Shown here in pieces: positions 1 to 64,000 of a stretch of 64,000 nt of DNA. The position numbers and the translations under genes are program-made. Position 1 is the first letter of the stretch. Each line of letters begins with the position of its first letter. Source of the DNA: Sacculina carcini (lineage: Eukaryota; Arthropoda; Thecostraca; Sacculinidae). The stretch spans positions 1,831,795 to 1,895,794 of the forward strand of contig OU696595.1 in assembly GCA_916048095.2 (NCBI GenBank), in the 5' to 3' direction. The notes under the pieces are model-generated. The model searched no databases and was not told the origin of the DNA. It saw only the letters and a list, made by a program, of their open reading frames with translations.

Positions 1-2
1 CT

Positions 3-191
3 CAGCAAATTCAGCAGTTCAGAGGCAGTTGTTTCTTGTGTGATGGACCTCATATGGCTCGAATGTGTCCAAAAAGACAAGCAATTACGTGCTACAATTG
101 CGGGAAAAAGGGACACATTTCGCGACAGTGCCGTCAGGGAAACGGTTCAGGAGTAGCTGGTGCGCCAGCAGCTACTCCAAGCAATCAGTGA
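3..191 (+). CDS. Gag C-terminus with two zinc knuckles (partial)
   Basis: This is the 3' end of the gag frame, open from the window start to TGA at 189-191. It carries two CCHC-type knuckles: a variant C-x2-C-x3-H-x4-C starting near 30 and a canonical C-x2-C-x4-H-x4-C at 90-131 (CYNC..H....C). Such knuckles bind the element RNA in nucleocapsid. The pol frame overlaps it in the -1 register from 44 onward, and a frameshift signal lies in the overlap. The N-terminal capsid part is outside the window. Confidence 0.8.
   Translation, partial: QQIQQFRGSCFLCDGPHMARMCPKRQAITCYNCGKKGHISRQCRQGNGSGVAGAPAATPSNQ
137..178 (+). promoter_or_regulatory. -1 programmed ribosomal frameshift signal (gag to pol)
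   Basis: The heptamer GGGAAAC at 137-143 is in the X XXY YYZ register of the gag frame (codons GGA 138-140, AAC 141-143). A 6-nt spacer (144-149) follows, then a perfect 10-bp stem, 150-159 paired with 169-178, with a 9-nt loop. Gag stops at 189-191 and the pol frame lies exactly at -1. All three parts of a retroviral-type -1 signal are therefore present in the right order and spacing. Function is inferred, not tested. Confidence 0.85.
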
Positions 192-1990
192 AGGCGCCCA
201 TCCAACTGCCAATCGTCGAGGCAAAACTCTCAGGTGAGACGATTCACGCACTAGTCGATACTGGTTGTTCTGGGGCTATTGTTCGGTCACACCTTGTTAA
301 TTGCATCGCAGGCAGTAGTTATTTAACGGCTTTTGACGGACGAAGGGTAGAGTGTCGTGGCACGGCTGTGATTGATATCGAGATATCTGGAAAATGTCTA
401 AGAGTGTGTGCTATGGTCGTTGATAATATTGTGAATGATGTCGACCTTGTGATTGGGATGGAGGTAATCGAGAAGATTGGTGGTGTTTTTGTGTGTGGCT
501 CTCAAGTCAAATTTGGCTCAAATGACAATGTTGCAAGCGCTGCGGTTTCCAAAAGTGATGAAGTGCAATGCTGTGCTAAACGGAGACTGGAGATCACTGA
601 TCCGGACTTCACCGCTGTGTTCGATGGTGACAAATGGGAAGTGGAATGGGTGGTGAAAGCAGGTGAACCATTCTTGTCAAAAACAGTGGGTTGTTACAAC
701 AAGACAGTGACTGAAGATATCCGTGGTGAATTTGACACCGAGGTGCAGCGGTGGATTAATGAAGGAATTCTTGTTCCATGGACTGATTCAGACTGCACAG
801 GCGTACTGCCACTCATGGCAGTGGTACAGCCCACTAAAAACAAAGTGCGACCAGTGCTGGACTTTCGAGAGTTAAATGCATTTGTCAGTAGCCACACGGG
901 CGACGAGTTTATAGATGTGTGCGGAGAGAAGCTGAGGAAGTGGAGGCGCATCGTTGGACCAGCTTCACTCGTTGATTTGAAGTCCGCGTATTTGCAGGTG
1001 CATATCGCCCCGAATTTATGGAAGTACCAGCTGGTGAAATATAATGACCATGTCTTCTGCTTGACTAGACTGGGATTTGGACTGTGCTCCGCACCGAGAA
1101 TTATGACTCGAATAGTACGCACTGTTCTGAGTCAGTCGGAAATAGTCAACAAGAGCACGGATTCATACATCGATGACATTATCGTATGCGAATCGGCTGT
1201 GTCCGGCAGGGAAGTCGTCGACCATTTAAACAAATATGGCCTGCAAGCGAAAGATCCGGTGTCTATAGAGGGAAGTGCTGTGTTGGGTCTCAGATTGAGT
1301 AAAGACAATCGTGGTCGTGTTGTGTTTCGCAGGGGCAATGCAATTCCATCCGTCTCAGACAACATGACGAAGCGTGATATATTCTCGTTGTGCGGAAAAA
1401 TGATCGGGCATTACCCAGTTGCTAGGTGGCTAAGGATTGCCAGTAGCTACATAAAACGTCATACCGATGGAATACAATGGGACAGTGCGGTTAGCGATTT
1501 TGTTATGCAGATGATGGCTGATATGGTCCAAAGAGTGAGATCTGATGATCCGGTTGGTGGAAAATGGCATGTTTCTGTCACTGACAAAGGTGTCGTGTGG
1601 TGCGATGCGAGCAGCATTGCAATGGGTGCAGCAGTGGAGATTGAGGGCCACATCGTTGAAGATGCTGCTTGGCAAAGGAAAATTGATGATGTACATCATA
1701 TCAATGTCGCGGAACTTGATGTAGTACTGAAAGGTGTGAACATGGCGGTGAAATGGCAATTGAAGGATATTGATATTCGCACAGACTCTGCAACAGTAGC
1801 CGGCTGGGTGAGCACAGTGATCGACAGGGAAAGAAGAGTGAAGACAAAGGGTGCAGCGGAGGTCTTGATCAAGAGAAGATTGGGAATTTTGAGCGATCTC
1901 ATTGCAGAACTTGGTTTGAAAATATCCGTCACGAGTGTTCCGACCACGCAGAATAAAGCTGATGAACTGACTCGCGTGAAAAAGGGATGA
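143..1990 (+). CDS. Pol: aspartic protease, reverse transcriptase, RNase H
   Basis: This is the -1 frame relative to gag, so it should be made as a Gag-Pol fusion. The protease active site D-T-G is at 257-265. Reverse transcriptase shows the LDFREL box near 860 and the catalytic YIDD at 1166-1177. RNase H has its first acidic residue in CDAS at 1604-1606. The frame closes with TGA at 1988-1990, just after RNase H, and the same frame resumes at once into integrase. The TGA is probably a single inactivating mutation; readthrough cannot be excluded. Confidence 0.88.
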   Translation, partial: RFRSSWCASSYSKQSVKAPIQLPIVEAKLSGETIHALVDTGCSGAIVRSHLVNCIAGSSYLTAFDGRRVECRGTAVIDIEISGKCLRVCAMVVDNIVNDVDLVIGMEVIEKIGGVFVCGSQVKFGSNDNVASAAVSKSDEVQCCAKRRLEITDPDFTAVFDGDKWEVEWVVKAGEPFLSKTVGCYNKTVTEDIRGEFDTEVQRWINEGILVPWTDSDCTGVLPLMAVVQPTKNKVRPVLDFRELNAFVSSHTGDEFIDVCGEKLRKWRRIVGPASLVDLKSAYLQVHIAPNLWKYQLVKYNDHVFCLTRLGFGLCSAPRIMTRIVRTVLSQSEIVNKSTDSYIDDIIVCESAVSGREVVDHLNKYGLQAKDPVSIEGSAVLGLRLSKDNRGRVVFRRGNAIPSVSDNMTKRDIFSLCGKMIGHYPVARWLRIASSYIKRHTDGIQWDSAVSDFVMQMMADMVQRVRSDDPVGGKWHVSVTDKGVVWCDASSIAMGAAVEIEGHIVEDAAWQRKIDDVHHINVAELDVVLKGVNMAVKWQLKDIDIRTDSATVAGWVSTVIDRERRVKTKGAAEVLIKRRLGILSDLIAELGLKISVTSVPTTQNKADELTRVKKG

Positions 1991-3031
1991 TTAGCCAAAG
2001 CTGGAAATGCCGTCAAAAGCGGCTGTGAACATGACAAAGAAGACAGTCATATATGTGCAATGACTGCAGATGAAATTCGGCAGATGCATGGCATGCATCA
2101 CATGGGCGTAGACAGGACTCTTTTCTTAGCCCGACAAGCGGACCCTAGTGTGTCACGCGACGCTGTGCGGCGAGTGGTGAGAGCCTGTGAGCGGTGCCAA
2201 TCCATTGATCCCGCTCCTTCACGTCATGCTGCAGGACATCTTAGTGTGAACGACGTGTGGTGCAGACTGGCCGTGGATGTGACCCACTATGAACACCATC
2301 AGTACTTGTCGATTGTCGATTGCGGACCAGGTAGATTTTCTGTGTGGCGTGAGCTTCGGTCTGAGACAGCGGAGCAGGTATGTAAGCATCTGGATGAAGT
2401 TTTCCGAGAGAGAGGACCACCTCGTGAGCTGTTAATGGACAACGGGAGAGCATTTCGTTCCAGAGAAATGCAGGAGCTGCTGGACAAGTGGAAGATTCGG
2501 CCGTTTTACCGCGCAGCCTACCGGCCTAACGGCAATGGCATTGTTGAACGCCACCATCGGACGATAAAAGCGCTCGCCGAAAGAAGTAACATACCACCGA
2601 CTACGGCGGTATACTGGTATAACATGTCTCCGAGGGTTGGTGTGGAGGAATCTTCAGTGCCCCATCGCAATGTACACAAGTATGAGTGGCGAAATACATT
2701 TGTAGAATGCACTGTCGATAATGATTCGGAAGAATGTGCTGTTCACATCGGCGAGGAAGTGTGGGTAAAACCACCAGATCGGAAGTGTACTTCGCAGTGG
2801 ACCCGTGGTACTGTAACGGGGGTGAACTCGTCAAATAATGTGTCGGTGTATGGTGTCCCTCGTCACATATTGGACTTGAGACCTGTGGTCATTCCGGCTG
2901 ACGAAGAGAACGGTGATCACTCTGAGGCCACCGAAACACCAACTTCGGAACCTCCCATCAGGCAAAGCCCTAGACGAAGTGTACGAGAAAGACTACCTCC
3001 GGTCTGGATGAATGATTACGTGTCCGAGTGA
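1991..3031 (+). CDS. Integrase domain of the same Pol
   Basis: Same frame as the upstream pol segment, after the TGA; the first ATG is at 2063. An HHCC zinc-binding domain precedes the catalytic core. The core has D (2276-2278), D (2438-2440) and E (2546-2548) with 35 residues between the last two, the DD35E signature. The C-terminal region (VWVKPP and following) resembles the chromatin/DNA-binding tail of Ty3-type integrases. The ORF ends at TGA 3029-3031, 19 bases before the LTR. Without passing the TGA at 1988 no integrase would be fused to RT. Confidence 0.88.
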   Translation, partial: LAKAGNAVKSGCEHDKEDSHICAMTADEIRQMHGMHHMGVDRTLFLARQADPSVSRDAVRRVVRACERCQSIDPAPSRHAAGHLSVNDVWCRLAVDVTHYEHHQYLSIVDCGPGRFSVWRELRSETAEQVCKHLDEVFRERGPPRELLMDNGRAFRSREMQELLDKWKIRPFYRAAYRPNGNGIVERHHRTIKALAERSNIPPTTAVYWYNMSPRVGVEESSVPHRNVHKYEWRNTFVECTVDNDSEECAVHIGEEVWVKPPDRKCTSQWTRGTVTGVNSSNNVSVYGVPRHILDLRPVVIPADEENGDHSEATETPTSEPPIRQSPRRSVRERLPPVWMNDYVSE

Positions 3032-3050
3032 TCTTGAGATCAAGGGGGGA

Positions 3051-3487
3051 TGTGGTTTTGATATATTATCTTGTCATATTGTTGTAGTTGAAGGTTTTCG
3101 TTATGTGCATGTGTGTGTGCATGTGTGCGTGTGTGCGTGTGTGCATGTGTGTGTGTGCGTGTGTGTGTGCTTGTATTTGCTGGCGTAGTGTTCCGCATCG
3201 TGTATGTACGTCTGTGTGCGGGTGTATGTTTGCACAATGCACTCGTTGCAAGGTGCTGACGAGGTATCAGGTGGCAGCGATGCGTTTGTTTATCAAGTGT
3301 CGTGTTGACGGGAGACAGTGCGGTGTTGAATCTCGGCGTGAAGAGAGAAGTGTGTGCGAGTGCGGTGGAGATATCGTTGTGATACGGATATTGTATTTTA
3401 ACTGTGTAGTTTGTGTTGCTGGCTCAGTGGAGTCTGTGTTTACATTGTGCATTTGTGTTCACCATTACTTCAATATATTCAACCACA
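3051..3487 (+). repeat. 3' LTR
   Basis: It begins TGTGGTT and ends AACCACA, a 7-bp inverted terminal match with canonical TG...CA ends. It follows the polypurine run at 3042-3050. It is 437 bp and includes a TG-rich stretch near 3100-3170. The interrupted LINE coding frame starts at the next base, which fixes the 3' boundary. The 5' LTR is outside the window, so LTR-LTR identity and the target-site duplication cannot be read. Confidence 0.85.
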
Positions 3488-5640
3488 AATTCATTAAAAT
3501 CTAACTCTGCTGGTCATGATGAAATTCCTGCATCTATTTTGAAGCGGATTGCTATTCACATAGCCACTCCTCTGAGTCACATAATAAATTTGACTTTGTA
3601 CAAGGGTGTCTTCCCGGATAAGTTGAAGATTGCTAAATCTCTACCCTTACATAAATCGGGTGTGAAATCTGATGTAAATAATTATAGATTAATATCGATT
3701 CTACCAGTTTTCAGCAAAATTTTCGAAAAAACAATCGCAAAAAGATTGACTGATTATTTAGAAAAAAATGGCTTATTAACTAAATCTCAATTCGGGTTCA
3801 GGAAAAACCGCTCAACTGAAACAGCCCTTCTTCATTTTGTATCTGAAATTAACAATAAAATGGATAATAAAATGCATGTGGCTGCCGCATTTCTGGATAT
3901 ATCAAAGGCGTTCGACTCATTAAATCACAATATACTATCGAAAAAGCTACAAAATATTGGAGTGAGAGGTAATGCTCTCAAATTGCTGAATAGTTATTTA
4001 TCTAACCGATTTCAATATGTAACATGCAATAATGAAAGTTCTAATCAAAAAATTATCAGACATGGTGCCCCGCAGGGCTCCATATTAGGGCCCATATTGT
4101 TCTTGATCTACATCGATGACATTGTTAATTGTGCTGATGCACACTTCACAATTTATGCAGACGACACAAGTATTGTAATCTCGGACAGAAATATACACAA
4201 TCTACATGCTAAACTTTCTTCAGTGTTAGACAAAATCTACAATTGGATAAAAGTTAACAAGCTGAAACTAAACGTAAAAAAGACACAGTTAATGTTATTC
4301 CAAAATCGATCGTTGTCACATTGTATAGGTGCAGTAAAGGTGGATGGTGAAATTATTCAGAGAGTACATGCAACCAAATTTTTGGGTGTAACAGTAGATG
4401 ATAATTTAAATTGGAAAGATCACATTGACTCGCTCTCTACAACATTATCGAAAATAGCTGGAATCATCTACCGTACGAGATACAGTTTAACACAGGATGC
4501 GCTTTTGTCATTATACTATTGCTTATTCTATTCCAAATTAATCTATTGTATTTCAATTTGGGGATGTAAATGGCCTTCATTTACAGAAAAATTGAGTGTT
4601 GTACAAAAGCGCATGCTACGGATAATGTCGTTCATGAGAAGAGCAGAAACTACCAAAAAAGTATTTAGTGAACTTAAAGTACTCAAAATGAAGTATGTAC
4701 ACAAATTTTTCCTATTACTAAGGGTGTTCAGATCAATGAAGTGTAACGAAAGTATATTTCACGTACAGAGGCATCAACAATCCACGAGAAGGAACAACCT
4801 TGACATAAAAATTCCGAGCTACAGAACATCACTGTAAAAAAACTCTATTATATATCGTGGACCAGAAGTTTGGAACTCCTTACCCAACTGGATAAAATCC
4901 CAATGCTACTTCATGTCAGTTGACACATTCAAACGATATATTAAAAAACACCTCTATACTTTGCAGAGCGGAGAGTGACAAATCTGGGTATAGCAAGTTA
5001 ATTGGGACATTAGGTATGTTGTTGGGTATTGAGTTGCGTCTTTCTTTCCGCCTTGATATTGTCTTATAATAATATAATTTGTCCTGTACGTGAGATTAAG
5101 TGCTTGTTGTGTGTGTTATTGTTGTTGTGTATGTTATTGTTGTACTCGTATTTGCGTATGTGTACGTACGAAGGTGATTGTATGTATGTAAGTGCATGCT
5201 GCTGGGGGTATTTGGTGTGAAAATATATGTGTGTGGCTTTCGTGTGAGGAAATATAAATTTTAATGTGCTAGCAAATATGCGATAAACGTCGGGAATTTT
5301 GTCACTTTCCCCATTTTGTCTCTTTTTTCACTTTGATTAAATGTATATGAAAGTTGTGAATATATGGCTACATAAGCGAGATTATTATGATATGAATGGT
5401 TATATAGGTGATGATATATGCGGATAATTTTTTGTGTGTCTAAATGTGTCCGTTTATTTTATCTGTTTATGTTAACTGTTAACGTTTGACAATATTTCGC
5501 TGTATCACGTTCAATTATTTATCAATGCCTGTCTAAAAGTCCGCTTGACAGGCACTAGCCTAATGTTTTGAGTTGAATTTTGCAATGTTATTGTTTGATG
5601 GAATTGGCAATAAACTCAATAAACAATAAACAAAACAATA
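3488..5640 (+). mobile_element. LINE A (CR1/Jockey-like), RT 3' half and 3' UTR
   Basis: The RT ORF runs 3488-4837 with fingers, palm and thumb: NSAGHDEIP near 3507, the GAPQGSILGP box near 4060 and YADD at 4154-4165. One in-frame TAA at 4835-4837 is followed in the same frame by the usual C-terminal tail to TGA near 4978. A 3' UTR of about 660 bp ends in an AATAAAC-type tandem tail around 5610-5645. A hairpin (CCTGTC...GACAGG) lies at about 5527-5552. The 5' half is missing because the LTR element interrupts it. It is a dead copy. Confidence 0.85.
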
Positions 5641-5644
5641 AACA

Positions 5645-5925
5645 CATACAGACCAGAGCAGTTAGGGATATCAAGAAGTATAGTTTCCGAATAGGACTGT
5701 AGATGCATGCAATAACCTATATAGGGAAATTGTTCAATGTAGCAGCGTGAAAGAATTTAAACGTAGGTTAGACCAATGTTGGCTGGGAGACAGGACAGCT
5801 CGAGCTTAGCTCATCTCCTGCATTATACAACTCGGTGAGTACACACATTGACCCATTACATTACATTGACACATTTATACCGCGTTTTTCACCCGAGGGT
5901 CTCAAAAGCGCTCACACACATGCAC
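5645..5925 (+). mobile_element. LINE B 3'-terminal fragment
   Basis: This encodes the C-terminal motif of LINE family B (KYSF..R...W, then DRTARA followed by a stop) and is similar to 56800-57000 in this window. It ends in a tract that includes a short module at about 5853-5920 (CCCGAGGGTCTCAAAAGCGCT) followed by CA-rich repeats. Only the 3' end remains, as expected of 5'-truncated retrotransposition. Confidence 0.6.
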
Positions 5926-6048
5926 ACACTAAAATTAAATTATTATTTAAAAAAAATATTATTATAAAAAATTATTATTGTAAAATTATGGAGAGAATTA
6001 TACGAAGAGTTTGGGTGTGATTTTTGGAGAATAATAACATATTGTCAT

Positions 6049-9000
6049 CGAGACAGTTTATGATGAGCTTGGCGAGTCGGTCTGCACTTCTGGGGATGAC
6101 GCTGAAGCCCGACGAAACGTGGCTGTCGACGGTGCTGTTTGAGTACAGCAAGGCCTACCACTTCAGGGGCGCCGCCGTCAGCTCTTCGTTGAAGCGGGCT
6201 TCACGCGTGAACTCCGAAAGTAACGACGGGATCAGGACTTTCTCTAACAGGGTTTCGTCTCTGTTTTCTTCAGGCGCGACTGTGGCCGGTGTCGACTACT
6301 TCCCAAATGCTGCTTACCTGCTGACTCTGATCGAGTGTTCGGATGTACTATATGATGAATTTTGTGATTCATGGACCGAGGATGATGTGTGCGCGCTGCT
6401 TTCTGTTCCAGCCTGTGTCGGGGGCTTACCTGTTATGCTCCTAAGCGATTTTCGCTTCCGAGGCAAAACGGACTCGCTCACTGACTGCGTGTCGTGGCTG
6501 TCTTTTGTTGCACACACAGACCGTGACCTGTTCTCTTCAATCTCTCGTCTGATTGACTTGGCACCATCACCTAGGCGTGATCTAGAACTTCTGCTCAACC
6601 CATTTGCACTCAACCTAGGTGTACCTACCGTTGATTGTGCGCAACCCTGACATAGAGAATTTGTTTTCCATTCAATCAGCACAACAGAGGAAAGAACTGA
6701 TTACTGACCTGCTCACCATCACTCCGTTCAACCCGAGAGTCGCTGCCCACCTTTTTAAGTTGTCCAACGTCGCGCTCAGCGATAAGGTGGTCGGACAGTA
6801 TAGCACATCCCGTACTGTCCGGCAGACTCTCGAGCGGAGTGAGGGAGCCGACATTTCCGAGACGGACTTCCGTCAAATGGTGGCTGCCATGGACGAGGGC
6901 TTGATTACGTACATGCGAACGAGGTTGAACCATAGTGACTCCCAGAGTATTGAGGCCGTGCTCTTGCACCCAGTTTCGTCGTGTAGCAACACAATCGCAC
7001 AGTCTCTACGAGAGCAGTCGTGGGGAGGACCATGGAGGGGGTCAACATGCCGTGCACCACGGAACCATGTCTCCTTGCAAGGTGGGACTCTGAGGTGATC
7101 GATCCCAGCCGGTCAATACTGATCACAGTCGACCAATCTGACAACAAGTTGTCCACACGTAGGCCCGCACAAACCGTACGTCGGCTCTTTAACAACAATG
7201 AGGACGCGTCGGTCAAATTTGGCCATCATCGACAGCACGTCCATGGTATCGTCCCTCAAGCAAATCACCGACATGCTGTCCTGGGTCGTTGGCGACAACT
7301 CTCACCTCGCGACATTACTACTCACCATGTGCTCAGAGAAAACGACAGTGAGCATCACAGACCTGATGAAAGTCACGCGCAAGGTGGTCGGTGGCTCGGT
7401 ACAACACAGATTACTTGACGACTCCTCCTCCCACGGTGCAATGATCAACTCATTGTACAACTTCTGTACTCATTGCACCGTGGTGACTGATACCGCCATC
7501 ATGTTCGCCAAGCAATCAACCGATTACACGCTGTGTTTCCAGGCGTCGATATTGTGCGGCCTGTCTAGACTCTGTCTATTGGAGGCAGAAAACGTTGACA
7601 CACGGGGGAAGTGGGCGCTCAGTTTCAACTGCCCGGAGTGCACCATTGAGGTTGGCAGGTCGAGCTTTGACCTCCCAGGACCACCTAGTTATTCTGGACT
7701 TCCACTCGGCATGCAGGTGACGGAGATCGCTGTGAGCGGAACTGATAACACTGAGGACCGTGAAATTGTAGACGCCAGCGTTGGTCTAGCGTACTACATG
7801 GACCTGGATACATGCATCCATGGTATGGCACTCTACCTGATCGAGCAGGTTGGAGAAATACCGCGAGCTGTATCTTTGATCAGTCGACTGTCGTCATTTG
7901 CCGGTGAGGAGTCACCCATGAATCAGTTCTCGAGAGCTGCTGTGATGAGCGGACTCAAGCACCCGCTCCTTCAGGTGACTAACCGATCAGGTGGAACAGC
8001 AGTGACCCGCATTGCGGCATCCTTAACCCGACGCATCCTTCGCCTGTTTTCGGAGCCTAGCAAACTCCTTAACTACTTGTTCCTGTCATCCCATTACACA
8101 TCGGATCGTTTCTGGTGCTTCTCACAAACAATGGAGACGGTGATTAAGTTACCTGCGAGGGCTGTAAGACCTGGTTGCTTAGAGGACGAAGCCACCTATA
8201 TCCAGGCTGCTCGTTCGCGAGGGAAGACTACAACTACCACAGCGGGAGGTGTGGTCCCACGGATCCGCGCTTTCAACAACCGTTGGCTGAAGTTGGGAGA
8301 AGGGAACCGAAACAGACTGAAGCCGCGACACCAAGAGCCTTTCGCAGATGCGAACATAGCGTGGTGCCTTGGGTCAGAAGAGCGGTGCTCGCATGACCTA
8401 CTGGCGATTCCGATACCTTGCGATCCGGGGAGGTTAGTGAGCTGGCTTGACAGATCTGGAGAGTGTTATGCCGCTCTCTCACACAGGTTCGCGGGTCTCG
8501 CTCCTGGAATAGTTGTCTTACCACCTGGACGAGTGGAAAGTGCGATCGATGTCAACTTAGAGCCGTGTGCAGTGAGGGCGGACTCATGTGGACAATCGCT
8601 GGATGTAGCAGAGACTCTGAGATGCAGCCTCACACAAAAGTTACCAGTGATGAGCTCGACTGATCTGTGTGTCCTGTCAGGTTCTGCAAGGGGTGCAACC
8701 TGGCATATTATGCTTGGTGTTGACAGATCGGTTTTTCTATGGAGAGGCGCTCAATTGCTGGAAGTGTATTCTCAGCCGTAAGTATTGGGTCTACGGGTAC
8801 ACGGGGGACAAGCAATGTGACATCTTAGAGATGATGCCCGCAATCCCGGATTACCGAGGCGCAACTAGAGACCTTGACAGCTGCATAGCGACTGCATCGA
8901 CTTTCGACAGCACGTGGCACTTAGAGTGCTTACAACGGAGCGTGACCATGCGGGATGAGTACCTGGGCGGATTCAAGGACCAGATCTCCATAGAAGACCA

Positions 9001-9406
9001 CTTGATCTCAGAATCGAAAGACTTAGTAAAGTTACTACAGGGCATGACTCGAGAAGGGCTATCTCGACGGAGGGTCTGGACCCTATCTCACACGCACGGT
9101 CGGGGGCGGACTCGTATGATTCGAAGACATCTGCGTGGGCTGGTCCGCAACTTTACCGTCATGCAGTTCCTTTGTGTACCTCGACCCGGTGTTGTGTCCA
9201 TTCGTGTTCATCTGCATATTGCCCTCGGGCGGTACAAGGTTTGCTGGAGGCCGGAGTGCCGAGGCTCGGCGGAGTTTGAGTTGGGTTCGGAGGAATGCGA
9301 TATCAACCGAGACGATATGTTGGTGTTGTGGAGGATGGGGAGAGAGTTGGGGTTTAGGGAGGATGGTGCATTTGCTCGTGCCTTTGGTCGTTTCAATGTC
9401 TGTTAG
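6049..9406 (+). pseudogene. Endogenous viral element: L polymerase, negative-strand RNA virus
   Basis: It resembles the C-terminal half of a Mononegavirales/Jingchuvirales L protein. The conserved post-GDNQ block is recognisable (K-P-D-E-T-W with codons ending at 6122, then EYSK and RG). An SRTVR block follows near 6810. The PRNTase capping motif GxxT (as GSLT) is at 7183-7194 and an H-R dipeptide at 7405-7410. The remainder would be connector/methyltransferase. The copy is broken: a deletion near 6618, frame changes near 7015, 7110-7160 and 8775. No N, P or G gene is seen beside it. It is an old genomic copy and not an active virus. The family is inferred from motif order only. Confidence 0.75.
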
Positions 9407-9695
9407 AGGACCGTTTTGCTTTTTCACCGTAACCTATTGAGTGTGTGCTTTGGGTGTGTTGATCTTGGGCGGCGGGACGAGGCTCTGGTGTGTAGTGAAT
9501 TTGTGTATGTGCTTTTGCTAGGTGTGTGTATGTTGGTTTACAAAAAGTACTTGAGTGTTTTGTTGGCGTGTTTTGGGATGTTATCTGTAGAGCCGAGCTG
9601 TAGAGGAGTTTGTAGCCGCCTCAAACTCCTGGCGGCCAACTTGCCCATCATGGTGGCGTCGCAGGTCAAGGACGTCATCCTCCGCTCAGCGGCGA
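9407..9695 (+). other. Region between viral element and its second fragment; possible LINE ORF1 piece
   Basis: After the stop at 9404-9406 there is GT-rich, apparently non-coding DNA to about 9590. From about 9600 to 9700 the frame shared with the downstream ORF1 encodes a plausible helical segment (SRLKLLAANLPIM...). It breaks where the viral copy starts. It may be the N-terminal part of the LINE ORF1 or unrelated flank; the evidence is only frame agreement. Confidence 0.3.
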
Positions 9696-10252
9696 CCAAA
9701 TGCTACTTACCTGCTGACTCTGATCGAGTGTTCGGATGTACTATATGATGAATTTTGTGATTCATGGACCGAGGATGATGTGTGCGCGCTGCTTTCTGTT
9801 CCAGCCTGTGTCGGGGGCTTACCTGTTATGCTCCTAAGCGATTTTCGCTTCCGAGGCAAAACGGACTCGCTCACTGACTGCGTGTCGTGGCTGTCTTTTG
9901 TTACACACACAGACCGTGACCTGTTCTCTTCAATCTCTCGTCTGATTGACTTGGCACCATCACCTAGGCGTGATCTAGAGCTTCTTCTGCTCAACCCATT
10001 TGCACTCAACCTAGGTGTACCTCACACGGCGGAAAACGTCATCAGGCGTCGTGTGAAGGAGGACCTACCGTTGATTGTGCGCAACCCTGACATAGAGAAT
10101 TTGTTTTCCATTCAATCAGCTCAACAGAGGAAAGAACTGATTACTGACCTGCTCACCATCACTCCGTTCAACCCGAGAGTCGCTGCCCACCACTTGAGTT
10201 GTCCAACGTCGCGCTCAGCGATAAGGTGGTCGGACAGTATAGCACATCCCGT
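9696..10252 (+). pseudogene. Second partial copy of the L-derived viral element
   Basis: It is nearly identical to 6302-6813, with a few substitutions. It keeps about 44 nt (around 10022-10065) that the first copy lacks, plus a 3-nt difference near 9983. The reading frame is open across 9780-10190 and then shifts relative to the first copy. It ends sharply at the shared CCCGT, after which the zinc-knuckle ORF1 of a LINE starts. The left and right edges share only short microhomology with copy 1, so the join is a true chimera in this assembly. Confidence 0.85.
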
Positions 10253-11212
10253 CACATCACGATCTGTGGACGTTGCTCATCCGAACGGCACACCGCTGCT
10301 GATTGCAAAGGGGAATATTTCTGTGTCAATTGCAGGAGCAGCGGTCATGCGTCTTCGTCGCGTGACTGCCCGGAATGGCTGAAGGAGAAGGAGATTTTGG
10401 CCATTCGCGCTGCCCAGCGCTGCAGTTTCGGCGAGGCGCGTGCTGTGTATCGCAGCTCGCATCCGTCGGGCCCGTCCTTTGCCGGCACCGTCAAACTGTC
10501 AGCTCAACCTCCACAGTCTGTCGACTCGTTTCTCGAGAAGCTGACAGTTGGCGATTTTCTCAAGCTGGCTGGACGAATGGGCTTGAAGCTGGTTGTACCA
10601 GAGGCTGACAAACTTGAGAATGAGCCAACACAGGTTGATCGGCGGTCTGAGGGGACTGCCGTGCCGCGGTCGCCAACAGCCGCATCCCAGCGGTCCCAGG
10701 CGTCCGCGACCCAGCGGCCCCAGACGGCCGCAACCCAGCGGCCCAAGGCTGCCGCTCCCCAGCAGCTTGAAAAGGCTGCTGAGCGGCGACCTCAGCGGGT
10801 CGCCGATCGGCCGGTCAACCGGCCGATGGACCGCGCTGGCAAATCGGCAGCGATGCCGGTTAGTCAGGGCGGCAAAAAACCGGCCGCTCAGCAGGCTTCC
10901 AAGCCAGCAGAGCGGTCGTCTCCGAACCGGAGGAAATCCGGAGACTGGACGGTGGTTCAGCACAAGAGCCGCCGTTCGGTCAAGTCAGCCTCGCCGAGGA
11001 GTGACCGGCGAGCATCTCCCGGTCACAAAGCGAGCGCGGTCCCTGCATCTCCGCGCTCGGCGGTTGCTAGCGCACCACCTTCCGCACACGACGGAGCGAC
11101 TACCACCACTGCCATGGAGGTGGAGAGTTCCTCTAAGCGGAAGCTCTCGGCCTCTCCAAGTGGGTCCCCACCTGACGCGGAGAGAGGACGATCGGCCAAG
11201 CGATGCGATTAG
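10253..11212 (+). CDS. LINE ORF1, zinc-knuckle protein (5'-truncated)
   Basis: The frame is open to TAG at 11210-11212. Two cysteine-rich knuckles near 10260-10370 (CGRC...H..DC and CVNC...H...DC) are followed by a long Pro/Ala/Gln/Arg-rich low-complexity tail with repeated QRPQ/AA units and basic serine stretches. Retrotransposon ORF1 proteins of this kind bind element RNA. The natural N-terminus is not seen because the viral fragment abuts the first knuckle. The tail has strong G+C bias compared with the AT-rich flanks. Confidence 0.7.
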   Translation, partial: HITICGRCSSERHTAADCKGEYFCVNCRSSGHASSSRDCPEWLKEKEILAIRAAQRCSFGEARAVYRSSHPSGPSFAGTVKLSAQPPQSVDSFLEKLTVGDFLKLAGRMGLKLVVPEADKLENEPTQVDRRSEGTAVPRSPTAASQRSQASATQRPQTAATQRPKAAAPQQLEKAAERRPQRVADRPVNRPMDRAGKSAAMPVSQGGKKPAAQQASKPAERSSPNRRKSGDWTVVQHKSRRSVKSASPRSDRRASPGHKASAVPASPRSAVASAPPSAHDGATTTTAMEVESSSKRKLSASPSGSPPDAERGRSAKRCD

Positions 11213-14200
11213 GTACCTGTGCTACCTGGTTGTCAGTGTATATGTGCCTTTTTAACGGGATTATTTATTTGTATTTTATTCTATTATATTTATTTTTATT
11301 CCATTTTACAATATAATATTAGAGGTATTAGACCGAATTTTAATGATTTACTGCATATTTTACACTCCCGACAATCATCGATTTTAGCAATACAGGAGAC
11401 TAAGCTTTTAAATTCTTCGTATTTTAGTATTCAGGATTTTAATGTTTTTAGATATGATAATCCCAGCTCGACTATAGCCCACGGCGGGGTTATGCTGGCT
11501 GTTCGCACCAGTGTACCCTGTCGCCGCCTGCATATTCAGTCAGATTAGCAGGTGGTTGCGGTTCGGTGCTGGCTGGGTGGTAGGGAGGTGAGTGTGTGCT
11601 CATTGTACCTGCCGCCTGGTCGCCCGTTCCCAAGGGCTGACGTCGAGTTTTTAATTAGTTCACTTCCACCCCATTTTTACGTGTTAGGCGATTTTAATGC
11701 TCACAGCCCTTTTTGGGGTTGAGATGCATATTGTAGCCGTGGTTATATTATGGAGGATATTTTAACTGTTTTAGAAATTGGTATTTTAAACACAGGCACA
11801 TATACGCATTGCACCATGCCATCGGGAAGCATGTCCGCTCTGGACCTCAGTCTGTGCAGTCCCAGTCTGCAGGCATCCACGAGCTGGACCGTTGAGAATA
11901 GTCTGTATGGGAGTGACCACTTCCCTATATGGATCTGTCTCAATGAGGTACCCAGGTTGGGAACACGACCACCGAGATGGAATTTCAAACGAGCTGATTG
12001 GGTCCGCTATGATTACTTGACACTGGAAGCCATGGGCAACCCCACACTTCGACCCAGTGTCGAAGATTTTACTGAGGCCATTGTCACCTGTGCCAAACAG
12101 AGCATTCCGCGTACGGCATCGCGTCCCCGGTGGCGTCCTGTCCCTTGGTGGACAGACCCGTGTTCTGCGGCGTTGCGAGAGCGACGTCGTTGCTGGGGTC
12201 GCTTCCGGCGCAACAGCACGGTGGCAAACATGCTTTGCTTTCGCCACGCTCGCGCACAGGCTCGATGGACCTTTCGCGAGGCGAAGCGGGCCTCGTGGGT
12301 GTCCTATGTGTCCAGCATTAATCGGCATTGTCCTATATCCACCATATGGGACCGTATAAAGCGCATCTCTGGGAAGTACCGTCCCAATCCACTGCCTTCT
12401 CTGAAGATCAGTGGTGTGGACGTGATAAATCCGGAGCATGTTGCTGACGAAATTCGCCGATATTTAGCGGAGCGCTGTCGTGCAAACGTAGACGACCCTG
12501 ATTTTGCGGCGATCAAACGGCAGTGCGATAGATCACCCGTTGATTTCTCCACCAACTGTCAGCTGCCAATCAACAGCGATTTTTCAGCATCTGAGCTGAG
12601 AACAGCCTTGCGATCGCTTCGCGATGTGGCTGAAGGCCCTGATGAGGTTCACAACCTCATGCTGAAACGTCTGTCGCCCGCAGTGCTGTCCACTTTGCTG
12701 CAGGTCTTCAATGATCTGTGGAATGGTGGACAGTTTCCAGCCTCCTGGCGACGGGCAATCGTGATACCCATCACAAAACAGGGCAAATCGGGTGATCACC
12801 CGTCTGACTATCGCCCTATATCGCTGACCTCCAGTCTCTGCAAACTGTTCGAGAAAATGGTTTGCAGACGGCTGGTATGACTTCTGGAACGCGGTCGGCT
12901 GTTCAATGATGCTCAGTGCGGATTTCGCCAGGGTCGCTCAACGTTAGACCACTTGGTGACCATTGACTCTCGCGTACGTGAAAGTTACGCGCGAGGTCAC
13001 CACGTCGGGGCGATATTCTTTGACATCGAGAAGGCATATGACACCACATGGCGGCATGGTATTCTTCGCAAACTGCATCGCTGTGGTGTCAGAGGCAACA
13101 TGGGGAGTTTCGTACACAATTTCCTTTTGCACCGCACATTCTGTGTGCGTGTGGGGAACTCCTTGTCTCGTCCGTTCGATCAGGCAGAAGGCGTTCCACA
13201 GGGTAGTGTGCCCAGCGTGGCCCTTTTTGCTATAATGATCAACGACATTGACAATCATTTGCCTCCCTCGATCGGACGGTCTCTATTTGTGGACGATTTT
13301 GCCGTATGGTGTTCTTCCCGCAGCACTGTTGCTGTCCAGCGTCAACTGCAGCTAGCGGTGAATAAAATAGAGACTTGGGGAACGCGTAACGGCTTCCGCT
13401 TCTCCACGTTCAAAACGATCGGTGTACACTTCTGCCGCCGTCGAGGTGCCTGCCCTGACATGGAAGTGGAATTGTACGGCAGTGCTGTCTCATTCCAACG
13501 CACGGTTCGGTTTTTAGGGGTCACGTTGGACTCGCGCTTGACCTACACCGACCATATTTCACAGCTGAGAACCACATGTCTAAAGGCACTGAATGTGCTG
13601 AAGACTGTTTCCCGCATGCGGTATGGAGCAGATCGACAGTCCCTTCTCCTTCTGTACCGCTCGTTAGTCAGGTCGCGTCTCGATTACGCAAGCATTGTAT
13701 ATGATTTGGCTTCGGAGTCAGCAAGAAGCCGTTTGAATGTCGTACACCACGCAGGGATACGCATTGCCAACGGCGCGTTTCGCACTTCGCCAATCGTCAG
13801 CCTCCTCGTTGAGGCTGATGAGGCTCCGCTGGCGCTCCGTCGTCAAGAGCTGGGCATGCGTTATTCTTGCAAGCTGACAAGCACCCATGAAAACCCCGCG
13901 TATGACGTGGTATTTTCCCAGCATGTGCCTGAGCAGCAGCACCTTCCAGGACCTCAGTGTTCTGTGCTGTTTTGCAGCAAAATGAAGACACTGCTGGAGT
14001 CATGCGGGATGGGTGCTAACGACGTCCTCAGACAAGAATACACGGCGGAGTCACCCTGGGAATTGGTCACACCCGAGGTTGACGTCTCGCTAGCAGCTCG
14101 GCCGAAACACCGTACAGTGCCCAGTGTGCTTCGCTCAAACACACTGGAGCGAATTCATTCTTACGGACGGTATACTGCCGTGTACACCGATGGATCTAAG

Positions 14201-14599
14201 TCGGCCAGAGGTGTGGGTTGTGCGTTTGTAAGTGGAGGTACGTGCCGCTCGAGCACGCTGCCACCGAGCGCCTCCATTTACACGGCTGAACTTCACGCTA
14301 TCCTGCTGGCCCTGGTTTTTATTCGCTCATCTTCTTTTTCATTGTTTTTAGTTTTATCTGACTCCCTTAGTGCTTTAACTTCATTATCGTCTTTCTCCTT
14401 ACATCATCTTATACAGAGGATTTTTATCTCTCTTGACATCATCCACCACCAGGGCAAGCGTGTAAAGTTCTGCTGGATTCCGGCCCATATTGGTATTTTG
14501 GGCAACGAGCGAGCTGACAGAGCCGCAAAAAGAGCTGCTGAACGAGACTTATATTCATTTTATTTTAACTTTCCCATTCCGTATTCGGACTTTTATCCT

Positions 14600-14600
14600 A

Positions 14601-14678
<78 letters not shown>

Positions 14679-15956
14679 TAGCGACAAGTTCCGCACTTCG
14701 TGCGGTTATGGTCGCTAGTAGATCCGCACTACGTGCGTCTCGAAAATAACAAGTGTAACCACATATAATTCAATAAGTAGTGTAGGCATATAAAATTCAA
14801 GTGTTCATACTCACATTGAGTCGGATACGCGCTTCAACTATTAGTGCCAAAGGCACGCGAATATTGGTATTATGGTTCTGGTATGTTTAACCAGCCTGCG
14901 ACAGAATCGCCGTCTGATCATCAAAATGTTGCACAATCCGTGTGCACGACATTATATAAGTTCGCATCGCACATACAGACGCACACGCATACAAACACTG
15001 GCTGCACACGTGTTCGTTCATAGAATTTCGGCACACGGACACACATACCAATACAAAATGCAAAACGGTATCGTGTGTGCAATTCCTGGGAAGAATTGCA
15101 AAATTATGCAAGAACAGTTCGCAGAAAAGATGTGGTGGCAATCTGGCAGAGAAGTTTCTAGCAATCGCTCAACTGAATGACAAAAGTGTGTAGAATAAAG
15201 GTAAAAAACAAACACCAATAGAAAAATATATGATAATTACAATTACAATATTGGTAAGCTACACATATACACTTGAAAAACGCTTCTGGAACACGCACAT
15301 GCACGACGATGTACTTAATTAAACACTCCATTTTACTACGCACTCTGCACGCCACTGTGCATTTGCAAACGCTCGCTGCAATGCACGTGAGTCATGGTAT
15401 ATCGACACACAGACACACACACCGATATATACATCAGTGTGCCGTTCTGTAAACTGTGTATGTATGTGTGCGTGTGTGTGTACGTGTACCTGTATGTGTA
15501 TGTGTGTGTGTGTGCATCTATGTCAGTGTGTATGTGTGTGTGTGTGTACATGTATGTCAGTGTGTATGTGAGTGTGTGTGTGCCTGAGGTGGCAATCTCG
15601 CATGGGCGTTTCTAGCAATCGCTCAACTGAATGGCGCAGTGTGTAGAATAATGGTGAAAAACAAACACCAGTAGAAAAATAAATGTTAATTACAATTACA
15701 ATATTGGTAAGCTACACATATCCACTCGAAAAACGCCTGTGGAACACACACATGCACGACAATGTACTTATTTAAACACTCTGTTTTACTACGCACTCTG
15801 CACGCCACTGGGCATTTGCAAACGCTCGCTGCAAACGCTCGCTGCAATGCACGTGAGTCATGGCATATCGACACACAGACACACACACCAATATATATAC
15901 ACCAATGTGCCGTTCTGCACACACACTCACACACGTACGTTGAGCTTTATTATTAT

Positions 15957-16030
<74 letters not shown>
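14600..16030. mobile_element. Insertion bounded by (AT)n tracts, with hairpins and tandem core
   Basis: (AT)n tracts at about 14606-14676 and 15957-16026 flank a core of roughly 1.28 kb with no coding potential. The left core edge is a nested hairpin: ACTAGCGAC (14677-14685) pairs with GTCGCTAGT (14711-14719), enclosing CCGCAC/GTGCGG (14691-14705). A second small hairpin follows at about 14724-14736. The core holds two direct repeats of about 300 bp. This resembles Helitron/Helentron-derived or 'pearl'-type elements known from marine invertebrates, but class is uncertain. It lies between RNase H and CCHC of the LINE ORF2. Confidence 0.55.
15130..15900. repeat. Two tandem direct repeats of about 300 bp with (CA/TG) linker
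   Basis: The segments at about 15130-15435 and 15588-15890 share runs such as TCTAGCAATCGCTCAACTGA and ATTACAATATTGGTAAGC and the same order throughout. They are separated by a TG-rich stretch (15445-15580). The second copy has a duplicated GCAAACGCTCGCT element. This forms the tandem core of the inserted element. Confidence 0.8.
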
Positions 16031-16609
16031 CATCGTTTTATCCGTTCTCGCTGGCAGCTCTCCTGGGACGAATGTGGTTCTAACAAATTAAAAGCTGTGA
16101 AGCCCGAAATAGGACATTGGATGTGCTCTTGTCGCCGGAAGAGGTCCGAGGAAGTGGCGCTCTGTCGTCTGCGTGTGGGTCACACGTACGATACGCATCG
16201 CCATCTTCTACTCGGACAACCTGAACCCACGTGCAGCGCATGTAATGCACGTCTCTCCGTGCAGCACATCCTGGTGGAATGCCCATCATTCTCAGAGGCG
16301 CGTCAACGTTTTCTTGAATCCGTTCGGACTATTCACGACGTTCTCGGACAGGAGCAATCGGCGGTCATTGAGGGCCGCATTTTTTAGTTTTTACGGCTTT
16401 TGCTTTTTAGAATTATTAAGTGAGTTTTATTTCTTGACTTTCACATTCATTTTGTTCACTATCACACTTATTTATTTCATCATTCCATTCCTCATGTCCA
16501 TCATTTTAGGGTGTTTGGGCTGTGAATAGACTGGGGGGTGCCGTATGGTCCCAGAGGCCGGTGCACCCCATAAACACAAATAACGAACGAACGAGACACT
16601 TTGTATTTA

Positions 16610-19120
16610 GGGCTAGCAAATCCACCACAACAAATCTGATGAGTTTCTACAAAAAAATAACGATGACAGTGCAAGAAAGATAAGGCTGGGTAGATACAAT
16701 TTACATGGATTTCGAAAAGGCGTTGATAAGGTGTCTCACAAAAAAATTGTTGTTCAAGCTAAGCAAATACGGAGGAATTCAAGGCAATTTACTGAACTGG
16801 ATAAGAGATTTCTTGGAGAATAGAATGATGAGAACATGCTTGAGAGAAAGAAAGTCATCAGGGGCAACAGTCAAAAGCGGAGTACCTCAAGGAACAGTTT
16901 TGGCACCAATCTTTTTTCTGGTGTATATATACGATATAAAAGAAGTTCAACGACACTGTACATATATGAACATGTTCGCTGATGACATAAAGATTCAACA
17001 AACTGTCAAAACAGAAGAAGACTGCAAACGTTTACAACTATATCTGGACAATCCGAACTCATGGATCTGAATCTGACTCTGCCGTAGATTGGAGTGGTGC
17101 GGAGTTGAGTCTTCCTGGTTCAACAGTTATCTGAGCAAACGGACACAAATTGTGCGCGGCGGAACTGTCACACTCCCAATAGAATATGGCGTTCCTCAAG
17201 GCTCTGTTCTCGGCCCGCTGTTATACTTGGTAGCTGTCAACGACCTGATGTGCCACATACCATACGGTCAAATGTTCGCGTACGCCGACGATATTCAACT
17301 AGTCATCACTTCACCCCAGGAACAACTTTCGAGAAATGGAATCTACGAGGCGGAACGTCAGTTGGAGATTAGTTTGCGAGCTGCTACACACTGGTACAAT
17401 GCAAACGGGCTAAAGATAAACGCCAAAAAGACAAAAACCATGGTATGCGGCACGCAATCGTCGCTCTCGAACTTGCCTCTAAGCGCCAGACTCAACAAAG
17501 TCACCGAAATGAAAGTATTGGGCGTCATTGTTGATGAGACTCTCAGTTGGAGCGCGCACGTGTCACACGTCGTCAGATGCTGCAGCGCTGTGCTGGTCAC
17601 AATCGCCAAACTGAGAAAAACGCTCAGCACGCCGATCGTTAAATCCCTGGTGGCCTCCTACGTTTTCTCTAGGCTGCGATACTGTCTTCCGGTCTGGGGA
17701 GGCCTCAGACAACAGGACTCGGAAAGAGTGAGTCGATTGTTGCGATTTGCGGCTAGAGTTGTTTACGACATTGCGAAATACGACCACGTGTCCATAGCGT
17801 TGCGCAACTCTGGCTGGCCCTCCTTCAGTGACATGAGAACAAAACGCGACATTAAGGCTGTCGTATGAGCGCTGCGAGAACCGCCATCTTCCTACAGTTT
17901 GGCTCAGTTGTTCAGCTACAGAAGCAACGTATCGGCAAGGAGCACCAGAGCCACTGCGTCCGGAGAGTTGCAGCTTCCGCGAGTCAGACTGCGACTGCCG
18001 CGAGCATACAAAGCGACAGTTTCGGTGCCGAGCAGCCTACTCTTATAACCGTCTCACATCAGTTTGATTTTGTTTTATTTTTTGCACGCGTACTTTCTTA
18101 GCTCTACAACATAATTTTACATGTATATGCGTATATAAATGTATATATGTATATAATGATGCATGTTTATATATACGATGTGTATGTCTATGTATGTGTG
18201 TATGTATACGTTATGTATATGTGTATATATGTATATTGCCACATCTCTGATCATTTTCACACATCACATCGTTCATGTATATTATTAATACTTGACCATG
18301 AATTTCAAATCTGTTTTCGATTTTTAATTGTTACATGCGCTGAAAAACCACCATGTGGAGCAGTATGTTGTGTGAAATACAAATACAAATACATGGAGTA
18401 AAAAATGGCAAATGAATTTCAATAGAGAGAAATGTTACATCATCAGGTTTGGCAAAGGAATGAGAAGGCCAAATTGGAGATACCGAATAGAAAAATCAGT
18501 CCTGAAAGAGACAGATGTTGTGAAAGATTTGGGAATCAAAATAAATTCGGATCTGACACCAGAAAAACACATAAACGACATAGTCCGAAAAGCAAACTAC
18601 AAAGTAGCAAACATGAAAGTGGCGTTTACATACATGGATTCTGACATATGCAGTATGTGTGTGGAGCCCACACCTGAAAAAAACATATTGAAAAACTAGA
18701 AAAGGTGCAAAGATCAATGACGAAATGGACGCCAGAATTAAGAAAGATTGGACATGAGGAGAGATTGGAGAGAGTGAACTTGCCTACACTCAAAGATAGA
18801 AGAGAGAGAGGAGACATGATAATGATCTACAAGTGTCTTACAGGCAAAGAAGACATCCACGTTGACAAATTATTTTAAATATCAACATCTAAGCGAGGAC
18901 AAGATAAAAAGCTTCTACAAAAGAGGATTCGCAGGGACGTGGAGAAATACAGTTTTCCAAACCGTTGCATCAATCAGTGGAATAATATACCGGCAAACAT
19001 AACAGACCAAAGGACAATAAAACAATTCAAAGAACGTTATGACAACTGGAAGGCGGGACCCACGAGTCTCTGACTCTGTCTCGCCTTGAACAACTCGGTG
19101 AGAAACAACTCGGTGAGAAA
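16610..19120 (+). mobile_element. LINE B copy, interrupted by LINE C
   Basis: Part 1 (16610-17065) covers RT from the TNLMSFY region through YMDFEKA, GVPQGTVLAP and FADD. Part 2 (18398-19120) covers the thumb and C-terminal region (FNREKC, DLGIKINSDL, RRERGD, KYSF). Joined across the insert the frame is continuous (the codon after TGG is AGT). One base is missing near 16726 and stops are present near 18700 and 18878. The 3' end has repeated CAACTCGGTGAGAAA near 19090. Dead copy. Confidence 0.8.
17066..18391 (+). mobile_element. LINE C, 5'-truncated, nested in LINE B
   Basis: The RT fragment 17089-17868 has GVPQGSVLGP and YADD (near 17282), then the thumb and a C-terminal tail in another frame to about 18050. 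A 3' UTR with TATA/TGTA-rich sequence ends in an AAATAC tandem tail. CATGGA occurs at 17060-17065 and again at 18392-18397, flanking the element exactly and marking a 6-bp target-site duplication. It is a clear case of nested 5'-truncated insertion. Confidence 0.85.
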
Positions 19121-19212
19121 CACCCAATCACAAATCATACAAACACTAACACAGCTATTGACACATTGACACAATGACACACATACTGACACACATAAAC
19201 ACAGATACTAAC

Positions 19213-19577
19213 TTGTTGGTCCTCGCAGGCCAGATGAAGCGGTGTGTTGCCATGTTTATCTGTCAGAGCAGTGAGGCAAGTGCTGCCATCTATACCAGAT
19301 ACGGCCAGCAGTTGTTGTATTACTGTCACGTGACCCAGGCAGCTGGCACGATGTAGCGCTGTTATGCCGTACCTGTCAGCACGTGCTGCACTGGCTCCGT
19401 GTCGCAATAATAACTCCACTATCTGACAACCACACACACGTATAAACATACAGACACACGCATATAGACATACAATCAAATACACACACATACGCAGAGA
19501 TACATACACACACACACATACATACAGACATAGGGACAAATACACACACACATATACATACACACACACATATACAT

Positions 19578-19620
<43 letters not shown>

Positions 19621-22600
19621 CAGATAGGGACAAATACACCAAAAGTACGCACAGACACATACAGACATACGTAAATACATACATACATATACACAGACAG
19701 AACAAACCTAGTGTACCAAAAATACACAGAGAAACGGAGATGTTTTATAAAAGGAGCAGCTGTAACCGCGTTGTTTGTTGTTGGTGTGGTAGTGTTGTGG
19801 AGTAGGCCTCTTGAAGTTATTTCAAGCGATAACACTTGAGTGCCAATTCCAAACACAAGTTGATTATTGAATAAATGTATTGCATCGTGATCCTATCTCT
19901 GTGTTACCGTTCCTATATCTGTTGTTGCTACTCCTATCTGTCCCAATGCTCTCTCTCCTATGTTATATTCCCAATGATACCGCTAACTAGCGCCGGCTAC
20001 TACACCATCCAGCTGCAAGCTGTGCACGGCCTCATTAATTACGCAGACAGGTCAGCACAGTACACTACAACAAGTACGTGAGTGGAATACGCATTTCTAT
20101 GCTGGTCACTACGCAAGCAGTTTCTATGTTACAAACACATGTAGAAGCATCCGCGTGGGTAGCCACGGTGGTTACAGTTATTGATGTGTGTGTGTGTGTG
20201 TACGACCAATGCTCTACTTTCTATTGCTAGCCTACTGTTGCCATAAATTTACACAGTGTACAGTGAAAACAAAAAACGATTGTTAAATAAAGATATAAGA
20301 ATAAAATCTATATACAACACCGCATGAAATATACACATTGTTACATCACAACTAGGAGGTCGTTCGAGCGAATGTGAGCCACTAGAACTCATACACGGCC
20401 ATGCTATTGTGTAGACAAAGTGGGACAATGCATCTCCGCACTGATGATGTTTTGTACGCGTGCGATGTGTCTTGATGATGATGTACGATGTCGGACGGTG
20501 ACAGACACCCAGTCGGTTCAGGACACAGGCGGCATGTGGGCTGAATCATCGTAGTGAGTCGCCAGAACTGCTGTAACGTGTTTCAGTGGTTTGCCATGAT
20601 AGATTGGTAGATTGCGATGTTGATAAGTGACTCAGTCCCGTCGTCATTATGGTGTGTGTCAGCTCTATCACTCAACATTCAGTCGTCATTATTGTGTGTG
20701 TCAGATCTATCACTCAACATTCAGTCGTCATTATTGTGTGTGTCAGCTCTAACACTCAACATTCAGTCGTCATTACTCGACAGTCAGTCATTTACTATGT
20801 AGCTTTAGCTGGTGCGCGTGTTATTGTGTGCGTCTGTGTGTTTGGTTTAGGTTTCTTGCGCGCGCTTATGTGTGTGTGTGTGTACAGTGTAATGTGTATG
20901 CCTGCTTGTTCATCAGAACATTTGCGCACAGCAATGAGGTGTACGTAAATGCGTGTTGGTGTGTGCGTGTTATGTGTGCTGTAGTGTGTCTTTCGCTCAT
21001 CGATGCTTGTGTGGTTTTGTTCACTTGATTGTCATTCGTGTGTCTGTGCTCGTGTGTGCGGCTGAACAATTATACTCCGCGCCAAAAGGTGTTAGCATTT
21101 TCAGTCGCTACAACTATAACAACTGATCAATCTTACTAACTACTCATGAACCACGCACTATGAACTGTGCTCTAATGACAACCATTAAGATCTACGACTT
21201 AACTATAACACCAATAACACCACTAACTGTAACTGTTCCCTGGCGAGGTGAAACGGTTGGGTTCGTTTCTTAAAGTGACAGCCCAATTGTCGCAATGCGG
21301 GTTTTGTGTGCGCGCAGCCGTACAGTTTTCTGTGCTGGCCGTGACTGCGATAACCTGTGTGTGGCGGCCGGACCTGCGGTGTGCCAGCCGGGGTCGTGAG
21401 GCTTTGCCCCCGCAAAATTACACGCGGACACAGCCTTGTCCACTGCTGTGTTTAAATGCGTAATTATATATACTAACTGTACCACTGATAAAGACTGGAC
21501 AAAGTGTATCAGTGTGGACATATACGCCGACATATTATATATATATGTGAGCGGTTACATAAATCTGTTACACCGATTATGTGAGTGTACAATTATGTTA
21601 ATACTGCAGTGTGGGGTCGTTCATGTCATTATGCAGGGGTGAGCCAGGTGGATACACGTAGTGGGGATTATGTCCCAGCTTCTTGTCACCACGCATGTCA
21701 TTCTGGTCTTCATCGTGAGTGAATGCTGCCGGTCCTCCATGGTGGAGGTTGTAGAGAAACACGCGACCGTCTTGTAATGGCATTCTCCCCCAGCGGTAAT
21801 GTAGCGCCTCGTCGGGCTGGGCATTGACGGGTTTATGCGGGGTTATGTATATCTGTAATAAGTTCCTTTAGTTTTGCGAGGCTCGGCAGGTGCTTGACTT
21901 CACACATCCGAACAACTTTGTCTTGGGTGGCCATTTTGGTACATTTCTAGTTGATACCGCAGTAAAATGCCGATGGGTGAAATATATAACGGTTCCCGTG
22001 TGACACTTCCTAAAGGGGCACTCTCCCATTCCACTGATAATTCTAACACATCATGGGAATGACGTCGTTATACCAGTTGCGCGATGCCAAAATTATGACG
22101 TGACATGAGGGTAATTGTCAGTCAGCGCCGTGTGTCAGTCAATCGTACAGGAGATGTTGTTAAGTCGGTGTTGCGTTGAGTTGACAGGACCTGACAGTTG
22201 ATCTTTAGTGACAGCTCAGTATTCCTAACTTAATGTTGTCATAAATTTACCCAGTCCTCAGTGAGAACATTAAAGGAGATTTATATAAAGATATAAGAAT
22301 AAAATCTATTTTCAACACCGCATCAAATATGAACATTGCTACAACAGCACAAGAATACAACTATATAATTACAAATATAAGGTACCGTATATTTCGGCGT
22401 ATAAGGCGACCGTCAGATAAGACGAGGTACAAAATTAGAGCAAATTGTTATGCATTTATCATATATCGGTTGTATAAGACGACTGCTAAATGACAAAACC
22501 ATGTTTGTTTGGCCTAGGCTAGTGTGCGAGTGCCAAGCTGTAGTAGCCAATCCTCACTTGATGTTCTTTGCGAGTTTGTTATAAAAGCATGGGGTAATAT

Positions 22601-23650
22601 TAAGGTAGAAAGTGTCATTAAATCCTTTAAAAAATGTGGAATATCTAATGCCATGGATGGTAGTGAGGATGATTTATTGTATGAAAGGGAAGATGAAGCT
22701 GAAGTCGACTTGCCAGAAACACAATGGAATCCCTACGATGATGGCATCTGTGATGAATCTCGTGATGTATTCGAACAACTTTTCGAAACAGACAGTGATG
22801 ATGGAGATGAATTTGATGGGTTTTAGATATACATATGGAGCAGGTTTGATTATTGATATTGATGATGTTGTACTGTAATACCTACTCTTATTGAGAAATA
22901 AAGGTGTTTGTAATCAACCATTTTTATTTACAACCAAAATGATACTGATTTTTTCATGTAGAATGAAAAATTCTGTACGCAGAATTCAAGATCTGACTTT
23001 AATATCGGTTGTATAAGACGACCCACAATTTTTAAGGGTGATTTTTTTACTTTAAGGGTCGTCTTATACGCCGAAATATACGGTATATTTTAAATGAAAT
23101 TGAACGTAAATAATTATACCAGAAAATAATTCAATTAATTAATGAGGCTACCTTGACGTGGTTTTTAGATGCAGCGTAGATGAGCGCTGATTGGCCAGTA
23201 TTGGTCACGTGATCGACACTAGCGCCTCTGGTGAGCAAAAGTTCAACTATGCTCAGTCCGCCCGCAGACGCCGCGATGATCAGAGGTGACCAGCCAGCCT
23301 GGGCACGAGATTTTCTGTACAATAAATGCTAGTATTTGACAGAATAACTGAATGTCGTGATTTAAAAATAACAAACATCTGACATTATCATAGATTAGAT
23401 AGCATAGATTATGTTAACATCTCAAAGACGTAATACGACATCATAATTTCATTTATTTACGCCATTTATACATAATTACGTCATTATCTGATTAAATTTC
23501 GTCAATATTTCATAATTACTTCTTGTGCTGCATAAAATTACATAATTACATCATCGGCTGTGTCTACAGGAGAATGATGTTCAAGCAGAAGATGAACCAG
23601 TTGATAATGACCTCCACTAGCTGCCCAATGAATCAACATGCGACCACACT

Positions 23651-23733
<83 letters not shown>

Positions 23734-24250
23734 ATGTCAATGCCGTAATCAAAGACGAGGAAGTTTGGCATTCACAAGAAACAGCTGTGTTGAATGAATG
23801 CATCGACTAGATGAAACACCTACAAAAATTGTACTGGAATTAGACTGACCTGAACCAGACGTTCTTTAAAATCAGCCACCGTTTATTTGAATCTTACACA
23901 ATTCGCTGTTTCACAAGATATTGTTTCTGAGCGAACGAAATTGGATCATAAGTCGTTAAAAAGCACAAACAATGATAATTCCTCGATCATTTTACAAAAA
24001 CAGGTCTCAAATGAAATTAATTAAGTTCCTTGACGGGATTATAAGTATAAGATAATTATAATAATTTATTATTTTTAATTTTTAGTTATATTTATTTTTA
24101 TATTTATTTTTATTTATTTTTGAGATAATTTTGTTTTGCGTGGATAAGCCTCACCTCGCTTGTATTTGTAACGCAAGATTTGTCGTCGGCAATGTGCTGC
24201 TTCACTTGACCCAAGTCACCAGCATGCGCCAACTTCCAAATATCAGCCAT
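19213..24250 (-). CDS. PSMD10: PSMD10 (gankyrin), ankyrin-repeat 26S proteasome assembly chaperone; last exon not found
   Basis: Four phase-0 exons: 24250-24155 (from ATG), 23648-23550, 23298-23152 and 19422-19213, together 184 codons. They encode consecutive ankyrin repeats; diagnostic stretches are IHWAASGGH, AGWSPLIIAASAG, IYAASKN and HGNTPLHLACE, matching the order and exon borders of gankyrin. In other animals gankyrin (about 226 aa) binds the ATPase Rpt3/PSMC4 during 19S base assembly. Donors are GTGAGG, GTAATT, GTAGCC and GTTAGT. The exon with the seventh repeat (about 40 residues) should lie below 19213, where only transposons are seen. An acceptor (TTTTTTTGCCAG) ends at 24274, so a 5' non-coding exon is likely. 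Confidence 0.88.
19435..19735. repeat. (CA)/(TA)-rich microsatellite cluster in PSMD10 intron 3
   Basis: Repeats of ACACACATATACATAC type include a pure (TA)n of about 28 bp near 19590-19615. Read on the minus strand it is TG-rich and runs straight into the acceptor GGTTGTCAG of PSMD10 exon 4. No coding content is seen. Confidence 0.8.
20236..22345. repeat. Direct-repeat pair about 2 kb apart (possible decayed LTRs)
   Basis: About 110 bp is shared between 20236-20346 and 22228-22345. Common runs include CATAAATTTAC and AAGATATAAGAATAAAATCTAT followed by CAACACCGCAT, and both contain AATAAA. No RT is recognisable between them. They may be the ends of a decayed retroelement or two copies of a short repeat. 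Intervening DNA holds a threefold TCACTCAACATTCAGTCGTC repeat at about 20660-20780 and TG-rich stretches. Confidence 0.5.
21602..21940 (-). pseudogene. Possible small gene or retrocopy with one frameshift
   Basis: An ATG at about 21940 in good context (ACCAAAATGGCC) opens 33 codons (MATQDKVVRMCEVKHLP...). A stop follows, but a shift of frame near 21840 continues for about 80 codons through HYRWGRMPLQDGRVFLYN and PHYVYPPGSP to TAA near 21602. The composition looks like protein (few repeats, varied residues), unlike the flanks. I do not recognise the family. No poly(A) tract or target duplication is visible. It lies in PSMD10 intron 3 on the same strand. Confidence 0.35.
22385..23083 (+). mobile_element. 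pogo/Tigger-like element, internally deleted
   Basis: Terminal inverted repeats start CCGTATATTTCGGCGTATAA at both ends and the element is flanked by TA, as expected for the Tc1/pogo superfamily. It keeps only the C-terminal part of a transposase ORF (22524-22826). That part has the CENP-B/JRK-type ending SFKKCGISNAMDGSEDD, an acidic tail and an AATAAA near 22894. Without the HTH and DDE domains it is non-autonomous. It is 699 bp. Confidence 0.85.
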
Positions 24251-24368
24251 TGTTCCTCGACCAACAAAAACCGCTGGCAAAAAAAGCATAAACGCGCAAG
24301 AATATATGAACAGTTTCAATGGTTCGAAATGAAATTCCCAGCTAGCTACAACCAGCTAAAACCAGCAA

Positions 24369-25860
24369 CAGTTGAAACCGCTCAATGTCATACCCCCGGG
24401 ATCTGCAAGAAGTATGACATTAACCGAACTATGACATTAACCAAACTCAACCTTTTAGCCATTTTTCGGTTGTGTTTATAAGGCGGTATATTTTTATAAG
24501 CATCATAAATGTAAAAATAATGCACAGCACACAAGTGGCTGTTTTATGAAGAAATGGTTAATAAAAGTTTGTTTGTGTTTGTTCAGCAAGTTTTTCTATA
24601 TTTTTCCCTCAATGCTGCTGAACAACCAGTGCCCGAAATCCGCAAAATCGTTCTCCAAGTAGTTGTGAATGACACCCATAGCCGCATAACTTCCTTCGCG
24701 GTGGAGGGTGGCACGTCAGTCCCACTGGCACCATCAGCCGCCCCGTAATCATCCTCTCCTTTGCCCTCATTGTGCTGACGATCTCCGCAACACTCAGCTC
24801 GCCGTAGCACTCCATTTCTGCATCCAATGCTACCAACCCTTCAAACTCCGGTCAAAGTCCTTCAAAATCTGTTTCCATATTTTTGCCGTCATCCAGGCGT
24901 TCACACTGGAAAAGTACGACAGGGGAGTTATGTCCAGTGTTTTGGAGCATCGGGGATTTTGGTGCTTGCCAACGACATAAGCCTGCTTTTCGCTTCCATT
25001 GCTGTTTGCTACCATAAGCACCGTCAACCGGTAATTGGACACCTTTCCCTGTGTCGGCTTGCTGTCGATTACTGCGAGAGTGCCTGATAACGTCGCTCTA
25101 TAGAACAGTGCCGTCTATTCTGCATTAAAAATGTCCCTGGGCGTGTAGTCGTCCAGCTCCTTGGGCAGCATGTTTGCCATCCATTATTTTGCCCCCATCA
25201 CATCAGCCGCCGCTTTCTCCCCTTGCGCCTTCACAAATCTGATATTTTCCCGCTGCTTCAGCCAGCCGAGCCAGCCAATTGACAGTTCAAATTCCAGATT
25301 CATATCAACCGCCAACCTCTTGGCCTTTTCCATCATAAGATGCCCATTCACGGGTACATTTTCAGCGCACATCTGGTGGAACCACATGAGCACCGCCTCA
25401 TCCACCTCTGCAATATTGCTCGATCTCTTGCGCTTCCGACTCAGATTACTGCTGGTCACCGCAATGTCTCAAATGTCTTTCTATTTTTTTCCTGATTTCT
25501 GAGATTGTTGCCTGATTGCAGCAGAGGTTATTTGCAATGATCGTTTATTCCTAGCCAGCCTTGAGCTGGTCCAAGATCTGCAACTTATCCTGCAGCGTGA
25601 ACTCAGTACGCTTTCCCATCACTGCTGCCACAATCACTAAGAGCAAATAATGAATATGTTTTTCACCGAATGAGCAAACAAAATATAGACTGGCTGACCA
25701 CAAGGGCATGATAACCGATGCCATTTGTATAGACATATACGGGACCACAAAAAGTATGACATTAACCAGACTATGACATTAAGCGGTCTCTATCCCTGTA
25801 TAAAACATAGGGCTGAAGCTTGGGACCTGACGATGGTATGACATTAAGCGGTTTCGTCTG
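24369..25860 (-). mobile_element. Tigger-type DNA transposon, decayed
   Basis: Imperfect TIRs start CAGTTGAAACCGCTCAATGT (left) and CAGACGAAACCGCTTAATGT (right, complement). Subterminal TATGACATTAA motifs recur at about 24416, 24433, 25758, 25776 and 25839. TA follows the right end; the left flank is AA. It is about 1.49 kb. It lies 119 bp upstream of the PSMD10 ATG, within the proposed first intron and between the divergent PSMD10 and TRMT10 starts. Confidence 0.8.
24600..25619 (-). pseudogene. Tigger/CENP-B-like transposase remnant
   Basis: From ATG 25619: an N-terminal psq-type HTH (MGKRTEFTLQDKLQILDQL). Next a CENP-B HTH (VDEAVLMWFHQMCAENVPV, GWLGWLKQREN) at about 25460-25190. Then the DDE domain start, where the usual D-E-T triad reads E-stop-T (TAG at about 25106), followed by PRCSKT and AWMTAKIW. 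There are frame breaks between the two HTH parts and the DDE part is truncated, so no transposase can be made. Confidence 0.85.
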
Positions 25861-26037
25861 TACTTGGAAGCCGAAAGCAGGAAAGCAGCAGGAAAAAACT
25901 CACTCAAAAGCAGGAAAATACTACCAAATGAGAAATCATGCGAAATATCGAGATAACAGTAAAACCACCTGAAGTTTAACGAGGATTATGAAACTGTTAA
26001 TTATGAACAAAAAATAAACTCACGTCGCTACACTTAC

Positions 26038-26097
26038 AGAGCACGTGCTTGAATCTATTTTGCCGCAGTATTCAAAGCAGTCAGAGCTGCCAGACAT
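26038..26097 (-). other. Candidate 5' exon with strong donor (probable PSMD10 leader)
   Basis: An ATG at 26097 opens 20 codons (MSGSSDCFEYCGKI...) ending at a consensus donor GTAAGT (26037 down). The next good acceptor on this strand ends at 24274, 23 bases before the PSMD10 ATG. Splicing the two puts this ATG out of frame with PSMD10 and soon hits a stop, so the exon would be a leader with an upstream ORF. It could instead be the first exon of another gene. It is divergent from TRMT10, whose ATG is at 26356. Confidence 0.45.
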
Positions 26098-26355
26098 TTT
26101 AGCTGCAAAGCCAGGATTGCGTGGTCGTCTCAGGTCATTATTTGAACAATTACTTTGTTATTCGATATGAGCGAATTATATTTGTGTTGGTACGATTTTA
26201 CTGGCGGTAAATGTGTTAATTGCGAGCAATGTTTTCATATTTCTGTTTTCTTTTAGTTTCAAGTATGTTTCAGTGTATGAACATTTGTATTTGCCAGAGT
26301 TGATGTGTTCGACAATACGCTGCAATTAGCAAAAAATAACGTATCGTGTTATACG

Positions 26356-29123
26356 ATGAGCGACCGTAAAAGCGACGATGGCGAAGATGCGCCTATTTCG
26401 TCGCCGTTACGTGACAGTGATGCCAAATGCCAGCCTTCCAAGCGACAACTAAAGCGACAGCGTCGTCATGAAGCGTATCTGGCGCGCCGACCTGAAATGC
26501 GGCGATTAGAACGCGAGCGGCGCAAGAAACGTCGACAACAATTACAACTATGCCAGGTGAAACCAGTGAAAATCATCTGGAATTTGACGATTTTTTGTGA
26601 ATCACAGCGTATGTTGTATATGAGATATGAAAATTATAATTGTATATATAATAGTTTATATCTCCTCCATTACGCACATATTATCTATCTTATTTCACTC
26701 ATGTGTTTGATTCGTAGTTTTATATTTTATTATTCTCTTTATTGCACTCAAAAGTATATTTGTATATGTATATTATGTGTATTTTATGTATATATGTATA
26801 TTTGTATATGTATTTACGCTTAAATGTGACATTCTGTTGGTTTTGGTGTTTATATATGTACTTTCGTCGATTTGCACTTTGTCCACTTGTTGTTTGCTTA
26901 TTTTGTTGTCTCTTCGTTGACGTCATGCGCGCCCGTGTTTTACAGGCGCTATTGGAAATATATATTTGATATGTCGTGTCATATTTGCGTATGTAAGACA
27001 GATAACAGATGAGACAATTGCCAGTACGAGACGCGCGCCAGTAATTGCCGCGGGGCTGGCTGATCGTCCTCTTGTGGTGCAACACTCAGCAACTCACAAC
27101 AATGCAGACAGTGAAAATGACGACAGTGCGCCGACAATTGTGATTGATTTGTCGTGGTGTGATCACATGAACGACGCCGACCTGGCCAAATGTGCCAAAC
27201 AGGTGACAAAAGTGGTTATTTCTGTCAGACATGCTCAAACATGTCATCTCCACCATGCGTTCTAATGTGTTTTAGCACATTCACCAATTTTATACATTTC
27301 ATTCATCGACTCTTTATTCGAATTTCACCATGTACTTAAACGATAAGGAGCTGAAAAGCCATTTGAAATGGATGCTTTTTGATAAATAAATATATAAATA
27401 CATATTTGTGTGCTGATATTTTTCTAATAGTATTACTCTTCCCTTTCTGTCTGTCTGTATCTATTGATGAGCGAAACCCATGAAGATTGCAGTTGCATGT
27501 AATTTATATAATGTTCACTCTCTCACCATTCAAAGATAGGAAATATAACTACCAAATGAAAAGTTCGGTAAACTATTTTGAATGCCCATTTGACCTTGCT
27601 CATTGATTTTAATAATAAGAACAATAATAACGTTTCAGTTTGTTTTTACGTTTAGTATGTAATATGTGTTTGTGTTTATTTTCTAGCCGATAATTCCACG
27701 ATATTATATTGATGTTATAATTTTTGTGGGCGCATGCCAATTCTGCCGGATATATGGCGCAAATGAGACAAATGTGACGCACTGCTGCGTCGTATTTGTC
27801 AGATTCAGCGATGTTACGCGCTGCAGAGACGTTGTGTCGTGAACGTGCGACTGTGTGTGAGCAGTCTGCAGCCGCGAATCATCAGTATTCTTCAGCGTAA
27901 CTCGGGCTGGGAGGCGTGGCAAATACGACGCACTGCGCTGCATTTCAGCCAGGTTTGTCAGACATTCTTGACGCACGCTGGTTAACATTTAAAGGTTAAA
28001 GGCCTCAAGTGACAGCTGCTACACGGGAAGAAGTCGAAGCTTATGAACACACACAGGTGTGTCCCGTGCAGCTCGCTTCCACCGCAGAACCGACCCTCTC
28101 CACGCTATGTCACCACAAGAACGGAAGACTGATTGACAGAATACATGACACAACTCATGACTGATATCTGGTACCATCATTTACTGCTGGGTGGACAGGG
28201 ACTGTTGGATTATAGAATTCGCCCAAAGAAATTCTCCTCCGCCGGGTTTTGAACCACGGACCTCTCGCTTGTGAGGCGGGTGTGCTAATCACTACACCAC
28301 CGAGTCCAACAGTTTATTTGTATATTTTTATGCATGTGTTTATATGCAATTTGTGTGTGATATTTTAGCAATTTATACACCAAAAATTATGCATTATGGT
28401 TTTTGTTAATCATATATTACAATTGAAGTGAGCAATTTAGAACGTGCACGCTATTTCTTTCTCACCTTGTTGATTGGTCCAATAATAATAATGATAATAT
28501 GGGATGATAATGATAATATCATTGTTTTCTGGCAGATTTTCCCGCACGAGCGTGTTGTGTATTTATCGAGCGAGTCTCCTCATTCACTGGATCAAGTGCT
28601 AGACGGTAGCGTGTATGTGATAGGAGGTCTGGTGGACCACAATCACCTGCGAGGCGTGTGCTTGAGTGGCGCCCAACAGGCTCGCTTTTGTCACGCGCGT
28701 CTGCCAATAGATGAACATGTACGCATGCGGGGTCGTCGCGTGCTCAGTGTGGACACCGTGTGTGAGATCCTGCTGAGACGAGCAGCCGCTGTGAACTGGA
28801 CCACTGCTCTGTGTGCCTCCCTGCCTCCACGAGTCTGCCCTCAACCTATCACAACGCCATCTATGCGGGAAAATGAGGAAACACAAATGACGTCTACTAG
28901 TGAAAATACAGCAGCAGATGGAGATGCGACATTATCAAGTGAAAATGCGCATTTAATCGCGACAGCAGCGACATCTACGACGGAGCCAGAGGAAACCAGC
29001 TGTAATAACGATAAACCAGCTAGTGATATGATGACTCCACAATCTGCTACCTGTTCTCATGGGGACAATGAAGAAATATATCACGATAAATCTGATATAC
29101 CCGGGCCAGATAAATGTGCCTGA
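26356..29123 (+). CDS. TRMT10A: TRMT10-type tRNA (guanine-N1-)-methyltransferase
   Basis: Four phase-0 exons: 26356-26556, 27002-27202, 27803-27952 and 28536-29123 (TGA), 379 codons. The family methylates N1 of purine 9 in tRNA with a SPOUT fold. Exon 1 is a basic N-terminus (KRQLKRQRR, RLERERRKKRRQQ). The SPOUT domain starts at IVIDLSWCDHMND, continues with QRCYALQRR and GWEAWQIR, and holds the hallmark YVIGGLVDHN with the conserved Asp, then LPIDEHVRM and LSVDTVCEILL. The tail after about residue 285 is Thr/Ser/Glu-rich and family-atypical. The exon 2 acceptor (AGACAG|ATAACA) is weak and the least certain junction. A/B paralogy is not resolved. Head to head with PSMD10. Confidence 0.92.
27983..28307 (-). 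mobile_element. tRNA-Val-derived SINE, copy A
   Basis: The head on the minus strand reads GGACTCGGTGGTGTAGTGAT, then an anticodon arm CCGCCTCACAAGCG (CAC in the loop) and a B-box-like GGTTCAAAAC. The body ends in AGCTGCTACACGG... and a TTAACC-type tail. Related copies are at 35287-35625 and 52564-52860. It lies in TRMT10 intron 3, antisense to the gene. Internal promoter boxes are implied by tRNA descent. Confidence 0.85.
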
Positions 29124-29504
29124 CGCTCCAATACACGCTGATACAAATGCATAGACGTGATTTTGTAATATATACATGTTTTTCTAATGCTGTTTTCTAA
29201 TTATTGGCGTAAATATATCATGTGTTTACATTATACTTTATTCCTATAACTGTGTATTTTGTGTTATTTGCTTCGTGACGAAATTCACTCATTTTATAAT
29301 TGTTAAACCAGCTTAGAACAAGTGAAAATATGTGACTGAAAGAGAACATCTCAACCAGATCAGCCACGTGGGACAAAATAATGGAAATTTTCAAACACAG
29401 AAACAAGATTTCATACACTGGAAACATTCTCGTTGTAAACTTGTGACTAAACAAAGCTCGTATATTTGCATTGTTTGTTGAAAGTATACACATCTGCGCC
29501 GGAA

Positions 29505-30434
29505 ATGCCTCAATCTCAGACGTCAATATCTGGTGCACACAGGAAAGGCAAGGAGGTGAAGGAGACGAGAAGTGGCGCGCTTGTGACACAAACAATGGCC
29601 AGCCAACTGGCATCTTCCTATCACGTGATAGACAGAAGTGTTGCCTCTCAACTTCTGCAAGAAACTGAGCCTGAGGCAGCAGAAAAACTGCTCACTGAAT
29701 CTTGCAGCAAGTTGGTGAAATTTGACGAGTCGCCACGTCTTTATCACTGGTTGATGGCATATTATTTTGGCGTTCTCACAGAAGTGGCTCGTGCAAGATG
29801 CACCATGCTTCCTCCGCCTCTGCCGTGTGAAGATCTGCCTTCGTCAGTGGCGCAAACAGCCACAGACTCACAACTCACACTGCTACTCTCTCTATCCGCC
29901 TATGCCTTCCATGTGAACGTGATACAACACGAACAAGACAACGAAGAAGAAACGCCAAAATATGCCGTCCTAGATCCGCCCATGAAATTACTGGAGCGAT
30001 TTTCATCAGCCAACTCCCCGCCAAAACTATTACTGGACGCGCCTCTGGCACAGCGCATGCGCGAATTCTTGCAGGAGATATTTGAGTGTCGTCCCATCAT
30101 GCTGCTACTGAAAGCTCGTGCTCGTGCATGCAGGCATCTCTCACTGCCACTCACTATTTACACGCCGCACGTTCAACGTCAATACCCGCCGCCTCCCATT
30201 GTTAATAAGACGCCATCTAGCGGCAAACACCAGAAACAACGCATCAACACGAAACCGGCTGTGATTGGTGGTGACGTCACAACTACACCTGACCAATCAG
30301 CGGCCGACGATGCGAACAGCGGATTTCACCAGCTCAATGACAGCTTCAGTCAACAAGAATTACAGAAAATATTTAGCCAAGATAAGCCGGATGAAACGCC
30401 TGAGAAAGAACTTGAATTGCCAGAAAACAACTAA
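29505..30434 (+). CDS. Uncharacterised 309-aa protein, single exon
   Basis: Uninterrupted ORF from ATG 29505 to TAA 30432-30434. The N-terminal third is charged and polar. The middle looks helical and well folded (LYHWLMAYYFGVLTEVARAR; LTLLLSLSAYAFHVNVIQ; QRMREFLQEIFECRPIMLL). The last 90 residues are Pro/Gln/Glu-rich and probably disordered. No transmembrane segment, signal peptide or transposon motif is apparent. Codon use and length argue for a real gene. It lies about 380 bp after TRMT10 on the same strand and converges on the Shisa-like gene. I do not recognise the family; an upstream non-coding exon is possible. Confidence 0.65.
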   Translation: MPQSQTSISGAHRKGKEVKETRSGALVTQTMASQLASSYHVIDRSVASQLLQETEPEAAEKLLTESCSKLVKFDESPRLYHWLMAYYFGVLTEVARARCTMLPPPLPCEDLPSSVAQTATDSQLTLLLSLSAYAFHVNVIQHEQDNEEETPKYAVLDPPMKLLERFSSANSPPKLLLDAPLAQRMREFLQEIFECRPIMLLLKARARACRHLSLPLTIYTPHVQRQYPPPPIVNKTPSSGKHQKQRINTKPAVIGGDVTTTPDQSAADDANSGFHQLNDSFSQQELQKIFSQDKPDETPEKELELPENN

Positions 30435-31320
30435 ATTGCATGTTAAATTGCACTGGTCCATATTAATATTTGACCTTCGATTTTAATTAGGCTGAAGCGT
30501 GGAAATCACCAGTTAATTCTCGTGACATAATTCGTGAAACACTTTCTCTTCTGGTCTCAACTGAACTTAAATGTCACACAATCTCGTTATATTTACATTA
30601 CCAACATGACACATCAAAATTAACCACATCACAATTGTCAAACACACACATATACACACACATATACACACACATACACACACACACACACATATATACA
30701 CACATACACACATATACACACTCAATAATTGTTAATAATATCAGTAGAGTGTCCGCGGTGTCACATGTCTAATGAGTATTAAAAGCAAAAACATCAAACA
30801 CAAACACATAAAACCGGGGAAATTATCATAAACCAGTTGCAAATGGCCAACAAATTGACAAAAATCTGAATAATTGCATTATAATAGGCATTGGCTGGGA
30901 AAAATTGATCAAATAGGCAACACGTAATATGTACAAGAGAAAGTTTATATAAAAATTGAGACAAATGTCATTGTATTAATATTGAAGAAACAATGTTCAA
31001 ATATAAAAACAGGGAAACACTATATGCACTGTACATTGCGTTGTGTTAAAAATAAAACATGTACATCACAGAGGATAGATAGATAGATACAGAAGGAGAA
31101 ATTAAGAAATAAAATTAGCAATTAAGACACAGAAGTAGAAATTAAGAAACAAAATTATACATAAAAAAATTTGAAAGTAGTAGAAATTCAATTATCACAC
31201 ACACAGACAGACAGACAGACAGAGAGAAGTCACGTGACAGGTCAATAAAAGGTCAATGACCGTGATCGTGAGTGAGTTGAGCGCCATCTAGCGACGAGAA
31301 TGAGAAACACCAGCGACGGT
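30435..31320. other. Intergenic, simple repeats only
   Basis: AT-rich DNA with (CA)n/(TACACA)n near 30640-30725, GATA and GACA runs at 31070-31085 and 31203-31222, and AATAAA near 31051. Nothing coding is seen. It separates two convergent genes and should hold their 3' UTRs. Confidence 0.6.
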
Positions 31321-31324
31321 CCTT

Positions 31325-32841
31325 TTAAAAGTTGGGATTATAAGGTGGCTGTTTCTGTATGCTGGCATATGGTGGAGGGTTGTCTGATGAGAAAAACACA
31401 CACATATGGCGAAAAATCAATCATGTGACACAACACCATATCACACACAAATATGATATATAAGATACACATTTTATATATAATAAATATGGCATGTAAT
31501 AAGATGTAAAAAATGCCAATAATGCATAAAAACCAATTCCCAAATTGTCAGATACATAAAAAAAGTACGTCAAGTGAATGAAAGGAATTAAATCAATAGA
31601 AATGGTAGGTCAAAATAGTCACAATAATAATAATAATAATAATAATAATACGCACCCGCAGATGAATTGGCTGCATTATCCATTCTGTAAGAAAATCACG
31701 AAATATACACAAAAGTGAGTATATATAAGACATGAGTCACGTGTCTTGCTAAAAACACCCTAAAATAGAGCCATTTAAAACTCATTCATTTCAGGTGATT
31801 TCATCGAATGAAAAACAGCTATCTGATGTGATTCACAGTGGAAATATCATGTGCGTAAACAATGTAATCATTTCAGTGGAAGCGACAAATTCTAGTATAA
31901 ACTGAATTCTAGACCAACTGGCAACTCTACATGATTAGAACTCACTGCATCAGTTTGTCAGCATCGGCGCGCCACGAAGAAACAGCCGCGCCACCACTGT
32001 CTGCACCTGCAAGCCGTGTGAACAAGATAAATATAATAAATCACCACCGCAACACTCGTCAGGCAAAAGTTGCGTGTTAGAAAACCTGATGATGTTTGAG
32101 GAGAAATTGATAATGCACTCGATGAGAGGCGGGTTTGGCGCAAGTCACGAAAAATTACTATTTATTCTCATGCTGGTGTTATATAAAGCCTGTTCATTGA
32201 CAGAATTTTTTCCCTGTGGTCAGGGGATAAGAATACTGCCGCCGTACCCGCTGCGTGTCGTGTAAGAGGCGACTAAAAGTGGACCCTCTGCTTCTTCCCT
32301 CCCTGTACTACCACACCAAGGGGGAGCGATAATCCAACAGGGTTGGCACCCTCCTTGGATTAATGCAGCTGTCTTCTGTCCTATCCCTCTACCCGAACTA
32401 GAAAAAAGACAGAATTTTGACAAAATTTCGTAGCAGTCGCTCGGTGGTTGAATTAAACAAACAGAAATGACAGTAATAACACAACTGACCTTGAGCGACG
32501 GGCATGGGATATCCTTGGGGTTGTTGCGCTGCATATCCTTGGGGTTGCGGCATGGGGTAACCTTGGGGCTGAGACATGGGGTAACCTTGTGGTTGAGACA
32601 TGGGGTAACCTTGGGGTTGCGACATTGGGTAACCTTGTGGTTGCGGCATTGGGTAACCTTGGGGTTGCTGCATGGGGTAACCTTGGGGTTGCGGCATGGG
32701 GTAACCTTGCTGAGGGGGGTAACCTTGTTGAGAGGGGTAAGCCGCTGCTGGTCCAGAGGGATACCCAGATGCAGGCTGTTGTGCGAAGGAAGACAGGGGA
32801 ACAGCATTGACTCCGGTAGCGCTCGGATTAGCTGGCGAACA

Positions 32842-32880
<39 letters not shown>

Positions 32881-34025
32881 ATGTTAGTATTTACTCTCAT
32901 CAGTCATCATTCTTAGCCGTGATAACCGATACAATATACGAGGCCATGGATAGAAGAGAGGTTACCATTTTGATTTCAGTTGATTTATCCAAGTTTTTTG
33001 ATGTTATTGATCATCGTTTGCTGATTGAAAAACTGGAAGCACATAATATTGAATCAGACTGGTTCAAAGATTATCTGGCGGATCATAGTCAACAAGTTAA
33101 GGTAAACCTTACAAGTGAAAACTATTCGCTATAATCTGTCAAAAGACAACTGATTCCATGTCAATCTTCCAGGGAGGCAGTCCAAGTTGTGTGCTGTTCC
33201 TGATTTTCGCAAATGATTTGTCAGCTCACATAAGTGATGAAGGAGTGCGCGTAGTACAATATGCAGATGACACGACGCTTATGATAACAACCAAAAAGCA
33301 AGAAGTTGGTATCACAATGAGAACGATAGAAACTGCATTGCACCAATTGTACAGCTATTTCTCATCAAACAGAGTGAAAATAAACCCAAGCAAAACACAG
33401 CTCACTGTTTTCGGCACAAAGTATTTACTGAACGATTTCACAGAAATAACAATACAATTGATGGGAACCAGTTTGATCGAACAGCCGACAATCAAGTTAC
33501 TAGGAGTGACTTTGGATAAACATCTTCATTATAGTGACCATGTCGAGCAAGTTATGATAAAATCTACGGGGATATTATTGGCAATATACAGAGCAAAATC
33601 ATCATTGCCTGAATCAACACATAGACCAATTGTCAACGCATTCATCCTGTCTTTCTCATCCTATTGTGTTTCGATATACGGCATTGCTGGAAAAACACAA
33701 TTAAATAAGATACAAAAAGTTTTGAATTTCTGTGCCAGAATATTGTCCAATCGCAAAAAATCAGAACACATATCAGAAGTGTACCAACAACTGGGCCTGC
33801 CAACTATCAATGATCTTGTCACCAAGAATCGAAAACGACTTGTGAACTCCATATTACTTACACAAGAGCCATACATAATATTTGAAACTGTTCAACCAAG
33901 TGAAAAAACAATCAACACACGCAAAGGAGATATATCCTTCAATCAGAACTGAGGCTGGAAGAAAGCGGCTAAATTATGATGCTGCTAGGTTCATGTATGG
34001 TGTATTTTCTTCCTAGTATGTGCTT

Positions 34026-34065
<40 letters not shown>

Positions 34066-34175
34066 TTGTCTGCAAGTGTCATTTGATGTCACGTATACAT
34101 ACCGTGTAAGTATGCATATATGGGCAATTATTTGTCAGTGAGATTATATACATATATATTATATACATATATATG

Positions 34176-34260
<85 letters not shown>

Positions 34261-36087
34261 GTATATTTCGGCATATAAGGCGACCGTCAGATAAGACGAG
34301 GTACAAAATTAGAGCAAATTTTTATGCATTCATTATATATCGGTTGTATGAGACGACTGCTAAATGACGAATCGAATCCCTACGATGATGGCATCTGTGA
34401 TGAATCTCGTGATGTATTCGAAAAACGTTTCGAAACAGACAGTGATGATGGAGATGAATTTGATGGGTTTTAGATATACATATGGAGCAGGTTTGATTTT
34501 TGATATTGATGATGTTGTACTGTAATACCTACTCTTATTGAGAAATAAAGGTGTTTGTAATCAACCATTTTTATTTACAACCAAAATGATACTGATTTTT
34601 TCATGTAAAATGAAAAATTATGTACGCAGAATTCAAGGTCTGTCTATATATCGGTTTTATAAGACGACCCACAATTTTTATGGTGATTTTTTTACTTTAA
34701 GCGTCGTCTTATACGCTGAAATATACGGTATATACATTGATTGATTGAAATTGTACTGAAAAGCCAACTTATTGGAGTACAATAAAGCAATTTACTTTAC
34801 TTTACTTACTTACACACAAGCAGAACGAGTCTATATTATCACTGAAATAATTAAACAAGAGGTGAAATGGGGGAACATTGTGAACTTTATATGTGAATAT
34901 TGCATGCAACTGCAATCTCCATGCATCATCTTGATCATCAACAAATACACCGACACACACAGATAGTAATAACATTATAAGACAAATACTAATGCAAATA
35001 ATGAAGTATAATACTGGAATATGTGGATAATCATTTTCAAAAACTAAGCTAGCAATAGTAATAATGACGTCACAATAATGTCACGAGCTCACGATTTCTG
35101 GTGCGTCCTCGGTTTTTGCGCCATTTATGTAGCGCACAGAAAGGACAGCAGAAACAGCTGACACAACACACGAGCACCACGAGCACAATAACACCGCCCA
35201 CCACGCTCGTCACAAACTCGCCACTGAACACAACACAACACAACACAAGACGCGCGCGTACATATAAAATGTATCCCAGTGTGTGTGGACTAGGTGGTGT
35301 AGTTGTTAGCACACCCGCCTCACAAGCGGGAGAAGTCCGTGCTTCGAAACCCGACGGAGGAGAATTTCATTGGACGAATTCTATAATCCAACAGCCCCGG
35401 TCCACCCAACAGTAAATGGTACCAGATATCAGTCATGTGTTGTGTCATGCATTCTGGGGAGGTGGCCCTCTCTAATACGTATTTCGTCCTTGTGGAGCCA
35501 TAGCGTGGAGAGGGTCGGTTCTGCGGTGGCAGCGAGCTGCACGGGACACACCTGTGTGTGTTCATAAGCTTCGGCTTCTTGCCGTGTAGCAGCTGTCACT
35601 TAGGCCTTTAACCTTTTAACCATTGCTGTTGAATCGTTATCGTTACAGCTTTAGCTTAGGCAATTTCAGTCGACTATGAACAGAGCGTCTAGTTAAATGG
35701 TAGTTTAATTTTCCTTCACTTCCACATGCAACTATTTGAAAAAAACAAATTGTGGTGGAATGAAACTACCATATTTCGTAATTGAGGCATATAGATGAAA
35801 AACAATGTTATTTTCCACAGAGAATAATGGCAATGTTAATGAGTGTAGTTTGTATGCGCGTGTGCAGTGAGACATACACTCCGTCCACATGGTCGTCGGC
35901 ATCGAGACCATAGATGTTGTTGACGCCGGCTGTTGATGACGGATATTGACAGCAGGTGGCGCTGCGGTCGTCCGGCGCGCAGCAGTATTTAAGCAGCGGT
36001 TCGTCAGATCGCGGGCAGTTGTACGAGAAGCGCCGCTGAAAGACGTCTTTGCGATGACAAAGTACCATGGCTGTGTGAAGAACGAGC
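31325..36087 (-). CDS. Shisa-like single-pass membrane protein with PQGYPM-repeat tail (5' exon missing)
   Basis: Six phase-consistent exons: 36087-35878, 35223-35093, 32831-32490, 32006-31946, 31684-31656 and 31383-31325 (TAA). The first has six cysteines in the Shisa/STMC6 pattern (C, C, CC, CC; CHRKDVF..RFSYNC then KYCC and ATCCQY). The second has one hydrophobic segment ending in Cys-rich sequence and a basic stop (HKWRKNRGR). The third is about ten QGYP-type repeats. The last ends with PPPY and PPYNPNF, potential WW-domain ligands. Shisa-type proteins act at ER, endosome or plasma membrane as receptor-trafficking adaptors. The exon with the signal peptide (must end in phase 2) was not found above 36087. 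Donors GTATGT, GTGAGC, GTCAGT, GTGAGT and GTGCGT support the model. Confidence 0.78.
32211..32400. repeat. Short interspersed repeat fragment in Shisa-like intron
   Basis: Carries GTGTCGTGTAAGAGGCGACT and a CCAAGGGGGAGCGATAATCC block, which look like a dispersed repeat rather than unique intron. It lies between the PQGYPM exon and the 61-nt exon. No second copy is seen in this window, so the assignment is weak. Confidence 0.3.
32905..34020 (+). mobile_element. LINE E RT fragment, antisense in Shisa-like intron
   Basis: Two consecutive frames, 32919-33134 ([14 protein letters not shown]) and 33158-33952 (YADD at 33260-33271, [16 protein letters not shown], thumb and C-terminus), with a frame break near 33140. 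A TTTAC-type tail at about 34785-34803, beyond later insertions, may be its 3' end. Non-functional. Opposite in strand to the host gene. Confidence 0.8.
34180..34258. repeat. (TA)n microsatellite
   Basis: A pure TA run of about 80 bp, preceded by (GT)n at 34034-34057. The pogo-like element starts directly after it, in keeping with TA target preference. Confidence 0.9.
34259..34728 (+). mobile_element. pogo/Tigger-like element, second deletion derivative
   Basis: Same TIR start (CCGTATATTTCGGC) and TA flanks as the copy at 22385-23083. It lacks about 230 bp that the first copy has (transposase C-terminal segment) but keeps the NPYDDG...DDGDEFDGF coding end. 470 bp, non-autonomous. Confidence 0.85.
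35287..35625 (+). mobile_element. tRNA-Val-derived SINE, copy B
   Basis: The head GGACTAGGTGGTGTAGTTGT, the arm CCCGCCTCACAAGCGGG with CAC in the loop, then the full body and a TTTAACCTTTTAACC tail. It is the most complete of the three copies. It lies in the Shisa-like intron between the transmembrane and Cys-rich exons, antisense to the gene. Confidence 0.88.
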
Positions 36088-36161
36088 CTGTTTGAATAAG
36101 TGTGAAAACAGAGTCAACTCGGCCGATAATGACTTCACGTGTCAACCTGCGTACACACACA

Positions 36162-36297
36162 CAACATAGATGGTATAATAGCAAAACATAGATGGTATAA
36201 TAGCACAACATAGATGGTATAATAGCACAACATGGATGGTATAATAGCAAAACATAGATGGTATAATAGCAAAACATAGATGGTATAATAGCAAAAC
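36162..36297. repeat. 22-bp minisatellite, six units
   Basis: Unit close to AACATAGATGGTATAATAGC plus two bases, repeated six times with few changes. It lies about 75 bp 5' of the Cys-rich exon of the Shisa-like gene (minus strand), inside the upstream intron or leader. Confidence 0.9.
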
Positions 36298-36439
36298 GAC
36301 AGAAATTACCAAGTGAGCCAGTGTGATTAAATGCTATGATGTAGAATGTTGAGACAGTAAACGACCATCGACAATGCAATATCAAGATCATATCCTCCCA
36401 GATCCAAGCGGGTACAGTCAATTATAGAGCTATAGTAGC

Positions 36440-38565
36440 AAGTCTGTATTCATTTAATTATGAAATTAAATTCAATTCAATTCAAAGATGTATTTGTTAT
36501 AGCGCCCGTGGTCACAAGCGCGAAAACGACGAAAATAAGACTACGCCATACACAAGTACAAAGTGAGAATCAGAAAGAGAATATTCACATAGAGTAGCAT
36601 AATAAACACATAGCAAACAAACATCTAAACAAGAGAACAATAAATAAAAGAGTGGATATGCACAAACGACTCCACGTGACAATATCACCAGAAGAACAGT
36701 TCTGCGTAGAACTGAATCAATAGAAAATAAGAACAATATAAACATGAGTACAACAATATAATGGAACAACAATAGAAAACAATACAGCACCACAGACATG
36801 TAGAGTCAGACCGAGGCATAAGGAGTGAGAGAGTGAGAAACAGTATCAAAAGAAATAGGGAATAGATATTTGCGGAGGGAAGAAGAGAATTGGCGAAAAG
36901 AAGGGGATGAAGTTATAGAGACAGGAAGTGAGTTGTATAGTCGAGGAGCATAGAACGAGAAAGATTTAGCTGACCAAGGGGATTAATTCAAAGCGCGAGG
37001 ACAGAACAAAGGAAGTGGAATACGGGACGATTGATTGATGGAAGGATCAAGAAGATCAGCTAAGTAAGCTGGAGATTTGTGGACATGTAGTAGTTTGTAT
37101 ACAAGACAGCATAGGCGAAAGTGGATACGTGGGATGATGGGGAGTCAGTGAAATTGGAACAGGAAGGAGAAAGTGTGGCGACAGCGAGTGGGGTGGAGTA
37201 CGAAACGACAGGATTGATTGATGATGCGCTGAAGGATTTTCAAAGACCGAGGCAAATTGAGGTGGAGTGAGCTGCAGTAGTCAAGACGGGAAAAAATAAT
37301 AGTGGAAAATTTGATAGCCGCAGGTTGGTCCAAACAAGGGCGGACAGGGTAAAGAGAACGCAGAATAAGGTAGCAGGTTCGAGCAGTGGAAATGACGTCA
37401 TCGGTAAAAGAAAGAGTTGAATAAAAAATAATACCCAGGTTACGTACAGTAGTGGAGAGAGGCAGAGGAAGTAAAGGAGGAGGATACGAGGAGGGTGAAT
37501 AATTAAGAACTCGGATTTAGAAGTATTGAGGAAGAGGCGTCGAGATGAGATCCATGAGGTAATATCACGTAGGATATTGGAAAGAAGAGAAGGATGAGAG
37601 AAGGGACAGGGGATATATAGTTGGATGTCGTCGGCATAGATATGGTAAGTGTGGTGTGATCGTATTCAGTAAGAGAGAGTGTGTATGAGATTGTATCTGA
37701 GTGTGTCAACGCGTTATTGTGTCTGTGTGATCGTGTATGGTAAAATTGTGTATGGCGTGCGAGAATGTATGAGCGAGTGTGTATAGTTGTGTCGGTGTTT
37801 GTATGTGTATGCGTTTGAAGTGTTGATGCCCCGCGGCGGTGAACGAGTGACCGGCTCGCCGCTGATTGGTTGTGGCGGTGAATGTGAGGTATGTGTGTGT
37901 GTGTGTATGTGTATCACGGTGTGAGCCTGAAAGTCGTGTTCGAGGTGTTGTCGGGGGTAGTGTGACGTTTTGTGGTTCAATGTCTGTAATATATTTCAGT
38001 GTTTTTTGCTTACAGTAAGCAACACTGTGACCCCGTCGAACCGGACAGAGAGAAGACATATAGAGGTTAAAAAGTAAAGGACCTAAGATGGAGCCCTGAG
38101 GAACTCCAGACAATAGAGGAGCAGAACTAGAAGTTGAGGAGTTGAAATTTATGGCAAAGGTCCGGTTGGATGAGTAAGAGCAGAGAAGTGATAGGGCAGA
38201 TGAAGATAAGCCAACGTGGGAAAGATCATGAGTATAATGGGAGTGGCACCAGATTCCTTCAAATGACAACTGGGCAAGTGACTGGCGAACAACGTTGATG
38301 AACCTCCTACACCAGGATATCTCAGCTCAGATCACAACTCCCTACCGGAGGTCGTCGGAGCATTGAAGATATCACAGTCCGGTTCCAGCGGAAGTCCACT
38401 TCAGCTGCGTCTCTAGACGACGAAATTCTCCAAAGTAATCAAAGTAAGTAAGAATAATGTGGTCAACTAAGTCAAATGCTGAAGACAAATCAAGGAGTAC
38501 AAGAAAAATGCGATAAGATGTTTTTAGAGACGGATATGAGGACAGATTCAGTGACTCGTCAAACA
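36440..38565 (-). mobile_element. LINE D copy 1, RT 3' half with insertions
   Basis: The minus strand encodes LVLLDLSSAFDLVDH (about 38510), SGVPQGSILGPLLFNLY (about 38090), YADDIQ (37624-37638) and SRLDYC, ILQRIINQSCRFV near 37200. The 3' end at about 36440-36515 has GGGCGCTATAACAAATACATC and a TTGAA tandem tail. A GT-rich segment of about 380 bp (37650-38035) interrupts the palm before YADD. Another unrelated piece lies at about 38280-38420. Dead copy. Confidence 0.75.
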
Positions 38566-40500
38566 AGACAAAAGAGGTCGAGACCGAAATGGATGACTAC
38601 TGCATTGGAAAGAATTTTAAGGCGGAAACAGGACAGGTGGATGTTGTACAGGGCAAACAAAACAGCTAGGAGTCGAAAAAACTATACTACAGCAAGGAAC
38701 GCTGCAACACTGGCAACAAGGGCGGCAGAATATATATCTATGAAAAGAAAGTGGCGACTGATGCAGCGAGCAACACTAAGCACTTTTGGGCGTATGTTCG
38801 ATCAAAAACCTCCACGAAGGAGCGCATAATGAAAACATTGACAACGGATGGAGACCTCATTGACGACGATACTGGGATTGCAGAAGTAATGAACAAGGCC
38901 TTCAATTCCGTGTATGTAAGAGAAGACTTAAGCCAATGCATCCCAGCTCCAGGCCAAGTTTTTCAGGGAAGAAGCTTAAAGGGGGTCAAAGTCAGCAAGG
39001 AGGAGATGAAGAAAAAGCTCTCGGAACTGGAAGATAGTAAAGCCCCTGGACCAGACAGAATAGCTCCCTTCGTGTTGAACGTATGTGCCGAGGAACTTTG
39101 TGATCCACTCACTGACATATATACAACATCACTGAGGTCTGCAGACGTGCCATTCGACTGGAGGAAAGCCAACATCTCACCCATCCACAAGAAAGGGAGC
39201 AGGACAGACACACTTAACTATAGGCCAGTATCGTTGACCAGTGTGCCATGCAAGGTACTGGAGAGGATCGTCAGGGAACACGTTGAACGTCACCTCAGCA
39301 ACAACGCACTCATCACGGATGCACAACACGGGTTCAGGAAAAACAGGAGTTGTCTGACCAACATGCTGTGCTACATGGACGACCTGGTTGACGCTGTGGA
39401 CTGTGGGCACTGTGTGGACGCCAACTATCTTGACTATAAGAAAGCTTTCGACAGAGTCCCACACGAAATATTAATGACCAAGCTGATGGACTTAGATATC
39501 AAAGGCAACATCCTGGCCTGGATAAGGAACTTTCACACAGACAGGGTCCACCGCGTGCGCGTCAGGAAAGAATTTTCGGGTTGGCTTCAGGTAAAGAGTG
39601 GCGTTCCACAAGGCTCAGTCCTTGGACCATTACTTTTTCTGGCTTACATCAATGATATGGTCGACAGCCTCGAGTCAACTGCCAGTTTGTTTGCTGACGA
39701 CGCAAAGATATATAGAGTCCTGAGGACCGAGGATGACACGGAAGCCCTCCACCGAGACATGCAACGTTTGGGAAACTGGAGCGACAAATGGCTGCTTACA
39801 TTCAACGCAACCAAATGTAAAACAATGCATTTCGGCCGGAATAACCAACAAGAGGTATAATTTCTCAACAACAGGAGGCTTGGAGAGACAACACAGGAGA
39901 GGGATCTTGGGATAATTGAGGCTCACGACCTCCAATCCTCGGCCCACGTCTCATCGGTGGCAGCCAAGGCAAACAGCAGGCTGGGCATCATCAAGATAAC
40001 GTTTAGTGTGCTCGCCAAGGACATTCTGCTGCCCATGTATCTCTGCCTGGTCCGCCCAACTTGGGCTAAGAAGCCCAGGCTTGGTCCCCTCACCTGGTGC
40101 GTGATATTCAGGCCATGGAGAGAGTACAGAGGAGGGCCACTAAGCTGGTCCCGGGACTGGCCCAGCTGCCCTATGAGGGGCGATGCCGGCACCTTGGACT
40201 ACAGACACTGGAGGCAAGGAGAGTGAGAGGCAACATGATAGAAACTTTCAAGCTGTTGCACCACTACGAGGACGTCCCTTACTCGAGGTTCTGCCAACTG
40301 AACACCAACCAGCTGCGTGGCCACTCTCTCAAGCTCAACAAACCGGACCACCATGAAGGGGAAAAGGTTTGCCCTCAGGGTCATTGATCCATGGAACGCC
40401 CTCCCAGAAACTGTAGTCACGGCACCATCAATAGCCACATTCAAGGCTTGCTACGACAGGCACTTAGGTCTCGGACAGGTGGCTGACAGGTCCTAGAGGT
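38566..40500 (+). mobile_element. LINE B copy, RT with broken C-terminus
   Basis: ORF 38751-39860 covers KAPGPDRIAP, PIHKKGSRTDTLNYRPVSL, GVPQGSVLGPLLF (near 39600) and FADD (near 39690), then stops. The thumb and tail continue in other frames (RDLG..., VRGNMIETFK, DPWNALPETVV) to about 40497. It sits next to and partly within LINE D copy 1 in opposite orientation. Not functional. Confidence 0.85.
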
Positions 40501-41084
40501 GGGGATAACCACAAGAAGATCACTTCTCATTTCACCACTATCTTTTCATATGTAAGCATTCATAGGTAAGTGACGGAAGCCACGGACGGAAGCCAGATTG
40601 AAAAGGATCAAGTGCACGAAGAAACATAAGACATATGTGTGTGGTCAACTCTGTGGTTCCATTAATCAATCAGATATATTTAAAAGGCCGTCACTTGAAT
40701 ATAGCACTGCCTTCATACAATATCAACCTTATTTATGTCAAAAATTCGATTTAAAGGTGTAATTTTGTGATTCGTTCACAGCAGACAAAACTACATTCGC
40801 CACAAATGGAATTACTGCGGGACAATAAGTCTACTAATAAACAATCTGTCTTACCCAACAATTTGAGCGAATTAATCCACATACCTCTGAAACTACTGAT
40901 TGCGGAACAAACAACGTCAAAATTACCGTTGCACATATGCAATATAAAATGTGACTTGCATCAAAAAGCCGCAATTGTTGCTAGCTCAACGGGGCTAATT
41001 CTAAAATGGCGCAGTCTTCCAAGAGGTTGAGACACAATGTCTAAATTTATCCCATACTCTTTCCTTGAGCGTGACGTCACTGAT

Positions 41085-41376
41085 GACGTTTCCAGTGACG
41101 TACAATAAATATAGGCTTGCCAGTTGCTCGCTATCTAGAGTTTCGCTATATTTCCACATTTGAAAATTTAGTTATTTAGTGACGTACCATAAATGAAGGC
41201 TTACCAGTTGCTCGCTATCTAGAGTTTCGCTATATTTCCACATTTGAAAATTTAGTTATTTCATTGTTTTTCTCATTCATATAATTTCCTCAGCAGATAG
41301 AACATAATTGTATAAGAACACAATATAAGATCCTTAGCAGATAGAACATAATTGTATAAGAACACAATATAAGATC
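41085..41376. repeat. Two adjacent tandem duplications
   Basis: An 85-bp unit (TTGCTCGCTATCTAGAGTTT...) is present twice at about 41091-41260 with few changes. Directly after it a 42-bp unit (CAGATAGAACATAATTGTAT...) is present twice at about 41294-41376. Confidence 0.9.
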
Positions 41377-41680
41377 AGGCAGTGTCATTCAGTCTCACAT
41401 ATTCTATACGGATTACATATGCATCCATCGTACTGAGCTACTTAATTTTCTTTGCTTTCGTCCAATTATTTTATACCATTTCGCGCCTCTGATTACTGTG
41501 TGCGCTATACAAAATAAATTTGTTGTTGTTATGAAGTCTGCATACATAGATATGTGCAGATATGATTCGGTATGATATGATAGATATATGTGCAGATATG
41601 ATATGCATTATTGTACGTACATTGACTTTTAGTAATTGTTGTATAGCCTTGATGTAAAACCTGAGCATACGTAGTGTAGG

Positions 41681-41717
41681 CACAATGCTCCTTGCGCCTG
41701 GCGCAAGGAGCATTGTG
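41681..41717. repeat. Perfect 18-bp inverted repeat with 1-nt spacer
   Basis: CACAATGCTCCTTGCGCC (41681-41698), T, then its exact complement (41700-41717). It can form a cruciform or near-blunt hairpin. No transposon ends or terminator context is apparent. Confidence 0.95.
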
Positions 41718-43039
41718 ACCGCACGTGACCGGTGGGGTCAACGACCTATAGTTTAGCGTGCGTGTAAGCTCAACCAGTGCCGAATTCATTCGCTTGTCAA
41801 GAGAGATGGCGATAATACACGGGTAGTGTTCCTACCGTATTTGCGTTCGCTGCAATAGAAACGTACATACGTAACGAACGTAGAAAAAGCCCAAGTTTAT
41901 TGCGTATACTCTCATCTCATACTATGGGAGTCATCCTTGAACACAATTGATGGCTGTCATCCCGGAGCCTTGACAAACACATGGTTGACAATGTTGCTCA
42001 GGTTTTATTCCGTCAATGTCCTACAAACATTATAACACAACGAAGATTCTTAGATCTTAGTACAATATCAGAGTATAACAATCCGTAGATTAATCGACGA
42101 GACGTGCGAAACTAGTTGGAGGGAAACAACAGAGTTGATGCAAAAATGTCATGTTTATTCCTCCCAGCTTTTTGTTTTGCAGGAAAATCATATATCCATA
42201 CACTCAAAACGTTAGAGCTGTGCAAGTTCTGCCGTGTCCCTGTATGCGCGGCACAAAATGTTGTATGATTGAAACACAATGCTACACTGGATTTCATTTG
42301 ACAAACTTGTGTACTGTACAAAAATGCGAGAAAGTAGATCGCTCAATTCAACTCTATATGGAGAATACTTTATTTCGGCTTGAATAAATTGTGGAGAATA
42401 TCTATATGGAGAATACTTTATTTCTGGTTGAACAAATTGTACAAAAGCAGATCGCTAACAATTCCATTTTTAACATTATAGACAACTTCATTTGTAGCTA
42501 TATTACGAGCTAAATGCATTGCACACAAACTTGGAAATATCGCTTAATAGTTCATTTCTCATAGATATATAGAGGGCACTCTCAACAGTCCAACTAATAG
42601 TCACATTGGCTCCTTTAGGACTTTAACATCTTGTCTGAGCACTACTCATCACAGATTCTATACCGTCTTCAATCAAATCATGGATCATATTGATAGAGAA
42701 AGACACATAGGTTAAGCTAAGACATCCAATGAACCACATTGATGTTTTAGCCTAACCCCTAGTTGAAATATATTTTCCCGATTCAACAACCGATAAACAA
42801 AAAAATAATCGCACGTAGAACCTTATCAATAATAAAATCACACAACAAAACTCCAAAGGCAATCATGCAAAAACAATGGCATCCATGATGTAGAAAATGG
42901 AAAAAGTGAAACAAAAGGAAATAACTAATAGAAAATAGGAAACAAATGTTTAGTAGGAATGCTGAATGAAATGCTAAATCAAGCATGGGGTCGAAAAGAA
43001 AGACATCTCATCAAGAAGAACTAGAAAAGTTTCAACTGA

Positions 43040-45215
43040 AAACTAGACCAGCAGTAGAGAACACAAGACACAACACAATTCACACAGAGGTAGATCAGAC
43101 ACATAGCTTCAGATAATAGACAATCAGAAGAGAACACGACACAATTCATACAGAAATAGACCAGACACATAGCTTGGCACTTAGTTCGTCAAACGTTGTG
43201 ATATACACAAGCGACAACGCATGGCCTTACTACTATGTGCAAGATCTGATAGAGAAGACAAGATTCACTCAAAACTAAACAGCCAGAAGAGAACACGTCA
43301 CAACTCACACAGAGGTAGACCAGACACATAGCTTGGCACTTAGTTCGTCAAACGTTGTGATATACACAAGCGACAACGCATGGCCTTACTACTATGCGCA
43401 AGATCTGATAAAGAAGACAAGATTCACTCAAAAATAGACAACCAGAAGAGAACACGACATAATTTACACAGAAATAGACCAGACACATAGCTTGGCACTT
43501 AGTTCGTCAAACGTTGTGATATACACAAGCGACAACGCATGGCCTTACTACTATGCGCAAGATCTGATATAGAAGAGAAGATTCACTCAAAACTAAACAA
43601 CCAGAAGAGAACACGACACAATTCACACAGAAATAGACCAGACACATAGCTTGGCACTTAGTTCGTCAAACGTTGTGATATACACAAGCGACAACGCATG
43701 GCCTTACTACTATGCGCAAGATCTGATAGAGAAGAGAAGATTCACTCAAAAATAGACAACCAGAAGAGAACACGACACAATTCACACAGAGGTAGACCAG
43801 ACACATAGCTTGGCACTTAGTTCGTCAAACGTTGTGATATACACAAGCGACAACGCATGGCCTTACTACTATGTGCAAGATCTGATAGAGGTAGAGATAG
43901 AGAAGACAAGATTCACTCAAAAATAGACAACCAGAAGAGAACACGATACAATTTACACAGAGGTAGACCAGACACATAGCTTGGCACTTAGTTCGTCAAA
44001 CGTTGTGATATACACAAGCGACAACGCATGGCCTTACTACTATGCGCAAGATCTGATAGAGAAGAGACGATTCACTCAAAAATAGACAACCAGAAGAGAA
44101 CACGACACAATTCACACAGAGGTAGACCAGACACATAGCTTGGCACTTAGTTCGTCAAACGTTGTGATATACACAAGCGACAACGCATGGCCTTACTACT
44201 ATGTGCAAGATCTGATAGAGAAGACAAGATTCACTCAAAAATAGACAACCAGAAGAGAACACGATACAATTTACAAAGAGGTAGACCAGACACATAGCTT
44301 GGCACTTAGTTCGTCAAACGTTGTGATATACACAAGCGACAACGCATGGCCTTACTACTATGTGCAAGATCTGATAGAGGTAGAGATAGAGAAGACAAGA
44401 TTCACTCAAAAATAGACAACCAGAAGAGAACACGATACAATTCACACAGAAATAGACCAGACACATAGCTTGGCACTTAGTTCGTCAAACGTTGTGATAT
44501 ACACAAGCGACAACGCATGGCCTTACTACTATGCGCAAGATCTGATAGAGAAGAGAAGATTCACTCAAAAATAGACAACCAGAAGAGAACACGACACAAT
44601 TCACACAGAGGTAGACCAGACACATAGCTTGGCACTTAGTTCGTCAAACGTTGTGATATACACAAGCGACAACGCATGGCCTTACTACTATGTGCAAGAT
44701 CTGATAGAGTTAGAGATAGAGAAGACAAGATTCACTCAAAAATAGACAACCAGAAGAGAACACGATACAATTTACACAGAGGTAGACCAGACACATAGCT
44801 TGGCACTTAGTTCGTCAAACGTTGTGATATACACAAGCGACAACGCATGGCCTTACTACTATGCGCAAGATCTGATAGAGAAGAGAAGATTCACTCAAAA
44901 ATAGACAACCAGAAGAGAACACGACACAATTCACACAGAGGTAGACCAGACACATAGCTTGGCACTTAGTTCGTCAAACGTTGTGATATACACAAGCGAC
45001 AACGCATGGCCTTACTACTATGTGCAAGATCTGATAGAGAAGAGAAGATTCACTCAAAAATAGACAGCCAGAAGAAAACACGACACAATTCACACAGAAA
45101 TAGACCAGACGCATAGCTTGGCACTTAGTTCGTCAAACGTTGTGATATACACAAGCGACAACGCATGGCCTTACTACTATGTGCAAGATCTGATAAAGAC
45201 AAGATTCACTCACTC
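43040..45215. repeat. Satellite array, 13 units of about 160 bp
   Basis: The core CTTGGCACTTAGTTCGTCAA recurs 13 times between about 43171 and 45119 with spacings of 158-160 bp, or 170-172 bp where a 12-bp GTAGAGATAGAG insert is present. A degenerate unit precedes the array. Units differ at linked sites (TATGCGCAAG or TATGTGCAAG; CACGACACAATTC or CACGATACAATTT), often alternating, which suggests a dimeric higher-order unit. A single divergent unit is at about 45890-45990. No ORF. Confidence 0.95.
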
Positions 45216-46235
45216 ACTGGAGACTGAAAAAGAAAACTAATCAAGAGACCACAAGAGAGAAAAGAAAAAACCATATAACACGAAGTCACAACACAAAATA
45301 CAAGTCACGAGACAATTACACAAAACAACACAAAACACAAACACGTGCTCACAGAAACTGGAAAGATTACATAAGAGCAGAGATAAGAAAATAACAAACT
45401 AATGAAAAGCGACATTAGGAGAGAAATTTGCTCGAGAGGCCACAACACATGAAACAACACAGGACACAAAACACGTGATGCTGTGCAATGTATAACAGGA
45501 AGATTAAATGAAACGACAGTAATAGGACATGGACATATATGAAGTGGACATGGACATATATGAAATGATCGCCGGAATAAACAGTAGTCATATACAAAAA
45601 CTAATCAATTGAAGCCACTACATATGCACCGCCCGTACTCGTACAAACGCCCAGAGCAGTGTTGAAAGCCGTAGAGTCCCTCAGATCAGGTCCTTGTTCG
45701 CTGGAAAACTCAGAATAACAATGCAACGAAAAATATACCAAGGCACCGAACACATTTCATATTACCAACAAACCAATGATTGAGAGAGAATATGTCATAA
45801 AAAAGAAGCAGAGGAAATCACAAGGCAAAATACACCACAAATCGCACAACAAAAACCACAAAACAAAAAACACAATAGCACAACAGCAAGTCACATAACA
45901 CAGACACAGCTTGGCACATAGGCCACCAAACGTTGTGATATGCACAAGCGACAACACTCCGGCCTTACTACTATGCATCAGCTCTGAAAAATAAGAAAGT
46001 AGTGAAGTAATATGAGAAGGAAGATAATTATAGATGCGTGGACCGAAGAAAGCAAAATATTTAAAGGATCTTAGATTTAGAGGATACCAGATTAGCTATG
46101 AAGTAACCACCACGATGCAAAATAGAAGTGGTGAATACCAGCCATTCATCGCGGTCACAAGCAGCGTACGCCAGCCAGCCATTTACCAAGCGCACTCGTT
46201 TCTACGCCCATAACAGTCCTTAACGCCGTTGAATA
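45215..46235. other. Low-complexity flank with a single diverged satellite unit
   Basis: ACA-rich DNA with a 20-bp GGACATGGACATATATGAA duplication at about 45526-45566, and one divergent relative of the satellite (CTTGGCACATAGGCCACCAA) at about 45910. The part from about 45985 on resembles the 3' UTR of LINE D on the minus strand. No gene seen. Confidence 0.5.
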
Positions 46236-47820
46236 ACATTCATTCATTTATTTGTATAGCGCTCATTCAGGGACACAAGCGCGGCAAACTACAACGAAAT
46301 TGGGAAAATAAAAACATTAAACATGAAAGCACTGCACACACACACACACAAAATAACATGCGGACAACTACAAAAGCCAACTACGCTAGGAAGATAGTAT
46401 GAATAATAATAATAATAAATAAATATATTTCCTTTAGCGCATATAAATACACATGCGCGCAAAATTACAATTGAATAGCAAGAAGAAAACACATATAGCA
46501 AACACATATACACACACAACACTCAAACAATACACAATACAGGAACAGGAACAAATATTTAAACAAAGAGGACTTGAACGAATGGAAGGAGGAAGATTGA
46601 ACAATATTAGAGGGAAGACAATTGAGCACGCGGAGCAAAAAATAAAAACGATTTGGAAGACCAGGTAGACTCATTCAAAGCTCTAGAACATACAAGTGGG
46701 CGTGAATGTCGAGAAGGAACAACAGATTCAGACAAAAGGCGAGAAAGATAGGAAGGCTGATAAGGGTCATGAATGAGTTTGAAAATAACACAACACAGGC
46801 GAAAATGAATGCGGGGATGATAGGAAGCAAACGAAATTGAAACAAAAATTCAGAAGTATGGCGACAAGGAGTAGGAGACAGGACAAAACGACAAGAAGAG
46901 TTGATAACACGCTGAAGAATGCGGAGGGAATAAAGGGGAACGTGAAAATAGAGTGAACAACAATAATCAATACGGGACAATATTAGAGAAATAATAAGTT
47001 TAATAGCCGAAGGGCGATCAAGAAACGGGCGAATAGGATATAAAGATCTCAGAATAAGGCGACATGTTCGAGAAATAGAGGTGACTTGAGAGGAGAACGA
47101 AACATTAGAATCAAAGATCACACCAAGACTACGCACTGACTGGGAGACAGGCCAAGGAAGAAGAGGAGGAGAAATGCGGGGAGGATGGAAAACAAACTCA
47201 GATTTAGATTGATTCAGAAGGAGACGTCTAGAAGCAGCCCAAGCAGAAACATCAGAAAGAACATCAGCAATGAAAGAAGGAGTGCGAAGAGGAAGAGGGA
47301 TGAAAAACTGAATATCGTCGGCATATACGTGAAAGGTGAGAGAGTGACGTTCAAGAATAGGGCATAGTGGGGTCATGTAGATGTTGAAAAGTAAAGGACC
47401 AAGCAGAGAACCTTGAGGGACACCAGAACACAGAGGAAACACAGAAGAGAGATAAGAATTGATATTCACAGAATATATTCGATTGGTGAGATAAGATTTG
47501 AGGAGAGAAAGGGTGGATGAAGAAATACTAAGAGAATAAAGATCGGCAATGAGAATAGAGTGGTCAACGAGATCAAAAAGCAGAGGACATGTCTAGTAGT
47601 ACAAGAAGGACAGAGCGACCCAAAGCAAAGTGAGAGAAAATGTGATCAAAGATAGAAATAGACACAGACTCAGTAGAATGAGAAGGCCGAAATCCAGACT
47701 GAGCGGAGCAAAGTGATTGATTTAGAAAAGGAGACAGTTGAGAGTAGATAGCAGACTCAAGGAGTTTAGACGGAAAACTGAGGAGAGACACAGGACGATA
47801 ATTTTTATTTATTTAATTTG
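46235..47820 (-). mobile_element. LINE D copy 2, RT 3' half
   Basis: The minus-strand RT runs from QSGFRPSHSTESV and LLDMSSAFDLVDH (47640-47560) through SGVPQGSLLGPLLFNIY (47430-47370), YADD (47314-47325) and SLGVIFDSNVSF to SCRFVLSPTPCRHTSEF near 46880. There is one frame change near 47575. The 3' end carries GCGCTTGTG...GAGCGCTATACAAATA at about 46245-46285, matching copy 1. An AGCGC-bearing repeat piece lies at about 46410-46480. Confidence 0.85.
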
Positions 47821-48107
47821 AATGTATGGATTTGCTGTGTATGCTGTCTGCCATATATATGTAGCCCATGTAACCCACATACACCTACGCACATGTACGC
47901 ACATAATTTTACAATCAGTCAAGCTCAAAAGCATAACATTTCGGGCAATGTAACACAAGTATACCTATGCGAATGCACGTACACAGCCCCTAAATCAGTC
48001 AATCCTAGTAGCACTATACTGATTCAGACAATGTAACACCCACACCTATGCACATGCACATACTCAATCTTTTAAATCAGTCAGACTTAAAAGAAATTTA
48101 CGAACTA

Positions 48108-48360
48108 GTTCAGTTCAGTTCAGTGTATTTGTTATAGCGCCTGTCATACACGGGCGCGCGGTAGCTATGAACAAGCGGACAAAGCTAAAACAGTTACAAT
48201 AAAAAGAAAACAAGCTATAAATACAATTACGGAAACAATAAAAAGAACACACGAATGAATAAATATTACACTATTCAAATAACGCAATGAACACATTTAC
48301 ACAATGAGAAGAACACATGCATATTGTTAGTCTACACACAGCATTTTGGATGTAAACACG
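48108..48360 (-). mobile_element. LINE D 3'-end fragment
   Basis: Plus-strand TTCAGTTCAG tail, then GTATTTGTTATAGCGCCTGT and CGGGCGCGCGG, matching the 3' ends at 36480 and 46250 in complement. Only the terminal part remains. Confidence 0.55.
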
Positions 48361-49301
48361 CATATCGCAATGTTAATTATAACTGCTAAGCTCATCTATG
48401 GAAACTCAACACAAAGCAAATGAAGAAAGAGAAAATCTGGTCCGACTGAAACTTTGTTACAACCAACCAGTCAGTGGAACACAAGCACCCACCAAAACGG
48501 GATAGATAGTGAGTCACATATCAATCACCGCAAACAGACATCAAATTAGAAATTAAGAGTATTGATAATAACAATCAAACAGGAAACAGCGACCAATCAG
48601 ATTCACATGGTAAGACACAAGTGATCGCGCGGGAACTTCACCTATTTGGTAGAATATATTTCAAATGCTGCCACCAAAAAGATTAGTGACGTCATTGTCA
48701 TTTGCATGACGTCACCACCATCATTCGTCTGACGTCACATTACAGAGTTTGGGATTATGATATTTGTATAGACCTCGTCTTCCAAATGTATCGTTTTTGA
48801 TCTGAGCCTAACCTGTGCTATATGCAGTAACCAATAACAACAACAACAACAATAACAACAATGTATCGTTTTGTTCCCAGCATCTGAGCATAACCTGTGC
48901 CAAATGCAGTAACAAATACCAACATGTATCGTTTTATACTAGCTACGGCTGTACATATGCAAAAATTGGATGCAAATGTATCGTTTAATTGTCTTTAATT
49001 GTTCGTTTTTATTTTTATCGTTTTCAATTGTTTTGGCGGTTGTTCAAGCATAGTTATTTTTGGTGTTATGTATCGGTGAATTTATAAGTATTTGGCTCAC
49101 TTGTATGAGTTTTCATTCGGTTTAGACAAAGTTTAGACTTTTAGTTCAATAATGTTAGATTTGCCAATTGTGACATGATCTGATTGTGTGTGTTTATTGA
49201 GATTATTTTGATAGTCGGCGATTTCATGTGCCCTCTGACCATCAGCATTAGAAGTAGCAGAACATTAGAAGCATTAGAATCAGCATAAAGAGGGTGTGGT
49301 G
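48361..49301. other. Intergenic upstream of POLE3
   Basis: Unique-looking AT-rich DNA with a short AACAAC run at 48836-48863 and two related ATGTATCGTTTT...CTGTGC segments (about 48785-48835 and 48858-48915). TGACGTCA-type motifs cluster at about 48685-48740. No coding region is recognised. It should contain the POLE3 promoter. Confidence 0.4.
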
Positions 49302-50073
49302 ATGGCCGAGAGACCCGAGGATCTCAACCTGCCCGCGGCCGTCGTACTGCGTCTCATCAAACAAGCTCTGCCTGACTCGTGCGCCGTGTCCAAAGAAGCG
49401 CGCCAGGCTGTTTGTCGCGCTGCCTCCGTGTTCGTGCTCTATCTCACGTCTCAGGTGCGCCGAAAACGTCGACAAATTTGTCATATCATGAGTTTTATTA
49501 CATAATTCGGCGCCCTAGTTGAATTCTTGACACAATGAAAACATTGTTTTTATTCACACGTTTTCAATTAGGTTACTTTTATATCCATTTGTCAATTTAA
49601 ATACATTTTTAATTTTTGTGAGTCATGTGTATGTCTGCGTGTATGTGTGCGTGTTTATATGTGGTATGTATGTATATGTAGTATGTGTATGTGTATGTAG
49701 TAGACGAGTATATGTGTGTGTATGTGTGTGTAGTAGACGAGTATGTGTGTGTGTGTGTGTAGTAGACGAGTGTGTGTATGTGTGTGTATGTAGTAGACGA
49801 GTATGTGTGTGTGTGTATTTGTATGTAGTAGACGAGTATGTGTGTGTGTGTGTATGTAGTAGACGAGTATGTGTGTGTGTGTGTGTGTGTGTGTAGGCCA
49901 ACGCGTTGGCGTTGCAGAACAAGAGGAAGACGCTGGTGGCGTGTGATGTCCTGGCAGCGCTGAAGGAAATGGAACTGGAGGAATTCGTCGAGCCTCTCAC
50001 TGACTCACTGGAACAGTTCAGGAAAAATCGCCAACCACAACAACAAAATAACAATAACAACACAACAACATAA
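49302..50073 (+). CDS. POLE3: POLE3 (CHRAC-17), histone-fold subunit of DNA polymerase epsilon
   Basis: Two phase-0 exons: 49302-49454 and 49897-50073 (TAA), 109 codons. The N-terminus [11 protein letters not shown] and the histone-fold segments ([51 protein letters not shown]) match POLE3. In other animals it pairs with POLE4 in polymerase epsilon and with CHRAC15 in the CHRAC remodeller. After the fold the protein ends in a short Gln/Asn/Thr tail and lacks the long acidic C-terminus of vertebrate POLE3 (about 147 aa). The donor is CAG|GTGCGC and the acceptor is a long GT tract ending TAG. AATAAA lies at 50147-50152. Confidence 0.95.
49618..49896. repeat. VNTR in the POLE3 intron ending at the acceptor
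   Basis: A GT-rich unit of about 25-35 bp containing AGTAGACGAGTATGTGTGTG is repeated about six times between 49695 and 49870. The last (GT)n runs directly into TAG at 49894-49896, the POLE3 exon 2 acceptor. Confidence 0.9.
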
Positions 50074-50473
50074 CAACAGTCTTGTTGCTGACAATTAGAC
50101 AGGTCAAGCAGCACATACAGAAATGAGTAGCAGAGAAGATCGACGAAATAAACGTCACGAGATTAAGAGATGATCAATATTGCAACCTGGAGATGAGGGG
50201 GCCATTGTAGAAGATAAAAAACAGCAATGTGAACGCTTCATAATTCCTCATTGATTCATAATTCCTCATTGCTTCATAATTCCTCATGAATCTTTACTTC
50301 CGCTTCTGGAGTTGTATGGGTTTTTTCTATATGACAATAGTGCTGTTGTTTTGTGATGTCGTGTTTGCCGGGACTGTGTTGTGTTGTGATGCACTGATAT
50401 ACAAACAAACAAACAAACTGAATTATCCAAGTGATGAATACCATAATGATACACACACTGACATACATGCACA

Positions 50474-50733
50474 CAGAGCCGTTGCGAGGACTTATGGGCC
50501 CCCCCGAAGGCAAAACTTGGGTCCCCATTATAAATAAAGCACCAAATAATTTATTTATTCATTAGACATAATCACATAACACAAGCTCAGGTGGAAACAT
50601 TTGAGCAAACAGGTAAAGGCTATACATAATAAATATGATAAATTTTAATATCATACGTGAAGCAACGGGGTCCCTCAACATTCGGGCACCCCGGCCGGGG
50701 GGTCCGGGCCGGGAAGCGGTTGCTACGGCTCTG
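50474..50733. mobile_element. hAT-like MITE
   Basis: Ends CAGAGCCGTTGCGAGG (left) and CAGAGCCGTAGCAACC (right, complement), with G/C-rich subterminal blocks. The flanking 8-mers CATGCACA and CTTGCACT match at six of eight positions, as a decayed 8-bp target duplication. 260 bp, no ORF. It lies downstream of both POLE3 and the PPSY gene. Confidence 0.65.
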
Positions 50734-51187
50734 CTTGCACTCACACACACAGTGCGACGCTAATAGACAGTAGATGGTGAGCATTGGTGTATTAGGGGCA
50801 CACCAGCCCGTCACACGCAGACACGCAAAATACATTATCATTATGATCAACACAACACATAAGCAATGAGCAATGCGAACTATCAGGACATTAATTGAAC
50901 AAAATGCGTCTGTATTCAATTACACTGATACAGTTGACTCTAGTATATACCCGTTGCATACACACACTGACACTTACACACCGACACACACACAGACACA
51001 TACTGACTCTTACACATTGACTCTTACACACTGACACTTACACACTGACACTTACACATTGACACGCACACACACACTTTCACACCGACACATACACACA
51101 CTGACACACACATACGTGTTGATACAGACACAGTGAACACGTGTTGAGCTGTTGAGCTGAGGTGAGGTAGTGAGACGAGGTAGGAGG
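50734..51187. other. Intergenic or 3' UTR, CA-rich
   Basis: Contains ACACTGACAC and ACACATTGAC tandem repeats at about 50960-51130 and no coding region. The minus-strand PPSY gene ends at 51188, so part may be its 3' UTR. Confidence 0.5.
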
Positions 51188-52401
51188 TCAGAGATGAGCC
51201 AGTATCTGCACTTCTCCACCTCCTCCGGCTGCTGATTTAAACTGATCCAGCGGCATCACTACAACAGCATCATGATCATGCCTCGATGACAACTCTGATG
51301 ATGGTGATGATGAGGAAGAAGTGGTCGAGGTGGCAGTGTTGATGTGACGTACAAACTTGCCTCGCGTCTCATCCACCACACTTCCTCCAGTTGTCACCTG
51401 GTCATCGAGACAGGCAGCAGAAATCTTGACCGCACCGCCTGTGACCTGGTCATCGCTGGCGCACGAGACTGGCACGTGACGACACGACACAACCACCACG
51501 TCATCGTGACATGACCTAGATGATGGTGAGGTCATGGCGGGGTCACAGCAGGTCACGGGGTCAGCAGTGCGCGTGCCAGATACAGCCAGTACCAGGGCGT
51601 CATCATGTGGTGGCGACGAGCTGCCAGTATGAACCACACTGACAAGTTCTCTATTGTGAGCGCCATCTAGCGGCGACCTGCCAACCACAGTTTGCACCGG
51701 CGACACACAGATGGAGCCACTGTGTTCGGGCGAGTACTGGGCTGTGTTGTTAGGCGCCTGTTGTTGTTGATTGGTCGTGATCATGGATGATTGTCTAGAA
51801 TGATAGCTGGGAGGATGACTGACTATACTTCGCTGAGACACACCCGAACACATTGTATCATGTACACCTCCCGTCCTGCACACACACACACACAAACATA
51901 CACATTACATTTACATTACGTCAACACACGCGTATCACATTTACATTAAATTGACATTAGATTTACACATACTACATTACATTTACAATACATCAATATA
52001 CATATCACACATTACATTACATCATCGAATACATACATTAAATTTACATTAACACACATACTACATTACATTTACACTACATCAACACACACATTTTATT
52101 GACATTATATCGACAAACACACACACACACACAGTAGAGTGTCAATTGTGAAGCGTTTCACACCAATTGGAGGGTGAGAGGAGAATATGTGACCTGGCGG
52201 CGATGGCGCGGAAGTAGGAGGGTGGTGGTGACATTGTGCAACTGCTAGTTACTCCGTGTGCCGTCGAGATGGCGCCACCTGCATGCCTAGGCTGCTGCTG
52301 CTGTTGTTGGTCTTGTAGAAGAAGAGCCAGACGATATGCCTGCATGGATGCGTGATAGCTGGGAGGTGGAGGTCGGTACTGAAACTCAGGATACACCATC
52401 G
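51188..52401 (-). CDS. Cytoplasmic-tail exons of a probable membrane protein with three PPSY motifs
   Basis: Two exons, 52401-52194 and 51875-51188 (TGA). They join in phase 2 across donor GCCAG|GTCACA and acceptor GTGTGTGCAG. The first has RPPPPSYHASMQAYRLALL, a Gln run and MSPPPSYFRA. The second starts near VSHPPSYHSRQSS and continues with long Ser/Asp/Val-rich, probably disordered sequence. PPSY fits the PPxY ligand of NEDD4-type WW domains. The incoming phase (1) equals the outgoing phase of the transmembrane exon at 60249-60050, so both probably belong to one gene. I do not recognise the family name. Confidence 0.65.
51880..52138. repeat. CA- and ACATTACATTT-rich intron of the PPSY gene
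   Basis: Repeats of TACATTTACATTACATC type with (CA)n at both ends. The proximal (GT)n on the minus strand forms the tract before the 51875 acceptor. Nothing coding. Confidence 0.7.
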
Positions 52402-52563
52402 CTGCGGGCACGCACACATAACACGCACGTGTATTGGCAACAAGCTGGACAGAAAGAATCGGCCAGTTTACAGTGCGACATCAGCGCTCAATTCAACACC
52501 AACACTAAACGTAATAATATTAACTTCACGTGATGAATGTGATCGAGGGACGCCATAAAACGA

Positions 52564-52860
52564 TTTAAAAGTTAAAGGTTTAAGTGACAGCTGCTACACG
52601 GGAAGAAGTCGAAGCTTATGAACACACACAGGTGTGCCCCGTGCAGCTCGCTGCCACCGCAGAACCGACCCTCTCCACGCTATGACGCCACAAGGACGGA
52701 AGACGTATTAGAGAGAGCCACCTCCCCAGAATGCATGACTGTTGGATATCACAGGGACTGTTGTATTATAGAATTCCCCAATGAAATTCTCCTCCGTCGG
52801 GTTTTGAACCACGGACCTGTGGCTTGTGGGCGGGTGTGCTACCACTACACCACCGAGTCC
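52564..52860 (-). mobile_element. tRNA-Val-derived SINE, copy C
   Basis: Head GGACTCGGTGGTGTAGTGGT, body and tail as in copies A and B. An internal deletion of about 45 bp lies in the body (after the GCATGACTG block). The tail is AACCTTTAACTTTTAAA. It lies just upstream (minus strand) of the PPSY tail exons. Confidence 0.85.
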
Positions 52861-52998
52861 AGTGTGTTGGGGAAGATAGAAGAGGAGAGGACGTTAATTT
52901 GCCACTAAAGCGAACCTGCATAGGGATGATGTGCTCTGCCGTAGCCGGGAACAACTCGCTGAGCGAAACGTCGGCCGCTAGATGTCAGCACTGCCGCC

Positions 52999-54007
52999 AT
53001 GACACTCGTGACGTCACCACCTATGACGTCATCAGTGAGCGTGGCATCGTTGGCGGAGAGACCGAAGAGAGCGCGACAAGACGGTGAGTCAGCGGCGGTC
53101 AAGCGCCACGCGACGGCAGAAACTGATATCAACACGATACCCACACCTGTCACACACACACACACGAAAATCGATGAACTGCGAGAACAATTCCACCAAC
53201 TGAAGGAAACTATGGGCTCACTCGAGAGTGAGTTGGAACAAGTGCGTTTAAACCAAGGCACGATTGAAGAAGAAAAGAGACAATTGAAAGAACAGATGAC
53301 AGAACTATTGGAAAAAGAGTTGGCAAATGTTCGACAAATCAATGAGGATATTATTGAAGAAAACAAATGCTTGAGGGAGCAGACGACATCATTGCAAATG
53401 AGAACGTAGATCTAAAAAAGAGGTTGAGTAACATCGAAGAAAATGGCAAAAGACAAGTAGAGGAACTGAAAAAAATTGAAGTTGAGCAAAAAGGATGGAA
53501 GAAGAGTCATGAAGTAAGAGTACATGATTTAGAACATGTCATGGAAGAGCAGCAAAAAAATAAACAGGCCGAGATGGAGAGGGCCTGTGTTCAAGTGTTG
53601 AATAAGAAGAGGCAGATGGTGAAACAAATGGTTGAAAAAGATAAATGAATGAATGAATGAATGTCATAATATTTGGCATTGAAGAAGAAACTATCACCTC
53701 GAAATCCAAGAGGGAGGAAAAGGAAAGAGGAAGGGCGAAAAAGTTGCTAAGTGCTTTAGATGTAGAAGTGAAGGAAGATGATATGATAGATATGCATCGA
53801 ATTGGAAAATACGACGCTAAAAACTCGCGACCCATGAGAATCAAGTACAGGTCAAAGGAAGCAGCTGACGAAGTGTTGAACAACACATGGAAGCTGAAAG
53901 ACCATGCCGAATACAGCAAGGTTTGGATCAAACCAGACTCCACGCAGGAAGAAAGAGCATTAATCAAGGAAAAAGTCCAACTAATGAAAGAAAAAACGAG
54001 AAACTGA
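52999..54007 (+). pseudogene. LINE B ORF1, coiled-coil and RRM-like
   Basis: Three consecutive frames: 52999-53409, 53367-53648 and 53657-54007. The first two form a long heptad coiled coil (KIDELREQFHQLKETM; QLKEQMTELLEKEL). The third has a compact domain (MNVIIFGIEEE, DMHRIGKYD, RPMRIKYRSKEAADEVL) like the RNA-binding part of L1-type ORF1. The second and third parts meet at an ATGAATGAATG repeat. A (CA)n run encodes THTHT in the N-terminal part. Confidence 0.7.
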
Positions 54008-54099
54008 CAGAGGAAGAAAAAAAGGAGTTTCAATGGAAGTTGGTACACGGAAAAATCAAGAAATGGTATCGTATAGCAGCAACGGATGCGAAAGGCACA

Positions 54100-56769
54100 G
54101 ATGCGAACAGACAGAAAGGCACACACAAGCTTAATGTACACAAACATCGACGGGTATATGTCAAGTAGAATCGAGCTCAATGAATACCTGTGTGAAAAAA
54201 ACCCTGACATTGTTGCTATAGTAGAAACAAAACTCAAAGAAGATATTGTAGTTCAAGGCTTGGTTCATAGCAGGTATAACATATACAGAAGGGATAGAAA
54301 TAAAAAGGCGGGAGGGGGAGTGATGGTGTTGACAAGAGACGATATTAATGCAAAAGTGGTGTATATTGGAATGAAGGCGGAATTAATAATGTTAGAGATA
54401 AAACTCTTGGACAGTGTGAAACACTTCATGGCGGTTTATGTGCCGCCAAGAAGTAGTTCATGGAAGCTGAACGAGTTTGAAGAAATGCTCAATGATACTC
54501 TGAATGAGCTATGCTATCTGATGAACAAGTACAAAAACTTAACAATTGTAGATTTTAACTGTAAGGAAGTTGACTGGCAAAATTGGAACGCAAAGGGATC
54601 ACCCAACTCATGGAATTCAAGACTTATGACACTGATGATTGAAAATTACATGAATCAGTGGGTTCAAGAGAATACTCGATTCAGGGGTTCAGACGAGCCA
54701 TCAAAACTACATTTGGTTTTTACTGATGAAATGGACATAATAAAATCGTTGACGTATAAGAGTCAAATTGGCAAAAGCGACCATGTGCTGATAGAGGCAG
54801 TTTTAGAGTATGGAAAACCTGCAAAAGGTCCCCGTAAATACTACGGTGATAAACTGAACTATGACAAAGCCAACATAAAACAGCTTAAGAGATACTTTGA
54901 TGAGGTCGACTGGACCGCTATGTTGACAATGACGGATGTTCAACAAAAATTTGATTATTTTGTTGACGTGTACAAGCTCGGTGTTGAAAGATATGTTCCA
55001 AGAATAAAAAGATCATACACCAAGAAAAATGATTGGTTCAGCAAAAGATGTGAAAAAGCAAGAGAGGACAAAGAAAAAGCATGGAACATATTGCGAAAGA
55101 GAAATACTTATGAGCACTGGAAAGAGTACAAAAGAGCCAGAAACAATTACGTGAAAATAAGACGAGAAGAAAAAATGAATCATGAAAAAAGTATAGTTGA
55201 AAAATGTGAAAATGAACCGAAGATGTTCTACAAATATGTCAACGGAAAGATGAAAAATTACGTGGGCATCGAAAGAATTCAACATGAAGGCGAGACCATT
55301 ACTGAACCAGAGAAAATCTGCGAAATTATGAATTATAATTTTCACATGGTGTTCACTGATGAAAGTCCCTTTGATGGAAGTCGAATCTTGCCGAAATGTA
55401 GGCCTATGGGAGATGTGTGTTTATCTAAGAAAGATCTGATTGAGAGACTGTCGAAGTTAAAGAACGGGAAATCGGTTGGACCAGACGGAATTGAGGGGAG
55501 CATTATCAGGGAATGCAGGGAAGAGTTGACGGAGCCATTGTATGACGTCATATGTACTAGCTTGCGCCTGGGTGAAGTTCCTTCACAATGGCAATGTTCG
55601 AGCATTGTTCCAATTCACAAGAAGGGTTCGAAAGAGGAATCATCCAACTACAGGCCTATATCACTGACCAGCGTGATATGTAAAGTGTGTGAAAAAATCA
55701 TCAAGGACCAGTGGGTAAAACACCTGGAGAGAGAAAAGGTTTTGTCAAATGCACAATACGGATTTAGACAATCAAGATCATGTGTGTCGAGTCTTTTATT
55801 CTTTTACAACAAAATTATTAATGCTGTACAGGAGAGGGACAAGTGGGTGGACTGCATATACTTGGACTTGTGCAAAGCTTTCGACAAGGTCCCAATCAGG
55901 AGGCTTCTGTGGAAACTGGAGTATTGTGGAGGAATACAAGGACCACTATTGAAATGGATGGAACATTACTTGACCGATAGAAAAATGAGTACAACTGTGA
56001 GGGGAGCGGCTTCTTCGTGGAAGCGGGTGAAAAGTGGGGTGCCACAAGGCTCTGTGCTCGGACCAATAATGTTTCTGATATATATATCATTGATATAACG
56101 AACGATCTGGACAGCACCGTTCACCTTTTTGCCGACGATGCCAAATTGATGAGAGTCATAACGAGTAAGAGAGACTATGAACAATTGCAATGTGACATCG
56201 ACAAGATTCAAGAATGGTGTCAAAAATGGTTAATGAGCATCAACGAAACAAAGTGTCATGTCATGAAATTTGGCAAAAGCGGGAAGAGACCATCTGTGGA
56301 CTATGCACTAGGATGCGTTACGCTGCGAGAGGTGGACAAGGAACGAGATCTTGGTGTGATTATCCAGAATGATCTGTCACCGCAGGCGCACATTGATGAC
56401 CTTTTCGCTAAGTCGTATGCACTTATTTCAAAAACGAGAGGAGTATTCAACTACATGGATGAGAATATGTTCAGAAAAATCATGATAGCTCTAATTAGGC
56501 CAAAGATCGAATACGCAGCTGTAGTTTGGTCTCCACACGAAGTGAGACATATAAAGAAAATAGAAAAGATTCAAAGACTAGCCACAAAATTGGTACCAAA
56601 CTTGAAAAACATGTCTTACGAGGACAGATTGAGGAAAATTGAATTACCCAGGCTTGATGAGAGGAGAGAAAGAGGTGATTTAATAAACATATATAGATGC
56701 ATAAATGACACGGTCAACACAGACGACATCGGATTAGTTTTTCAAGGAAATGTGCGTAGAGGACACTAA
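54100..56769 (+). pseudogene. LINE B ORF2, endonuclease and reverse transcriptase
   Basis: The endonuclease begins near YTNIDGYMSSR with IVETKL, VDFNCKEVDW (V where G is usual in GDFN) and KSDHVLIE. RT has KSVGPDGIEGS, PIHKKGSKEESSNYRPISL and YLDLCKAFDKVP. GVPQGSVLGP is near 56040. After a frame change in a TA run near 56085, FADD is at 56128-56139, with the thumb and C-terminus to 56769. One frameshift makes it inactive. Confidence 0.88.
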
Positions 56770-57065
56770 AAAAACTGAGGAAATCACGTTGTCGAAAAGA
56801 TGTAAAAAAGTATAGTTTCCCGTTTAGGAGCGTAGATCAGTGGAACCAATTAGACAGCAAAATAGTTGAAGCTAGAAATTTAAGTTCCTTCAAAAATATG
56901 TTAGATAAATAATGGAAAAGAGACGGGACAGCACGAGCTTAGCTCATATCCTGTAGAACAACTATGTGAGTACAACTATGTGAGTACACACACACACACA
57001 CACGAACACTTTCGGGTTAATGAACAATGTCACCAGGGCATGATTTCTGATGTGTTGCGAACAAA

Positions 57066-57775
57066 GTGGCGAATCCAGAGTGCCATTTGGGGGGGGGGGG
57101 CTGAATTACGTGTATGAGTGACTAGGTAGCGTGTGAAGGCGTGACTTGGGGAATTTTTCAATAATATATACACACATTCATATGATGCATAAAGTATACT
57201 TCATCGGGCACAATTATTGCTGTATTAGTACAACGTTTCGCCTCAACAAGGCTTTATCAAATACACCAAAAAGACGAGCCAAGAACACAACATATTTAGT
57301 AGATATAAATGAATAAAAAACATTAAAACACGCGTATAAGATTCTACATGGCCATTTTTATGTTTTGTTTAATCCAAACATGGAATGTTTTTCGAGTCAG
57401 CAGCCGATTTGTTGTATCGATCGAGCTGCGAGTTGTGACCAGCGGACAAGTTTTTCTCACAAGCAACGCAGCACATATACACTTACTATCAGACATGTTA
57501 TTCTGGGAAAATACGACTTCACAATGGAATTACTTCAGCCTTTTTGAGCGTGACGATACAAACACCCTATGAACAATTTGTGTTGAAGATTTCACATTTA
57601 CATTGCGAATATGCTTATGCATGATATATACGAATATGCTTTGCGGTAATGATTATAACAACAAATCCTCCAGTTATTTTTTCTATATCTCTTTCAGTTA
57701 ATCTCTTGGTTATGAGGAGATGGAAACATTAAGGGGGGGGGGGGGGCTTGATCCCCCCTCTGGACCTGCCAGTAC
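57066..57775. mobile_element. Possible MITE with poly-G subterminal tracts
   Basis: The left edge has GCGAATCCAGAGTGCCATTT then a G11 run. The right edge (complement) has GGCAGGTCCAGAGGGGGGAT. This is the imperfect GGATCCAGGGGG-type terminal symmetry of some hAT-like MITEs. About 700 bp; the interior includes a hammerhead-like motif on the minus strand near 57229-57262. No clear target duplication. Confidence 0.35.
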
Positions 57776-58242
57776 CAACTGGTGGAGAAAAAGTCAGTCC
57801 TTGTGTTGAATTATTTTATCATTTTCCTAGAATTAAATTCAATTCATGTATTAACTCTTCAACAGGCTATATATATGACAAACACATACAAAGAGGAATC
57901 TAAAAATAGGTATGCTAACATGTACTAGTGTACAGATATCTCAACACGATTGAACCACGAATATTTTCTATTAAGAAAGGTTGCATTTGCATTAGGTTTA
58001 CAGCAATACAGGCACATAAATGGGACAAATAGGAGAGAAAAAGAGGAAACCTCATCAAAACACCTCACATAAATTACCACCGTAAACATATACAGACAAA
58101 CACACACAAACAGACACGCCCACACACACACGTAAATCACAAAATTTTCCACTTTATGCTTTGTGATTTGCGTGCGTGTCGTGCGAGAAGGAAGAGAGAA
58201 TTGGAAGAGCCGCGGTGTATTTACCCGAACTTCAAGGTCGCT

Positions 58243-58276
<34 letters not shown>

Positions 58277-58926
58277 CTCTCTCTATCTCGCGCACGCGCA
58301 CACAAATCACATCCTCCCTTGGTGTGTGTGTGTGTGTGTGTGTGAGCACAAGAACACAAGGTCTTCCATACAATATAGATCCATAGAAAACGTGACGGCC
58401 AGAGCAAGTGATAAATATGCATGCACACCGCTATTAATATTAGCTGGAAATTGATAACAAAACACTTGTTGCTATTGGCTGAATAAATTAAATAGTGCAT
58501 TGTTTGAATATAAAATTTGTTATTAATAATTATTATAATTAATTATTTGTTATTTGATAATTATTTGTTTGAATGTAGCGTTTCGTTGCTTCTTTCTTCA
58601 TTGCCTCTCATATGCCTAACTGCACTTTCATTTGCCAAGCTCTTCCTGCTTTCTGGTTATCATACAGGATACATGGGACCACCTCACACACAGGCTGGTA
58701 ATAGTGCACTTGCACTCTTACCACATGCTACTGTACTTGTCTGTAATTGATAATAATAATAATGAACTCAGCTCAATTGTGTGTGTGTGTAGTGAGTTTG
58801 GATGTGAGATTCTTAGGACATAATATAGGATAATCTGTTCAAGATCACAATGAGATCAGTTGTATCATCTCTCGTCTGAACATCAGTTGAAAAACTACCT
58901 GACACACAAAATATATGTGTGTGTAT

Positions 58927-58995
<69 letters not shown>

Positions 58996-60049
58996 TGGGT
59001 GAATATGGTCACGAGCTGACAGGAAATTGGTCACAGTAGCAGCAGTAGCAGCAGGAGGTGGCCAAATCCAGTTAGCACGTGAATGTTGGTGAATGATTAC
59101 GCAGACACAGATTTCACACAATGCTTGCTCTTATGAACGGCAAAAAGACAGACATTACTGAGCTTTGTGCAGAAAAAGCGTGGCAGCTTTAAATCAACAT
59201 AATTATGCCACTTGGCCAATGATAGACAGACGAACAACTGTTTATCCTCGGATATTTCACATTATTCACCACTGACTGATGACATTTATGAAAGAAGATA
59301 TTGAGGCAAAGACAGGAGTAATAATAAGAAAATAATAATGACAGAGAAAGAGCAAAATAACACAATATATATACATAATATGATTCAACCTTCAACTGAT
59401 GACTAAGACACTGTCTTTAATGTGACACACACACATACACACACATACACTGACACACACACACACACACACAAATTGCCACTTCCTGAAACCGACACTC
59501 TCTAAATACCGTGCGAACAAAGAATGGGAAGCACACACACTGACACACACTGACTGACTGACACACACACACACACACAAGCACAATACACAATTATATA
59601 CTATACGAGGTGAGACAATGCGAGTGAGTGTGCGTGTGTGCGTGCGTGTGCGTGTGAAGCGAAAGTGATACAGAACGAAACAGCAAGCAAGAGAGAGAGA
59701 AAACAACGAAGCAAAAAACACAAAAATATACACATTTTAAACGTGCGTTCAACAAGTGTCCAATTAATGACGACAACACGACATATAATATTTACCATAT
59801 AAATACTTGTTTGATAAAATAAAAAAATCACATTTGAGAAAAATGTAAAAAACAAACATATTTATCGTGTAAATTAGGAATTTAGATCTGTATACCATGA
59901 TGAATAAAAATTAATTAAGAATTAATTAGAACATGAAATAGAAGCTCATAATAATGCAAATGTGTAAACAAAAAGCAAAAACTGCGCTGATTGGTCGAGA
60001 ACTATTGGCGACAACCAATCAGCGATCGCGTCACAAGCTGTCCACTGAC
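57776..60049. other. Putative intron of the PPSY gene, simple repeats
   Basis: No convincing exon. (CA)n or (GT)n runs occur at about 58245-58274, 58321-58344, 58928-58994, 59425-59472 and 59562-59580, with AT-rich DNA between. A second transmembrane exon would be expected here if the gene model is right; I could not identify one. Confidence 0.5.
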
Positions 60050-60249
60050 CAATCATAAGCAGCGACACAGTGAGGTGGTCGCGTCCAGTGGTTTTCAAAG
60101 CTCCCAGCACAGTACCAACAACGGCACAACTCAGCCCAACCAGAGCTATCATTACGACAAACCAGCGCACCGATACCGACCGTGCAACCATGAAATTGCA
60201 ACATGATTTCACACCTCCACCACTCTCTGTTGCATACGGCATATGGTGC
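60050..60249 (-). CDS. Transmembrane exon, probably upstream part of the PPSY-tail gene
   Basis: A 200-nt exon, phase 2 in and phase 1 out. The acceptor is (GT)n then TTTGCAG and the donor is ATTG|GTCAGT. It encodes a polar lead (HHMPYATESGGG, CCNFM), a basic RSVSVR, one hydrophobic segment (WFVVMIALVGLSCAVVGTV) and TGRDHLTVSLLMI at the start of a possible second segment. Its outgoing phase fits the 52401 exon. The first exons would lie above 60300, where I see only repeats. The family is not recognised. Confidence 0.6.
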
Positions 60250-60251
60250 CT

Positions 60252-60298
<47 letters not shown>

Positions 60299-61606
60299 AG
60301 TAACAATAAAACGACATCTATTCTGATTATGATTATTATTTGGCTTATTTTTAAAGGTGTACCGACATATTAGATTAGTGATGAGTAATCCTTTTTCTCT
60401 CTATTTCTCTGGTTCTTAATATGACAGCAAATTGTTCATTTTCCACGCAACACAGCATCGCTACTGATAAATGACATACTAATTCAGTTGTAGAAACAGA
60501 AATATAAATGAATTGTGTTTGATAAAACACAAGTTATGCTACCACACATACACACACACATACAAGCGCATTCCAAGTGTTGCGAACGAAGGGAGGAACA
60601 GGCAAGCGAAAAGCGAACAAGAGAGGGAAGAGACAGAGGCACAAGAGAGAGTGAGAGAGTGAGTGAGATAGATAGAGTGAGAGAGTACAGCAAACAGGCA
60701 GACACGCGCGTGTTGAGTGCCTGGCGAAGGGTGGCGTAAATTATGGGTTTCTATGGCCCCAATGTGAGTGTGTGCGTGCGTGTGTGTGTGTGTGTGTTAG
60801 TGCTTGTGCGTGCGTTTGTGCGTATCTGCAGCTGTTTCCCTCAGGGCACACGTGCGCACACGCACAAGCGCATAAAGCCAGCCTAGAAGATAGAGAGAAT
60901 TATGCGGACGAGAGATAGTGAGACACAGAGGATGGCAGAACGAGGGGAGAGAAACACACACACACACGGCTCAATAACTTGCTGCTGAATCTGTGTGTGT
61001 GTGTGTGTACTACTAGCAAATTTGCTAAACATCTCCCTTGTCCCAATACCCAGTACAATTACAACACACAAACACACACACACAAATCAGCAGCAAAATG
61101 AAGTTCAATTTCAGAAAATGCACGTTTTTATTGTATATTTCACGATTTCACCACAATAGTCCGATTTTAAGCATTGGAATATTAACATATTGAATTGAAT
61201 GTTCAGCTCGTATAAAAAGCACAAGTGTATTTCAGCCTTCATAACAATTACCAGTGTAATATAATAGCATTAATTTCACGTGCTTGATATGGTATAGAAC
61301 CCAAACTGAAACAATTTCACTGCACAATAATATGCAAACACACACAGATCTGATAAAATTCACATTGTTCGCATTTACTGTTCATGTGATAGTTATGCCA
61401 GATAAGTATCCAATTGAAAATCACACGCCGTATCAACTGGGTTGCCAGTTTTAGCGATAAAACATTTCAGTACGCAAACAGAACAATACAAGACTGAAAC
61501 AATAAAACAAAAAACTGCATTATAACTCGCTCACACACACTGATACACTGATACACACGAGCTAGGCGGGTGTAGATATGCCGGCTGCTTTCACTGAGTG
61601 GCTACA

Positions 61607-61642
<36 letters not shown>

Positions 61643-61949
61643 ACACACACTAGCACACACACTAGCACACACACACACTAGCACATACACACAGTATATG
61701 AGCGACTATGAGGAATGCGGTATCACGCACGACCTGCACTAACACTCCCACACACACTTACACACACACACACACACACAAACACACACACTGACATACA
61801 CACACATACTGACATACACACACACACTGACATACACATACACACTGACATACACACACACACTGCCATGCACACACTGACATACACTTACACACACACA
61901 CATTACATTACATTTCATTAGGTAGATATTTATATAGCGCCTACACCTA

Positions 61950-62271
61950 CAGCAGGAGTTCTTAACCGGGGATATTCATACCCCTTGGGAACAAAAAGCG
62001 GTATGGGGGTATGGGACTCAATTTCTGAGTACTGGCATAAATTATTAATGACTTATAAATAATAAAAATATCAATGGTAAGGTTTTACTAGTAATCCGTG
62101 TATCTAAATTACAATAAATTCAAGCAATTATAACACCCGTGGATTTAGAAAACATACTGGAAAATAATAGGATTGGTGATAATTATTTGAAGAGTCAAAT
62201 AAACGGGGTATGGGACCATATTCGACAATCTATTGGGGGTATGGAGCCATCAAAAGGTTAAAAAAAACCTG
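61950..62271. mobile_element. hAT-like non-autonomous element inserted in an AGCGCC repeat module
   Basis: Ends CAGCAGGAGTTCTTAACC (left) and CAGGTTTTTTTTAACC (right, complement), with shared subterminal GGGGGTATGG motifs. It is flanked by ACCTA on both sides (61945-61949, 62272-62276). A related uninterrupted module at about 63490-63525 reads across this point (CCTACACCTAGAGGGT), acting as an empty site. 322 bp, no ORF. The 5-bp duplication is short for hAT (normally 8). Confidence 0.6.
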
Positions 62272-62864
62272 ACCTAGAGGGTCTCTAGGGCGCTGAACAC
62301 ACACTGACACACACTGACACACTGGCACACACACACACACTGACACACACACAATGACACACTGACACACACACACACACTGACACACATACACTGACAC
62401 ACATTGACACTGACACACACTGACACATATATTTCACTGATGAGTCCAACACATCAAACACACTGGTGAATTTCACAGTGTTGTGATGTCAGTTATTATA
62501 CCATTATTATTATTATAATTATCTATATTACCAGCACCGGTCAATATCAATATCATACAAAATGCGTTCATATTCCCCTATTCCAAACACACACACACAC
62601 ACAAACATGTAATTGTGCATGTATGAGCGTGTGTGTGTGTGTGTGTGTTTGAACCGAACGCCAACCAATCGTTGGCAAAGACACACACACACACACACAT
62701 ACACACACACGACCTAGGTCATCGAGGTCACGTCTAGAGCGCATGCGACACACACACACACATTAGTCACGAAGTCCACTGACAGACATACACACACACA
62801 CACACACACACACGGACAGGCATACAGTGTGTGTGTGTGTATGTGTATGACGGTCGTGTAGAAC

Positions 62865-62905
<41 letters not shown>

Positions 62906-63329
62906 CGGACGTGCCGATGGGAAGAAGAAAAATAAACGGCCACCATATCAGCCATATTCGTGACTGACTACATCACCGACACTAACACACACACACACAC
63001 ACACACACACACTACACCAGCATGTTTTGAACAATTCACAATATATAGAAGCAACACGCCACATGTGTTTGTGTGTGTGTAAATTTGACAATCATATCTA
63101 AATAATAAAAAAGCTGGTCATAAATTTAATGCAATATTTTCGCTTGAATTTGTGCGGTGTGATGCTTGTTGATGTGAGGGTCTAATTCCGCTCATCCAAA
63201 CATTGACACAAACATTGACACACACACACTAACACACACTGACATATACACATTGACACACACACACATTGACATATACACATTGACACACACACACATT
63301 GACATATACACATTGACACACACACATTA

Positions 63330-63526
63330 TTACATTACATTAAGACATTTATATCGCGCTTTTCACCCGAGGGTCTCAAAAGCGCTCACACACACACACA
63401 CACTCATGCACAAGAGTCATACACATACACAATCACGAACACACACACTCACCTACATACATTATGGAAAAATTACATTATGGAAAAATTTATATAGCGC
63501 CCTACACCTAGAGGGTATCTAAGGCG

Positions 63527-63530
<4 letters not shown>
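63330..63530. repeat. AGCGC hairpin modules with CA tails
   Basis: Two related units: ACATTTATATCGCGCTTTTC...GGGTCTCAAAAGCGCT (about 63338-63388) and ATTTATATAGCGCCCTACAC...CTAAGGCGCTG (about 63487-63530). Each pairs its GCGC ends into a short hairpin and is followed by (CA)n. Similar units are at 5866-5916 and, split by an insertion, at 61928-62296. They look like short retroelement 3' ends. Confidence 0.6.
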
Positions 63531-63618
<88 letters not shown>

Positions 63619-64000
63619 CACACACATTAACACAAATGCATGCATTCACAAGGTAAAAGATGGAGAGGGAGAGAACAGATACACACACACAAAGCAGACA
63701 AGTACATATACGCACAAACACAAACATACACTCACGTTTACATACTCAAAAACACAAAAATACACACGCACATACATATTGAATAAGATACCACAGCAGA
63801 CATACAGCACGGAAGACAACACAACATACAACACATTAAGACAACACAGCAGGCATACAACGACATAGACTCAGATTGACAAATCACAACACAATAGACA
63901 CACAAGTACAAACCAGAAAAAAATACAACATAACAGACACTTTTGTGCCTCTGCACAACGTTTTTATTTCAATTTATCCGAATTAAAATAAAAATAATAA

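Follow-up and report, generated by a model that had tools for sequence, protein, structure and literature searches.

The stretch at positions 6047-9406 (+) of the Sacculina carcini window (the whole 64-kb stretch of DNA that was analysed, 64,000 nucleotides) raises two connected questions: whether it derives, as the initial annotation had claimed, from the endogenous L polymerase of a negative-strand RNA virus, and by what route such a sequence came to abut a LINE. The evidence supports an L of a nonsegmented negative-strand RNA virus, now broken, lying in retrotransposon-rich DNA. Our main reading, to which we assign a probability of about 0.5, is that a single LINE reverse-transcription event with template jumps made an endogenous mononegavirus L element in the order L, partial L, LINE. 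The features of the locus are as follows.

6047..6620 (+): L fragment, RdRp end with DETW and GGLP, frame 0 (PF00946, E 2.2e-21; 55.7 bits to a bornavirus-size L chain)
6625..7010 (+): L fragment, RdRp end and capping start with the SRT block, frame 1 (PF00946, E 6.3e-9; solved L chains match weakly, at E 0.0017 or above)
7020..7160 (+): short frame-0 stretch between two frame changes (codon frame score, for the most part beyond the training blocks; its open frame, 6987-7415, hit no Pfam family and no L chain)
7150..8690 (+): L fragment in frame 1, made up of the PRNTase (capping) domain carrying GSLT and HR and a C-terminal part without a match (PF14318, TIGR04198; 552 codons open)
8690..9406 (+): probable further L, frame 2 to about 9060, then mixed; TAG at 9404-9406 (codon frame scores)
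9407..9695 (+): unassigned sequence separating the L copies, with frame 2 open; may also be L (weak codon scores)
9696..10252 (+): second, partial L copy, matching 6303-6813 (blastn; PF00946, E 3e-15)
10253..16590 (+): LINE (non-LTR), apparently 5'-truncated, with ORF1 zinc knuckle, endonuclease remnant, RT and RNase H; interrupted at about 14600-16030 (CCHC, Pfam matches)

When the open pieces were each searched separately against Pfam, the element was found to carry the RdRp end of a mononegavirus L followed by the capping domain. Mononeg_RNA_pol (PF00946) matched the piece at 6021-6647 over profile positions 740-953 of 1068 (E 2.2e-21, 75.8 bits against a cut-off of 27) and the piece at 6619-7095 over positions 976-1066 of 1068 (E 6.3e-9, 34.6 bits against the same cut-off of 27), and Mononeg_mRNAcap (PF14318) matched the piece at 7123-8778 over positions 66-239 of 241 (E 7e-27, 94.8 bits against 22.2), the profile positions running consecutively along the element. 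In NCBIfam, TIGR04198 matched 7123-8778 over 8-141 of its 938 positions with E 2.9e-27 and 95.1 bits, below the model cut-off of 185, and no family was returned for the other four of the five pieces. The ordered motifs reported in the initial annotation were all located, namely DETW (6111-6122), SRT (6808-6816), GxxT in the form GSLT (7183-7194) and HR (7405-7410), together with GGLP (6420-6431); the terms ETW block and SRT block are those of that annotation and carry the meaning generally given to them in L. The capping domain thus retains both GxxT and HR. In Borna disease virus 1 L, according to the available text of PMC12350838, GEIT (1073-1076) and HR (1135-1136) serve guanosine binding and RNA linkage in capping, and by order and spacing the GSLT and HR of the element are probably their counterparts. 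The left boundary at 6047 was set by eye where G+C rises, from 0.35 in the AT-rich DNA at 5700-6046 to 0.53 in the block that follows.

A cellular gene was rejected, as L families were the only ones matched above cut-off; the profile search named in the initial annotation as a check returned RdRp and capping families. Chance-level rows, which were discarded, included Oleosin in Pfam (E 0.1, an overlapping frame at 8690-9406) and the structure chains 6h3w and 6hqa. AlphaFold2 run without an alignment gave unusable models (mean pLDDT 31.8 for 7123-8778 and 30.7 for 8654-9403). Protein relatives at E 0.001 were found for neither 7123-8778 (7991 candidates scored) nor 6021-6647 (515 candidates), although the length limits of the search exclude full-length L and the result is therefore no evidence of absence; the RT frame of the neighbouring LINE, used as a control, did find relatives at this threshold, 787 of the 7992 candidates scored. 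Pattern scans of IMG/VR with four pieces gave 0, 9, 8 and 1 fitting stretches, none of them confirmed, and one scan of prokaryote contigs gave 11, none of which was confirmed as a relative.

The element is a fragment of L and not an L gene. The RdRp catalytic core, of which GDNQ is the motif, is absent: the PF00946 match first begins at profile position 740 of 1068, L families were found in none of the six open frames tried upstream (4896 to 6017), and no GDNQ lies near the element, the lone six-frame occurrence in the window being at 60007. Codon scores, whose training set of 801 codons was drawn from these same L blocks and clearly leaves out only 6955-7149 and the part after 8655, place the L frame at 0 to about 6620, 1 to about 7010, 0 to about 7160, 1 to about 8690 and 2 to about 9060, with mixed frames beyond, which amounts to at least four frame changes across the element. 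Pfam also shows the first of these, since its RdRp family matches one piece in one frame and the next piece in another. With the catalytic core missing and the frame broken, no working polymerase or enzyme is expected, and the breaks that had led the initial annotation to call the element a fossil are borne out by the codon scores. It is a non-retroviral endogenous viral element, an L copy in mRNA sense, 5'-truncated.

The C-terminal extent is less sharply drawn. No L family was detected in the pieces tried between 7672 and 9695, the stretch at 8654-9403 matched neither a Pfam family nor a PDB structure, and 9407-9695 matched no family. The codon frame makes it probable that 8690-9406 is L, and the TAG at 9404-9406 may be either the terminus of L or a stop that arose later. 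Of the claim that the element runs from the RdRp end to capping and beyond, the first two parts stand on profile matches, while for the last the evidence consists of the open frame and codon scores.

As to the viral family, the RdRp end scored 55.5-55.7 bits against four solved chains of 1711-1756 aa, 30.5 against that of vesicular stomatitis virus and at most 23.7 against the rest. The four chains, unnamed in the match table, are taken here to be bornavirus L on the strength of their length, which also fits the 1,718 codons of a bat element discussed below. The capping piece reached at most 20.3 bits against these bornavirus-size chains, below the 25.0 bits of the top-scoring L chain outside this group. 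For the second RdRp piece, 6ueb scored 21.4 bits and the bornavirus-size chains 16.1. The chain 6ueb is that of rabies virus L in the available text of PMC12350838, a paper on BoDV-1, and that text contains no code starting with 9n0. On these sequence comparisons the element is placed as Mononegavirales L only, since pieces other than the RdRp end do not separate families; a fair guess, from a comparison set without nyamivirus or other invertebrate L, is the bornavirus-nyamivirus neighbourhood. There was no pointer to a chuvirus placement in this set, which was likewise without chuvirus L.

The initial annotation had ended the element at 9406, overlooking both a further L stretch and its joint with a LINE. 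The blastn alignment of 9696-10252 with 6303-6813 spans 558 columns and contains 7 mismatches and 3 gap openings; the two copies lie in tandem at a start spacing of 3393-3440. Mismatches between them come to about 1.4% (7 of about 510 ungapped columns), which suggests that little time has passed since the doubling. The second copy ends at 10252, abruptly against LINE sequence, and the L continuation past 6813 was not found elsewhere in the 64 kb by tblastn with five pieces at E 0.01.

The LINE lies on the same strand (+) as L and begins inside ORF1, with a CCHC zinc knuckle at 10265-10306 and a match to PF15288 below cut-off; matches to PF14529 (endonuclease remnant, likewise below cut-off), PF00078 (RT, E 8.6e-26) and PF00075 (RNase H, E 9.1e-11) follow. 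Its 3' end (16590) was set by eye and its 5' truncation is read from the start inside ORF1, not from comparison with an intact copy. Organism names accompany three of the 120 relatives listed for its RT frame, two of them spider proteins, from different species, called X-element and the third an uncharacterised protein of a snail, and we liken it to X-element-like LINEs, presumably of Jockey type. About 1.4 kb at 14599-16030, bounded by two (TA)n runs and containing an internal duplication (15131-15449/15585-15917), apparently interrupts its 3' coding part, and two more RT fragments follow close behind it at 16684-17865 (PF00078, E 1.1e-8 and 9e-17).

The L element is thus flanked on both sides in the assembly, by the LINE on the right and by repeat DNA on the left, where two stretches, 5667-5843 and 5841-5930, have further occurrences in the window. 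The former resembles 56799-56974 (69%), which lies just past LINE frames at 54077-56766 with endonuclease and RT matches, and it may represent the 3' terminus of a further truncated LINE beside the L element. Further repeats in the window include an LTR-retrotransposon remnant at 44-3028 (integrase matched above cut-off, protease-like, RT and RNase H domains only below it, plus PF23088 DUF7047), a satellite at 43115-45212 with 13 copies of about 159-bp units and higher-order periods of 330 and 489, and a dispersed repeat of about 320 bp in three copies (27988-28308, 35286-35619 and 52563-52861), 82-86% alike and in both orientations. The presence of RdRp and capping matches amid this retrotransposon-rich DNA upholds the initial view of an endogenous L polymerase.

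The reverse transcriptase of LINEs, as is established for non-LTR retrotransposons, copies RNA from the 3' end. In the proposed event the enzyme would start on LINE RNA and leave it inside ORF1 for L RNA, giving L joined to a 5'-truncated LINE on one strand, with an abrupt end to L; a second jump on the L RNA would then add the larger upstream L copy, 5'-truncated at 6047. Such a series of jumps is consistent with the shared + orientation of L and LINE, which a switch of template from LINE RNA to L RNA would produce, and with the second copy stopping at 10252 against a LINE that begins inside ORF1. It also speaks for this reading that the L continuation was not found in the window, whereas simple insertion of a LINE into an otherwise complete second copy, which was rejected on this ground, would have left that continuation behind the LINE. 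No poly-A was found at the joint between L and LINE, and no target-site duplication stood out from chance: 200 of 1000 shuffles and 284 of 991 random pairs did as well as or better than the best candidate (11 bases with 1 mismatch, 6049/16592), as did 215 of 3000 shuffles for a 7-base match in a narrower zone chosen post hoc. Against template jumping it also counts that 9407-9695 is left without explanation.

Tandem duplication plus LINE insertion with deletion, or misassembly, would yield an identical map. A single L insertion could have been followed by local DNA duplication of a unit from 6303 to about 9695 and then by a LINE insertion with loss of the remaining second copy, and the tandem arrangement of copies differing, besides gaps, by only 7 mismatches fits this; we nevertheless regard it as somewhat unlikely, as it requires three events with deletion of everything beyond 10252, and no L continuation was found in the window. 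That the second copy or the LINE joint was misjoined in assembly gains some plausibility from the richness of the window in microsatellites and repeats, but is improbable given the point differences and gaps by which the second copy departs from a plain repeat of the first. Selection might instead have kept the longest + strand open frame in 6047-9406, of 552 codons, as a domesticated capping-domain protein; 500 base shuffles gave 124 codons on average and never more than 253, and GSLT and HR are retained. The L frame was, however, already open on arrival, so that shuffles are no test of selection, and the frames flanking the stretch are broken, which makes domestication very improbable. Returning to the LINE template jumps, we advance tentatively the fuller version, in which a young integration would preserve the trace of two template jumps by the reverse transcriptase of an invertebrate LINE, the first off LINE RNA onto mononegavirus L RNA and the second within that L RNA.

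The L element is now a decaying fossil. That it still has a function today, such as supplying piRNAs, is possible in principle and is speculation; piRNA-type small RNAs from putative endogenous viral copies are described for starfish, sea anemone and dog whelk in the available text of PMC6085071, the introduction of which has sponge in place of anemone.

L fossils are a record of past negative-strand virus infections, and a joint between virus and LINE could reveal which retrotransposon made the element. In the text available from PMC4865735, L-derived endogenous elements are published from vertebrates to arthropods, and for a bat L element the authors propose insertion by LINE-1, accompanied by a repeat of 9 bp. 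The Sacculina carcini element resembles these endogenous bornavirus-like L elements (EBLL) in being L-derived, but whereas the frame of bat eEBLL-1 is intact over 1,718 codons (PMC4865735), it is truncated, broken and partly doubled and is assigned to no family. With the fossil rhabdovirus L of arthropod genomes (Fort et al., 2012, as cited in PMC4865735) it shares mononegavirus L-derived sequence in an arthropod genome, but its RdRp end gives better scores with the bornavirus-size chains than with those of rhabdoviruses, although for a second piece rabies virus L is the better match. The neighbouring LINE has RT and RNase H in common with X-element-like LINEs, and spider relatives named X-element are among the matches listed, but here its sequence sets in within ORF1 and is joined to viral L. 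The locus is a viral fossil of a recognised kind whose joint with a LINE is unusual and unusually informative; if template jumping did occur, it would document directly the origin of such fossils in animals other than mammals.
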